64,000 nt of DNA from Harmothoe impar (lineage: Eukaryota > Annelida > Polychaeta > Phyllodocida > Polynoidae): assembly GCA_947462335.1 (NCBI GenBank), contig OX381707.1:21082404-21146403 (forward strand). The letters are read 5' to 3'. The translations under genes were made by a program, and so were the position numbers. Shown here piece after piece: positions 1 to 64,000 of the stretch; positions within the stretch are counted from its first letter, which is position 1; every line of letters begins with the position of its first letter. The notes under the pieces are model-generated. The model was not told the DNA's origin, did no database searches, and saw only the letters and a program-made list of their open reading frames with translations.

Positions 1-475
1 TAATTGCCATATTCCTAGATTTCATTCAGTTTCGTCCATGCGTTCTGGTGTGTTTACAAATTGGTTAGGGTATTCCCTGTTGCACATATTTGGGCATGAT
101 ACCTCCATGTTGCCATCTACCATTGTTTCATGCACTCCTATGGTAGCGCCTTCTTCAGTATCCCATTGACAATGCCATTGCTATTAAGGGAGGTGCACCC
201 TCTGTTCCTAAGTCTACTAGAAGTACCGTCACTCTCCCAGTATAGGTGTTGCGGCTCATGTCTGCCTTCTCTGGGATCTTATCAAATATGAAGGACTCCC
301 CATGCAGCTTCCATAGTAGACCTCACACAACAGGGTGTATCAATCTTATTCAAAGTTGGGGGGCTAAATGTGACCTGGATAAATGTTTAGCTGAAATTCT
401 TACTCTTCTGAAATGGATACAACATTCCTATTACCAAGGATTCTAAATATATTCTCTTTAAATGTATCTTGGCCT

Positions 476-1840
476 GAGATACTGCGCCAGAGGTGGTCAT
501 CACAGTCACGGTTGAGGCATTCTAGTGAAATAAATCAAAGAAAAAAATGACCATGTTTTATGTTCATTCTACCTACCATAAATCCCTGGTTATGAGATCA
601 ATTTATTTTGGTACTTCTCTTCCGTGCAGGGCAAATTCCTTTCTTCTTATAGGTAGCATTTTAAGCCATCAAACTGGAGGGAAACCAATACTTAAACCTT
701 TATTTTCCAAAGGCACAATTTGGCCTTTAAGGAGGGGGGGGATTGACCCATACCTGGGATTTTACAGTATGCTAAAATCACCCCTGCTGGAGATACTGCG
801 CCAGAGATTCTTAGGGGGTGGTCATCACCGTCACAGTTGAGGCATTCTAGTGTAATAAATCAAAGAAGAAAATGGCCATGTTTTATGTTCATTCTACCTA
901 CCATAAATCCCTAGCTATGAGATCAATTTATTTTGGTACATCTTTTCCATGCAGGCCGAATTCTAGGCAGCATTTTAAGCCATTAAATTGGAGAGAAATT
1001 AACACTTAAACCTTTGTTTTACAAAGGTATAATTTGGCATTTAACCCTTTAGACTCCAAAACGGCCGGAAACGGCCGTGCTTCATTTCCCCAAAACGGCC
1101 GTTTTTTATGCCTTAATTAAGTCTAGATCCATGATGGAGCATTCCCAAAACTATTTTGATTTTATTTACCATTGATCGCTAGTCATATACTATCAAAAAC
1201 TAACTGTATTTTAGGCCGTGAATTATATTCTGGAAGGCTTTAACATGGGGTTGATTAAAACAGGTGTGCCTCAACAAAGCTTATTTCTCTTGGGAAATTC
1301 CATTGGGAAATTGACAATAAAATGTACAGGCCTAGCATATGTTGATGATCATTCTACTCAGAAATATCACTTTCATTGATTCAAGTTATATATTTTTTTA
1401 ATGTGCAGCAAATGTCTAGCAGAGTATGATTTGTTTCAGATTTGATAACCCAAATGGTTGTAATTTGCATTTGATTTAGAGATCTTAAAGAGGATTTAGC
1501 AATTTCCCTAAAAAACTAATTTAAGTTTACCCCAATGCCAGCCATTGAGGCTATCATAAAGGATGCAGGAACAACACTTATTCAACGACATGCCATAATT
1601 TTTAAAATGGACATTTTAAATTACTTTTTGGAATATGTTCTTGTATTCAATACAATGTTTGATATGATATATGAATACACTGAGGGCGATCTATGACCGA
1701 ATTTAGCTAAATTAGCAGAAAATCCTGGGGAAATGAGGCACTTAATCATGCAAATGTCTGGGGTCTAAAGGGTTAAGGAGGCGGTGCGGTGGTCGTCCTA
1801 TAGCTGGGGTTTTACAGAATGTTAAAATCACCCCTGCTGG
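476..1840. repeat. 314-bp tandem duplication, second copy interrupted by a MITE
   Basis: The segment from 476 to 789 is repeated from 790 to 1040 and resumes at 1773-1840. The copies share the start 'gagatactgcgccagag', the 'aaatcaaag' stretch and the end 'aaaatcacccctgctgg'. The second copy is split by a 728-bp insertion. No coding potential is seen; short ORFs here are unsupported. Lines 1-475 hold no recognisable gene. Confidence 0.85.
1045..1772. mobile_element. piggyBac-like non-autonomous element (MITE)
   Basis: The ends are inverted (CCCTTTAGACTCC on the left, GGGGTCTAAAGGG on the right) and both are flanked by TTAA (1041-1044 and 1773-1776). TTAA duplication with CCC...GGG termini is the known piggyBac signature. 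The undisturbed first tandem copy keeps a single TTAA at 727-730, giving an in-window empty site. No transposase ORF is present. The left end carries 'aaaacggccg' repeats. Confidence 0.8.
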
Positions 1841-1896
1841 CATTTTTGTCATGTCTTGTAACTAGTAAATTGTCATGTGGATTCTACATAGGTTAA

Positions 1897-2136
1897 CACT
1901 TTAAGGCCGGTATGCCACTTAAAGATGATGATTGCTGTCACAGTGCACCCATGTACCCTGGCAAGTAACTCACCAGTACTGCATTGATGCATCATGCTGT
2001 CCCTTCAAGTGTGTATCGACCCGTAGGGTTGGCATGATACTTGAATGTAGCACAAGTGAGTTACTTGCCAGTGCTGGATCATGATGACAACTTAAAAGGC
2101 CAAAATGTATTAACACACTCTGCGGCCCTTAAAGGG
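1897..2136. mobile_element. MITE of the CATGATGC-rich TTAA family
   Basis: Inverted ends (ACTTTAAGGCCGG and CGGCCCTTAAAGGG) sit next to TTAA on the left and a mutated TCAA on the right. The interior has the family hallmarks: GCATGATG/CATCATGC palindromes and 'gagttacttgccagtgctg'. About a dozen relatives are found elsewhere in the window. It has no coding capacity. Confidence 0.65.
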
Positions 2137-2656
2137 TCAACTTCTTGCGGCACACATGTATAGTGATTTAATGTGCCATGCCCTATGTTTAATGTTTAAT
2201 AATGTTTAATAACAAGGGATTGGCACATTTTCAAAACAGAGGAACTTTTTCTTAAAATGTCACAGCCTTTGGTCGATAATACAGAGCATTGAATGGTAAT
2301 CACAAAAAATAATATAAGGATTTACTATCCTCCAAACCTAGATTTTTTCAGAAATTAAAATTGATTCGATCTATTTTGGTTTGTTCTGTTTCTCCAGTAG
2401 AAACCTACACATTTTTAACCTCCTTCTCAACGGACTTCACGTCTATCATCAGGGTCTTGGCTCTATTTTGTAAAAGAAAAAGGTTTGTATCAGAAAACAG
2501 CTGCATGAATCATTCAACGATAAATGTAGCAACATATGCATGAATCATCAGATATTGTATACTCCATTTGGCCTAATATTTCTCTCTGCATTGGTCTTCA
2601 GAATCCTTTAAAAGCGGTATATCTATTCAGTTATATATGATGGGTCTACTCCATAA

Positions 2657-2950
2657 TACACAGAGAGAAAAAAAAGCGTCAAAAGTGAGTCCAGGTTGCC
2701 TCCAGAATGACTCTCCTCTTGAGGGGAGCCCAGGCTGCCCAAGGGAGCCTAGACGACTCTCTGGTTGACCTAAGGGAGTCACCTGGGGGAGTCATATGAC
2801 CCAGCAAGCTATATGACTCCCCCAGGTGACTCCCTGAGGTCAGCCAGAGCATCACCTAGCCTCCCCTAGGCAACCTGGGCTCCCCTGGAGAGGGGAGTCA
2901 TTCTGGAGGCAACCTGGACTCCCTTTTGACGCCGTTTCTTTTCTCTGTAT
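2657..2950. repeat. 294-bp foldback (long palindrome)
   Basis: The whole segment is a long inverted repeat: 'gtccaggttgcctccagaatgactc' type sequence on the left is mirrored by 'gagtcattctggaggcaacctgga' on the right, with a short centre near 2800. Ends are 'tacacagagaga' and 'tctctgta', compatible with a TA target duplication. It is a foldback MITE or hairpin-RNA source; no ORF is credible. Confidence 0.75.
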
Positions 2951-5900
2951 AGATAATCTTGTCCCATTATAACTACAGCTGTATTGTACTTCTAGAACTG
3001 TCTCCCTGATACAGACAATAGGAATGAAAGAGGTATCTTTTTGACATGAGACTGAATTTTGTCCAGATGTTCTCTGTCTAAATGGATTCATGTAAAACAA
3101 AGGCAAGAATAATAATATTATGACTTTTATTTACCACACTTCAAGAAACAGGTCTTCCTGCATATCCCTTTACAGTCAGCTGCAATGGTGTAAGGGTTAG
3201 GAAAAAAATCAGCCTTTAACTTTTCACATTTTACTTATTTATGAGTTGACGGTGCAATCTTACTGTAAGACCTTGCTAATAAGCTCAACTGGCCTACAAG
3301 GCACAACACAACTCTGAACTGCTCGCAAACACTACTTTCACAAACTCGGCATGTTTTTTTTAATCAGAAAAATCGCGCACCTTTACCATTTTGAGCAAGT
3401 ACCAAAAACGAGGCCACTGCTTTCGAAAACGCAAACGCCCACCCTTTAGCATTGAGAGCAAACTTTCTGGGCCCTAAACAAATTATCTATGGCCCCCCCT
3501 AATCTGATTATAGATAGGTAGATTCGTGTTAGTTCTTGATATTATTAGGGGTTTCAAACCCCTTTCTGCTGACTGGTAGATATTAAGTTCCAAAAAATGG
3601 CTGTTTTTGTCAAAATATAATGGATTTTAAACCACTAATGGAAGATATTGACCTAGAACATTATGATACTCAGATATTTGGAGAAAGTCGACTTGTATTT
3701 AGTAGCCATTAATAGAATGGGTGAGTTGATATGATGCTCGATTCAAAGCGTCGCAGCAGTAGCCTCGGGAGAACGTTGTGAACGTGGCAAAAGTTGCGTC
3801 AGCTATTCCAGCTTGGGGTCTCTGTTCTAGTCTGACTATGGGTACCGCTAGCTGACCCCAGCGCCCCCTAGTGTGAAAGTAGTGTATATGCAGTAACGGC
3901 AATCTGACTAGCATACTAGCCACGGCTCCTACGCGGGACTCCACTTAGCATAAAAAAAAGCTGCCCGCCTTGGACAAATGTTTTGGTCGAACTGGATGAT
4001 TATTCCAATATAATGCTATTCATAAATTGGTGATGCAGCCTTGGGAATTACATAATAATAATAATGATAATTAATTAAAAGAACTGTTTGACCAAATAAC
4101 GAGTAATCTGTAATCTGTAACACTGTGCAACGACGAAAAAAAAACCGGGGGCAGACCTACCTAACTAGGCTAATTTGAGGTCACTGAATCCAAAAATGAT
4201 GGTAAAAAATGCCTCATAAGTCTCAGTTTCAAGATATTCCAACCATGATTATTTGTCGGTCTACTACTGAATATATGGTCCGACCAATATACAGCAGGGA
4301 CAGCATTCATAAAAAATTGTCAGTTTTGTTTGCCTGGCAGAGATAACATGACTCTGAAGCACATTTAGTGGTAACATACCATAAAAAACTGGATTCTACA
4401 CTGTTTTGAAGCTAAATTAGTGATATTTTACTGATATTAATTGAAAAAATACCATAAAATATATAAATTTATCCTAAAGCGATATAACATTTTTTTAAAC
4501 TACTAAGATCAGGATTGTGACTCGTTCTGACAAGAGGTATCTTCAGGGAAGCCATTATTACTGTTTTTAGCCCCCACCGGTGCCAGAATCCCAAAAAGAA
4601 TGATAAATAGACAGAAAATTGCTCGGATAACCATTTATGCAGAATACAATGATAGATCATTGGTGTAACATCTTTAGTATTAAAATTCTATATCTATAAT
4701 GGTTTTTTAGACAAAAATGGTACAAAGGCCAGTATCTGTTTACCATGGTAGCCATTGACACAGTCAAAATATTGGATATTGGCTATAGGATATTGGAAAT
4801 GTCACCAATATCGCAAACCTCAAAACAGGCCTTGCAAATTCCTTTCAGAACCTATTTTCTACTAAAAGGTATCCTTGTATGAGGATATTTGACCATAAAA
4901 CCTAATTTTACATGAAACATTAGCCAGGTACATTGCTGGAATATGGTCAGAGGTGGTCCTGATGGGGAATACAATAGGAAGACAAAGCGACCTTTTTAAG
5001 CACTAGTTATATGTTTCAAAGTGTTATTTTGGACCTATTTATTCACAAAGAATATTTATTTCTGTAACAGATCAGTAATATATTAATAATATAACTAGTT
5101 GAAAATAAGTTTTACATGAAAAGAAGCATTTTCCTACTTTTTGATCAAATAGTGTATATATAATCTCTAACCGGGTATATAAATAAGACCATGTGAAAAT
5201 CTGAAAACTGAGACTTACCATACAATTTTGAGTGTTATTTTTGAATTCCCCAGGTCAAAATACATAAGAATAATTGAGTCTGGTCCCGGTTTTTTTCAAT
5301 TTTTGAAAATTTGTTGTACAGTGTAATCTGAGATTGTAACAATTGAAACGTCCTTGACCGTGTGTAGTCAGCTGAAATGAGGGATATGTACACAGAAGAG
5401 CCGGGAAAATGATAATGGACATTTTAACACTATATCTTACATATTTCCCTGCATTTCTTTATACATAGCCCCCATTTTAGCCATTTTGAAGCTTGCTGGT
5501 CAAAGACTACATCAGTCAAAGACTACACCTGGTCAAAGACTACACCGGGTCAAAGACGTTTCAATTGTTACAATCTCATGAGACACAGCCTGATATCAAC
5601 CGATGATGCAATATTACACTGATAACAAAAAAGAAGAAAACATTACTTTAAGAGTGAGATTGTGTGGGTCAATACTCATGAACACTTTCTGCATAAACTA
5701 CTATTGGGTAGAAAAAATAGTTCCGTTGACCTCCTTGGCTACATAATAATTCAATTGTCTGAATGGATGAATAGTGAACAAATGGCGTCATGGATTGCAA
5801 CAGGAACACAAAGAGGTAGAACTTACCACAATCAGCATGACACTCCCCCAAACAAAGGCCTATACAATCTGCAAATCTTTAACAATATAATAATTTTTAA

Positions 5901-6216
5901 CAATATAATAATAAAATCCTACTGTGCTGACCGTCTTGAAAATCAAATAGATTCATGATTTTTGAGTTTAAAACATAATTTTATTTCAAAAGATGATTTT
6001 ACAAAAATATGATACATTCCAAAATAGACATCACTAGATGTGGCACAAGTTCTAAATTCTGCAACATCAATAGTCCTTCTCTAGCCCCTTACATTACTCC
6101 AATTCCATCTGGAGTTCTCCCAATTTTTATAGAGTTCTTTTTTCGTATATGAAGAGTTTGGATGCAAAACGACATATCTCCATCCCAGAATTGAAGAATA
6201 TAGTGCTTTTTGTAAA
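2951..6216. other. intergenic, no recognised gene
   Basis: AT-rich non-coding DNA. I see only short unsupported ORFs, a simple foldback at about 5329-5579 (ends 'tgagattgtaacaattgaaa' and 'tttcaattgttacaatctca'), and scattered low-complexity runs. The final 120 bases are the left flank of Element 1; the motif 'gttttgcatccaaactcttc' recurs in inverted form on the right flank near 15,805. Confidence 0.6.
5329..5579. repeat. short foldback MITE
   Basis: A 20-base perfect inverted repeat bounds about 250 bp. Inside the right arm, 'ggtcaaagactacac' is repeated in tandem. No target duplication could be fixed and no coding capacity is present. Confidence 0.6.
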
Positions 6217-6222
6217 AACACC

Positions 6223-6933
6223 AGTAGTATAGTATGTATCGGAACGGGACTATAGTTAAGTACTGTTTATTACTCAATCGACCTGCAGCCAATCAGAGGC
6301 CTCCCTTTTGGCGGGAAATTCAAAAGCAGCCAATGAGAGGCCTCCCTTTTGGCGGGAAATTCAAATAGGTCACGTGACCGGAAGTGACCTACTTCCGGTC
6401 ACGTGACCTTTGGGCGGGAAATTCAAATAGGTCACGTGACCGGAAGTGACCTACTTAAGAGGGTCACGTGACCACCATGTTGGCGGGAAATTCAAATAGG
6501 TCACGTGACGGGAAGTGACCTACTTAAGGGGGTCACGTGACTACTAGGTTGGCTTTCAAAATAAGTCACTTGAGATTTTGATGGATAAATAAATTTAAAA
6601 AAAGAAAAAAAAAGCAAGCTGAAAAAGCTTGCTAAAAAATAATTTAAAAATACGGCTCTTTTTTTCTAGGAGGGGGGGAGAGGGGCACTCTGGGGGGCAC
6701 TCTTTAAGATGCATGGGGGGGGAGGGGGGGAGGGGGGGAGGGGCAGGGTTTTTTAAGAGTGAGACTCGCTTCTCTGCCCTCTCTAAAAGAGAGGGCAGAG
6801 AGGCGAGTCTACTTACAATGAAAGGTATCATGATCGCGTTTATGATGATGTGCATCATGATGTGACTATCTTACAACCCTATGAGAAATAAGCAAGACAT
6901 GGGCGTACTTACACGGGCTATTTGTAAACTAAT
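6223..6933 (+). repeat. Element 1 left TIR
   Basis: About 711 bp repeated inverted at 14933-15634. From the tip inward it has 'agccaatcagagg' CCAAT boxes, four 'ggcgggaaatt' E2F-like sites, about six CACGTG cores mostly as GTCACGTGAC, 'ccggaagtgac' ETS-like sites, an A/T stretch, a G-rich polypurine run (6669-6747) and a hairpin at about 6762-6809. No gene is inside; ORFs over the G-rich run are low-complexity artefacts. Confidence 0.85.
6762..6809. repeat. hairpin in Element 1 left TIR
   Basis: 'gactcgcttctctgccctct' is followed after a 4-6 base loop by its near-perfect complement ending 'gaggcgagtc'. A different sequence with the same form (a roughly 21-bp stem) occupies the same place in Element 2 at 18,215-18,262, so the structure rather than the sequence seems kept. 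Confidence 0.75.
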
Positions 6934-7096
6934 TTCTCTTGAATCTATTAACAGCTCACATTTTTTTTCTTAGATGACATCTGACAGCTGCTTGCTAGGC
7001 TAAGATATTGTTAAATAAACAACTTGGAAAGCTAATTACAGTTTTCTGGCTTGAAATATAGTCTTTCAACAGACTTTTTTTCTCATCTTACACAGA

Positions 7097-7460
7097 GGCA
7101 AATATCAGAGACACCCAATGGCGCTTAAACTGCTCTCAGCCAAGGGTCGGGCACTGCTGGACTATAATAGACGGGTCAAGGACCGTCCTACTGTGGGTCA
7201 GGCTAGGTCGGACATTCAATAACGCGACTTTAGCAAAACTTGCTTGAAAGTCTGACCATGCGAGATCCTTATGCCCCAGTCTGTCAATGCTGTCCAGACT
7301 TTCAAGCAAGGTTGTCAAAGACCTACCTGTCATTGAATGTCCGACTTAGCCTGCCTGACCCTCAGTAGAACGGTCCTTGACTCATCTATTATAGTCCAGC
7401 AGCGCCCGACCCTTGTATGAGAGGGGTATTGACACCATTGGCTGACTCTGATAATTCGCC
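7097..7460. repeat. 360-bp imperfect foldback inside Element 1
   Basis: The left arm ('caagggtcgggcactgctgg', 'ggtcggacattcaataacg', 'cttgaaagtctga') is mirrored in the right arm ('ccagactttcaagcaa', 'cattgaatgtccgac', 'cagcgcccgacccttg'). Arms are about 160 bp with a centre near 7275. No coding capacity. It may be a nested MITE or a structured RNA source. Confidence 0.75.
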
Positions 7461-7555
7461 TGTGTGCACGAGGGGAGGAGAGGGTTTACAGCTTGCGCTT
7501 ATAGAGCACTACTAGTGGAGGTTTGGATGAGGAGGCTATGACATATGATGTTTGT

Positions 7556-7708
7556 CTTAAAAAATAGCCATGGCGCATGTCGATGTCGCTTAATTATGCT
7601 CATATCTCATGTCGATTTTAAGAATTGCTCATGTCACCTGTCACTGTGTTTTTCAAGCTTCATGTCAAATGTCACTAGGCTTCATCTCGACTTTAGTGGT
7701 CCACACTG
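7556..7708 (+). repeat. GACATG-rich repeat, inverted copy at 13,063-13,278
   Basis: A stretch of short imperfect 'catgtcgattttaagaa / catgtcacctgtcact' units. The complement of the same block, ending in 'gtggaccgctaaattcga', is found at 13,063-13,278 in the opposite orientation. It forms an inner inverted repeat pair inside Element 1. Confidence 0.75.
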
Positions 7709-8060
7709 CTGCTGCTGCTGCTGCTGCTGTCGGTGCTGCTGCTTGTGCTGCTTGTGCTGCTCATGCAGCAGCTGCTGGCTGCTTGTGCTGCTGCTGCTGC
7801 TGCTGACAGATGCTACTGCTTGTGCTACTGCTCGTGCAGCAGCTGCCAGCAGCTGCTGAAGCAGCTGTCAGCAGCTGCTGGCTGCTTGTGCTGCTGACAA
7901 GGTCATGGGGGCTGCTGCTGACGATGTCACGGATGCTGCTGACAAATGCTACGGCTTGTGCTGCTCGTGCTGCTTGTGCTGCTGAAGTCGCTGCCAGCTG
8001 CTTGTGCTGCACGTGCAGCTGCTGCTGAAGCCGCTGCTAGATGCTGCTGCTTGTGCTGCA
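7709..8060. repeat. degenerate CTG/GCT trinucleotide tract
   Basis: About 350 bp dominated by gctgct/cagcag with 'tgtgct' interruptions. Every frame on both strands gives Ala-, Cys-, Leu-, Gln- or Ser-rich stretches, so these are not evidence for genes. In Element 2 the matching side of the shared core holds the alanine-rich PC4-like gene, so the tract could be a remnant or analogue of such a region, but no PC4-like sequence remains. Confidence 0.7.
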
Positions 8061-8299
8061 CGAGACTGAGTAGCCGCTATTCGGCGTTTCACTCCTTATG
8101 TACCCTGTCCTAGTTAATCCTCTTAAACGGCTGAAAAGGCTCTCTCAGCACAGAGACTCTACTCAATGTAAGAGATCAGTTAAGTAAGTTTTCACATGCC
8201 ACCTGACTACTGCGGGAGGGTTTAGACTTAAGCAGCTTAGTGCACACACGTGTCTGTTAGAAAAGCTACCTGCACACCTGCCTTCCTTTTTCACTAGTA

Positions 8300-8600
8300 T
8301 TTACCCCCTGCCGACTTATAAGGCACCTATACACGCCTTCTTGCTTCTAGAGCTAAGCTGACTGGCAGCTATTTTAAAAGAGAATACTCGTTACCTGTAT
8401 AACGGATAAGGGGGTTATGAGATTAGCGTGTGTATACAAAAAAAAACAAAAAAAAAAGCTACAGGGGGCGCGTGTCTGTCTGTGAGGTAGAGACCATGTG
8501 GTAAGCGACTCAAGTGTAAAACAACAGCACCTCCTCTTGTCGCAGTGAGTGGTGTGGACGGCGGCTGGCTAGTTGAATTTAAGCGTCAGCTTGAAAGATA
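8300..8600 (+). other. core segment shared with Element 2 (24,150-24,760)
   Basis: Same-strand similarity to Element 2: 'cttctagagctaagct', 'gctgtataaaggat'-like and 'gtgtgtatacaaaaaaaa' followed by 'cgtgtctgtctgtgag' and 'gtgagtg...ggccggctagtt'-like text. In Element 2 this is the regulatory interval between divergent genes. The similarity links the two elements by descent beyond their TIRs. Confidence 0.7.
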
Positions 8601-9125
8601 AGGCCAAATAAAAAAAAAGGTTTGTTTCAGGTCACCCGACCAACCCTAGCAAAACAGGGTCGACCCTACGTTTTTTTTTTAAGCAAGTTTGAAGAAAATT
8701 TCATATTTTTATACTTTTTGGGTCATTTTTAGAATTTCCACGGAGGATGGCTAGTACTTTCATGTTAAAAAAATAAAATAAAATAAAATAAAAATCTGAC
8801 CTACCGACTCCAGTCTTTCTGCCCATGTTACCTGAAACATACCTTTTTATTTTTTTTTGGCTTAATCCGTTCACGGGCTGGCGCGTCACACCTGTCGTTA
8901 ATCACCCCCTGTAGTCTTTGTATACACAGGTGACTCGGCTTTATCTCTTCACCAGCTATAATCCCATATACATGTAGCGCACGTTACACTCGTTAATTCT
9001 CTTTTCATGCTGATGGATTAGGGGTGGAAGGGTTCAGGTGAAAAGCGATTTGATTCTCTCTGGAAGAGGGTTGGAGCTCTAGGTGAAAACAAGCTTAGAA
9101 CATCCAGATTAGCTGCTCTCTCGGC

Positions 9126-9133
9126 TATATAAA
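9126..9133 (+). promoter_or_regulatory. candidate TATA box in Element 1
   Basis: TATATAAA lies downstream of the shared core, where Element 2 has TATAAAA (25,044-25,050) ahead of its plus-strand gene. About 140 bases downstream is 'aggGTGAGT', a plausible splice donor (near 9270). The promoter may be a relic; no solid gene follows. Confidence 0.4.
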
Positions 9134-9311
9134 GAGCTTCATTTTTTCTAATCTCTGCCCACTTCGTCTTGTTGTACACTATCAGTCACGAGGCAGACGC
9201 TGGAAGTAGCAGATGTTTGCAGTATGGTTTACACAGAGGTTACCTGCTAATAGGATTTTGTCAGAATAGGGTGAGTTGCTATTAAAATGAACATTTAAAT
9301 GGGTTGTTAAT

Positions 9312-9455
9312 ATGGTATCTGATGTTAATGAGCTAACACCTAACATTGAGGATTATGACCTCCCAGAGGGGCGTCTCGCCAAATTCTCCAGTCTTGACTA
9401 TAGTCTTAACTGTCTAAAGACTGTGGAGCACGTTAATGGGTGGTCTCCTTACTAA
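9312..9455 (+). CDS. small unrecognised ORF, 47 codons
   Basis: An ATG-TAA frame downstream of the TATA box at 9126, starting MVSDVNELTPN and ending NGWSPY. It is acidic near the start and lacks low-complexity bias, but matches no family I know. It ends where the first of the roughly 700-bp repeats begins. It could be a chance frame or the leftover of an exon; I do not see the death-domain pattern found at the equivalent place in Element 2. Confidence 0.15.
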   Translation: MVSDVNELTPNIEDYDLPEGRLAKFSSLDYSLNCLKTVEHVNGWSPY

Positions 9456-9477
9456 TTTCACTTGACCAGGCCGGCAG

Positions 9478-11930
9478 GGTCAACTAGGCTAGGTAATTAC
9501 AACCACAAGGGCGGCTACTCAACATGCAAGTAGACCTACTACTACGAGATTGTCTTTTGACCACTCTGCCGCCGCCTGCTAGTCTGGCGATTACATGCTC
9601 TAGTATAGTTCTCCGCTCTTTTCGTCAGATGACGCCACAATAGGGTTTTTGTACATTTCCACGATACTCGCGAACATTTTAAACGCATAATGACCTATAA
9701 TAAGCAACAAAGCACACTTCTAATATATTGAATATAAGAAACATGTCAACGTTGTGTATTTCTGATAGAATGAGGCAGATTCTTTGAAATATCAACTAAA
9801 CTATAGTGAGATTGAAAATACTACACCATATCTAAAGCGATATAAAAGCTATATAAAGTCAGAACCTCTGACGGATCGGTAGGATCACTCAACCATTCGT
9901 CCTCGAAAGCAACACAGGGTTCCCGTCCAACAGGACTTTGAGCCTTGACGCTTTTGAGGAGGATTGATCTCATGCTGCTTAACATGTGGTGTAATTAATC
10001 AACACCGCGGCCCCTCTTTAGGGGCCACACAATAAACAAAGAATAAAAAAGGGTAGGACTTAGGTTTAAAGTGAATCTCCCAGGATTTTGGCGAGGTCGA
10101 CAAAGGAGGAGATAACAGATTAAACTGCAGGAGACTATACGCAAACCTTGATACTCTCAGAGGGGGAGCTCCATATTGCGGACCTGTGGTCAAGGTAATT
10201 ACAACCACAAGGGTGGCTACTCAACATGCAAGTAGACCTACTACTACGAGATTGTCTTTTGACCACTCTGCTGCCGCCTGCTGGTCTGGCCATTACATGC
10301 TCTAGTGTAGTTCTCCGCTCTTTTCGTCAGATGACGCCACAATAGGGTTTTTGTACATTTCCACGATACTCGCGAACATTTTAAACGCATAATGACCTAT
10401 AATAAGCAACAAAGCACACTTCTAATATATTGAATATAAGAAACATGTCAACGCTGTGTATTTCTGATAGAATTAGGCAGATTCTTTGAAATATCAACTA
10501 AACTATAGTGAGATTGAAAATACTACACCATATCTAAAGCGATATAAAAGCTATATAAAGTCAGAACTTCTCACGGAACGGCATCTGCAACAGATCACTC
10601 AACCAGGTGTCTTGAAATGCCACACAGGGTTCCCGTCCAACAGGACTCTGAGCCTTGTCGCTTTTCAGGAAGGTTTGATCTCATGTTGCTTAACATGTGG
10701 TGTAATTAATCAACACCGCGGCCCCTCTTTAGGGGCCACACAATAAACAAAGAATAAAAAGGGTAGACCTTAGGTTTAAAGTGAATCTCCCAGGATTTTG
10801 GCGAAGTCGACAAAGGGGTAGATAACAGATTAACCTGCAAGAGACTATACGCAAACCTTGATACTCTCAGAGGGGGAGTCCCATTTTGCGGACTTGTGGT
10901 CAGATCTATCCCTTCTAGGGGGCAGGTTGCATGTCGTAAATGTCTACTACAGACATTGGGATATATTGTTAATCTTACTCTAGGGTCTCCATAATTAGAC
11001 CCTGAATCCGTTGTTAAACGGGTGTGAGGGGGTGGTAACTAATACTTATGAGATGTTAGCTTAGTTCATAGTCTCCTTACCAATTTTCACTTGACCAGGC
11101 TGGCAGAGCCAACTAGTCTAGGTAATTATAGCCACAAGGGCGGCTACTCAAGATCTAAGTAGACCTACTACTACGAGATTGTCTTTTTGGTCCTTCTGCT
11201 GCTTAGTTATTACATCCTCCAGTCTAGCTCGCCACACCCTTTGAGCAGCACCACCATTGCCTCGGTAAAAGTGTAGGGTGTGTGCTTTCCACCTTCAGGT
11301 ATCCATAGATTCGATCACTATCACCCCCCTTGAAATGACTTCAGCTGTTAATTAGGGCGTAAAGCCACCAACCAAGTCCCTGTCAAAAGATGTGAATAAC
11401 GAAACGCGCTAGTATAGTTCTCCGCTCTTTCGTCAGATGGTGCCACAATAGGGGTTTTGTACATTCCTACGATGCTCGCGAACATTTCAACGCATAATGA
11501 GCTACATAGGCAACAAAGCGCGCTTCTAATATATTAAAATATAAAAAACAATTCAATATTGTGTATTTCTGATAGAAATGAGGCGGTTTCCTTAAATACC
11601 AACTAAACTATAGCGAGATGAAAAATACCACACCATATCTAAGGCTTTATAAAAAACTATAGAAAGTCAGAACCTCACACGGATCAGCATTCTGTTTGCA
11701 ACGGATCACCCCTGACCCACTGGTCCTCGCATGCCACACACGGCTCTGCCGTGTTTGAGCTTTGAGGTATCACCCATCAAGTGATCCATGCCGCCCAACA
11801 TGAAGCGTAATTAATAGCTGCTGTTGCATAGCACAGTGGCAGCATCTAACTAACTCTAAAGAGTTAGTCGGCCCCTCTTTAGGGGCCACACAATAAACAA
11901 AGAATACCCTGAATCTGGGACCTGCGGGCG
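9478..11930 (+). repeat. three copies of a roughly 700-bp repeat in Element 1
   Basis: 'aggtaattacaaccacaagg' begins copies at about 9490, 10193 and (as 'aggtaattatagcc') 11,121. Each carries 'tacgagattgtctttt', 'cgtcagatgacgccacaata', 'gcgaacattt', 'tatagtgagattgaaaatac', then a GC stem-loop followed by 'acacaataaacaaagaata'. Copies 1 and 2 are very alike; copy 3 is divergent with an insertion. ORFs are short and not conserved between copies. Confidence 0.8.
10008..10043 (+). terminator. stem-loop followed by AATAAA (copy 1; also 10,718 and 11,868)
   Basis: GGCCCCTCTTTAGGGGCC forms a 7-bp stem with a 4-base CTTT loop, followed by 'acacaataaaca'. It is kept in all three 700-bp copies (10,008; 10,718; 11,868) although flanks vary. 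Stem size, T-A closing pair and A-rich tail recall the metazoan histone 3' stem-loop, but the loop differs from consensus and no histone gene is upstream. It may be an RNA 3'-end signal. Confidence 0.4.
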
Positions 11931-12776
11931 AGGGTCCCAACTGTGAAGTCATTATTGGCCACATTGGTAATATCAATTAAAACTTTAGACAACACCCACC
12001 TTAAGTATCATTAACGGACAATATCAATGAACTCAGCATCCGCCTGGTTACCACATTTAGCACCAATTTTACAACTCACAGGGGCCACACTAGCCTCACC
12101 GCGCTTTTTATTGCTCTGCTGATTTCTCCAATCCAAAACATGAGGTATCTTGTCTAGCTGTGAGCTCATTGGGCTAAACAAAAAAATAATCCGTGTTCAG
12201 GTAACATGGTCCAAAAAAAAATAGGGTAGGTCTACGTCGCCTAAGGCGACGAAAGCGCGTCAAAGCGTTTACAGGGTTCGAGCCCGTGAGCTGCTCCTTG
12301 GGGCTGCAAAAAACGCTTAGACACTGAAATCCCATAGGGAAAAAATTTTGGGTTTTTGGACTTTAGGCCTTAATTTGAGGGTGATCCCGGGCTGATAGAA
12401 AAATAATTCTTGGACGAGCGGATAGCTCTGGATCTCTTTTATCTAAAACAGCGAAAAATTGATTATGGTTTCGCCGCAATTCATCCGACGGGGGGTAATC
12501 AGCCCCCCCCTCTGCCAATCAAGGCAGTGAATCTTGGCGACCGTGCGATCACTCACGGCCACCGCGACGAACCGACAGAAGAGATCGGCATCTTAGTATG
12601 ATTCGTGTGACCTACTTAGAGGCTCACACGGTGGAGGTGTGTCCGGCGTTCGGCGCGCTGATTGGCTACTGGTGGGAGGCGCTGTGCCGCGTCAAGAACT
12701 TCACCTATTTGGGGCGGCTGTTAAAGGCGCACTGAGTTGAGGTGCACCTTTAAGCAAGAGCGCGATCCGGCCTAGT

Positions 12777-12856
12777 CTTGCGGACCTCTGTTTAGAGAGT
12801 GTAGCAAGCGGCTATGTCGCGCTCTCCAACCACAGGCTTAACAGTGGTCCGCAAGA
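12777..12856. repeat. cruciform-capable inverted repeat
   Basis: 'tcttgcggacctctgttta' pairs with 'taacagtggtccgcaaga' (two mismatches) around an inner pair 'agagtg...cgctct'. The region 12,400-12,900 is notably GC-richer than its surroundings. Just downstream are short 'acacacagac/cacacaccc' repeats. No gene is supported. Confidence 0.55.
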
Positions 12857-13062
12857 CGCGTGCACACACAGACCGAACAGACACACACAGACCCACACAC
12901 CCACACACTCCTATCAGTGAGACGTCTAGCAGATTCGGGAGAGGCGACCAGGGAGGTACTCTCGGCTAGCGGCCACTAATTGCCTGTTTAGATAAGGCAC
13001 AGAAACAAGGGTGATGACAGACTACGTGTTCAAGCAGCCAACATGCCCTGACACTTGATAAT

Positions 13063-13278
13063 GGATGTGGACCGCTAAATTCGATATGGTGACATGACCA
13101 TTTCTTATAATCGACAAACGACATGAGGTCTAATGACAAGTGACATGAGGCCCAAAAAATCATAGTGACAGGTGACATGAACATTTCTTAAAATCGACAT
13201 GGGATATGAACATTATTAAGTGACATTGTCATGTGACATGGTCATTTTCTAAGATCGACATTCGACATGGGGACCCCC
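13063..13278 (-). repeat. inverted partner of the 7556-7708 GACATG repeat
   Basis: Reverse-complement match to 7556-7708, including 'gtggaccgctaaattcga' and 'cttaaaatcgacatg'. From 13,300 to 14,930 I see only low-quality ORFs and short (acacacccac)n repeats near 14,155-14,190; nothing resembles a known virus or Polinton protein. Confidence 0.7.
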
Positions 13279-14932
13279 TATCCAGAGCCCCTTGATAGAT
13301 GACAGCTGTTGTGTGTAAGAAAAGTGTATGCCTCACAATCAAAAGATGATAAAAGGCTTTATCCCACTCGATGTGGGTTTTGAATCAAATATCAAGGGAT
13401 CAAATATCAGATCGATATTTGACGTCGTCAAGTGATATCTGACGTTGTCAATCACTTTTACTATGTAGTCAAGGTCGTAAAAACAGAGCCCCCTGATTGG
13501 TCAACAGCATGAATGAAAGTTGCATCTCAAACTTTTAATACTCGGTATGGGGCCCCGTGGGGCTGGGACCAATATTTGCAATTTTCGGAAATACTGTCGA
13601 GAATTTCTAGATGGAAACACCTTGTCTGGGGTAATTTGACCTCTACTCTTCGATATTCAAGTAATACTCAAGCTATTCTGACTCTAAACATGAGTAAAAC
13701 GGTCATTTACCAGCGTTATCGGCAGCGCCGACATCAACAACTGCTGATCTCCCTTGGTTACATGACCCAGCTCCGTTTCTAAGGCCTCATGGATCGGGGC
13801 CCTGAAGGGGGATCTGCAGAGGCCCTATATCGGGCCCTAGATATGTACATTATATTAATATCTCATAACTTAATTTACTCTAAAATCTTTTGATAGTTCA
13901 TAACCTTGACCCTTATCTCCTTTTCTCGCGGGATAAAGATAGAATTTGGTTGTTGGCGTGGCCTCTCGTGGATATCTGCTCTTCTCCACGGCACCTCTCG
14001 AGCCCCCTGCGGGGCCTCTAGGGGCTGCTAGACGTCTCTCTGCTATGTAGTGTGGGATGTAAAAGAACCCTTGTCTCGGTAAAAGGGCCAATAGATTCGA
14101 TCACCATCACCGCTCTTGAAATGACCATAGCTGTTAACTAAGGCGTAAAGCAACCCACACACCCACACACCCACACACCCACACATTTTTCTGTATGAGC
14201 CTTCAGACCTCAAGCTGCTCAGTGTACGGGACTAGGTTTTGTCATAGGCCCTACGGACGCTACTCAAGGTAAAAATAAGAGAGCTGTCTCACCATGACAT
14301 TGGGCTGGCTGTAGTTTTTTATGTTTCGGTACCTACAACCAAAACAGCCAGTACCCGCCCCAGGGCTTCATGTCGCACGCGGGAAAAGTATAACGGTGGC
14401 GCCAACTGTCGGAATAGCGGGTACACTACGTCAGTAGTTCTTTTGTTCTCCGCTGAGTGACTGGGCGAAATGTAGTCGGTAGCTCTATTTTCTGTGCACT
14501 GTTCTGTTCATTTTCTACACTTAACACTTAAATAGACCGCGTGTTTGTACAAGCTAAACGTTTTTATCAGTGCAAAAATTAAATAAGCATCGGATAGAAC
14601 ACTAAAAAATGAGAAAGTAATCCAGCGCTTAGTATAAGGCACCAGTTTTATCATGAGACACCGAAAGTCTGGTTTTTTTAAGGTGGATAAGACAGTCGAC
14701 TGAGAGCTCCAAACTAACCAAAAACGTACCAGAGGGAGAACGTACCCGACAGGGCAGGGGCCTTCTACACCCCGGCTCTGATTGATGAGCAAGCGACAAG
14801 TGCTACAGAGGGCCTATTCCTCTTTTGAGGTGGGCCCGAAATTGAACAAAAGAATAAACTCAAGAAAAAGCCTTAGGCTTAAAAGAGTTGTAGATACTGA
14901 TTTTAACGAAGAAGTCACATTCATTAGTTTAC

Positions 14933-15634
14933 AAATAGCCCGTGTAAGTACGCCCATGTCTTGCTTATTTCTCATAGGGTTGTAAGATAGTCACATCATG
15001 ATGCACATCATCATAAACGCGATCATGATACCTTTCATTGTAAGTAGACTCGCCTCTCTGCCCTCTCTTTTAGAGAGGGCAGAGAAGCGAGTCTCACTCT
15101 TAAAAAACCCTGCCCCTCCCCCCCTCCCCCCCTCCCCCCCCCATGCATCTTAAAGAGTGCCCCCCAGAGTGCCCCTCTCCCCCCCTCCTAGAAAAAAAGA
15201 GCCGTATTTTTAAATTATTTTTTAGCAAGCTTTTTCAGCTTGCTTTTTTTTTCTTTTTTTAAATTTATTTATCCATCAAAATCTCAAGTGACTTATTTTG
15301 AAAGCCAACCTAGTAGTCACGTGACCCCCTTAAGTAGGTCACTTCCCGTCACGTGACCTATTTGAATTTCCCGCCAACATGGTGGTCACGTGACCCTCTT
15401 AAGTAGGTCACTTCCGGTCACGTGACCTATTTGAATTTCCCGCCCAAAGGTCACGTGACCGGAAGTAGGTCACTTCCGGTCACGTGACCTATTTGAATTT
15501 CCCGCCAAAAGGGAGGCCTCTCATTGGCTGCTTTTGAATTTCCCGCCAAAAGGGAGGCCTCTGATTGGCTGCAGGTCGATTGAGTAATAAACAGTACTTA
15601 ACTATAGTCCCGTTCCGATACATACTATACTACT
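14933..15634 (-). repeat. Element 1 right TIR
   Basis: Inverted copy of 6223-6933 with only small length differences in homopolymer runs. It has the same array of CACGTG, ETS-like, E2F-like and CCAAT motifs, polypyrimidine run and hairpin. High arm identity suggests either recent insertion or arm homogenisation. Confidence 0.85.
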
Positions 15635-16073
15635 AACACCCAGAGGTCAATTATCATACTTTGGTAACCGAGTGTATACGGAGTAGGTCCTGATATGAAA
15701 AATAGCAAATCTAGGAAAAATTGTTTGAGAGTGATATTTCACTTTCCCTAATCTTAATTTTTGTCAGATTTTTGTCCAATTTTTTAGAATGGCGCTTATG
15801 TCGTTTTGCATCCAAACTCTTCATATATCTTTTTAAAACCTCTTGGCATAGCCAATGAACAGCGTTATGTGCCTGCCTAATTCTTAGTTGGGTTTTAAAA
15901 TGTATCATATTATATTATGCTGAGTCACTATTAACATAGCATTGAGAGATCAACTCGACTTAACAAATACAGACGCTCAGTAGTGGTTCAGTACTCAATA
16001 CAATGGCACAATAGCAGTCAGACAGCTGTAACACAATCATATTACATATAAATAAATACATACGGGAGTGGTC

Positions 16074-16341
16074 ATTTTCTAACAGCGTGGATTTTCCCGA
16101 GAACGGGTCAAATTTTTTTGTGTCCCCCCTTCAGGTAAGTTGGAATTGAGTGCAGCCGACCCCTTTGAGCTATAGTAATGCGCAGGCTTTTTTACTAAAA
16201 AGGGGTGCAATTTTTTTGGTCCTCCCTCAAGAGGGGTCCAAATCTTTTTGGTTCCCCCCCTTCAAAGGGTCCAAATCTTTTTGGTCCCCCCAAATCCGCC
16301 AACCCCCCCCCCCCCACTGTTGTTAAAAAATGACCACTCCC
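16074..16341 (+). mobile_element. PIF/Harbinger-type MITE, copy 1
   Basis: Ends GGGAGTGGTCATTTT and AAAATGACCACTCCC, flanked by TAC/TAA. The body has repeated 'ttttttggtccccc' modules and 'ccgacccctttgagctatag'. Two full relatives are at 41,687 and 61,516. Three-base TWA duplications fit the PIF/Harbinger superfamily. Confidence 0.75.
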
Positions 16342-16814
16342 TAAGGGGAGTTAATGTAAACATGGTATTGATTGCAGCTCTATCTAGCATTTGGCTGAGA
16401 ACAGTGCTAGAAAAGTTCTCTTTGCAAGCACTTTAAGGTAGGTAGACGCCATAGTCTAGAAGTAATTAGATTTCGTCAGAATTTTTGCAATGAGGCCCAT
16501 ATTATAAGTAGTCTCAAATGGTGTAAAGGAAATAGGGGGCTCCCGAGCTACTTTCTGAGATATCTGGCTTTGAGTTTGGAGTGATCTGTAACAGGATCAT
16601 ATGGTGATAGTACATATGTGCATGAAATAGCATTTTACAGTAATTAACTTTCCCTATAATTCTCCCAGGATATGGTCTATAATCGTTTACACCAAGAAAC
16701 AATATATTGAACATATGGTCCCCTGCATATTTTAAAGGTTTTTGGTGTTTGAAGTAAAAGAATATATAAATGGAGCACACAGTCTTGATGTGGTACAGGT
16801 ATAGCTTTCAGCAT

Positions 16815-16905
16815 GCCTGCTAACAGAGCCCCAGTAGAGTAGGGGTAAAGCTTTAGACTCACATGCAGGAGGCCCTGGGTTTAAGCCACAGTCATGCCGG
16901 ATGGG
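16815..16905 (+). repeat. tRNA-derived SINE fragment (tentative)
   Basis: 'tagagtaggggtaaagc' resembles an A box and 'ccctgggtttaagcc' a degraded B box 40 bases on, the usual order and spacing of a tRNA-like SINE head. No cloverleaf was completed. The rest of 15,641-17,300 holds no recognisable gene. Confidence 0.35.
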
Positions 16906-17306
16906 ATGTTTTTGACAATACATGAAAATATGACAATCTGACACATGGGCCCCCATCTGGAGTCTTGTGGAAGAACTACATGTCCACATGCGCACAAGGC
17001 TGCGTACTGAGCTCAGTTTGAATAGAGCCTAGCCACCTTAAAAGCGTTTCTGTCTTAGGTTAGCCGGCATGCTGGGGATACCTTATTCCAGAGTTTAATT
17101 CCCCTTACAGTGGGCTTTTACGGTTGCCTAGGTTTACTGTAGTAGCGTACTCAAGCAGACCAGCATCTTTGGTTCTGGTGGTTCAATTTGCTTGTATAAA
17201 TGATAAACCAAACTCTCGTGGGTTATGACCACTATAGGCCCTACCATATATATACATTTGTGTAACATTAGTAACAGCTGCATGTCAAAACGAACATGGA
17301 GATTGG

Positions 17307-18376
17307 CGTAGTATAGTATGTATCGGAACGGGACTATGGTTAACTACTGTTTATTACTCAATCGACATGCAGCCAATCAGAGGCCTCCATTTGGTCACGT
17401 GACCGGAAGTGACCTACTTAGGGGATTAGTTGTGACGTCACGTGACCTAGTTAGCCAATCAGAGGCCGCCATTTGGTCACGTGACCGGAAGTGACGTCAT
17501 ATGACCTACTTATGGACCGGAAGTGACGTCATATGACCTACTTAGGGGACCGGAAGTGACGTCATATGACCTAATTTAGGATCACGTGACCGGAAGTGAC
17601 CTGATGAGTCACTTGACCGGAAGTGACGTCACATGACCTAATGGCCAACCGGAAGTGAGTGACCTCATTGAGGATCACGTGACCGGAAGTGACCTGATTG
17701 ATCACGTGACCGGAAGAAGAAGAAGTGACGTCACGCGACTTAATGAAGAGATGAGCGTCTTTAAGGGGTCACGCGCTTTAAAATGTGATATATATTTTTT
17801 TTGGAGGAGGAGGAGGAGGAGGAGGAGAGGAGGAGAGGAGGAGGAGGAGGAGGAGGAGGAGGAGGAGGAGGAGGCGAGTCTCTTATTTTTTTCGGTAAAC
17901 CAATAAAAAACACCACGATATAAGTTTGTTTTTTCATTTTTATTGTTTTACGAGCGACTGGAAGTGACTTATTGAACTAGGTAGAAGCGTTCTTTAGAGT
18001 GTATAAGGGGGGAGGGGAGGGGAGGGGAGGGGAGGGGAGGGGGGAGGGGGGCCCCTTTAAGATGCATGGGGAGGGGGGCGCTTTTAGGATGCATGGGGCG
18101 GGTGGGGGGGAGGGAGGGAGGGGAGGGGAGGGGAGGGGGGAGGGGGGCACTCTAGGGGGGCGCTCTAAGGGGCGTTTGTCTCTTTTAAGAAAAAAAGAAA
18201 AGAAAAGATTTTAATCGAGAGACACGCTTCTTCCTCTCGAGAGGAAGAAGCGTGTCTCTTCATTTTTTTTTGTTTAGGATCACGTGACTGGAAGCGACGT
18301 CGTCACATGAGTGATGCTTTAAGAGACTGCGCGACTTACTAGTAAAAGAAGACGTATGAAAATAAAAACACAACAA
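17307..18376 (+). repeat. Element 2 left TIR
   Basis: About 1,070 bp. Outer part: two CCAAT boxes, eight 'ccggaagtga' ETS-like sites, six TGACGTCA CRE sites and about seven CACGTG cores, often touching each other. Then (gga)n at 17,803-17,875, 'caataaaaa' on the outward strand, G-rich runs (18,006-18,160) and a hairpin. The first base is C instead of A, the only departure from the AG terminus. ORFs over the polypurine runs (Arg/Glu or Gly/Glu repeats) are artefacts. Confidence 0.85.
18215..18262. repeat. perfect hairpin in Element 2 left TIR
   Basis: 'gagacacgcttcttcctctc' is followed directly by 'gagaggaagaagcgtgtctc', a perfect, loop-free palindrome of about 20 bp per arm. The right TIR lacks it: there 'tgaagagacac' runs straight into the C-rich tract near 26,041-26,055, as if the hairpin was deleted. 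Confidence 0.85.
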
Positions 18377-18390
18377 CAATTTATTTTATT
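18377..18390 (-). terminator. candidate poly(A) signal for PolB
   Basis: The plus-strand text TTTATTTTATTTT gives AATAAA on the minus strand about 95 bases past the PolB stop. It lies at the inner edge of the left TIR. No experimental support. Confidence 0.35.
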
Positions 18391-18478
18391 TTTTTATTTA
18401 TTTTTTTTCAATCTTGATAAACACTCTATTTTTGAAAAGATGCACTCAATCAATCAATAACACGCTTATTATTTTTTT

Positions 18479-21400
18479 TCATATCTCTAAAGGACTCGTT
18501 GTCACACCGTCAGAATGCACGCGACGCTTATAATACAAGTAGCGCACGCTGTCTTTCTCTATGGTGTAGGTGACCATTTTGTTTCGCACCACTTTGAAAT
18601 TTCTATTTACAGCAATGAGAGTTTTTCGTTGGCGAAGAACATCCAAGAAGTCGTCTGGTTCCTTAGGGTTTTGTTTCTTCTGTACGCCTTTTGCACTCCA
18701 TTTTTTGGATTTTCTTTCACCGGTGCCGCTGACTCGATCGTAGCAAATGTAAGTCTTAGGGTTGAGACTTAGGATCCCGTCACCTTCCCACTCCGCTTTC
18801 ATAAGCCCCGAAGTTCTCAGATCGTGAAGGTACCGTCTCTCACAACATCCGCCGGGCGGCGGACACCATTCTCGCACTCTTTCCGTTTTTGTCTTCACGA
18901 AAAGCTCTAAGTGATCGTCGCACACCGCTGTCGGAATCCACTTTCGTTTCTCTCTGAAGTACGTCTCTCTCAGGCGAGGTTTGACTAGGTCATCCAACGT
19001 GTCACCGCTGAGAGCCATGTAAAGACTGTCGGTGTCCATTTGACAAAGGGCATAATCGCGCCGATCGACGAATCTATCCAAGAAGTCGTATGTGAACTCT
19101 AACATTTTCAACTTCGCGTACTGGTATACCATGAACCCTATTTGAATAGGGAGGTTGTTCTTGACTGTTTTCGGTTGTAGTTCGACTTCAAACAGATCAG
19201 AACTCAACTCGGACGCCTTTTTGAAGCGCCACGAATTGGCCAATAGTTCGAACTTCCGACTGTCAGTGTATCTCACCGCCGTGTGTTTTTCTTTGTTGCA
19301 GATTGTTTTACCGTACGTGGCGTTTCCCATTAACTTGTAACAGTCTGACAGAATTTTCTCGTTCTCGTTCACGTCGCCACGTTTTCGCGCCGCCGTTACT
19401 TCGTCCGCGAAACCGGCAAAGGAGCGTTTAGGTAGGTATTCTACGACCAGCTGCACTTTGGTGACTATCAAACCGTGCTCTAAATACCACTTGAGAAGCA
19501 ACGTTCCCAAGAGAATATTTTTTCCGTGGTAACTCCCTATCAGACATCTCTGAGGCGTGTTCAACAGCTTTTCTTCCTGCGCAAAGTCTGACATGTGAGG
19601 TCCTATGTCTGATATTGAAACGGACGCGTTCTTGAAAACGGGGGTCATTTCTTCGAAGTAGTCTCGTAGGTGAGGCGGCGTAGTGATGTCCACTTGAACT
19701 AAACCGAACATTTTCCCGTCTTTCACAGCGGAAAGGATGTCGCTCTCGCTCATTGCGTTTCGAGACACTTTCAAAGCGTCAACCTTCCAGCGTTGTTGGG
19801 AGGCCTTAACCCGCTCATCTCGACGCTTCATCTCTCTCCATTCGCACTCCCACAGGACGACCAGCTTGTGACCTAGCGCTTTCAAGTAAGCGCTTACTCT
19901 AGTCGTTCTGTCGCGTCTCTCCTCCCTCAGTGAAGCGCACTGATATCGGTGCGACGGTATGCACTCGTGAGCGTGCAACCAACACCCGTGAAACTGGAAA
20001 ACCGTATTAGAGGCCGCGTGAAACCCGTCCACGCGAATTCTTTGACAGCCTACAACCATCTCGCCGCCGTTCAAAGCGTGGCGCAGTTTCACGTCGCGGT
20101 CGTGCTCTACGAAGCGTAACCACTCCAAAGCGCTGTGAGAGTTTCTTTGCCTAATTTCGGGCTTGAACTCGGTCTCAGGTCGTCTCACCGCGTAATAGCC
20201 CGTGCAGTGCGCTTCGCTCATGCAGCGCAAGTACAGAGAGTTAGCATCTAGTCCTAGGATGTGTTGGCACAGTCTCGCTTCTTCGCCGTACTTGTGCTCC
20301 CTTATCCGCGTGGTGCCCTTCTCGTGAAATCTATGGAAGATGATGGAAGGACCGCCGACTAGATTTTCTTTGATCAGAGCGTGGAGGACGGCGTCGAACT
20401 GGGGGAACGTTGTGAACGCGTCTTCTAGGTTTTGGAAGAGGAACCGTAAAGTCAAACCGGCGAGAGAAACCCCGTCTTTCAACATGTCAATGCCGCGATC
20501 TTGGAAAAATTTAGCGTGATTTTTCAGAGCTTCTATGAAAGGTTTGACGTCTTTGTTGTTGTAGTGGATCAAGTAATCTCCCATAGTTTGCATCTTCTCG
20601 TCGGACCAAACTTTCTGACATGCGGCGTAGTCGGATTCGGACATTTTGACGCCCGTCAGTTCGCTGTCAAAAGCCGATCTCGGTGGCAGTGTTCTGTTTG
20701 CCAGTTTCCTGGTAGACGTCATCCATTCGTAAGGAAAGTGACCTTTCTCTTCGTTCCTGGTGAAAGCTCGCAAATAGGTCACGTAGTTGTAACCGGGTGC
20801 CAAATAGTTGACTACGTGCAAGAAAACCGTGTGCTGTGTGTAAACCCCCAAGTATTGATTGCTTCTCTTTATGACGCTGAATTCTTGGTTTCTTCGGTCT
20901 CCGGAGGCAAAGAACGAGTGAAGGCGTATTTTGATCAGGTTCAAGTCGTAACGCCCCGAGTTGAAGCCCACGACTGGAGCTTGACGGATGTATCTCAGAA
21001 GCCGCTTCTTCAGTTGAACTAACGGGTGTCTGGTCTGAGCCGCAGCGAAGCCGCCTGGAGAAGGGGTGAACGTCGCCTCCTCCAGCAGGAGAGCTTCACC
21101 TATCGCCGCATCTAACTTCGCTAAGGTCGGTCGGTAAAGTTCTAGCACAGCTTCCCCGATGACTTTGGCGTTCTCGTTTATGTGATTTAAAACTCGGTCC
21201 AACAAGGGGTCGGAATCTGCGTCGGATTCTCTGACGAAGCAGACTGGCCCCTCCCACCACGGAAAGTCGGATGCGACGCTAGCCGACAAAGGGACGTGAT
21301 CCCACAGCAGGGACACGTGTTCCGTCAACGGTTCTCTGCACGGTCTGAAGAAAGCCTCGAAATCGAAGGCGATCTTGTAAGGGTAGATTCCGGAATGTCC

Positions 21401-22633
21401 GTCGGGAGGAAAAATGGAGAAGTCTGCTAGCGCTTCGAAAATCGTTCTCGAATTTTGGTAGATGCCACCTACGTAGCGCAACTTGACTTGTCGGCAAGAG
21501 GAAAGCTGGTTCCTGTGTCTCTTCAGCAAGAACTCGGTGGTGAACGCCGCCTTACACTTGCAACATTCGTATATGCCCGCGTACGCGTTGAAGTCCGTGA
21601 CGAGAGAGACGTGCAAACCGCCTTTCGCCGTCAGGTGTAGGTTGACTTTACCTCGGGCGGCCAGAGTTCTGGAAGGCGGTCTGATCAGAGTAACGCGTCT
21701 TCTCAACTTCCGCCCCGGCACCTGACGCGACGTGGTGTAAACCGCTATTTGTACGTCAAACAAGTTCTCTAACGCGGGTAAGTCGCGGATGTTCAAACGC
21801 GGAAAGGATTCAGGTGTGGCAGCGGGACAGAACTGACGTAACAAATCTGAAGCGCGCTTGCTGGTGTTGTATAAGTGAAAGGAAATGCAGCGGAAGACGC
21901 AGAGGTTGTCCTTGTTGGGAAAATCTAACACGCCGCTTCTCTTTCCAACTCGACCGGCCTGAGTGATCCTACCGCCTATGGGAAATTCCCCCGGTCCCAT
22001 GTAAACGCAAATGTTCAAATTGGTAGGAAAAAGAACGTGCCACTTGGTGTCAGCGTCGCAAAGTTTCCGTACTTCCTCGCAAGCGACGGTGTTTTCCATC
22101 TTTGAGAGGAGCTCTTCCAAAGTTTCTGAATTAGTTATAGTAGGGAGCGGTTGTATGAGAGTTGCGTTGTTCTGGGAGGCGTGAAAGTAGCGCAGTTTGC
22201 TCTTGTCTTCTCTGTGTTGTAAGAGTAAGCCTACCGAGAAACCCACTTTGTATCTGAATCTTTGTGTCAAGTGAATGCGACGCATAGTATCTACAGCGTC
22301 ACTCAACTCGCCGGTTGGTAGCCTGAAGTTTGTTACACTCACGCGAGTCCCGTGCATCCTGACGCCCGTTTGTATCGCAGGCCAATTCGCCGTGAACGTT
22401 TCCTCACCGTTCGGTACAGCACATATGCGCGGAGGGATGGTCACCCCGTCCAGAGATTCGCGTCGACAGGCGATCTTTCGGCAATCGCCTTCGCCGCATA
22501 GAGGGCAAAACTTAGGTATTACTCTACATTTTTCTATGTGTCTCTCGTGGTTGTACGGTCTTTTAAAAAATTTGAAACACTTTTCGCAGACGTACTGCGT
22601 CATGTTTTTTTTTGTTTTTTTTTGTTTTTTCAC
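18479..22633 (-). CDS. family-B DNA polymerase (Polinton-like, DNA_pol_B_2 type)
   Basis: An intact 1,384-codon frame. Seen: C2H2 finger at 16-36 (CEKC...H..H..C) and a Cys cluster at 43-56; a CVFRCISFH segment at 245-253; a second finger-like CCKC...H...C at 357-380. Exonuclease motifs: Exo I FDFE (423-426), Exo II FNSGRYD (557-563), Exo III YNNKD (691-695). Polymerase motifs: A LDANSLY (795-801), B KLMGNATYGK (1100-1109), C MDTDS (1199-1203). FHGCWLHAHEC (881-891) matches the GC-H-C insert typical of Polinton-class polymerases. All catalytic Asp/Glu are present, so the enzyme looks active. Protein-primed synthesis from the TIR ends is the family rule and is inferred. Residues 1-10 come from an A-rich run; Met11 (22,603) is the likelier start. 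Confidence 0.93.
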   Translation of the reverse strand: MKKQKKTKKNMTQYVCEKCFKFFKRPYNHERHIEKCRVIPKFCPLCGEGDCRKIACRRESLDGVTIPPRICAVPNGEETFTANWPAIQTGVRMHGTRVSVTNFRLPTGELSDAVDTMRRIHLTQRFRYKVGFSVGLLLQHREDKSKLRYFHASQNNATLIQPLPTITNSETLEELLSKMENTVACEEVRKLCDADTKWHVLFPTNLNICVYMGPGEFPIGGRITQAGRVGKRSGVLDFPNKDNLCVFRCISFHLYNTSKRASDLLRQFCPAATPESFPRLNIRDLPALENLFDVQIAVYTTSRQVPGRKLRRRVTLIRPPSRTLAARGKVNLHLTAKGGLHVSLVTDFNAYAGIYECCKCKAAFTTEFLLKRHRNQLSSCRQVKLRYVGGIYQNSRTIFEALADFSIFPPDGHSGIYPYKIAFDFEAFFRPCREPLTEHVSLLWDHVPLSASVASDFPWWEGPVCFVRESDADSDPLLDRVLNHINENAKVIGEAVLELYRPTLAKLDAAIGEALLLEEATFTPSPGGFAAAQTRHPLVQLKKRLLRYIRQAPVVGFNSGRYDLNLIKIRLHSFFASGDRRNQEFSVIKRSNQYLGVYTQHTVFLHVVNYLAPGYNYVTYLRAFTRNEEKGHFPYEWMTSTRKLANRTLPPRSAFDSELTGVKMSESDYAACQKVWSDEKMQTMGDYLIHYNNKDVKPFIEALKNHAKFFQDRGIDMLKDGVSLAGLTLRFLFQNLEDAFTTFPQFDAVLHALIKENLVGGPSIIFHRFHEKGTTRIREHKYGEEARLCQHILGLDANSLYLRCMSEAHCTGYYAVRRPETEFKPEIRQRNSHSALEWLRFVEHDRDVKLRHALNGGEMVVGCQRIRVDGFHAASNTVFQFHGCWLHAHECIPSHRYQCASLREERRDRTTRVSAYLKALGHKLVVLWECEWREMKRRDERVKASQQRWKVDALKVSRNAMSESDILSAVKDGKMFGLVQVDITTPPHLRDYFEEMTPVFKNASVSISDIGPHMSDFAQEEKLLNTPQRCLIGSYHGKNILLGTLLLKWYLEHGLIVTKVQLVVEYLPKRSFAGFADEVTAARKRGDVNENEKILSDCYKLMGNATYGKTICNKEKHTAVRYTDSRKFELLANSWRFKKASELSSDLFEVELQPKTVKNNLPIQIGFMVYQYAKLKMLEFTYDFLDRFVDRRDYALCQMDTDSLYMALSGDTLDDLVKPRLRETYFREKRKWIPTAVCDDHLELFVKTKTERVREWCPPPGGCCERRYLHDLRTSGLMKAEWEGDGILSLNPKTYICYDRVSGTGERKSKKWSAKGVQKKQNPKEPDDFLDVLRQRKTLIAVNRNFKVVRNKMVTYTIEKDSVRYLYYKRRVHSDGVTTSPLEI

Positions 22634-22829
22634 TCAGTTACCAATTAAAAAAAAAAAAAAAAAAAAAGTTTTTCCCAACTACTTAGCCGTCTAACTATCT
22701 ATCTATCTATCAATCTATCTGTCTATCTATCTATCAATCTATCTGTCTATCTATCTATCTGTCTGCTGTCTGTCTCATACAGCGTACGTCAAACGCTGTG
22801 TGTGTGCGCGCGTGAGCGTTGAGCGTCTC
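22634..22829. repeat. A-run and TCTA/TCTG microsatellite between PolB and PC4-like gene
   Basis: Contains a roughly 20-base A-run (22,648-22,668) and an imperfect (tcta)n/(tctg)n array at about 22,692-22,775. No TATA box for PolB was found, so it may be transcribed with the upstream PC4-like gene or from an unseen promoter. Confidence 0.7.
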
Positions 22830-23645
22830 TCATTCCAAATTTATACCGAGAAATTTGAGAATAATCTCTGTTTTGTCATCCAACTCTTTGAGCGCTCTGG
22901 CGGACAGCGTCACCCCCTGCTGTGTGGGTTTTTTGTCAGGACCTTCGTACTTGCGCACGTGGATGAGGTTCTTACCGCTGTAGTAGCTCACAGCTGCGTA
23001 CACTTCGCCCTCCTCATCCAGCACTGCGAACCAGGGGGTGTGATTAGGTCTTCCTTGTGCGGACGCTGTGTCGCGTATGCGCACCACTGCGCGGATATCG
23101 GCGATGCGCGCTATTAGCTCGCGCAGCGCGTCGGCAGTGAAGTGCACTCGCTTGCTTCTGGTCAGAGACGCCTCTTTCACCTGGCCGTCTTTTGTGTAGC
23201 GCGGCCTCCTAGACAATCTAGCCACGTCCTCCCAGATCTCCAGCGTCAAAGTCCCGTCTAAGCAGAACTCTAACCCGAGAGGACGGGAGGTTTTCTCTGC
23301 TTCTTCTGGTCCATCTCCTTCTTTTTCTTGTATTTTTCTCTTCTTAGTAGGCCTTGTTGTTCTGGAACTCACCTTAGAACGTTTCAGACCCGCAAGAAGA
23401 GTAACACCATCAGCGTGAGCTGAATCAGCAGCAGAACCGATAACAGGAGCAGCGTCAGCGCTGGTGGTATCCGAGGCCTCGTTGTTGGAACAGAGCAGCC
23501 ACACGCCGTCGGTGCTGAGTGTAGCGGTAGAAGATGAAGCGCCGCCGCCCTCGTAAGGTGGCGGTGAGGGCAGTCGCCACGGACCGGACGCGCTACCAGT
23601 GGAAGTGAGGTCGAAAGCTGTGGAAGAGGGGAGCCGAAAAAACGT

Positions 23646-23678
<33 letters not shown>

Positions 23679-23895
23679 CGCAACAGTAGCAGGCGCAGCA
23701 GCCTCAGCAGGCGCAGCAGTAGCAGGCGCAGCAGTAGCAGGCGCAGCAGCAGCAGCCGCAGCACGAGGATCACCAGCAGCAGCAGCAGCAGCAGCAGGCG
23801 GGGCAGCAGTAGCAGCCGCAGCGCACTTAGCAGCAACGTGTACCGTCGCGAGTGTAACAACGTCGCTAGCACGGCGACTACTACCAGTAGTACTA

Positions 23896-23927
<32 letters not shown>

Positions 23928-24125
23928 GCTGCGAGCGCTCGCTACAGCGGGAGGGTGATAAGACCAAGCGGTTGCGGCGGTAGTCTCATTTTCAGTAGCA
24001 AGAGGAGGCACTGACGCTAAACGAGCGCTGTTCCGCGTAGTCTTCTTGTTCTTGAACTTGCTTAGATCCTTGGACGGCGCTAGGTGTTGTCTTTTGCTCA
24101 TGGTGGTGACTGTAGAGAGCAGCAA
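22830..24125 (-). CDS. Ala-rich nuclear protein with two PC4-like ssDNA-binding domains
   Basis: 431 codons; Met9 (24,101, MSKRQHLAPSK) is the likelier start given the TATA box 60 bases upstream. Layout: basic head (10-36), Ser-rich run (65-75), Ala-rich region (98-160) encoded by a GCT/GCC tract, PPPY at 188-191, Ser/Thr/Asp-rich linker, NLS-like PTKKRKIQ (259-266), then two C-terminal repeats (about 282-348 and 372-428). Repeat 2 has GKNLIHVRKYEGPDKKPTQQ then GVTLSARALKEL; repeat 1 has TLTLEIWED...KRVHFTADALREL. The strand-strand-helix plan, with a polar loop before a G/K-V-S/T-L-turn, resembles the PC4/p15 coactivator fold, which binds ssDNA. Beside PolB it is best read as a replication ssDNA-binding protein; the assignment is inference from pattern only. 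Confidence 0.72.
23636..23835. repeat. GCA/GCT tract encoding polyalanine
   Basis: Imperfect (agc)n on plus, read as Ala on minus. Length is likely unstable between copies. Opposite-strand frames here also give Ala or Leu runs and are shadows. Confidence 0.8.
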
Positions 24126-24160
24126 AAGACTGAGTGAGTGAATGGGGCTTTCCAGGCCCC

Positions 24161-24167
24161 TTATATA
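24161..24167 (-). promoter_or_regulatory. TATA box of the PC4-like gene
   Basis: TATATAA on the minus strand, 60 bases upstream of the Met9 codon at 24,101, a spacing that would give a short leader. The core matches 'tatacacgccttcttgcttctagagc' in Element 1 at about 8328. Confidence 0.5.
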
Positions 24168-24185
24168 CGCCTTCTCGCTTCTAGA

Positions 24186-24575
24186 GCTAAGCTACTTACT
24201 GCCCTGTTCAGCTGCCGCCGGCTGGCCGGCGGCCATTCACAAAGAGAAACTAAAGACATAATGCATGACGTTTTCAGCTGGATCCCTTTCCCCCCTTTTG
24301 AGAGATCGACTGTCATGAGCTAAGCTACTTACCACCCTGTTCAGCAATTCAACGCGCATTAGCTGTATAAAGGATTAAGCAGTTGCTGCCGCCGACTGAC
24401 CGGCGGCCATTCACAAAGAGAAACAAAAGACATAAGGCATGACGTTTTCAGCTGGATCCCTTTCCCCTCTTTTTTGAGAGATCCACTGTCATGAGCTAAG
24501 CTACTTACCACCCTGTTCAGCAATTCAACGCGCATTAGCTGTATAAAGGATTAACGGTCATGAGCTTAGAGTGTG
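24186..24575 (+). repeat. tandem duplication in the divergent promoter region
   Basis: 'gagctaagctacttac' starts three units (24,186; 24,318; 24,494). Each full unit has a 'gccggcggccattcacaaag' block, 'gacgttttcagctggatccctttcc' and 'gctgtataaaggatta'. The repeated block lies between the divergent PC4-like and death-domain genes, so it is a candidate bidirectional control region; extra TATAAA boxes at about 24,363 and 24,541 face the plus strand. Confidence 0.75.
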
Positions 24576-25043
24576 TATACAAAAAAAACTACAGGAGGCG
24601 TGTGGCGTGAAGCAGGACCCCCTAAGACGAGCGTGTCTGTCTGTGAGTAGAGGCGTGTGCATGTGGTGAGCGACTTAAGTGTAAGACAAAAAAAAATCAC
24701 CGCCTCCTGCCGTGGTGAGTAGACCGGGCCGGCCGGCGGCGGCCGGCTAGTTCAATAGGGGTGACAGCTGACTAAGGCTGTGCATGAAAAAATCCGATTT
24801 TCACCTGACCTCTGACGTTTGTTACAATGAATGTCAGAGGGAGAGAGAGGCGTCCTCAGGTAGGGGGTAGGAGGTAAGGCTATGGATGAGGAAAAAACAC
24901 CATTTTCAGCTGGTCTCCACCGATAGCGATGACATACCCCTCGTCATCTAAGCTCTTAAGGAGCGGAGCGGCTGAAAAAGCGTCATGCGGACAGGTCGCT
25001 AGACAGCTGGAGTGCTGTTGGAAATAGGATTAAACTCCCTCTG

Positions 25044-25050
25044 TATAAAA
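25044..25050 (+). promoter_or_regulatory. TATA box of the death-domain gene
   Basis: TATAAAA about 106 bases ahead of the ATG at 25,156, in the same position as the Element 1 TATA at 9126. The leader ends in (ccacca/ccgccg)n at 25,108-25,141. The ATG context 'gagATGG' is favourable. Confidence 0.55.
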
Positions 25051-25110
25051 GCTCTGATTTCTGTTGGAAAAAAACCATATCGCCTCTGACCACAGTAACG
25101 TCTACTACCA

Positions 25111-25142
<32 letters not shown>

Positions 25143-25155
25143 AAGACGAGACGAG

Positions 25156-25677
25156 ATGGCTCAAGCTATTCCACTTTCAAGCTCGCCTTCACCTCCTTGT
25201 CCACCTGAAAAAAAGTTAATGCGGCTTGACGACGTGAGACGCGCGGGGCAGACCGATGGGGAGAATAGAGAGGTAGGACAGCGGCGCTTAGCATATAACG
25301 ACGCCTTGCTTCGTCAACTAGGTAAAGAGTTGAGCGGATCTTGGAGAGAGTTGGGCAGTAGCTTAAAAGTTACCGCCGCCCGTATGGATGCTCTAGTAGA
25401 GCGCAGTGTCAAGACACCGGAGGAGCTGTGTACGGCGATGTTCCGAGTCTGGTGGGGTGAAACCCCGCATCGTCATAGATGGGGAGAGCTCGGTCGCGTC
25501 TTCACCCGCATTAGACGAGTGGAACTGTTGGCTCAGTGGATGACCCTTCTCCACAGGCAGGGGTTGGATTTCGAAAACCCCGACTCGCGCGCGATGCATA
25601 AGCACTTGGGCGCCCTCGGCAGACGCCTAGGTAGCAGGTGGAAAGAGGTGGGGGACCATTTAAAAATTGTCGCCTGA
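25156..25677 (+). CDS. death-domain protein, second domain truncated by a frameshift
   Basis: 173 codons. After a Pro/Ser head, residues 51-127 show a death-domain pattern: LLRQLGKELSGSWRELGSSL, then a MDAL helix, then a W-rich MFRVWW helix, then WGELGRVFTRI and a closing LLAQWMTLL helix. At 148 a second domain begins (LGALGRRLGSRWKEVGDHL) but stops at a TGA at 25,675. The rest of that domain is read one frame over from 25,667 to 25,897. The shift lies at or near the A5 run 25,662-25,666. Death domains mediate homotypic contacts in apoptosis and innate signalling; a copy in a replicating element suggests interference with host death signalling, which is inference. Base use resembles PolB, not the host flanks. 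Confidence 0.7.
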   Translation: MAQAIPLSSSPSPPCPPEKKLMRLDDVRRAGQTDGENREVGQRRLAYNDALLRQLGKELSGSWRELGSSLKVTAARMDALVERSVKTPEELCTAMFRVWWGETPHRHRWGELGRVFTRIRRVELLAQWMTLLHRQGLDFENPDSRAMHKHLGALGRRLGSRWKEVGDHLKIVA

Positions 25678-25897
25678 GAGGTTAGATAAGATCGCTGAAG
25701 AATGTGAATACGGAGGAAGTCTCGCTGAGTGGGCCTTCCGAGTGTTGAAAATGTGGCAAGCTGAAGCTGACGGTGCCGGCAGTACGCCTTTTGAACTCCT
25801 TCGAGTGTTGACTGAGGACATGGGAAAGTTTGACCTCGGCATCGCGATATTACTTGACTTTATCAAGCAAGAAACAACGAGAACGACGGACATGTGA
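25667..25897 (+). pseudogene. shifted-frame remainder of the second death domain
   Basis: This frame lacks its own ATG at the start and opens SPERLDKIAEECEYG, the expected helix 3 region of a death domain, followed by AFRVLKMWQAEA (compare AMFRVWW in domain 1), FELLRVLTEDM and ILLDFI. It therefore continues the preceding gene, off by one base. The stop TGA (25,895-25,897) touches the right TIR. A natural mutation, sequencing error in a homopolymer, or ribosomal frameshifting would all fit. Confidence 0.65.
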
Positions 25898-25898
25898 A

Positions 25899-26893
25899 TT
25901 GTTGTGTTTTATTTTCATACGTCTTCTTTATTAGTAAGTAAAAAAAATATTATAACAATTAAGTCGCGTGTCCTCTTAAAGTGTCACTTCCTCCAGTTGC
26001 AGCTGATCGCCTCATCGAGGCATGTGATAAACAAAAAAAATGAAGAGACACCCCTCCCCCCCTCCCCACCCTCCCCTCCCCCCCTCCCTCCCCCCTCCCC
26101 TCCCCCCCTCCCCCCCCTCCCCTCCCCTCCCCTCCACTCCCCTCCCCTCCCCCCTTATACACTCTAAAGAATGCTTCTACCTAGTTCAATAAGTCACTTC
26201 CAGTCGCTCGTAAAACAATAAAAATGAAAAAACAAACTTATATCGTGGTGTTTTTTATTGGTTTACCGAAAAAAATAAGAGACTCGCCTCCTCCTCCTCC
26301 TCCTCCTCCTCCTCCTCCTCCTCCTCCTCCTCCTCCTCCTCCTCCTCTCCTCCTCTCCTCCTCCTCCTCCTCCTCCTCCTCCTCCTCCTCCTCCTCCAAA
26401 AAAAATATATATCACATTTTAAAGCGCGTGACCCCTTAAAGACGCTCATCTCTTCATTAAGTCGCGTGACGTCACTTCTTCTTCTTCCGGTCACGTGATC
26501 AATCAGGTCACTTCCGGTCACGTGATCCTCAATGAGGTCACTCACTTCCGGTTGGCCATTAGGTCATGTGACGTCACTTCCGGTCACGTGACTCATCAGG
26601 TCACTTGCGGTCACGTGATCCTAAATTAGGTCATATGACGTCACTTCCGGTCCCCTAAGTAGGTCATATGACGTCACTTCCGGTCCATAAGTAGGTCATA
26701 TGACGTCACTTCCGGTCACGTGACCAAATGGCGGCCTCTGATTGGCTAACTAGGTCACGTGACGTCACCACTAATCCCCTAAGTAGGTCACTTCCGGTCA
26801 CGTGACCAAATGGAGGCCTCTGATTGGCTGCATGTTGATTGAGTAATAAACAGTAGTTAAGCATAGTCCCGTTCCGATACATACTATACTACT
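25899..26893 (-). repeat. Element 2 right TIR
   Basis: Inverted relative of 17,307-18,376, about 75 bp shorter overall. It lacks the left arm's hairpin, but its (ctc)n tract (26,284-26,397) is longer than the matching (gga)n. ETS, CRE, E-box and CCAAT motif order is preserved, with a few base changes. 'caataaaaa' at 26,216 may serve as poly(A) signal for the plus-strand gene. Confidence 0.85.
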
Positions 26894-27196
26894 GATTGGC
26901 AACTAGTATTATAAGTGCTGGGTTAATGTACCATTCAAATAAATAAATACAGGAGTGCTCAATCCGGCCACTAGAGTAGGTGGAATAGTTTTGCTCCCCT
27001 CCTTGGCTACATTACAGGTTAGCTGTTCGAATAGAAATATTATAAGCAAATAATAAACATCTCTTCCCAGTCGATATGACTTAAAGCAGTACTGACCTGT
27101 ACCTGCAATGACGGAAGGTGAAATTTGAAAGGCAAAACATGGAAAGAAAGGTTGTCAGTTCATCAATTGATCATGCATTTTTAGACATATTCTTAA

Positions 27197-27440
27197 CCCT
27201 TTAAGGGCGGCATGATGCCTTAATGAATCATACCCATGGTCATTATGATGCATGAATGCAGTCCTGGCGAGTGACTCACCAGTGCTGCATTCAAGCATCA
27301 TGCAGACCCTACAGGGTGCAGACATCCCTGCATAGTCGACATGATGCACCAATGCAGCACCGGCGAGTTACTCGCCGAGGCTGCATTGGGGTATCATGCC
27401 GACAAATCTCATGTTTTAGTGACATGTGTCCTTTTAAGGG
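27197..27440. mobile_element. MITE with intact TTAA duplication
   Basis: Ends CCCTTTAAGGGCGGCATGATGC and CCTTTTAAGGG, with TTAA on both sides (27,193-27,196; 27,441-27,444). Interior carries the family palindromes 'gagtgactcaccagtgctgcat' and 'cgagttactcgccgaggctg'. The best-preserved member of the CATGATGC family; piggyBac-type by target and termini. Confidence 0.8.
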
Positions 27441-27522
27441 TTAATGAGACCATGACATGTGATGTAAAATCATGAGATGCAATGTTAAAATATAAATTGG
27501 CGTTGTGCTTGGATTTTAGGAC

Positions 27523-29176
27523 TGGGGGCCCCCTGGGTTAAGGGCCGCCTGACTGTGGGCCACCTGACCGGGGGCCTCCTGACCGGGGGCCTCCTGACCG
27601 GGGGCCTCCTGACTGGGGGCCTCCTGACCGGGGGCCCCCTAGGACCGAGGGCCCCCCTATGGTCGGGAGGGCCCCCCCATTATTCTTTTTGCTTTTCCAC
27701 ACCCTCCTATTCCACACTAATTTGATATTTATACCCATATTTATTAATGATATTGTCCGTTATCGGTCGTCATCGCCGCGTCATTGGGGCGTCATCAACG
27801 CGGCATCACCCAGCGTCACCCGTCATCTATACACATTTTTGCATCAATAGTTCTGCCTAATTTCCTAATTTGATATTTATACCCCCTTATTAATATTATT
27901 GGCCGTCATCGTTCGTCATCGTTCGTCATAGGTCGTCATCGCCGCGTCATTGAATCGTCATCACCCGTCATTTATCTTTTTTTCATCAATAGTTCTGCCT
28001 AAATTGATATATATTTATGATGATCCCCTTTCCCCAACAATGTGCACCGATAGTGGGATCCACTCAGTGAATCTGCCTTGCCACCGATGACGATGTGATG
28101 ACGGCTGATGACGATGTGATGACGTAGTGATGATTTTTTTCCTACAACTTTGAGACATATGACGGCCCGATGACGGCCCGATGACGGCCCGATGACGGCC
28201 CGATGATGACCCGATGACGGCCTGATGACAGCTAATGATGGCCTGATGATGGCTAATGATGCCCATACCGCGGGTAATATTCAACCCCTTCCCTCTGTGA
28301 CATCGTCATCAGGCCGTCATTGGTCATCATCAGCCCGTCATTGGGCCGTCATTGGCTGTCATGATATATTGAAGAAAACTAAAAGTGCTCAAAAAGTTGT
28401 GGGAAAAGATTTGATCAGTCCATCATCACATCGTCATCACATAGTCATCAGTCCATCATTGGCCGTCATCAGGCCATCATTGGGCGTCATTGGCCATCAT
28501 CATTATTATATTGAAGAAACCTCAAAGTGTTCAAAAAGTTGTGGAAGAAAACATCATCAATCCGTTATCACATCGTCATCAGGCCGTCATTGGTCATCAC
28601 CAGGCCGTCATTGGTCGTCATCATATGTATTGAAGAAAACTAAAAGTGCTCAAAAAGTTGTAAAAAGAAAAGAAATAATTTCATTATAATTATCATAATC
28701 TGCCTTGCCGGTTCTACCTGCATCTCCCCTGTCTGCCCCCCCTGCCTCCCCTACCTCCCCTTCGTGCATCTCCCCTGTCTCCCCTACCTGCTTCCCCTAC
28801 CTGTTTCCCCTGCCTCCCCTACCTGCATCTTTCCTATCTTCCCAACCTGATTCCCCTGCCTCCCCTGTGGCCATCATCATCGTCATTGGCCGTCATCACA
28901 TCGTCATTGGCCGTCATCACATCGTCATCGGCCGTCATCACATCGTCATTGGCCATCATCACATTGTCATTGGCCACGGGTATCTTTTGAAACTTTATAA
29001 ATTTTTTCCTTGAAGTGGGCAAATACCCCAAAACATCAAGAAAAGTAATAAAAAAAGAGGGGGCCCCGACAGCCATGGGGGGGCCCTCTGTCCTAGGGGG
29101 CCCCCGGTCAGGAGACCCCCGGACAGGTGGCCCAGAGTCAGGTGGCCCAGAGTCCAGGTGGCCTAGTGACCTTTTA
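27523..29176. mobile_element. minisatellite-filled TIR element
   Basis: A 15-bp unit 'ctgaccgggggcctc' repeated at 27,545-27,640 recurs inverted at 29,062-29,170 ('ggggggccctctgtcctagg', 'gtcaggtggccc'). Between the arms are arrays of 'gccgtcatcacatcgtcatt' type (28,075-28,630 and 28,865-28,980) and a C-rich 'ctgcatctcccctg' array (28,710-28,860). No coding capacity. It looks like a non-autonomous DNA element made largely of minisatellites. Confidence 0.65.
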
Positions 29177-29584
29177 CCGTCTTTTCAAGATGAAATCATT
29201 ACATGATTATTTTTCGGCAGGTAAAATAGAATGCTACGTTTATAAGGAGCAGATTTGCTCCACCACTTTCTTTTCGGTATTTTTCTAAAGTGAAAAAACC
29301 TCAATAGAACAAGCATTTCTAGCCAAAACTCGCTTATAAGGAGCAGATTTAGATGCATACTTCTTCAAAATAATTTTGAGAAGGCGTCCTTCTGTAATGT
29401 GACGGCCTCAGGAGGGTAGGAAAGGACCAGTGAGAGGGGCAGAGGGCAAGGGGAGGCGGAGTAATTTAAGTGCAGAAGCCCAGAAGGGTCAGATTTTTTT
29501 ATTTGTTTTCGAACAAGAAAAGTTTTTTGTCCATTAATTTTTTGTAAAAGTTTTTTTTACACTTTTGTAAAAGTCTTTTTCAAT

Positions 29585-29940
29585 TTCAGGTTCAAAATCG
29601 AAAAAATGTAGATTTTCAGGAAAATGGTCGATTTAGCGAAAAAAAAAGTTCAAAATCGGAAAAATGTCAATACAAGGGGAAATGGTCGATATAGTGAGAA
29701 AAATGTTCAAAATCGGAAAATTTTCGATTTACGGGAAAATGGCTGATTTGGCGAGAAAAATGTCAAAATTGGAAAATGTCATTCTGAGGGGAAAATGGCT
29801 GATATGGCAGGGAAAAGGTCTAAAATCAGAAAAAATGTTGATTTTCGGGAAAATGGCCGATTTGGCTAGAAAAGTTTCAAAATCGGAAAAATATTGATTT
29901 CGGAAAAATGGCCGATATGGTGAGAAAAATGTTGTAAAGC
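29585..29940. repeat. tandem array, unit about 60 bp
   Basis: Six imperfect copies of 'ttcaaaatcggaaaaatgt ... gggaaaatggccgatttgg'. It keeps frames open on both strands by composition only. 29,177-29,584 has no gene. Confidence 0.75.
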
Positions 29941-30834
29941 CCACTGATGCTGGTAGAAAGCCATAAGAATGACAATCCTAGAAAGAGAAATGTGTTTAAT
30001 TTGTTTATACTAACAAATACCTGTACCTGTAACTTGGATTAAAGCAGCATGCACTCAAAAAGTAAACTTGTCTCCAGACTCTTCCAAGTGATGGTCATAA
30101 AATGAAACTTGTCTTAGTGACAAGGAAGGGGGTCTTGTTGACCCTCAGGCCATATTTCAAGAGGCCTACAGCCTTGTGAAATACAGCCCGAGGTCAACTC
30201 GTGAAATAACCAAGTCAACAGACCAAAACTCGTTGACCTTTGTCTACGTATCCTACAACTAAAAATGCCATGAGTAGTTTATTGAAAAATCCTACCCTAA
30301 GATTGTAGGTAGATAGACCGAGGTTTTCAAGTTTTAGTCTGTTGGGGGGGTTATCTCACGAAGGTTAAGAGTAGAAAGAAAAAGAAGCAGAAGAAGTTAG
30401 CTGCTAAGGAGAAGGTAGGGAGGACTCGTCCTAGTGCTAAATCTGATGTACCCACGGATCCTGTGCGTGGAAGTGCACGCATAGCAGGCCGGGGTGCTGT
30501 TACTTAGTCAGATAAGGGGTCTGGATATGGCAGACGGGATATCCGAATTTGTTCGGATCTCCGAGGTTTATCCGAGGAACCCCGGGAAGTTAACAGCTGG
30601 TGCAGATTGTCGAGAAAACACAACGAGAAATCCGGATTCTTGGTATAAATTGATGTGGCAAGAACGGGTGCTGCTTACTCGGTAGAGGGCATTGGGATTC
30701 CCGGTATTTGGAATGATAATAATTATTTAAGATACTTACATGCCGTGATCTGTGTAGTGGGCTAAACCTTAGTAATTGTCGGGTTATTTGTCCCTAGAAT
30801 CCAACCTATTATATCATTGGAAAGAGCAGTGTTT

Positions 30835-31145
30835 AAGAATGGTTGAAATGAGGAGAGGTAACTCCTAAATATGAGGAAACCAGCATGGTTAAAATGAGGA
30901 GATGTTACTCCTAAATATGAAGAAATCAGAATGGTTGAAATGAGGAGATGTTACTCCTAAATATGAGGAAACCAGAATGGTTGAAATGAGGAGATGTTAC
31001 TCCTAAATATGATGAAATCAGAATGGTTGAAATGAGGAGATGTTACTCCTAAATATAAGGAAACCAGAATGGTTGAAATGAGATGTTGCTCCTAAATATG
31101 AGGAAACCAGAATGGTTGAAATGAGGAGATGTTACTCCTAAATAT
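30835..31145. repeat. tandem array, unit about 52 bp
   Basis: Six or seven copies of 'gaatggttgaaatgaggag / atgttactcctaaatatgagg'. The ORF running out of its end to 31,503 has no recognised domain. 29,941-30,834 holds a Lys-rich stretch (30,355-30,510, no intact ORF) that may be a retroelement relic. Confidence 0.75.
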
Positions 31146-31635
31146 GAGGACACCAAAACTAAGAAACATTCCCCCGGAATTAGTCCGGAACACCAAAAGT
31201 TTTTTTGTTTTTTTTCAACATTTATTGTATTCAGAACATCATGAATACATTCAGTGCATTGAGGTGGAAGACGAGGATTTGGGTGTTGACTCTGCCACTA
31301 CTATTTCAGAACTGAATCAGGTATGTTGCTTCCCGCCCACCTGGGGCTTCCAGGCAGCTGACCCCAACTTGACATATGGTTTGAAGTTCTCTCATTGGTT
31401 GAAATGTGTCACCAGGTCAGGGTGGGTCACATTTAGTCCCAATGTTTGGGATTTACTACAAATAACAATTTCGAAATTGTGTACTGAAATTTCTAAAAAT
31501 TAAAAGTCTCAGTTAGATCTCTAAAAAGAGGTCTAGTCTCTATGAATAGAGAATATTTGTAGTTTCTAAATAATTCCAAGAATATTTAGTACCAATGTTT
31601 GAGATAGACTGTCAGCTGAGTGTGAGTTCTGAATA

Positions 31636-31662
31636 GTTTCAGCTGTTCACAGCTTCATCAGG
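31636..31662 (-). ncRNA. hammerhead-ribozyme-like core in the PLE 3' region
   Basis: On minus: CCTGATGA, then AGCTG-TGAA-CAGCT (5-bp stem II with tetraloop), then GAAAC. This is the conserved CUGAUGA / stem II / GAAA order of hammerhead ribozymes, which PLEs are known to carry. I could not find a convincing stem III with a cleavage triplet, so it may be vestigial. Confidence 0.5.
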
Positions 31663-31724
31663 TGTAATGCAGAGAGGTAAATATTTCCTCAATTTACAAA
31701 TGTCTGTTCTATGTTAGATGTGTA

Positions 31725-31950
31725 TATCGTAAATTCTCTCGTAGAAGCCGCGGCTTGTACGCAAGTCAGACTCAGCTTTCTTTTGATACCAAACATGCCT
31801 ATATAGGGTGCGGCTTATACGAGAGTTTTTATTAGTATACTACAGTACCAAAATCGCAATATTCAGACCCCCTCTGCGGCTTATATAATTTGTCAAAGTT
31901 AGGGGTGCGGCTTATACGCGAGTTAGGCTTATACGCGAGAATTTACGGTA
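31725..31950. mobile_element. MITE of the 'CGTAAATTCTCGCGTATAAGCCGC' family
   Basis: Ends 'tatcgtaaattctctcgtag' and 'cttatacgcgagaatttacg' inverted, flanked by TA. Relatives sit at 48,493, 53,213, 56,069 and (partial) 60,830. It interrupts the PLE and is therefore younger. Confidence 0.7.
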
Positions 31951-32233
31951 GATGTGACATTTTACCTTTTGTTGACCAATATGTGTTTTTATATCAGGCC
32001 TGGTTGGGGGTGGGGCCACCTGTCATAGGTGGGCCTACTTGGTAGGACTTGAATACCTGAAACATAAAATGTTGACTCGGGTATCAATCTATAATTGATA
32101 GTCCTCCCGTACCAATGTGAAATCCAGCAGGAAGGGTTTATTTTAATTATAAAAATAATAATTAAAATGTCTCTTGTCCATAAATGTGGATTTTGGCGTA
32201 AGGAAAAAAATGACGTGGCATTTTGTGGTGAGT

Positions 32234-32914
32234 CTAGCCAAAGCGATTCTCCATTATGTTCATCCCTAGTGGGATGAGTGTCTTCAGCCTCTGTACCCAT
32301 TTCCATTCAATGAGTTTCCTCAGCTTGTTAGCCCGGTTTGACAGGGGGTGTTCATAAATGAACTCCAGGATGTAGACCTTCATGTCTTTGTCTTTTTTGT
32401 GACCAGGTCTGTTGAAGTGGTATGCCACCTCACTTTTCTCATATCTTTTGTGTTCCACATCTCCGATGTGTTCAGAGATTCGGTCGTGGAGGGCGCGTTG
32501 GGTTTCCCCAATGTATCTCTTGCCGCAGCACTTGCATTCAATGCAGTATACTACGTTGGAGCTACCACAATTCACATTGGTCTTCGTGACCTTCGAGACT
32601 TTCTTGTTGATCTCGATTTTCCCACTCTTGTCTAGAATGGGACATACCTCACAAACAGGGTGTTTCTTGGTCGGTTTGTGGACACAAGAGTTTACCCTTG
32701 GTGTTTGTGTTTCATCCTCACCCCCGTCCTCAGACGGGTGGTAGTCACATTTTGCCCTCACCAGGTAGTCCCGGAGGTTCTTGGGTCGTCGGTGGCCTAC
32801 GACTACCTTCATTCTTTGGAAGCCTCTAGTCGTGCTATATTCCCCCAGCTCGTCCCATCTACCCTTTATTATTTTCTCCAATTTGTTGTAGTTGGGTCTG
32901 AAAGTAGTGCTCAA
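32234..32914 (-). pseudogene. PLE GIY-YIG endonuclease domain
   Basis: 226 codons. The GIY-YIG region is VVYCIECKCCGKRYIGETQ followed by LHDRISEHIGD, with the Tyr, Gly, Arg and His positions present, preceded by a CXXC-type VCPILDKSG and HKPTKKHPVCEVC zinc-binding segment common in this class. It has no ATG; a TAA immediately upstream cuts it from the in-frame Lys-rich linker (32,915-33,075). In live elements it is the C-terminal half of the RT polyprotein, nicking the target during insertion. Confidence 0.8.
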
Positions 32915-33091
32915 TTAGATTTTCTCCTCTGCCTGTGCTTTCAGGTCTTTCTTCTTCTTCTTTTTCAGAAGTTCTTTGCGCCTTTTAGTGGTGGCCTGTT
33001 TCCTGGCCTCCAAGAGCAATTCTTCAGGGTAGCCTTTCTCCCTGAATTGGGCCGCCTTTATGTCGGCATGCCGTTCAAAGTCTGCCTCGAC

Positions 33092-33334
33092 TTAGGAAGG
33101 CAGACGTAGGAATTGGCTGTATGGTAGACTCTTTTTCACACTGGGTGGGTGGGCAGAGTCATATCTCAAATAACTATTTGAGTCGGTGTGTTTGGTGTAT
33201 AGATCTGTATACAACTTCCCGGTATTGTCTAGTTTCACTTTTGTGTCAAGGAAACTGATCTCCTGTTTGGACCATTCTGATGTGAACTTGATGCTGTGAT
33301 GTTGTTGATTCAGGTATTCCAACCATTTTATCAA
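33092..33334 (-). pseudogene. PLE reverse transcriptase, C-terminal part
   Basis: Continuation of the RT: WLEYLNQQHHSIKFTSEW, EISFLDTKV (RT motif E region), YTDLYTKHTDSNSYLRY and PYSQFLRL, all typical of PLEs. It is displaced by one frame from the upstream part and ends at a premature TAA, after which the linker resumes in another frame. Confidence 0.8.
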
Positions 33335-34194
33335 CTCCGTTTCTCCGTGATCCCAGACGAAAAAAACATCATGAATCTTAACCAGACTCTGGGCTTTTTT
33401 TCATAGTTTTCTATGAATTTCTCTTCAAGGGTAGTCATGAAGAGACAAGCATATGAGGGTGCCACTCGGGTCCCTATTGCTGTGCCACTTATTTGTAAGT
33501 AGTTTTGCCCATTGAATTGAAAGTTGTTACTTTTTAGAACCATTGTGAGGAGCTCTATCAGAGTCTCGTTTTTGGGGTTTATGTCCCCAGATCTCTTAGT
33601 ATCCAGCATCTGTTTGATGCTCTCTATTCCTTCATCATTAGGGATGTTGGTATAGAGGGAAGTCACATCTAGTGTGCCTATAATACTCATCTCAGACAGT
33701 CTGTCTAGACTCTCTACTTGATTGATGAAATCTGTTGTATCCTTTACAAAGGAGTCACTGTTCTGTACCATTGGTTTCAAAAAGATGTCAACTAATGCTG
33801 AGATCTTCTCGGTGGGGTAATTGTTGGCAGATACAATGGGTCTGCCTGGGGGGTTGGTCAGATTTTTGTGGATTTTAGGAAGGAAGTAGATTTGTGGGGT
33901 TCTAACTTTGTTTGCAAGTAGGACCTTCCCCACTTTCTTACTGATTTCCTTTTCCTCCAGCATCTGGACCACCCTTGATTCCACTTTTGCCTGGTATAGG
34001 TCAGTTGGGTCACTATCTAATTTGAGATATGTTCCCTGGTCATTCCATTGTCTGTTACCCTCTGCTATATATTTGAGGGTATCCATGACTACTATTGACC
34101 CACCCTTATCGGCGGGTTTGATTGTCAATGATTTATCTTTGGCTAATTCTCTAAGAGCTTTCCTTTGCTTTGTATTCACATTTTGGACTTTCAC
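33331..34194 (-). pseudogene. PLE reverse transcriptase, catalytic site lost
   Basis: 287 codons with DKGGSIVVMD, IYFLPKIHK, PGRPIVSANNYPTEKIS, GTLDVTSLYTNIP (motif A) and QISGTAIGTRVAPSYACLFM (motif B). At motif C the expected aromatic-x-DD is replaced by RFMMFF: bases are missing at about 33,370-33,380 and the frame shifts. The copy cannot encode an active enzyme. The start chosen here is internal to the domain; similar sequence continues upstream to about 34,420 without an intact frame. Confidence 0.85.
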
Positions 34195-35264
34195 ATCCTT
34201 GGGGTGACTCGACTTGTTAAGACATTTGATATTTTCATGACACCAATTTTCTAAGGGAATTGATCCGCTTGGGGGTCTCCAGCCCGAGGCTGAATTTTTG
34301 GTTTTGATGAGGTTGAAGGGGGGGACAGGTTTTTTTCTCTGTCGACATGGCTTCTACTATGCTAGGTTGTCTAAGGCCCTGACTGTCAGTGTTGGAACTT
34401 TTAGACTTCTTTTTCTTTTTTTTTCCCTACGCCAAAATCCACATTTATGGACGAGAGACATTTTAATTATTATTTTTATAATTAAAATAAACCCTTCCTG
34501 CTGGATTTCACATTGGTACGGGAGGACTATCAATTATACATTCAGTGCATTGTTCATTAATACTTGTTTTTATGTTAGCATGAATGCTTCGGAGGTTAAC
34601 TCAAACACTCCTTGCACTCCTAAAAACATTGTAAAACTCAACGATGAGAGTGAAGATCTACCACCATTCATGGTTAACAAATATGGATGTGGTGTTTTCT
34701 CCCTCATTGGAGATTGTTGGTAATGATTCAGTTTTTGAAGAGGTGATAGGATGAGCTCTCCTGCCACTGTTTCATTCACTGATAATTTGTCTTTAATCTC
34801 AGAGAAATTGTATTTCCCTAGTAGGTCATAGGTATCAACTGACCTTACACTACCTAGACCTCCTGCATAGGAGACTAGGTTAGTATCTAAGAAGGGCTTA
34901 ATAGGCCGACACCTTTTCCAATATGGTTAATAAAATTAGAGGATAATTGGAGATGAAATAACTTCTCCACCCTCTATACATTTTTGATGGTGTTACAGCC
35001 GGTGATTGAGACAAGGTCTAGAACTTGGCTTCTTTTCATTAGGTGGATACTCTATAGTATATTGGACTTGGAAACCTGTCATAGAGTTCATCTATCCATT
35101 TCATGTAGTAGAATGTCTAAATCAAGTTCAGAGATCTGTATTATTGATACGGCCGTGATCGTTCAGGTTTATCTGGGGCTTAACATGTATATTCAAAGAC
35201 ATGGTCCATGTTATTGATGTCAAAGGTACAAAATTGGACTCAAATCCGTTATTTCATAATAATA

Positions 35265-35474
35265 TACTGTAAACGTATGTAATTTCGCGCTGTACTTATT
35301 TTCGCGATTTTCGCAGATTTTTAAAATCGCGAAAATATGTACAGCGCAAATATTTATCCAATACAGTCCTATACCTAACATATGCTAAAATCCACAAATT
35401 CAAGTACACGTGAAAGTGTACTTTCTAGGCAAATCGCGAAAATATTAATGCGCGAAAATACATACGTTTACAGT
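35265..35474. mobile_element. MITE of the 'CGTAAAC/TTTCGCG' family, copy 1
   Basis: Ends TACTGTAAACGTATGT and ACATACGTTTACAGT. Interior has 'aaaatcgcgaaaatatgtacagcgc'. A relative is at 51,516-51,726 in a TRPM intron. TA-type target is likely. Confidence 0.75.
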
Positions 35475-36634
35475 CGTGGGTAATATTCATAGAGGTGTAT
35501 GTTTGATATTATAAGCTTGTCAGACTAATTTATTGATGAGAGTTAAAAGCCATGTAGTGTAGGTTTGCAGATAGGGGAAAATAAGTCCAAAAGCCAGTTG
35601 AAATGAGAAAATGGTATTGGATCTGTTATGTTCTCTTGAAACAGGAGATGACTGTTTTTCATGGGTGAGGAGGTTTTACCTAAGAGTTCTACCTCTAGGT
35701 CCAGTAGTCGGTCAAAATTGACATCTGTCGCGGAAGTGACAGAGTAACCAGTTAAGTCTGGGATGCAGGCTGGTACATCCACGGCTGGAGAAAGGAGTTC
35801 TGTAGAGAAAACTCCATCTTTTGCTGAGGGTAGACTGTCTGTGTCTAAGATAAACAACAAGATGACTTATCTATATGATTCTGGTTGGAGTTGGGAAACC
35901 ACTCCATCAGTGGGTCCTTTGGATAAACACATGAAAGGGACAAATGATTTGTGGATGTGAGGAAGAAACTTAACTCAACACTCATCAGTTCCTTATCCTG
36001 TGACCTGCATGGGAGAACTCTCATTGGGTTCTCCTGGCAGTTTATGTTTGAGGGTGCTCTTGTAGAAGTGCCACTTCCTAAGTTGATGGGTGATCTCAAT
36101 ACCTGGATAACAGGAATTGGATTACTAATATTGAAGAAACAGAGTGTTAGTAGGTGTGAAACTCCTATGTTACACTAGAATTGACATGCAACTTGGCTCT
36201 GCAAAGAGCCAGGGTGTAGTCCAAAAATCAAAAATTGACATGAGTTGGAGGCAGTGAAAGCTGATCTCCACTCTCGTATGAAAAAGAAGGAATAAGAGAC
36301 GGAAGTACTCAAAGCTGATCTCGAATTGAGAGATGTTTTGCATACTTTAGAACTCTTAGTGGAGAAAATTAGGATAGAAAAACAATTGGAATTGGTTGCT
36401 TATACTATCCTAACCACAAACCACATAATTCAATTAGACATAGTTAAATGATATACCATGTGGGAGCATAAATTCTACTCCTTGTAGTCTGATCTTATAG
36501 TTCAAATTGATTAAATGAAGTCTCTTAAGGTAAAATTGGTTGATCTTAATGGGCAGTACTCCGTTCTTGACAAAACAGTCATAAGAGGACGATGAGTGCT
36601 TTTCGGAGATTACTGATTTCTTTGAGGACTGTGA

Positions 36635-36885
36635 TAGTAATACCACTTACTATGTGGTATGGTGAGAGTACTATGGGGTAGAGAGGAGTTCTGCTCCACT
36701 ACATCTATGGTACAGTTATGCAGTCTCCAATGGTGTGGTAGGAGATGATCAATCTGATCCCTCTTACTATGTGGTATGGTGAGAGTACTATAGGGTAGAG
36801 AGGAGTTCTGCTCCACTACATCTATGGTACAGCGATGCAGTCTACAATTAATGGTGTGTTAGGAGATGATCAATCTGATCCCCTC
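36635..36885. repeat. two-copy tandem repeat, unit about 123 bp
   Basis: 'tactatgtggtatggtgag' to 'ggagatgatcaatctgatcc' occurs twice in a row. The surrounding 34,553-39,094 has scattered coding-like scraps (for example 34,580-34,720) but no intact or recognised gene; it may be a worn retroelement interior. Confidence 0.75.
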
Positions 36886-37261
36886 TCCTGCACCGGGAGT
36901 TGCAGCTACATAAGATGAACCAGGAGATGAAATTATCTCCTATAGATAAATCTAATGGGACTATATGGTCTCTGGGTACCTACCTGGATCGGACATTATG
37001 CCGGCCCGGGTAGACAGAGTATGTCTGTCATTTGAACCCATTGTTGCAAAGAAACTCAAACCCAGTAAGTTTGGGGAGAGTCCATGTCAGCTGACACTCG
37101 AATTGAGGAGTCAGAAACCTTTGGGTAAAAGTTCTAACCAAAACCTTTGGGTTTTTAAGTGCATAAGACAAAGATTTTCTTGCGGAGCCATTAAGTCTAA
37201 AGCCTCGATCTCCGATGGAAGTTTTTACTTATGTTACATAATTTTGTAAGGTGTTATGCCA

Positions 37262-37500
37262 TGTCACTGTGATTTATATTCACATAAGTACGCAGTCAGA
37301 TATAAAAATTCTGAGTACGGTACGCAATCATGTACACAGTCATGTACATAGACAGGTACGCAGTCAGATATGAAAAATCAGAGTCAGGTACGCAATTGTG
37401 TACACAGTTATGTACATAGACCGGTACGCAGTCAGGTATGAAAAATCTGAGTCAGGTACGCAATCATGTACACAGTCATGTACATAGACCGGTACGCACT
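37262..37500. repeat. tandem array, unit about 66 bp
   Basis: Three to four copies of 'gtacgcagtcagatatgaaa / gtacacagtcatgtacatag'. No coding support. Confidence 0.7.
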
Positions 37501-38261
37501 TCGCCACACTCACAGTCAGTGTTCGTCATGGACGAGATGCTGCCTCTACAGTATGCTGAAGGGTACGGTTCCGGAGATGGTCTGGACAATTACCGTACGG
37601 ACCTGCCTGTCCCTCTGCCATCCATCAACCCTTATGATGTATGACTGCTGGGCTTTTGACAGTCTGTTGAAGCTGCAGCTGTGGTGGGAGATTTGGATTA
37701 TGGTGGGATGCTGAAGAACTCCTCCGATCTCCTGCCATCCTGATGAACTGATTAGCGTTATGTGAGCTATGATACACATACACGCTTCTCCTACTACCAG
37801 CTATGAACTGTTCCGGTACAACTTCAGTGTTGACTTATGGACTTCCATTTGGATTATGTTACCTGCCTACAGTGGTTAGTCATCGATGGAGCACAGTGCA
37901 ACACGACTGTTGTACTTAAAATTTTATAGAGGCACTATCATAATGTTGTATGGTTTGAAGGGTACAAATATGAAAAGACACTCCTAAGAACTTTTATATC
38001 TTGTGCCTAGTACCCAATTTATATATTAGTGTGTGTGTTCTGTGTTGGAGATACAACATTATATCTCTCCATGCTTGAGAAACCTTCTCTTTGATATGCG
38101 TGAATCAAAAAGGACAGTGAACACTCAATCTGCTGATACATTTTGGATCTCTTTGAGACCGAGCAGAGACTATGCTACAGGTGGTTACATATTATTTGGT
38201 TTATGAAACCAGGGACTGCACATATGTTGATATACTCGTGAAGGTTACCATAGATGCCTTG

Positions 38262-38605
38262 GACTATAACACTGTTTCCTCAGTTTGACTTTCCAGAAGG
38301 GTTAGCAAGCTTAGAGATGTGTGTTTAATACTTGTATGTTAATACTATGTGCTTTCATACTATAACACTGTTTCCTCAGTTTGACTTTCCAGAAGGGTTA
38401 GCAAGCTTAGAGATGTGTGTTTAATACTTGTATGTTAATACTATGTGCTTTCATACTATAACACTGTTTCTTCAGTTTGACTTTCCAGAAGGGTTAGCAA
38501 GCTTAGAGATGTGTGTTTAATACTCATATGTTAATGCCATGGGCTTTATACTGAAAAACTGTTTCCTCAGTTTGACTTTCCAGAAGGGTTAGCAGGCTTA
38601 GAGTC
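38262..38605. repeat. tandem array, unit about 97 bp
   Basis: Four copies of 'ctataacactgtttcctcag ... gttagcaagcttagagatg', the last most diverged. Confidence 0.8.
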
Positions 38606-39094
38606 TTGTGTTCAACCAGTATCACTGATGACCATAGGTCTCTTGTCTAAGTTCTAGGCTGAGCCTTTTTCTCCTGTTACAAGTAACTAGGTGAAATGGG
38701 TTACAATTATGGTCAATAACTATTGAATTGTTATGAAGTATGTGTAGCTATACTTTGGTTTGTGAGAATCACTACTGTGTTCATCACCATTATGAAATCA
38801 CTATGGTATTCATCACTGCATTATCCGTTTCATATTCTTGAGCATTTCTGGAATTGAAAATGTATGATTATTGAGAGATGCTATATGATTGTAGTGGAGG
38901 TATTTTATTGAAGTATTTTCAGTAAGAGGAGTTTTCTAAACTCCTGGTTTTGTTTTAATTGAGGTCTTGAGAAATAAGTCGTCTCTACTATGATATAGTT
39001 TCGACAATATATATTGTTATACTCATGTTACTCATATAACAATACTCAATTCTTTCGGTTGCTGAAGGTTACTATATTGTCTGGTGGGGGGTAG

Positions 39095-39741
39095 TGTAGC
39101 GATCCGCCTTACTCCTCTCACCCTCACGCTGGCTACCCGAACTTTCCCGGGAAGGTCCGGCGGTCACTGGGTACAGGCCCCCCCTCCCACCTGCTGCTGG
39201 TGGTGCTGGGTGCCTGGGACTCCCGGATTTTTGCCCACTGAACCTTGACCAGGGGCAGGTATATAAGGCCTGCCTGCCAGGACACCTGCAAGGTATTCCT
39301 TGAGGCTGGCTCATGCCAGTCCATAGAGTGCTACACAGCAGTTGGTCCTAGATCCCTGCTGTAGTCCCACTGTTGGAGCTGGGCTCCCTACAGGTTGGTT
39401 GCTGTCACATGTATCTCCAAGTCCTGGAGATTGCTGTGACAGGTATACTCTCCACCCTTCCCAACTCCCATGCTGGAGTGGGAACTGTTGGAGAAACCTT
39501 TCTGTATGAAGCCAGCATAGCCCCAACTCTAGAACCCCCTGTCCCCCATTCCTGTAGAAGTAGGGTTCTGAGGCATATTTGAGTATGAGAGTTGGGAGTG
39601 ATCTGGATTAATAAGACCGGAGAATATATCTCATTCTGTAACTGTTCTTGATCTATTGAAATAAAGAAACTATATTTAATGCAACCTATTCTTCGAATCT
39701 GTTGGCTCAGAATACAATCCCTGTATCCTGAACCAGTTACA
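39095..39741 (+). mobile_element. probable LTR (3' or solo) of a retrotransposon
   Basis: Begins TGTAGCG right after a purine-rich 'ggtggggggtag' that could be a polypurine tract, and ends GTTACA. Inside are TATATAAGG (39,260-39,268) and AATAAA (39,660-39,665) in the order expected for an LTR promoter and poly(A) site. Flanking bases do not form a clear duplication, favouring a 3' LTR with a decayed interior to the left. No second LTR was seen. Confidence 0.5.
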
Positions 39742-41686
39742 ATAGCATATGACATATATATGCTTTTACTACATTTAACCATTTCTAATGATACAATAAT
39801 ATTTCCTTTGTGGTTTAAGAAATTAACAAATGATACTTCTTAAAGATTTATTCAAACTGTTAACATGAACTTGCACTAACCTGCAATTTAATAACCACTG
39901 TTTTGTGTAATAATTGACAAGAACTTTTGGGACGATTCTTATAGGGTTGTGACATTATTTGACTTTGTTATTTTTATGAACTGACAATTTATACCATACT
40001 TGCTTGCATAAATATGTTTACGTACACTTTCAAACTGAATGATAATGTTAATCTATAACTGTAGATACCTCCTTCTATTAACTAATTATACACAGTATAG
40101 ACCTATACCTGTATAAACCCCAGGCAGGGGGAGTGGCATTGACTCGCTGGAGGTAGTTCCCCCAGCACTCCTGGGGGGCGCCAGCGGCGCCCTAGGAGTT
40201 CCAGCGCCCGCCGGGAGGTGGCGCCCCGGTGTGAAGTCATCCCCCGGCGTGACGTCACCAGCCTTGACGTCGCTTAGCGACCATTCCATCTGTTGTGTGC
40301 GGACTAGATAAGGCCACTCCGTTTGAATCTGGGTCAGTTGGCCTGCAAGTATCATAGAGTACGCACCTCCAGTATTTTGGAAATTTTTTTAATTTTTGGG
40401 GTTAGGGTATTTATTCTGTAAATATTGATATTTATGGTATTGTTGTTGATTGTGATATTTATAATATTTATGATATTGTTATTATTATTGTATAGTGTCA
40501 TTCTGACTTGTGATCATTTAGCTGCTGTGTCTGTTTAGACCTGTGTTAGGCGCTAAAAAGCTCATGTTATTGCGATACAGGACCATGGATCGTCCTAGTC
40601 TAGTCATTATGGTCATTTATTGTTATTGGTAATTGTCACTAAAAAAGTTGAGTGTGACTATTTATGTAACTGCATAGTACTTCAGTGTTGATAAAAATAT
40701 AGGCTGATATTTTAGGTACTACATATTTCACCACACCAATGTCTTGTGTCTTCTATTATATTAATGTTATTTTTATTATATTAATATATCCTAGCTACCG
40801 GTAACTTAATATTCTCATATTGACCTAGTAGTTTCCATGGTAACTTGTATATACTATAGTAAGTCTAGCCCGAGTGCAGACCTTTCATATATATTAATGT
40901 AATATAACTTAATATATATTTCCACCCCCCTAACCAGGGGTGGGCATATCTGAAAATCCTGGAGCCAATACAGGATTGTCTGTAGCCTGTGGTAGATCGA
41001 GAATTGTCGGCGGGGGGGGGGGTTATTTTGATGCATTTTGGCACACAATATATTAAAGGGGCCGTCCTCCTGCCGTAGATCCAACAGCTTAGGGTAGAGC
41101 ATGTCGTTCATAACCAAGTGACCTTTCAGATGTGTCTGTAAACAAGGCCCCAAGCCACCAAAGGCCACTTAGTAGACTGCAGTCTTGAGTGTGCTGACAG
41201 CCTTCAAACATACACTGTAAAAAAGTGTTTCTAATTTTTAAACACATTTACCCAAACATATTAAAGTTAGACACTTTCACTGAATCTCAGAATCTCAGCA
41301 CTTTCTTCTGTCAGCAGGTCCAGGGATATGGCTGCTGGTGGTGGTTGAGCCTACAAAAGTGAAATATTGGTGGACAAGGCCAGTTTGGCTGGTCCACTGG
41401 AATAATTTGGACAGCACTATGTACCTATTATTGTTGACATTATCTAAATTGTCATTGATGTCAACCAATACAATGGGAACTATATTTGACTAAGGAGAGC
41501 CTGTACATGGGCAAAAGCCTGAACAAGGAATAGGAGAATAATACCAGGGGGCTAGTTAAACTGCCCTCTCCCACGGTTTTTCATTGTTGTAGCTCACCCC
41601 TCACTGGCAGCCATATCCCTACACATAGCTAGAAAAAAGCTTGCCATCAATTTGAATCAGGCTTTCCTTGGAATTAGGGAGTGGTC
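39742..41686. other. intergenic; GC-rich block at 40,130-40,330
   Basis: Mostly AT-rich without a recognised gene. 40,130-40,330 is GC-rich with an inverted repeat 'ctcctggggggcgcc/ggcgccctaggag' (40,168-40,199) and a CRE-like 'gtgacgtcac' (40,249-40,258). It may be a fragment of a mobile promoter; no transcript is evident. Confidence 0.4.
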
Positions 41687-41997
41687 ATTTTTTAACAACA
41701 GGGGGGGGTCGGTGGATTTTCGCGTGAGCGGGTCGAAATTTTTTTGGTCCCCCCCCGTGGGAGGGGTCAAAATTTTTTTGATCCCCCCCTCAGGCAAGTT
41801 GAAATTGAGCGCGGCCGACCCCTTTGAGCTATAGCAACGCGCGGGCTTCTTCGCTAAAAAGGGGTGCAATTTTTTTGGTCCCCCCCTCAAGAGGGGTCCA
41901 AATTTTTTTGGTCCCCCCCCTTCAAGGGGTCCAAATTTTTTTGGTCCCCCCCCCAAATCCACCAACCCCCCCCTGTTGTTAAAAAATGACCACTCCC
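41687..41997 (+). mobile_element. PIF/Harbinger-type MITE, copy 2
   Basis: GGGAGTGGTCATTTTTTAAC at the left and its complement at the right, with TTA duplicated (41,684-41,686; 41,998-42,000). 88-90% similar by eye to copies 1 and 3. Confidence 0.85.
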
Positions 41998-42000
41998 TTA

Positions 42001-43956
42001 AATAGTCTATAAAAGCATAATGAAACTATAGCACCCTATTAGATTTGATGATTACACATTGGCTTCTAGGTATAGACATTATGTAATGGTACCATTGTGT
42101 ATAGATGTTCTTCTTTCACCCAAAATAATAGCATGTGGCCTATTCAAGGGGGAGTATACCGTTTTCTTTGGGCACACTGGTGGCAGTTAGTACACTGGTG
42201 GGTATCACCAGTACTCAATACTATACCACTGGCACAGTCCAACTGCTGGTCACACCAGTGCAACTCATCTAGGCCAGAGCATTACTGGGAAGGAACAACC
42301 AGCAAACTATTTGTTGGTTGCCTGAGCCTTTATACATGGGGTACTGGTGCTGGGTAATACAGGCTCACAGGGCTAGGATATGTCTGCATGTTAGAGGTTT
42401 GGATCTACGGCAGGATGACCATCCCTTTAAGGCTCACCTCCGAACTATGCTCTATGATTGGGCGCTGGAAACTTGTTTATTTTTTAGGAAAGGTTTTAGG
42501 AAAACTGGAAATTTAGACTTGCAAAATAGTGCATTCTGCTTCATTTTGGCCAAAAATATATCACAACTCAGACATGTATTATATATATTATTTTAGGAAG
42601 ATTTGACAATCTAGGCCAATCTGTGTTATGAAGCCTGCCTTTAGTGGGAACGTTTTGAAGACCTGAAATGGTGCATTCTGGCCAGAAATGTATCAAAATT
42701 AAGATCTGTATTAACCAGCCTTTGCTTTATTATTGGGGATGGAACTTTGCTTTTTGGATGGAAAGGTCTTAGACAATTTTGAAATTCCTTTGCCAATCAC
42801 ATGTCACAGCAGTGCTAGAGGGGTTTGGGGGCATGCCCCCCAAGAAAATTTTGAAAATCAAGAAGGCAAACCCAGTAAACAAATAACGTTATACACCATT
42901 TTATAATGTTATATAGCGTTATATGTTTTTCTAAGGCTCTTTAGTATGACATAATGTTATGTAAAGTTTAAAACGTTATTTGGACATAAAATAATGCTTT
43001 TTTTGTCAGCTGGGAATGGTGAAGTTTGATGTATTTTGATCTTCTTGTCTGATGAAATTACAAGTCCCCCTCTACATAAATGTAAACAGAGTTCTCATTA
43101 GATCTGAACAAATTTAATACAAGAATGACAAATTTGGCGGGGGGGGGGAAATCTGAGGAGTTTGCATGCCTGAAATTACATCTCAGATCTGTATTCATCT
43201 CATACTCACGAAGCACAGATTTCTAATTTCTAAAGGAGATGCTGCTGTGGCCTATGTGTATGGTGTGTAGCATCCTTTCCTATTGGAAATAGCACATTTT
43301 TCAGAGGGAAATATCCTGGGAGATTATTGGAGGTCTAGACTTGAAGTGGTACATTCTGAGGCATTTTGGCACACAATATATTAATTCTTTATTGTAGAAC
43401 ATTTTGAAAATCTTGCAGTAGGCTAACAGGTGCAGCCTTTTAAATTTGTAAATTCCAGGCCCAGCAACAATTAGGACAGGGATGGTCAGGGACAAGGGAA
43501 GGAAAGTCTGTGACAATGGAAGGTTACTAGTGAGATAAACATTAGGAAATGGGATTGGAAAATTTTGAAAATATTTATATCAAATAGTGTATTCTGCTGC
43601 GATTTGAAAATGGATTGTAACTTTGGTTCTAGTTGGAATATTTTCAAAATTCTTTCAGTTTTAGAAAGCTTGAGACCAGGAGGAGAATCTGAGAGGCTTG
43701 TCGCCAATTTCAAGGCCAGTGTCGCCACTTTTTGGCGACATGGCGACAGCTGCCCAGCCCTGCCTAACCATTTATATTGGTATCATCATTACCAAAGATA
43801 CATGAATGTATTGATATAGGACTTTATAGTCAGGGTAGGGGGGCTATGTGACCTTGGGGGCATGTATGCAGCTGTAGCAAGTGCTTCATTCATGCAAAAT
43901 GCCTACCCTTTGCAAATCTATCAACAACATGCATGACAACAAATGGGCATACTACA
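42001..43956. other. intergenic, no recognised gene
   Basis: No ORF of interest on either strand. Contains AT-rich DNA and short duplications such as 'gaggcattttggcacacaatatatta' (also at 41,030). Nothing can be assigned. Confidence 0.5.
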
Positions 43957-43960
43957 TTAA

Positions 43961-44161
43961 CCCTATAGGGCCGAGCATCGACTATAGTCGATCCCATGGC
44001 TGGCCGAGCATCGACTATAGTCGATCCCATGGCTGGCCGAGCATCGACTATAGTCATCATAACTCTATGGGAATCAGCAAAGGCTCGGCCCTGGGAGGGT
44101 TCCTATGAAAATGTCCCGGCCCCTTCACCAGCAAATTTTTTTTTTGGTCGGCCTAAAAGGG
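43961..44161. mobile_element. TTAA-flanked MITE with internal palindromic repeats
   Basis: Ends CCCTATAGGGCCGA and TCGGCCTAAAAGGG, with TTAA on both sides (43,957-43,960; 44,162-44,165). Inside, 'ggccgagcatcgactatagt' is repeated three times; each holds the palindrome ATCGACTATAGTCGAT. piggyBac-type by target and termini. Confidence 0.75.
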
Positions 44162-44589
44162 TTAAGGCACTATGTGGTCCCTAAATGGTTAAAGTGGTAT
44201 TCACACCATGAGTGTACAGGTTTTTCCTAGTACTACTCTAGTTTTGTACCCGGTGAAGCGTAAAATCAAGCATGTGTGAGTCTTGTCAGGAGACACAGGG
44301 AGGACCGGTTGGAGAGGTGGGACGTCATGCCAGGTCTTTACACCCTTTCCTATTCAGACCCATCCTTACCTATAGGAGGCTGCAATACACTGGTGTTGAT
44401 GGCCCTCCCCCTGTCAGTCATACATTACATGATCCCACCACACCAGAGGGTAGAGTAGGAGGGGCCAGTCATGGTGTCAAGGCCAAAGCCAATGCCAGGC
44501 CCCTGTCAATTATACAGCCTACCACCCCGAGCCGACACCTCCACCTCTCACAACATAACACCCCTTGTCAGTGGAAAGCCAGGCAGGAG

Positions 44590-44665
44590 AGCATCCCCCC
44601 CCCCCCTCACCCTTTTTGATGAAAAAGTCTGCACATTACTATAGCTCAAAGGGGGTGTGCAAAAA
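44590..44665 (-). mobile_element. fragment of the PIF/Harbinger-type MITE
   Basis: 'gaaaaagtctgcacattactatagctcaaagg' matches the middle of the MITE copy at 61,516 in the same orientation. Ends are missing. Confidence 0.5.
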
Positions 44666-44805
44666 CTTTTAGGTGCCTTCGGTGAGGGGCCAAGATCCTG
44701 TCCTCACTGTCCAGTGACCATGACATACTTCATGCCTCCCACATGCCTCCACTGTGTATTCTCTCTACGGCCTGATTCAGACAGTATGTAATTCTCTATG
44801 TTATT

Positions 44806-45052
44806 ACCCCTTTAAGGACAGATGCCTCTGAAAGGTGAAATTTGTCATCACAAGCAACACAGCCCCGGCAAGTGACTAACCTATGCTGCATTGTAGCATC
44901 ATGCTGACCTTTCGAGAGTGTCTCAACCCAGAAGCGTTGGCATGATGCTTGAATGCACCTCTGGCAAATTACTCGCAAGAGCTGCATTTAAGCATAAAGA
45001 TTACCCTGTGCATGACATTAACTGAGGCATCATGCTGTCTTTAAAGGATTGA
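44806..45052. mobile_element. diverged CATGATGC-family MITE
   Basis: 'cccctttaaggacag' to 'ctgtctttaaagg', with 'gcatcatgctgacc' and 'ggcatgatgcttgaatgca' inside. Termini have drifted from TTAA. 45,053-47,474 holds no gene, apart from short inverted repeats near 46,200-46,310. Confidence 0.55.
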
Positions 45053-47474
45053 CAGGAATCAGGACGTAGCGGACATGGGCTGGTGGAGGCACATGGATAC
45101 AAAGTCAATATACTTCGCTGCCATTTCACAGGTCTTATGTAAAGCCAAACAAAAGGATATTTTTCTGAAAAATATATGATCTGAGTCTTTTTATTTCCGT
45201 AAAAATATTGACTTTAAAAAGATAAATTTTCCAATTATTTTTTTTCATATGATATCTTTATGCTCACTTACAAGTCATGACTTTGTGAGTAATAATACTT
45301 TTTGCTACTCTCTTTTTCCCAATACGACCCTAAATTTCAGTTTTTTTGAACACTAGCAAAGAAATATTGTCTCCTGGATGCATTGATTGTTAATGCACTG
45401 TCTATCATAGTGCAGTGTCCATCAATATGTGACCCATTCTCATTTCATGAGGCACAAGTCGCCAAATATGAAAATTATGTTAGCCACATAGTCAGATAGC
45501 ATGCATCAAGAGCTTTTATTTGATATCTTTAACTTGTATGTAGGGTTCTGGGAAATATTTTGAATTTTTTTCTGAAAACTAAAACCGGAAATATCTAAAA
45601 CTGAGAAAATGTGTAACAAACATCATGTTCCGAGACATCAGAGCTGACCTTAAACGTTTTTTCAGACACATGTGAATAGTTACCTTTTGAAATCTAAGGT
45701 TACAAACCAGATTTCTACCCCCTTAATTCCCAAAATGATAGCCACAGGATATAAGGTTGTACTGTATGATAAAGACCATCTGCCTGAAGAAGTCCTATAA
45801 AAGAAAACGAAACTGTGCATATTCATAACCAAATACACACAACAATGCAATATGATAATAGGCTGATGTAATTGCCTTATGGATGAAGGAATTCCATATT
45901 TTTGGGACTGATGTAGTAACCCAAGTTAAGTGGTAGTCAACCATTTACCAGTAGCCTAGTCTTGGTGGGATTTTGGTTCAAAATGATGAACTATGTAAAA
46001 TTTATATATGAATTTTAAAAAGGTCACCCATCCCTCAATTGTAATCTGAAGCAGCTCACATAACTTAGTCAAGGTACAAATCCGACAATTGTCGCATGTG
46101 CTTTGTTTGAAACCAGGTGTCTTGCCAAGACCCTGTATGGTTGCACAGAGAGAACTGTAGGTGTCAACTGTGTCTCCCACATGGCTCTTGTAAAATAGAG
46201 TCAAACAGCTAATGACTCTGCTCATATGAAGGGTCAACTTGAGCTGACTCTCTACTATCAGTGTCAACTTGAGTTGACTCTCTGCTATCAGTGTCAATAG
46301 CAGAGTCAAAAGCTGTCAATCACTCCATTTTTGCCAGAGCCACGTGGGAGACACATTTGGAACCTTTACTTTTCTGTGTGTGGATTTTATCATCATGTGT
46401 TATACTGTTACAATTAATGTCGGTTTGGCAAGTGCCAAGGAAACATACAAGCTTATAGAAGACAGGCGCTTATTCAAGATCTGTATTTAGTGATTAAGAA
46501 TTATTTCAAGACCCCCATACCCCTGTCGCTTATACAAGACCGGCGCTTATTTAAAACCAGGCGCTTAAACATGATGGTACAGGATGCGCTTTATCATGTG
46601 ATGACAGTAATGACACTGTCCAGAGAGTACCCTAATTGATAGGAATTAGTCCCCATAATATGTGTATTTCAGGTTAAGTATTGTCAGGAAAGACACAATG
46701 TACTTCTTTGATTTTTATACTTAGAAAATCATTTATGGAGTTAATATTCATTACAAAACAAAGCCAAAGCGGTGAATGAGCAGCATTGATTATCTTTTAG
46801 ATTGAACATGGAAATAATTAAAGAGGGTGTTTCACTCTAATTTGCATGTCAGAGATCAATTGGCACAATTCGAAAACGCCAATATTAACTAGGGTAATTT
46901 TGGGTCACATTTAATCGGCCTTGAGAACCCCAAAACCTACAGTAATGTGTAAAAATAAAGTGGTATACAATCTCAGTTCTTTCTTTCATTCTCTCTGCTG
47001 GAAACCAAACTTATACTTTCTAAATGGCTCTGGTAGTATCAGTGATTAATAAATGATAGGGTTTGTGGGCAATAATCGGTCCTGAAATGTCAGACATGAT
47101 TTTTATCTTCTGGGGGCTGTTACAGAAAACAACATAAGAAATAGTATTCAAATTTACAGTGTAGATCTAATCTCCATCCCCAACTCCCAAAGCCAAAGAA
47201 AGGAAAGGGGTGGATGGTGGCGGGGTCGGCAGCACAGTGAAACAACTTAACCCAAATGGTCTTCTCAATTCTCTACTTTATTGTTATTCTGACATTGTAC
47301 TTGGCGGAAACCTTATCCAATGTTTCGTTGATGTCCACATCCTAATGATGCAAGCAGTATCATATTCTGAAATACTATCTTGTGAAAATACATTCTGTCT
47401 ATTCATTGCGTAGATTGTCTAAATGTCACCGGTTACAGACCTAACTATCTGATAGTTGATGAGTCAATATATAA

Positions 47475-47696
47475 CCCTTTAAGGGCAGCATAATGCTATT
47501 ATTCTAATATGCCTGTTGCCGTCATGATGCATGAATGCAGCCCAAGCGAGTGCTCACGGGTACTGCATTCATGCATCATGCCGATTCTACCGTCTACAGA
47601 GTTGGTACACTCCCTATGGATCGGTATGATGCACCAATGCGCAACCAGCGTTGATGCATCATGACAAGAAATGAACATCATGCCGCCCTTAAAGGG
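47475..47696. mobile_element. CATGATGC-family MITE
   Basis: CCCTTTAAGGGCAGCATAAT and CATGCCGCCCTTAAAGGG, right TTAA intact (47,697-47,700), left changed to ATAA. 47,701-49,336 has no gene except MITE at 48,493-48,695 and probable 3' UTR of the TRPM gene. Confidence 0.7.
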
Positions 47697-48492
47697 TTAA
47701 GGCTCATTCATCAATCTCGATACCCTATAGTTCTACTTTATACTGATTCACTGCTCTGTGGACAATAGCTACAGAGAAGGAGGTGAAGGCCTTGCCTTAT
47801 AACATCTCAAATCGAGCACATACCCTCCTATGCTTGATATAAATATATAATTCTATTAATATCGAAGTTCCAAGGGCGAATAATATGATGACGTTTATGA
47901 AAGATTGAGTAGTTTTCAAAGATAGCGTAATGATGCAGTTTCAAATTGAAGCATTTCGAAGAAATATACACGGTAATAGAGAACGGTGAGTATTAATAGA
48001 ATATCAGATAAAAGGCAATAAATGAGATATGCAACAAAAGTAAAATAATATCATGAGAATAAATTGTATAAATAATGGAACAGAGATGAATGAGTAGCGA
48101 TTGTTTGACAAAATATCACAGATTTTTTACCGTTTGAAAGTGAAGCCAGATATAACTTATTTCAAAACATTTTAAAGCATTACCCAAGATAACATAAATA
48201 ACTTTAAATATTTACATGTTCAGTGTACAAATAGTACCACGTATCAGCTGGCACATATTAATCTATAATCCGCAATTGATAGAATATACCGGTAATCACT
48301 TTTTGCAACATTAAAAATTCCAGCAGCTCTTGCATGTCAGAAATGTGTGTCTTAAAATATGTATGCACCATCTGATTAGCAATAGGGTTAAAGATAACAC
48401 AAAAACATCCATAAATGAAAGATAAGAAATAGAAAAGCAGAACAGCCAGATGCCAGTAAAGAGACAGGATATCAAAAAATGAAATCACTCTT

Positions 48493-48695
48493 ATGGTAAA
48501 TTCTCTCGTACAAGCCGCACCCCTAACTTTATCAAATTATATAAGCCGCACAGGGTCTGAAAAATGCTAATTTAGTATTGAAGTATACTTGTAAAAGCGC
48601 TCGCATAAGCCGCAACCTGTACAGCATTTTTGGTTTCAAATGAAAGCTGAGTTTGACTCACTTACAAGACGCGTCTCCTACGCTAGAATTTATGA
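48493..48695. mobile_element. MITE of the 'TAAATTCTCGTATAAGCCGC' family
   Basis: Left end 'atggtaaattctctcgtac', right end 'tacgctagaatttat', with 'aagccgcacccctaac' inside. Lies just past the TRPM terminal exon, possibly in its 3' UTR. Confidence 0.6.
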
Positions 48696-49336
48696 AAGAT
48701 AACCTACAAAATATATATGGACCAAAAGTCTTGTCTCTATATCTACGAATCAGCCGTATGAGATAAAATACCAGATCCATCCCAGGGCTATGAGTTATCT
48801 GAGAAGTACTTCCTAACTCGGTGGGTATGAATATATTGTATTCTTTTGAGATTCCATATCTCCTGTTAGATCGCAGAAATGTATAGAGTTGTTACAATTT
48901 ACACTATTTACAGTGTACAGTAAAGTTGCATATATACACCTCAATATATACAGATCTATTTGTGCCATTCGTGTATATAGACATGTGCTTGGACCAGCAG
49001 CTTTCATATATGGCAATATCACAACTCAGAGTTTGTCATGGGCATCATATCTACTACCTATTTCAGAAAAACCAGCACTATATAAATATTAAAATTGCTA
49101 TCACTAAAATGTGCATTTTTCCTCTTCTGCATGGTTTCTTCATGAATCGCGTATCATATATTTTGCAATACGGTAACAGGTATATATATACATGGACGGA
49201 TACTTCTTCAGAATGTACACACTGCTTGATAAGCAGTTAAATTAATAAAATGGAAACTGACAAGATAAAGACCTTTTTTAAAATATTAATCAAAAATTAT
49301 ATAATTATTATCACAGTTTTGTTCCCAGGCCCTGTA

Positions 49337-50146
49337 TTAGGGTGGGAACTGCATGTTTCTCCTGTAGGGTGGGAGTTCAACATGTGGACGAGCCGCACGT
49401 GGCATCGGTGGGGCGAGACCTCCGAGACCCCGGAATGCATCCTCGCTATAATTCACGCCATAATTCACGCTCTCACCGCTAGTTGGGGTTGCAAGGGAAC
49501 CCCGACTGAAGACAGCGTTTCTGAGCATTGTCTCTATGTTGTGAAGAGAGCGGGTTGTTGTTTCCTCCAACTGACCCAACTTATCCTCAATAGATTGGAT
49601 GCGCTCAGAAAAGGCTGCATTACTCTCCGCTACTATGGCTTCTAGGTGCATGTTATTTGCTTCCACTGCTGACGACTCCTGTCGGCGCTCGTGGTAGTGT
49701 ATTTGTCTCCGGTGTCCATCTTCCTCGTCAGATGAATTGCGCACCAGTAGAAGTTTGCGATACTCTTCCGTCATCGCGCGTCCGGTACCTGCCAGACTGT
49801 CCATATCTGATGTATCGGCTTCCAAGAACTGCCGCCGGTCTTTCTTCTTCATTTTCTTGCTCTTACGCCTCTTCAGTTTAGACTGCGGTACCTCTACCTC
49901 GGCCACAGCCTCAGACATGTCGTGGGGAGTGGAATGCCGCGACGGGTCAGTCTCCAAATTATTTGCCTCTGAAGCTACAACAGCTTTAGGTTGTGTGTAA
50001 TTATTGTTTATTTTGAGACCGTCGTCTGAGTCGCTGAACATCTTGGCCTTAATGTTATACTCGGCTGTGCTCTCCATGCCGGTCTCAGACCCATAGCCGT
50101 GGTGTACCATACTCGCACCATCTGATGACTGATCCTCCTTGATACT
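49337..50146 (-). CDS. TRPM terminal exon (cytosolic tail)
   Basis: 810 nt, phase 0 start after 'tttttcag'. Opens SIKEDQSSDGASMVHHGYG and ends RNMQFPP-stop. Contains KRRKSKKMKKKDRR (nuclear-type basic run), DTSDMDSLAG acidic stretch and a predicted coiled coil (RIQSIEDKLGQLEETTTRSL). No enzymatic domain. Not conserved in textbook TRPMs, as expected for a tail. Confidence 0.85.
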   Translation of the reverse strand, partial: SIKEDQSSDGASMVHHGYGSETGMESTAEYNIKAKMFSDSDDGLKINNNYTQPKAVVASEANNLETDPSRHSTPHDMSEAVAEVEVPQSKLKRRKSKKMKKKDRRQFLEADTSDMDSLAGTGRAMTEEYRKLLLVRNSSDEEDGHRRQIHYHERRQESSAVEANNMHLEAIVAESNAAFSERIQSIEDKLGQLEETTTRSLHNIETMLRNAVFSRGSLATPTSGESVNYGVNYSEDAFRGLGGLAPPMPRAARPHVELPPYRRNMQFPP

Positions 50147-53100
50147 CTGAAAAACAGCAACATTTATACATGGTTAACAAAGGTAAAAGGAATCTATTAT
50201 AATTTTCTATCACTAAAAAAACTCAAAGGCCTAACATATCTTCTATATCTATGCTGAAAAGTAATGTATCCGTATTAAAACTGTAAGCTGAATTTATTGA
50301 ACAATGTACCAGAATATTATTAGAAATAATGCACAGTCAAATGGGAAATGGTGAGCACCAGCAATATCAAAGTTGAATTAAGCTTAATATATAAAGAGTG
50401 CATTGTTGACAAGAGCTGTAAGGAATACAAGTAGTTCATTAAAGTTGTAGATCGGTTCTACTATCCGTGAACACTGAAATTGGTGAACCATTGACATAGT
50501 GATGAGTGTCATCGAGGTTATAAAATCGACAAATATACATGTTAATGGTAATATGTTAATAGTCTATTAAAATATCTACAAGTATGTGAGAATACCTAAC
50601 ATCCGTATAAACTATGCCTATACTACAGCACATGCGACTCTGTGAACTGACACTGTCCGTTATCAACCCTCTCTTGGATAAGAGGCAACGGTTTAACTAT
50701 GGACAACGAACATGACAATGACAAGACAGTTAGAAGAAAATGACCATATACCAATATATTACTTTAATCCATTAAAGCTCGGCCGTTCAGCATTTTCCAT
50801 ACATAGACTAAAATTACAGTTCCACCAGAGGGCAGCACTGTTTGGAAAGGGGACTATGAGCATTGTCCAGCTACAACATATTCACCCTATCTTGTGCCTG
50901 TAAGAGCTGAGCTCCCAGCCCTTAAGAGCCCTCTTGTGAATCAAAACTGAGCTATATCCAAAAGTGCTTTTGGCCTCACTTCAACCATGATGGTCAAGCT
51001 TTAATTTCTGCATGTTGCACATCATGGGTTTAAGTGGAGTTTAAGCAAATTATCCAGTGTGTGCGACCATTACTTGATCTGGTTCTGGTGAGATAATCAC
51101 CGATATAACATCTCTCAAGATGGGTACCAGTTGCACCCTAAGAATTCCGTGGTGAATGGGGGGAATTTTTTGCTTGGTCTTGACATAGAACACAGACATG
51201 TATTGCGCTAGTGGCCTATATGATTGAGCTACATGTGCTGTGGCATGATGTACAGTGGCCTCGCTACTCGTGCACGTTTACCTCCAGGTGGCTGTACGGC
51301 CTCCTCCACGCGGGCTGAAACTCCGGCGGCTTAAAGGAGACATGGACCAACATGACTAAGAAATTTAACTGTCATTTCAGTCAATTCTAACAAGAAAAAG
51401 TCAGTAAAGTTGACGTCCCTGAAATATAAGCGCCAGGCGATACGCTGAAAAGACAGTTATGTGTCAAGACTTTTCCACTGAAGGCGTAAATGATGGGTGA
51501 ATGACCCACATTTAATACCGGAAACATAGATATTTTCGCGCTGTACATAATTTCGCGATTTTCACGGATTTTAAAATCCGCGAAAATATGTACAGAGCGA
51601 AAATTTATCCTATGTAGTAGTATTACTACCAGGTGTCAAAATCTGTGAATTTAAATCTGCGCGAAATTGTACTTTATAACAAATCCGCGAAAATTTATAC
51701 CAGCGAAAATATCTACGTTTACAGTAGTTAAAATCATCTGAAATGAAGTTATTTAACTTGTAGGGGGTAGTGGTTATTTTTTTTATAAACGGGGGTTCCT
51801 GATCCAAACTTCTCTGAACAACCCACCCCACCTCTTGAACTATGGTAAAGGCCACCTCTAAATCTGCCAACAGCACAATTATTAAATAATGACCACTCAG
51901 CTGATATATACCAGTGACAAAAGTGCCCTCATAAATGATTTCATTAGCAACAACCTTTCCATTTGTCATTGTTTATATCTCACCCACTAAACCTACCCCG
52001 AGCTGCCGCAGTTTATCCAGAGACGGCCATCTTGAGTAGCGCTGTGGCTTCGCGGCGTCTAGCAGGTGGACCGAGGACTTGGAGACCTTGTTTGCAGCCA
52101 CTTGTTGCTCCAACAGTCGCTCCTCTTCCTTCTCACGCAGAACTTTCTCCTCGTCCAGGTGTTTTGTGACCTCATTTACGCTGAATAGGAAGTGGAGATT
52201 AATAGTGGAATTAGTGTTTGAAGCGGTGAGCATTCATAAACCTATTTGTTAATGCTTTATAGGCAACATAGTGCACTATACCCATTTGTCGTTATGATGC
52301 AGTTATGCAGTCCTGCATTCATGCATCATGCTGACCGTATGAGTTTGTTACATTGTCAGTCAACACGATGGCCTAAATTATTACTGGCCGGTCACCCGAA
52401 GGGCACTCGATTGCCTTATCACAGTGACAAATGCTGTCATGAAGAGGTTACTAAAGAGCTGTAAGAATGCAACTGCCAAGACTTTTTCATGAACCTAAGT
52501 ACTCAGTAGCTGATACTTTACTTCCAATACTTCATTTTAGTCAAACTTGGCACCATTGTTGTGTATTACTCCGGACATATACTGCGCTCAGAAGAAGGAA
52601 TATAATCAAAATTAAAAATTGACAAACTCAAAAACATTGAAGGCCTCATATCGCCTCCATACTGAGTGTCTATTTAATAGTATCTATTTAATATACCCAA
52701 TATATTGCATAAGGTGTGACATACCCGTGCATGATTTTAATGACTGTTTTATCTTGTGATTCTTTTCCTGTCCTCCTTTGCTGCAGCCGAATGTAAGCCC
52801 GCGTCATTTCTTTCTCGAAGACCTCCATCAATTGAAGTTGCCTTTCTGCATATTGTTGCTCTGTGATAATAAAGTACTGCATTATGCCCTCTGTATAACT
52901 GTAACCTCCACCACATAAATTTTAGATTGAAATTCCTTGACCAAAGATGATGATTTTCTCTGACCATAATTACTGTGCGCTGCGATAGCGTGCTGGGCGC
53001 TCTTCAATTTGATGGAGCTTTAACCAGCTTACTTATTTCCCTTTATATCATGTTTTTCATGACCTTTCCCCCTCGTGAGTTTCTACGTAATAGTAACAGT

Positions 53101-56100
53101 ATCAAGTACTGCATTATGACAACTGTGGACGTCTGTGTTAGTTCTGCACAAAGCTAACAACATAACCATGCAGCCCTTAAACGCTAAACGCTTCGACCCA
53201 TGTAGTAAATTCTCGCATTGAAGCCGTGGCTATTACGCTAGTCAGTGTGGTTTATAGGATCAGCCCAAAGTCGGATGCAGTTTATATGCTAATTTTTAAA
53301 AGTATAATACACTATTAACTTCATAACTTACAGACTAGGCTTATAAGATCTATCAAAGTTGGGGGTGCGATTAATACACAAGGTAGGCTTACAGTATTCG
53401 ACGTAATAAGCGCACAGTACGCTTAAAAAATTATTCTGGACACCTTTTAGTAGTTAAGAGTTTAATTGGAGTAAAAAATTGAGATATTTTCGGTTATTTC
53501 TAGTTTAAAAATCGTCCCAAAACAGGGGGTGTGCGCTTATTAGGGGGTGTGCGCTTATTACGTCGAATACGGTATACGCAATAATTTACGGTACTTACTT
53601 TCCTCTTTCTTGGCGCAGCAGGTTTTCAGGAAGAGCCACTTGAGGAGAAGGTAGATGTGGTTGAAGACGATGAAGGGCGGCGCGAGGCAGGGCTTGTTGT
53701 CATACTCCACCACCAGGAAGTACATGCCATACTTCCAGATCTGGATAGAGTTGGTCTGCACCTCCTCAAACACGTGGCTGTAGTGGGCGATAAAGGAGGA
53801 TTTATAGGACAGGCTTTATCTTACCCATTTAACCCATTGAGGGTGGCATGGCGCTAAAGTGTGACAGTTGTCATGATGTACCCATGCAGCGCTGGCGAGC
53901 GTTATAACTTATTGCTGCATTGGTGCATCATGCTGAGCCTCTGGGAGTGTATCAACCACGTATGGTCGGCAAGATGCTTGAATACAGCACTTGCGATTCA
54001 CTCGCCACGGCTCGCCACGGCTGCATTCATGCATCAAACCCTGCTAACCCCTGGCCAAGGGGTCGACATTTTTTTACCCCCCCCCCCCCCTCCCAAATCC
54101 ACCACTACCCCTATAGTTGAGCACTCCCTTAGAATACCACTATTTCCTTGACTTACGTGAAGATGGCGATGAGGAGATTGAGCAGTAGCACATTGGCCAT
54201 GAGTAGGTAAGCGGCCGTCAGGAACGGCACAAGTGAGTTGAACTCCGGGCAGATGTCTCCGTTCTCTTTGTATCGGGTACCGTTTATTCTGGGAGCCATT
54301 GCGCACTCTGAGGACGATCCTGGTAAACAGAATAAATCAATTGTATTAGCGATTGGTGCAAGGACAAAAGCAATTCTTTTCTGTTAATAAAGCTTGGAAT
54401 AATGTAGTTACCCCCTCCAAAGTTTTTCCCATGTTTAATCGTTTTCCCTTTAATTTATTATCACATTTAGCCTTGATAAAGTCCTATTCTCGTATATGTC
54501 TTTCCTGAAAGATGTATACAGGTATACATTGATATATTTATACAAGAGAATAAACATTATTAAATCTATATTTGAGATGCATATTTCTTACCTTCTAACT
54601 CGTCGAGGTAGAGTTCCCCAGATATCTGCCAGAATGGATAGTAGAGGATATCGCGGAAGAAGAGCGGGTAGAAGTCGCGAATCGGGAACATGACGGCATA
54701 AATGGCGATACCATACGCCAGCAACACTACCACGATAATCATGATGTAGTAGAGCAGCTCGTTCATCTGAGAAAAGGGAATACAAAGATGGCCGATTAGC
54801 GAGTGCTTATTATATTTTCTAAATGTTAGCAATAGAATTAAATGTTCACCAAATTTCTACTAGTTTAGTACCCTAGTACTATCATCAAAACAGGTGTTCA
54901 TCATAGGTGGCATGTACTGGGAAAGGGGACTTTAGTGCAACCTGCACTAAGGGCCTTTTTCGCAGATCGTTATTCATTTTTAAATTTATTTTAGGTTAAC
55001 TCACGTATGACACTGGTGTATATACTATGAGTTTATGGAGCAAGACTAAGAAACTTTAAACTATAAATGATGTTTTATTAATGCACAAAACTCTCGAAGG
55101 GGAGAATAGTGATTCAATATGCTTTTGTCGCCATGATGCATGAGTGCAGAATGCATTTGTGTATCATGCCGACTCTCCAGGGTTGGCACATACTATTGTA
55201 TAGAGAATCCAAGCTCCACCTACCATTTTGGTGATCATGACCAGTTTAGGTCCCAGGTACGCGCTGGCAGAGTAATCCCTCAACAGACGTAGGAATATTA
55301 AAACACAATTTATAGCATAGAAGGTTTTTGCAAGGATGAACTGATCGGGCGACATCCGCAGGCAAATTCCAATGACCGCTACGAGGATCACAACTAAATC
55401 CATGCGGTTGAAGAACGAGAAATGCCACCACTCGTATATTCTGTACTTCACGCTATCTGCAGAGGAGTCAAAGAACATCTGGAAGATACAGAGAAATTGG
55501 GAGTTTGAAAAGTTTCGATTCCACTAGGCACTCGCCAAATCGCCAATGGCGAATCAAATTTAACGACAATATATAAGGGGTTTCACAGTCAGTGCACTGT
55601 TGTAATATAATGTCTTTTCTCAATCACCATTGCCAAATAAGTAAAGAGTATTTTCTGTACAACAGGGGGATAGTGGTGGTAGTGGTGACATTTTCAAATG
55701 ATGAAAAAAGAAGATTGAGCGTCACATCACATCACAAATGACTCATGGTCAGGACGGTTGTGGTGGCATTTTCAAAATGGGCTACATCACATCACGACAC
55801 ATCACAAATGACTCACTCAGTGTCAGGGCGATAACGTATTTGAATTGATATTATTTGATAACAAGCTTTGCAAGGAATTTTTCTTTTTCCCTCATTTTCT
55901 TTTTGTGGAAAATTCTTTTTGAGAACACCTGTCCTCCGATCTGTACTTTTATGCAATTTTGTTTGTATAGCTCTACAGATGAGATATGAAATCCGACAAA
56001 AACGTCTAGTCTTTATTTTTGTCTGAAGCCACGCAAATCTATAACCCAGTCAAAAATAAGTGTTGCACTACCATAAAACCTCGTGTATAAGCTGCGGCTA

Positions 56101-59100
56101 GTATGCGAGTCAGATCACCAGTGTGTCCTTTAGGATCGGCACAGAGTCGAGGTGTGGCTTATGTAGTTGCTTCTAAAGTACAGTACAATAGTCACTACAC
56201 CGTATTCGACGTAATAAGCGCACAGTGCGCTTAAAAAATTATCATGGACATCTTTTAGTAGTTAAGTGTTTAATTGGGGTTAATAATTGAGATATCGAGA
56301 TATTCTTGGTTATTTGTAGTACAAAAATTGGCCAAAAACGGGGGGTGTGCGCTTATTCATGGATGTGCGCTTATTACATCGAATACGGTAATCCAAATTT
56401 GGAGTGTGGCTTATAAGTGAGTTACACTTATACGCGATGTTTTACGGTACTGACCCCCCTGAGCATCTCCATGAGGAAGGTGAACATCCAGAGCAGCATG
56501 ACCATCTCCAGGGGCTGCATCTCCACACGGAAGTTGAACAGGATCATGTACGAGTACATGATCAGAAACACGATGTACATCATCTGAAACAACAGCAAGA
56601 TAAGGGCGGTTAGATGAGGGCATTCTATGAGTTCTTAGCCCTTTAACCTTACAAGGATGGTATGTTGCTAAAGTGTGACATTTCTCATCATGATGCACCA
56701 ATGTGGCCCCGGTGAGTAACTCGCAGATGCTGCATTGGTGCATCATGTCGACCCTTCGGGAGTGTCTCAATCCTGGAGGGTCGGCATGATGAGTAACTCG
56801 TCAGGTCTGTATTCATACACGGGAGTGTATTGACTCCGCAGGGTCAGTCTGACGGATGAATGCAGCATTGTTGAGCTACTCTCCAGTCCTGCATCCATGC
56901 ATGATGGCGACAAAAGGGCATAATACATTAAAATCACTAATCTATGCTGTCCTTTATAGTTTGGGGGTATTTTCCTAGAAACATGTTGAAAATGGTGGAA
57001 GTGGGGGAAGACTTCAATGCGTAAAGTGTGAGAGGCATCACATTGAAGCAGTGGGTCCCCCTGGTGTGTGTATTTGTAATCAAGTCCGGCCTTGATACTC
57101 ACTTACAAGTATTTATGGGATGCGGCCCCAGCCTCACCGAGGGGGGAACGGTCCCGAAATGTGCTCAGGCTATGAGCCTTTGCCTTTATTTCATAGTTTT
57201 TACTCTTCAAAATTGTTTACCCGTAAAACCTCGCTTATAGGTCGATTTTTATTTGGAATTTATTTTTGCTATAGGTCGAATTTTCACCTCTAAAGTCCAA
57301 TTCGACTTATAGGTGAGGTTTTGAAAAAAAAAGTAAAATTATTTAGGGACCCAAAATTGGTTAATTTTAATGCTGTAAAATACACACTTTTTAAGGCATT
57401 GTTTTTCCATGTAAGGCATATTTCATCACACCACATGTTGGGAGTCGTCTTTAGGACAGAATGTCATGACTATTACTCACTTTGGCTAGAGGAAAAGGGT
57501 GGTCCTGGGGGGTCTGGGTTGGGGTGTGGCCCCCTCAAAAAATCTCAAACTCCGATTCGACCTATAAGTGAGGTTTTCCAAAAAGGGAAAGCCTTTTCCT
57601 ATAAGTCGAATTTTTCCCTCAAAATTCCAATTCGACCTATAAGTGAGGTCGACTTATAAGCGAGGTTTTACGGTAATTGCATATAAATGGCCATAATAAT
57701 TTGAACAAATGATGACGTCACAGGCTATGGGATATGGGAACACTGTATCCCATGGGGCATATGGGATACAGGATTTTTAGTACATAAGCATAGTGGTCAT
57801 CGTATCCACCATGAAATAAAATACTTTAACCATATGGTGTATGTCATATTTAGCCCCTTTAGAGCCGCGTAGTGCTTTGATGTCCTATGCCCTTAGACGT
57901 CATGAATGCAGCCATCATGATGAGTTTACTCGATGAGTCTACTCGCCAGGGCTTCATTCATGCATTTTACCGATCCTTCAGAACTGTGCCAACCCTGTAG
58001 TGTCGGCATGACACATATTAAAAGATGACATTTGTCGTCATGATGCACTAATGCAGCCCCAACGAGTAACTCGCCGGTGCACCATTGTGACTGCAGAGGG
58101 GTTTTCGGCGACCTGGCGACCTGGGCCGTTTTCGGCCGTTTTCCAGGCGACTTTTCGACCTGGGGCAATAATTTAAGCGACCTGGCGACTTTTGCACAAA
58201 ATTGATTATAGGATAAAGGGTCTAAAAAAACGACCTTGCGACCTGAGGGGGGGACCCCTCTGCACCCCCACCATTGGTGCATCATGCTGACCCTTTGGGA
58301 CTGTCTCAACCGTGTATGGTCGGCATGATGCTTGAATGCAGCACTGCCGAGTTACCAAGGCATGCATTATTGTAATATGCCAAACTTAAAGAGTTAAAGG
58401 GCAATCAGCCTTGAATAAGATATAGGGCCCCTTACCACATTGGAGACAAACTTGACGCATGGCGCACTATAGAAGTCTATGAACTTCTGCCACAGTGTGC
58501 GCTCCTCGACCGCGTCGTCCAGTTGGTGAAACCGAACCAGGCAGAAGATAAGGGGGAAGAAGAAGATGGAGCCCACCGTCTGAAACATTCACACAAACAA
58601 AACTTTACACGACAACTTCTGATGACTGGTCCAAAGGACATTTGAAATTTAGATATCCGGTACCGCTACTGTATTAAACATACCAGTAATAAGTGCTCAT
58701 CTTGCTATTTTACTAAGGGTAAAAGCAGAATTTATATGTACCTGTTAGCCAATTAGTTAACTATCATTAGGTGTAGGATTTAACATCTTAGTGAGGTACA
58801 CTGAGCCATTATTATGTCGAATGTGGTACTATATTAGGATTATAGACAAACGAAATACATTTTTACCTTAAAAATGTTGGCTGAGACTCCTCTCTTCCAC
58901 ATGATGTCGAGGATATTTTGGCAGCAAACAGTAGACAGAAACGCCTAAAACATAAGTCACCAATATTACTCATGTGTTTCTTGTACAAGGACAGAATTGT
59001 ACGGTGAATTCTTGGGTGTAGTTTTATTACTCACGTTAAAGGCATTTCAGTACAACATTGACTTGTCGACCCTTGGCGAGTAACTGGCCAGTGCTACATT

Positions 59101-62100
59101 CAAGCACCATATGGTGACTCTATAGGGTTGACATACTCCCAAAGCTTCTGTCTGATACACCAATGCAGCACCAGCGAGTTACTCGCCGGCACTGTGACAG
59201 AGCATTATGATGTTAAATGTTGCCTAAAGGTTATAAATATGACCAGTCTCACCTTGTCGTCAGCCGCCGCGGCCATCTCTAAACAGTTGACGTCGCCCCA
59301 CGTCTGACATTTACGTCGTACCAACATGGCCGCCTTCTCCGGGTCTGTGTTCTGACACTCGTCCAGCACCTTAATCGCCAGCTGCTCAAACTCACTGAAA
59401 TATAAAAGAATTTCTTTAAAAACTTTTAAAAGAAATTACATGAAGCGAAAACCATGAAACCTTTATCACCTTCTAACTGTAAATCTATAACCCCTCTGGT
59501 TTTCACTAGATAAGGCCACCTTTTATTGATAACTTGGATTACGGGCACTCAGAGCAAATATTTTGGGGGGCGGGAGGAAAAAAAAAAAAGAGCATGGAAA
59601 AGTCTTCTTTTGGCTATCAAATGAGGGTATATACTGAGAAACATTCCCAAATATCCCCTATTTTGAAGGCCTAAGTCTGGGTGTTTGCTAGTCAGCATGT
59701 TTGTTTTTTTTGCTAAAATTCTAAAAAAATCCCAGCGGAGGGGGGTAAAAAAAAAGAATTATTTTTTTTGCAATATGTCAAAATTCTCATTGGCTGATCC
59801 GTAATCCAAGTTATCAGAATAAAACGGCCTAAGGGGAGTTTGAATGGTATATCTGGAAGTACTAGTACACAAAAGACCCGTCCATTCAGTCATATAGCGT
59901 CATGCGCGATTTAACTTACGCTTTCTTATCTTTGTAGCTCTTGAGCAGATCTGAGTCATATTGAGCGACTTGGTTGGCGAGTGAGTCGTAGATGCGACTT
60001 GCTGCGATGGCGCTCGGTATGGCTTCGTCACATCTCTCCCACAGGAACTTAGCAAGCTCTTTCCTGCAAGACAAGTACAGTAAATGAATTAAATGTTTAT
60101 ATAATATAATATACTCATATACTATATACTGAATGCACATAGAAAGCTGGATGTTTAATTATAGCAAACGCTAAAATGCAGAACTACTCTACACTCAGAT
60201 CAGAAACTGCAGCCACTAGGTTAGTATTGAAGTAATAGTTTCTAACCCCTTAAGAATCAGATTATGTCTCAAGATTCATGCTCATCTTTTAGCATAATGC
60301 ATCAATGTAGCACCAGTGTGCAACTCGCCGGCGCTCGATAAGAGCATCCTGACCACCTTTCTAGAGTGTAGTGTCAACATAGTTGAATAATGCACAAACG
60401 CAGCTCTGACGAGGCAGTCTCTCGAGCTTTATTTATGCATCATGACGATAAAGGGCAAGTGCGATAAAGCACTATGCTGCCCTTACAGGGTTATATCTCA
60501 GACTCCTCACCTGTTCATCAGTACAGCCCATACAAAGAGCTCCCTGAAGGGTTTTGGAAAGTGGAGCTGGTCGGGGGGCCCCGTGTAGGCCTCATCGTTC
60601 AGAATGACTGCCCGCACGTCGTTATCGTTGTTGTAGTGGTCGTCTACGTGCTTACTCATCAGTTTACGGAGTAACTTGTCCACATCCTGAAAAACAGGGT
60701 CCCCACATGAAATTTCATGACTCTCACTAACTTTACATAACAAAAATATACCATTTCCATGTCACGTTTGTCATTTTAAATATACTACAGAACTAAATTA
60801 GCAATTTTCGGATCCCCTGTAGGAGTTGTCGGATTTGTCAAAGTTATGGCTGCGGCTTATACGCGAGTTAGTGTATCGTTAGGCTTATGTGAGAGCATTT
60901 ACAGTATCTAAAACTTACTGGAGCATGCCTTTAGCCGACCATAATATATTGTATCCAACACATTTCAGTAGAATTTCAAGAAAAGAAGTTACAAAAGTAC
61001 TAACTTGAAGGAGGAATATGGGGAAGCGTGTGCGCCGACTGAGCAGCATGCGGAGGTGGCTCATCTTGGGCGCGGCGTTGTAGAGGCGGCGTAGACGCGG
61101 CACGGTCAGGTACTCGTGTATCACCACGTCTCCATTCTGCAGCATCAGACGAACAAAGTTCACTTTGTTCTCGATTAACGCCTGCGTCATGATGTCATCC
61201 AGGTAGCCTGTGGTACATACAGTGTACAATGTTATCTCTTATCTACATGGATACACTTGGCACTTACTTTATAGGACTCGCATATACATTTTATATGAAA
61301 TGGATTGATTCATTGCACAAAATAGAAAGGAATATAATTTTAAAAGATTAAACTTTTCAAGATAAAGCGAATGGAGATAAATTTATCATTCCAGTTTCAC
61401 TCGCTGGCTTCAGTAAACGATGTGAAACCTACATATATCTATCAGTACTTTTTGCTTCATTGATCTTGTAAAGGGTTAATTTCCTTACCCGGTGGCCTGG
61501 TGATCTTGTCCCTAAGGGAGTGGTCATTTTTTAACAACAGGAGGGTGTTGGTGGATTTGGGGGGGGGAACCAAAAAAATTTGGACCCCTTGAAGGGGGGG
61601 GACCAAAAAAAATTTGGACCCCTCTTGAGGGGGGGACCAAAAAAATTGCACCCCTTTTTAGCGAAAAAGCCTGTGCGTTACTATAGCTCAAAGGGGTCGG
61701 CCGCGCTCAATTTCAACTTGCCTGAGGGGGGGGGGGGGAACCAAAAAAATTTCGACCCCTCCCATGAGGAGGACCGAAAAGATTTCTACCCCCTCGCGCG
61801 AAAATCCACCAACCCCCCCTGTTGTTAAAAAATGACCACTCCCTAAAGACTGACCTGGTGGCCAGGTGATCTGGTTCTTAAATACATGTATCTTGTCTTT
61901 AAAGGGTTAACTTCCTTACCTGGCGGCCAGGTGATCTGGTTGTTAAATATCTTGTCCTCAAATGGTTAAACACTTACCCAGTGGCCAGGTGATCAAGATA
62001 TTTAAAATATCTTGTCCTTAAAGCGTTAAACACTTACCTGGCGGCCAGGTGATCTGGTTGTTAAAGATCTTGTCCTCAGCCACGTCTGACCGGTTCCAGG

Positions 62101-62154
62101 TGAGGGCCAGTTTCAGCTGGTCGTAGAGCTGCGTCACGTTGGACGCTCCCTGAC
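49337..62154 (-). CDS. TRPM-family cation channel, 3' part (15 exons)
   Basis: Fifteen exons with GT/AG borders and fully consistent phases give about 1,007 codons plus stop. Encoded in order: end of the cytosolic TRPM homology region (LTWNRSDVAEDKI, DFV-type ankyrin-like repeats, WAVLMNRKELAKFLW), S1 to S4, S5-pore (FWQISGELYLDELE), S6 (YLLMANVLLLNLLIAIF), the TRP-type helix (WKYGMYFLVVEYDNKP..PP), a charged coiled coil and a Ser/Asp-rich tail. TRPMs are tetrameric plasma-membrane cation channels. No NUDT9H or alpha-kinase domain follows, so it is not of the TRPM2/6/7 chanzyme type. The 5' exons (rest of the N-terminal region) lie beyond the right edge. Subfamily cannot be assigned by eye. 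Confidence 0.92.
50777..51005 (+). repeat. dispersed repeat with CTCF-like motif, copy 1
   Basis: Matches 62,741-62,988 over about 230 bp, 'ttcagcattttccatacatag' to 'tggtcaagctttaat'. Holds CCACCAGAGGGCAGC (50,822-50,836), which fits the known CTCF core. Confidence 0.75.
51516..51726. mobile_element. MITE of the 'CGTAAAC/TTTCGCG' family, copy 2 (TRPM intron)
   Basis: 'taccggaaacatagatattt' and 'aaatatctacgtttacagta' inverted ends; interior 'cgcgaaaatatgtacag' as in the 35,265 copy. Confidence 0.7.
51997..52180 (-). CDS. TRPM exon: C-terminal charged region
   Basis: 184 nt between 'cctattcag' and 'ggGTAGGT'. Encodes VNEVTKHLDEEKVLREKEEE and KPQRYSRWPSLDKLRQLG. Charged helix, part of the assembly coiled-coil area. 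Phase 2 to 0. Confidence 0.85.
52734..52860 (-). CDS. TRPM exon: coiled-coil segment
   Basis: 127 nt; QQYAERQLQLMEVFEKEMTR and LQQRRTGKESQDKTVIKIMH. Acceptor 'tatcacag', donor 'GTATGT'. Joins the preceding exon through a split Lys codon. Confidence 0.85.
53213..53597. mobile_element. nested MITEs at the donor of the 53,599 exon
   Basis: An outer 'TAAATTCTCGC..AAGCCG' family MITE (53,213-53,391 and 53,574-53,597) is split by an inner MITE (53,392-53,573) with ends CAGTATTCGACGTAATAAG and CTTATTACGTCGAATACGG. The outer end reads TACCGTAAATT on minus and starts at intron base 6 of GTAAGTA. Confidence 0.75.
53599..53777 (-). CDS. TRPM exon: TRP helix region after S6
   Basis: 179 nt; HVFEEVQTNSIQIWKYGMYF, then VVEYDNKPCLAPPFIVFNHI. 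The W-K-Y...PP pattern is the TRPM TRP-helix and rib area. Donor GTAAGTA overlaps a MITE terminus. Confidence 0.9.
53835..54050. mobile_element. partial CATGATGC-family MITE (TRPM intron)
   Basis: TTAA at 53,831 then 'cccattgagggtggcatggc', 'gcatcatgctgagcc' and 'ggcaagatgcttgaatacag'. Followed at 54,057-54,127 by a stub of the Harbinger-type MITE ('ccaaatccacc...gagcactccct'). Confidence 0.55.
54157..54319 (-). CDS. TRPM exon: outer pore and S6
   Basis: 163 nt; SSSECAMAPRINGTRYKENG (with N-G-T glycosylation sequon), DICPEFNSLVPFLTAAYL and LMANVLLLNLLIAIF. The paired Cys are in the place of the TRPM outer-pore disulphide. Donor GTAAGT. Confidence 0.92.
54592..54766 (-). CDS. TRPM exon: S5 and pore helix/filter
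   Basis: 175 nt; MNELLYYIMIIVVVLLAYGI (S5), FPIRDFYPLFFRDILYYPFW, ISGELYLDELE. The G-E-x-x-x-D selectivity-filter pattern agrees with TRPM channels and supports divalent permeation by family analogy. Confidence 0.93.
55075..55200. mobile_element. partial CATGATGC-family MITE
   Basis: 'cgccatgatgcatgagtgcag' and 'gtatcatgccgactctccagg' only; ends lost. Lies directly after the donor of the 55,224 exon. Confidence 0.45.
55224..55478 (-). CDS. TRPM exon: S3, S4 and S4-S5 linker
   Basis: 255 nt, both borders phase 0. WHFSFFNRMDLVVILVAVIG (S3), FYAINCVLIFLRLLRDYSAS (S4) and YLGPKLVMITKM (linker, a strong TRPM signature). Confidence 0.93.
56069..56449. mobile_element. nested MITEs at the donor of the 56,455 exon
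   Basis: Outer MITE with ends 'taccataaaacctcgtgtat' and 'tacgcgatgttttacggta' is split by an inner MITE (56,196-56,390) with ACCGTATTCGACGTAATAAG and its complement. Same inner family and same outer family as at 53,213. The outer end begins inside the donor GTCAGTA. Confidence 0.75.
56455..56583 (-). CDS. TRPM exon: S2
   Basis: 129 nt; MMYIVFLIMYSYMILFNFRV then LEMVMLLWMFTFLMEMLRG. Phase 0 at both ends. Donor is GTCAGTA, weaker than GTAAGT at position 3. Confidence 0.92.
56645..56985. mobile_element. diverged CATGATGC-family MITE
   Basis: 'cccctttaaccttacaaggatgg' like left part, 'gagtaactcgcagatgctgc' and 'gcatcatgtcgaccc' inside. About 60 bases upstream of the S2 exon acceptor. Confidence 0.5.
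57228..57675. mobile_element. MITE of the 'CGTAAAACCTCGCTTATAG' family
   Basis: Ends TACCCGTAAAACCTCGCTTA and TAAGCGAGGTTTTACGGTA inverted. Interior has three further 'attcgacctataagtgaggtt' repeats. TA target likely. Confidence 0.75.
57850..58397. mobile_element. composite CATGATGC-family MITE
   Basis: 'agccccctttagagccgcg' to 'aacttaaagagttaaagg', with an inserted 'gcgacctgggccgttttc' block at 58,100-58,260. Ends 40 bases from the donor of the 58,436 exon. Confidence 0.5.
58436..58579 (-). CDS. TRPM exon: S1
   Basis: 144 nt, phase 0 both ends; TVGSIFFFPLIFCLVRFHQL then FIDFYSAPCVKFVSNV. The F-Y-x-A-P-x-V-K-F string is the TRPM pre-S1/S1 signature; order here suggests a short hydrophobic segment before it. 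Confidence 0.9.
58867..58944 (-). CDS. TRPM exon: end of N-terminal domain
   Basis: 78 nt; AFLSTVCCQNILDIMWKRGV then SANIFK. Equivalent to the 'H-x-x-C-Q-x-L-L-x-x-x-W-x-G' segment of TRPMs. Confidence 0.88.
59040..59232. mobile_element. diverged CATGATGC-family MITE
   Basis: 'gcagcaccagcgagttactcgccggc' is the family core; ends are worn ('ttaaaggc', 'gcctaaaggtta'). Confidence 0.5.
59253..59394 (-). CDS. TRPM exon: N-terminal region
   Basis: 142 nt; EFEQLAIKVLDECQNTDPEK then KCQTWGDVNCLEMAAAADDK, matching the TRPM 'L-A-x-x-L-L-D...W-x-x-x-x-C-L-x-L-A' pattern. Phase 2 to 0. Confidence 0.9.
59920..60063 (-). CDS. TRPM exon: N-terminal region
   Basis: 144 nt; KELAKFLWERCDEAIPSAIA then DSLANQVAQYDSDLLKSYKD. 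AKFLW is the TRPM hallmark; split Arg codon upstream, split Ala codon downstream. Confidence 0.9.
60248..60493. mobile_element. CATGATGC-family MITE
   Basis: 'ccccttaagaatcagattatg' to 'catgctgcccttacagggtta'. Its right end is 17 bases from the donor of the 60,511 exon. Confidence 0.6.
60511..60686 (-). CDS. TRPM exon: N-terminal region
   Basis: 176 nt; DVDKLLRKLMSKHVDDHYNN then PFRELFVWAVLMN. LFVWAVLMNR-KELAKF across the splice matches TRPM 'L-x-I-W-A-V-x-x-N-R-x-E-x-A-x-x-x-W'. Confidence 0.9.
61005..61207 (-). CDS. TRPM exon: ankyrin-like repeats
   Basis: 203 nt; YLDDIMTQALIENKVNFVRL, MLQNGDVVIHEYLTVPRLRR and LYNAAPKMS. The L-I-E-N-x-V-x-F-V-x-L-x-L-x-x-G...L-x-x-P-R-L-x-x-L-Y-N string is diagnostic for TRPM. 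Confidence 0.93.
61480..62060. repeat. tandem duplication of an exon 3' end with its splice donor
   Basis: 'cttacctggcggccaggtg / atctggttgttaaagatctt' occurs about five times at a spacing of about 60 bp (61,485; 61,855; 61,915; 61,975; 62,035). The last is the true exon end and donor; the others are copies inside the intron, joined by 'tttaaagggttaac'. A Harbinger-type MITE (61,516-61,843) splits the outermost copy. Confidence 0.8.
61516..61843 (-). mobile_element. PIF/Harbinger-type MITE, copy 3
   Basis: Reverse orientation to the copies at 16,074 and 41,687; TAA duplicated (61,513-61,515; 61,844-61,846). Body matches include 'ggtcggccgcgctcaatttc' and 'gcaccccttttt'. Confidence 0.85.
62038..62154 (-). 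CDS. TRPM exon: first exon visible in the window
   Basis: 117 nt; QGASNVTQLYDQLKLALTWN then RSDVAEDKIFNNQITWPP. LKLALTWNRSDVA is a core TRPM N-terminal motif. Acceptor 'tttttcag', donor GTAAGTG. Upstream exons are off the right edge. Confidence 0.93.
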
Positions 62155-62740
62155 CTGAAAAAAAACAGGCCACATCAAAGATTAGTTTCAACATACCTCA
62201 AGTTTTTTGTGATATAATTTTGACATCAAAATCAATATTCATTGAATCTTCTAAGAGTCACATAGTGTTTTAATCTGTGACACCCTTTGTGGTCAGTGCT
62301 GGTGAGTCATCAGGGATATTTCAGAATGTAACTTACAAAGACTATTGTTCATCTCCGGCACTTATAAAATGGATATAGGTACGCACTGAAACATATTTCT
62401 AACTGAAAATCACCTGGACGTTATGAATAAATAATTCAAAAATAAATTTTAAAAAACAAAAAAAAACGGCTACTTATACGAGATCCTAGTTCGGTGGTTA
62501 CGAAAAATGTTAAGATTTCTCTACCTCAGCTCTTACACCAGACCAGTGCTATTTTGCTATTTTGAAACCTGATGGTGCGAGAGAAGAAGCTATATCATGA
62601 TGGTACAGTTTAGTCTGTCATAGTCTTGAATTGTTAGAAGTGTGGATGTTACATGCATATAATTCTATCATTAGACACTGGTTGTTGGGAGACTGAAGTA
62701 CATAGCCATAGGCAGATATTAGCTCGCCAAAAAGTAAAGC

Positions 62741-62988
62741 TGGGCCGTCAGGGAATGAGTTCAGCATTTTCCATACATAGACTAAAATAACAGTTCCACC
62801 AGAGGGCAGCAGTGTTTGGACAGGGGACCATGAGCATTGTCCAGCTACAACATAGTCACCCTATCTTAAGTTGTGTCTGTATTAAACAACTGAGCTCCCA
62901 GCCCTTAAAAGCCCTCTTGTGAATCAAAACTGAACTATATCCAAACGTGCTTTTGGCCTCACTTCAACCATGACGGTCAAGCTTTAAT
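62741..62988 (+). repeat. dispersed repeat with CTCF-like motif, copy 2
   Basis: Matches 50,777-51,005; CCACCAGAGGGCAGC at 62,796-62,810. Upstream intron of the TRPM gene. Confidence 0.75.
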
Positions 62989-63069
62989 GAGACTATGTAC
63001 ATTGTCCAAGTCTGACACAAAAATGGAGAAAAATGCAAACTTTGCACACAATAGCAGCATTAACCATTT

Positions 63070-63293
63070 AAGGGCAGCATTGTGCTTTGATGAACTATGC
63101 GCTTTTGTCATCATGGATGATGATGCATGAATGCAGCTCTTGCCAGTAACGCTCCAGTGCTGCATTCATGCATCAAGCCGACCCTACTGGGTTGATGCAC
63201 TCCCGAAGGTTCATACCAATGCAGTCGGCGCTGCATTAGTGCATCATGACGACAAATGAGCATAAACCTTGAGGCATCATGCTGTCCTTAAAG
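63070..63293. mobile_element. CATGATGC-family MITE
   Basis: 'catttaagggcagcattgtg' to 'gcatcatgctgtccttaaaggg'; left TTAA at 63,061-63,064 area, right CTAA. 63,294-64,000 has no gene; its last 110 bases resemble a 'gcgcttattcaagatct' repeat also at 46,450-46,560. Confidence 0.65.
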
Positions 63294-64000
63294 GGCTAAT
63301 CAGTATTACGGGAACGACTGGATTTAATGGACTTCAAACACGTCAGACCGTTTACACTCAAGGAAGAAACTGTTACTATTCAGACGCCAATGCTACTGTG
63401 GAACTCCACAGGAGGACACGGGAACAAGGGTTAAATACTCTTAATAAAACATAAATATCTTGGTAATATTAACCCCCCCCCCTCCCCATCCAAGTACTAC
63501 CGGGTACCTATTCTGACTTAAGTTATAAGTATTTCTATCGATTGACTGCGTTTGATGGTCAGATTAAGCCACTGATTGGATTAAAACTCGTCTGTTGCCA
63601 AGACAAAAGCTTATTGACATATTCTTAATAAATTACCCGGTAACTTTTTAGGATATATACCTGAATATGCTTAAATTGTCGAGACGATAGAAAATTTAAG
63701 TATGAAAAGTGTAGTTCGATGTCTTAACTTGACCTCCAACGCAGTGTGTTACAGTGCTTCTTAGTGTGCGGTATAGGGGTGGGGACTGGCTGACTACTAT
63801 ACTGGGACCTTAGCCTGCCACTGCCCTCACACACTTATCATCGATGTGCAACTCTGAGTAAATCAGAGCGGTATGGGAAGCCCCCATCTGTTAATTTATA
63901 CTAGACAGGCGCTTCATCAAGATCTATTTCTAGTGCTTAAGAGATATGTCAATACCCCCTACTCTGGTCGCTTATACTAGAAGGCCCTTATTCAAAGCCT

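What the first reader, a model, noticed from the sequence alone, without database searches (positions are those of the whole stretch)
17307..26893. A minimal three-gene PolB element without integrase or capsid genes
Element 2 has all structural Polinton marks (6-bp TSD, about 1-kb TIRs, Polinton-class PolB with intact Exo and Pol motifs) yet the rest of its coding space holds only a PC4-like ssDNA-binding protein and a death-domain protein. Known Polintons carry integrase, ATPase, protease and capsid genes. The combination PolB + tandem PC4-like + death domain is not one I know. It could be a replication-only satellite or one part of a split genome, using another element's integrase.
Basis: partly seen in the sequence, partly recalled or inferred. 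Interest (0 to 1): 0.9.

Follow-up and report, generated by a model that had tools for sequence, protein, structure and literature searches.

The report
Capsid-less, integrase-less three-gene Maverick family
A repeated virus-like DNA element in an animal-type genome has kept its own DNA-copying enzyme, a DNA-binding-type protein and a cell-death-signalling-type protein, but shows no genes for a virus shell or for inserting itself, so it probably relies on a larger relative for those jobs.

Summary
E2 (17307-26893) has (AGT)2-type Maverick ends (first left base mutated), a 6-bp duplication, 0.75-0.8-kb inverted repeats and three genes: Polinton-type DNA polymerase, PC4-like protein, death-domain protein. 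It is not a one-off deletion: the host genome holds at least 33 loci with this terminal repeat. Of the 32 others I opened 14: PolB and death-domain gene in 14/14, PC4 in 13/14. Of 89 ORFs of 170 codons or more there, 84 lie in or over these genes; the other 5 are in an insert or a flank. All 6 other copies with both ends known have 6-bp duplications. Variants shared between copies are mostly synonymous (12 S, 6 N; p about 1e-4), single-copy ones nearer neutral. Best reading: a self-replicating Maverick satellite family, integrated (perhaps packaged) in trans. No helper integrase was seen; I sent no integrase search, and later genome searches did not complete. Also new: a Vsr-like nuclease domain inside PolB, arrays of ETS/CRE/E-box-type sites in the repeats, and a young neighbour (E1) with the same ends and no recognisable gene.

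The parts
17301..17306 (.). left 6-bp target site duplication GATTGG
26894..26899 (.). right 6-bp target site duplication GATTGG
17307..18058 (+). left terminal inverted repeat; (AGT)2-type Maverick terminus with first base changed to C
   Evidence: end motif as described in PMC8097293
26110..26893 (-). right terminal inverted repeat, ends ...ACTACT
17373..17733 (.). array of CCGGAAGT x8, TGACGTCA x6, TCACGTGA x6 and CCAATCA x2 (ETS, CRE, E-box, CCAAT types), mirrored in the right TIR
   Evidence: the factor names are recalled
18479..22603 (-). Polinton-type family-B DNA polymerase (ATG at 22603; residues numbered from 22633)
   Evidence: matches in 14 of 14 other copies opened
21887..21910 (-). 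vOTU-like protease Cys motif (DNLCVFRC, aa 242-249), as in domain D2 of polinton pPolBs
   Evidence: and PMC11071308; assigned by eye, no profile hit
19781..20032 (-). Vsr-like endonuclease domain inside PolB between Pol motifs A and B (aa 868-951)
   Evidence: phrog_13076 E 3.5e-5, PDB Vsr E 0.004, TIGR00632 E 0.0024 but far under its cut-off; no Vsr match in Pfam
22830..24101 (-). PC4-like protein with long low-complexity N-terminal part
   Evidence: C-terminal domain in 13 of 14 other copies
22881..23000 (-). PC4 domain match
25156..25677 (+). death-domain protein, first domain and start of a second
   Evidence: matches in 14 of 14 other copies
25664..25897 (+). rest of the second death domain, in another frame in this copy
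6223..15634 (.). neighbour element E1: same terminal ~86 bp, TSD AACACC, no recognisable gene

Best explanation
A multi-copy family of reduced Mavericks that lives as a self-replicating satellite. Shown: at least 33 loci with this TIR; the same three genes in the copies opened; Maverick-type (AGT)2 ends with 6-bp duplications; signs of purifying selection on variants shared between copies. Inferred: PolB starts copying at the ends from its own N-terminal terminal-protein region, freed by the vOTU-like protease; the PC4-like protein coats the displaced single strand; factors binding the ETS/CRE/E-box-type arrays in the TIRs drive transcription and perhaps replication; the death-domain protein modulates host death or innate signalling while DNA accumulates; the integrase of a full Maverick that recognises the shared (AGT)2 ends inserts the copies, and possibly its capsid carries them. 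E1, with the same ~86-bp ends and no recognisable gene, would be a second-order parasite of the same machinery.
For: Copies and gene content. Six of 6 other paired copies have equal 6-bp flanks (one lies in a TA repeat and says little). Ends equal the commonest vertebrate Maverick end motif (PMC8097293). TIR divergence is 2-10 mismatches per ~500 in six other copies, 5 of 501 in E2 and 1 of 501 in E1: recent activity. Shared variants 12 S / 6 N against 78 S / 173 N for single-copy variants. E1 shares the terminal 86 bp (95%) and short intergenic stretches with E2 but no recognisable gene, so it was probably moved in trans.
Against: No helper Maverick or integrase was seen; no integrase-family search was sent, and the later genome searches did not complete. 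Shared variants are few (18), recurrent mutation could add to them, and for PolB alone shared against single gives only Fisher p 0.06. In the window copy all three Pfam matches lie just under their cut-offs. Exact motif strings are not kept in every copy: of 14, Pol B 10, vOTU Cys 10, Exo III 12, the others 13 or 14. Replication, ssDNA binding and death signalling are inferred from domains only. Only 14 of 32 other loci were opened, 8 from one end; 40 of 3618 first-look candidates were scored.
Confidence: 0.62

Rival explanations
1. E2 is a deletion product of a full Maverick, amplified passively.
For: Maverick termini and TSD; no integrase or capsid genes seen; internal deletions do occur in this family (copy C8b lacks PC4 and the PolB N-terminus).
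Against: Same three-gene layout in the 14 copies opened; shared variants mostly synonymous; PC4 and death-domain genes are not among the core vertebrate Maverick genes named in PMC8097293, and the genes of E2 point outward, as that paper reports for the cane toad elements but not for most.
Confidence: 0.1
2. One segment of a split, bidnavirus-like virus: this part carries replication genes, other (AGT)2-ended parts carry capsid and integrase.
For: Bidnaviruses carry a polinton-derived PolB (PMC11071308) and have a bipartite genome (recalled; the words occur in a reference title seen). E1 shows that unlike interiors can share ends in this genome.
Against: No partner part with capsid or integrase genes was seen (none was searched for by family); E1 has no recognisable gene.
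Confidence: 0.12
3. The element moves itself: the Vsr-like nuclease domain in PolB, not a DDE-type integrase, cuts ends or target.
For: Three libraries give the same residues; no other nuclease is recognised in the element; the two Vsr strings tested stay in 13 of 14 copies each.
Against: 6-bp duplications and (AGT)2 ends are those of integrase-bearing Mavericks; homing endonuclease domains inserted in polinton PolBs are reported and read as intein invasions (PMC11071308), so the domain may have no part in integration; the NCBIfam score is far under its cut-off and Pfam has no Vsr match.
Confidence: 0.08

Closest known systems
Vertebrate Mavericks/Polintons (PMC8097293; part 1 of 7 of the main text and passages read)
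   Same: (AGT)2//(ACT)2 ends, 6-bp TSD, TIR length in range (46-1447 bp), intronless Polinton-type polymerase gene
   Different: 12.7-24.6 kb with eight core genes (seven in one frog) including integrase and capsid; paired E2-type copies are about 9.5-10.6 kb (one 24.9 kb with an insert) with three genes pointing outward
Polintons without MCP, PRO and ATPase (9 elements in a set of 72, PMC4028283; part 1 of 4 and passages read)
   Same: loss of the morphogenesis genes
   Different: the text read does not say whether those nine keep integrase; no PC4 or death-domain gene is mentioned in what I read
Cytoplasmic linear plasmids (PMC11071308; passages read)
   Same: polinton-derived pPolB replicons without morphogenesis genes
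   Different: E2 copies are chromosomal insertions with TSDs in a 1.5-Gb genome
Transpovirons and virophages (PMC3671162 abstract and passages, PMC11071308 passages)
   Same: depend on another virus
   Different: transpovirons have other replication proteins, virophages their own capsid; no death domain mentioned in what I read

Membership tests
Maverick/Polinton | (AGT)2 or similar end motif, TIRs, 6-bp TSD | tested here: met
   motif
Maverick/Polinton | protein-primed family-B polymerase | tested here: inconclusive
   Exo/Pol motifs and vOTU-type Cys motif by eye, DNA_pol_B_2 E 7.5e-6 just under cut-off; terminal-protein domain and tree not tested (1384 aa exceeds the folding limit; protein database off)
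Maverick/Polinton | RVE-type integrase | tested here: not met
   no Pfam match in E2 (right end 4 of 6 frames); in 14 other copies, 5 of 89 ORFs of 170 codons or more lie apart from the three genes, 4 in an insert and 1 retrotransposon piece (4 of the 5 scanned with Pfam)
Maverick/Polinton | ATPase, protease, major and minor capsid proteins | tested here: not met
   same calls; very diverged capsid proteins are hard for Pfam, but no long ORF outside the insert is left to hold one
PC4 family | PC4 domain above Pfam cut-off | tested here: inconclusive
   24.3 bits against 25; 21.4 in another copy; model mean pLDDT 51, four strands then helix in the C-terminal half (PC4 order as recalled), fold search uninformative
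Death-domain proteins | Death domain above Pfam cut-off | tested here: met
   31.0 and 27.8 bits in the two other copies scanned; 20.6, under the cut-off, in the window copy; fold search uninformative
Satellite of a helper virus | a helper supplying integrase or capsid | not tested
   no integrase or capsid family search was sent; PolB, PC4, death-domain and E1-TIR genome searches did not complete

The most novel reading that the evidence does not exclude
A two-tier Maverick ecosystem in one genome: a capsid-less, integrase-less satellite that replicates itself and disarms or redirects host cell death with a tandem death-domain protein, rides on the integrase and capsid of full Mavericks, and is itself parasitised by gene-less elements of about the same size (~9.5 kb) and the same ends.
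Probability: 0.35. Interest if true: 0.88.

Novelty: new variant of a known kind. Interest (0 to 1): 0.74.

Why it matters
Self-synthesising elements are described as carrying polymerase plus integrase. A family under apparent purifying selection that keeps only the replication part would be a chromosomal counterpart of linear plasmids and an animal-type counterpart of virophage-like satellites. It makes the question of whether Mavericks still integrate, and perhaps package, other DNA in trans directly testable. A death-domain gene kept as one of only three genes suggests that handling host cell death is nearly as basic to such a replicon as copying its DNA.

Tried and rejected
Relatives outside the host: the protein database was off. 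Viral-contig scans with PolB (27, 32), PC4, the death-domain ORF (114), the terminus and Vsr-type patterns (43, 44) gave no relative. Of the four loci, the matches in L001 and L002 lie in overlapping shadow frames; L003 and L004 were only compared by tblastn; the best hit of any was E 0.003. Genome-contig scan: none. Phages: one weak hit over aa 868-936, the Vsr-like part, E 5e-3. Rfam: no match in the window.

Rejected or left open: tandem PC4. A death-domain remnant in E1 (13470-13607, minus) scored higher than any of 200 simulated sequences but covers only 46 aa and contains a stop: a lead only. E1's trinucleotide tract against the PC4 Ala tract runs in the opposite orientation, so low complexity. 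Structure models without an alignment had mean pLDDT 51 and 68 and gave no usable fold match. The 24.9-kb copy on C351 is not a full Maverick in what I saw: it is the same element with an insert inside PolB that carries a reverse transcriptase; three further ORFs of 170-190 codons in that insert are unidentified, two of them scanned without a Pfam match. An ORF near copy C8b is a retrotransposon piece. Pairwise dN/dS against the window copy (130; pooled PolB 0.71, PC4 0.48, death domain 0.59) was not relied on, because frame breaks in some copies (for example PC4 of C1b, death domain of C1a) and changes private to the window copy inflate it. The shared-against-single count (132) left out codons with fewer than 8 sequences (window copy included), more or fewer than two states, double changes or poorly matching surroundings.

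Literature: eleven text searches failed or timed out. One answered (112: 129 papers hold 'polintons' from 2019 on, 30 listed; listing only). I therefore make no claim that this is absent from print. PMC12721341 was opened as an outline only (120) and not used.
Full report
WHAT IS THERE. E2 spans 17307-26893. The flanks GATTGG/GATTGG form a 6-bp target site duplication, and the arms 17308-17827/26373-26892 and 17835-18051/26110-26326 are 99% and 98% complementary. The right end reads ...ACTACT and the left end CGTAGTATAG, so the ends are of the type (AGT)2//(ACT)2 with the first left base changed. PMC8097293 (part 1 of 7 read) names this as the most common end motif of vertebrate Mavericks, together with 6-bp duplications. 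The neighbour E1, 6223-15634, has duplication AACACC and the same type of ends.

GENES. PolB (18479-22633, minus, ATG at 22603) is open over 1384 codons; the longest stop-free run in 200 simulated interiors was 287. It has Exo I-III, Pol A, B and C strings (motif names recalled) and a DNA_pol_B_2 match just under the cut-off. An N-terminal DNLCVFRC string sits where polinton polymerases carry a vOTU-type protease between the terminal-protein and polymerase domains (PMC11071308, passages); this assignment is by eye. Between Pol motifs A and B, residues 868-951 match Vsr-type endonucleases in three libraries: phrog_13076 E 3.5e-5, solved Vsr structures E 0.004 and TIGR00632 E 0.0024, though at 18 bits against a cut-off of 98; Pfam shows no Vsr match there. 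The same paper notes diverse homing endonuclease domains inserted in polinton polymerases and reads them as intein invasions, so the domain may be a passenger. The second gene (22830-24101, minus) ends in one PC4-like domain (24.3 bits against a cut-off of 25); a second PC4 copy is not supported. The third gene (25156-25677, plus) has a death domain and the start of another (internal repeat, 0 of 2000 shuffles), whose remainder lies in a different frame here. In the two other copies whose death-domain ORF I scanned, both domains are in one ORF and pass the Pfam cut-off. The rest of E2 has no convincing Pfam match: the centre and the left end were scanned in six frames, the right end in four of six; the few matches listed have E 0.003-0.1 and lie under their cut-offs.

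OTHER COPIES. Search of the host genome (1.51 Gb, 736 contigs, unnamed) with E2's left 994 bases was answered once: 40 of 3618 first-look candidates were scored, and my reading of the rows gives 33 loci including E2, seven of them with facing repeats. Counts are lower bounds. I opened 14 of the 32 others as pieces: six with both ends known, eight from one end. PolB matches in 14 of 14, the death-domain ORF in 14 of 14 and the PC4 domain in 13 of 14; the exception, C8b, lacks the stretch between the death-domain gene and the PolB N-terminus. Of 89 ORFs of 170 codons or more in these pieces, 55 are in frame with one of the three genes, 29 overlap them in another frame or strand, and 5 lie apart. 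Of those 5, four are in an insert that splits PolB in the C351 copy (one is a reverse transcriptase; two of the other three have no Pfam match; one was not scanned) and one is a retrotransposon piece beside C8b. The paired copies span 9.5-10.6 kb apart from C351 at 24.9 kb (coordinates). All six have equal 6-bp flanks; the one in a TA repeat says little. Decay is visible: several copies have in-frame stops or frame breaks, and exact motif strings are kept in 10 to 14 of 14 copies.

SELECTION AND AGE. TIR pairs differ by 2-10 of about 500 bases in six other copies, 5 of 501 in E2 and 1 of 501 in E1. Variants seen in a single copy are nearer neutral (PolB, other copies: 58 synonymous, 127 non-synonymous; opportunity 3.28 to 1). 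Variants shared by two or more copies are mostly synonymous: PolB 7 S/5 N, death domain 4 S/1 N, PC4 1 S/0 N. Pooled, 6 of 18 are non-synonymous against a neutral 0.764, p about 1.3e-4; single-copy variants also depart mildly (173 of 251, p 0.004). For PolB alone, shared against single gives Fisher p 0.06. The numbers are small and copies are not independent, but the pattern is that of genes used while the family spread and then decaying in place.

CIS SEQUENCES. Each E2 TIR holds 7-8 CCGGAAGT, 6 TGACGTCA, 6-7 TCACGTGA and 2 CCAATCA sites, with four copies of CCGGAAGTGACGTCA (0 in 1000 simulations of the left TIR); the composite does not occur in either element's interior, in E1's TIRs or in the rest of the window. 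Six other copies keep 3-4 composites in the first 501 bases of each TIR. I read these, from recalled knowledge, as ETS, CREB/ATF, USF/TFE-type and NF-Y sites; adenovirus terminal regions are the functional analogue I have in mind (recalled).

E1. It shares with E2 the terminal ~86 bp (95%), short subterminal units and a few intergenic stretches. Its interior has no Pfam match at E 0.1 in six frames, yet its TIRs are nearly identical, so something in this genome recently moved an element with these ends and no recognisable gene. That is the best indirect evidence for a trans-acting integrase.

MECHANISM. Shown: structure, copies, gene set, pattern of variants. Inferred: protein-primed copying by PolB, strand coating by the PC4-like protein, modulation of death or innate signalling by the death-domain protein, and integration, perhaps packaging, by a full Maverick. 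The last step is the weakest: no helper was seen. I sent no integrase-family search, and the later genome searches I sent, which might have shown relatives with more genes, did not complete.

NOVELTY. Capsid-less Polintons are known: in a set of 72, nine without a capsid gene also lacked protease and ATPase genes (PMC4028283). Cytoplasmic linear plasmids derive from (proto)polintons by loss of the morphogenetic module (PMC11071308). What is added here is a multi-copy chromosomal family that also lacks a recognisable integrase, keeps a death-domain gene as one of three, and shares its ends with a neighbour that has no recognisable gene. Literature searching mostly failed, so absence from print is not claimed. 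Hence 'new variant of a known kind'.

Noticed in passing
6223-15634: E1, a 9.4-kb element with Maverick ends, TSD AACACC, nearly identical TIRs and no recognisable gene, only 1.67 kb from E2 and nearly the same length.
   Followed up: partly
13470-13607: A 46-aa stretch of E1 (minus strand) resembles the second death domain (score above all 200 simulations, contains a stop); possible remnant.
   Followed up: partly
19781-20032: Vsr-like endonuclease domain inside PolB between Pol motifs A and B, the place of the TPR1 subdomain of protein-primed polymerases (place recalled).
   Followed up: partly
17373-17733: Composite ETS/CRE-type and E-box-type arrays in the TIRs, kept in other copies; could be promoter or replication enhancer.
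   Followed up: partly
32086-34542: ORFs with a GIY-YIG and a weak reverse transcriptase match between inverted 125-bp repeats: a Penelope-like element by content (name recalled).
   Followed up: no
24211-24554: Two 176-bp tandem copies (95%) upstream of the PC4 gene; E1 shares nearby intergenic bits.
   Followed up: no
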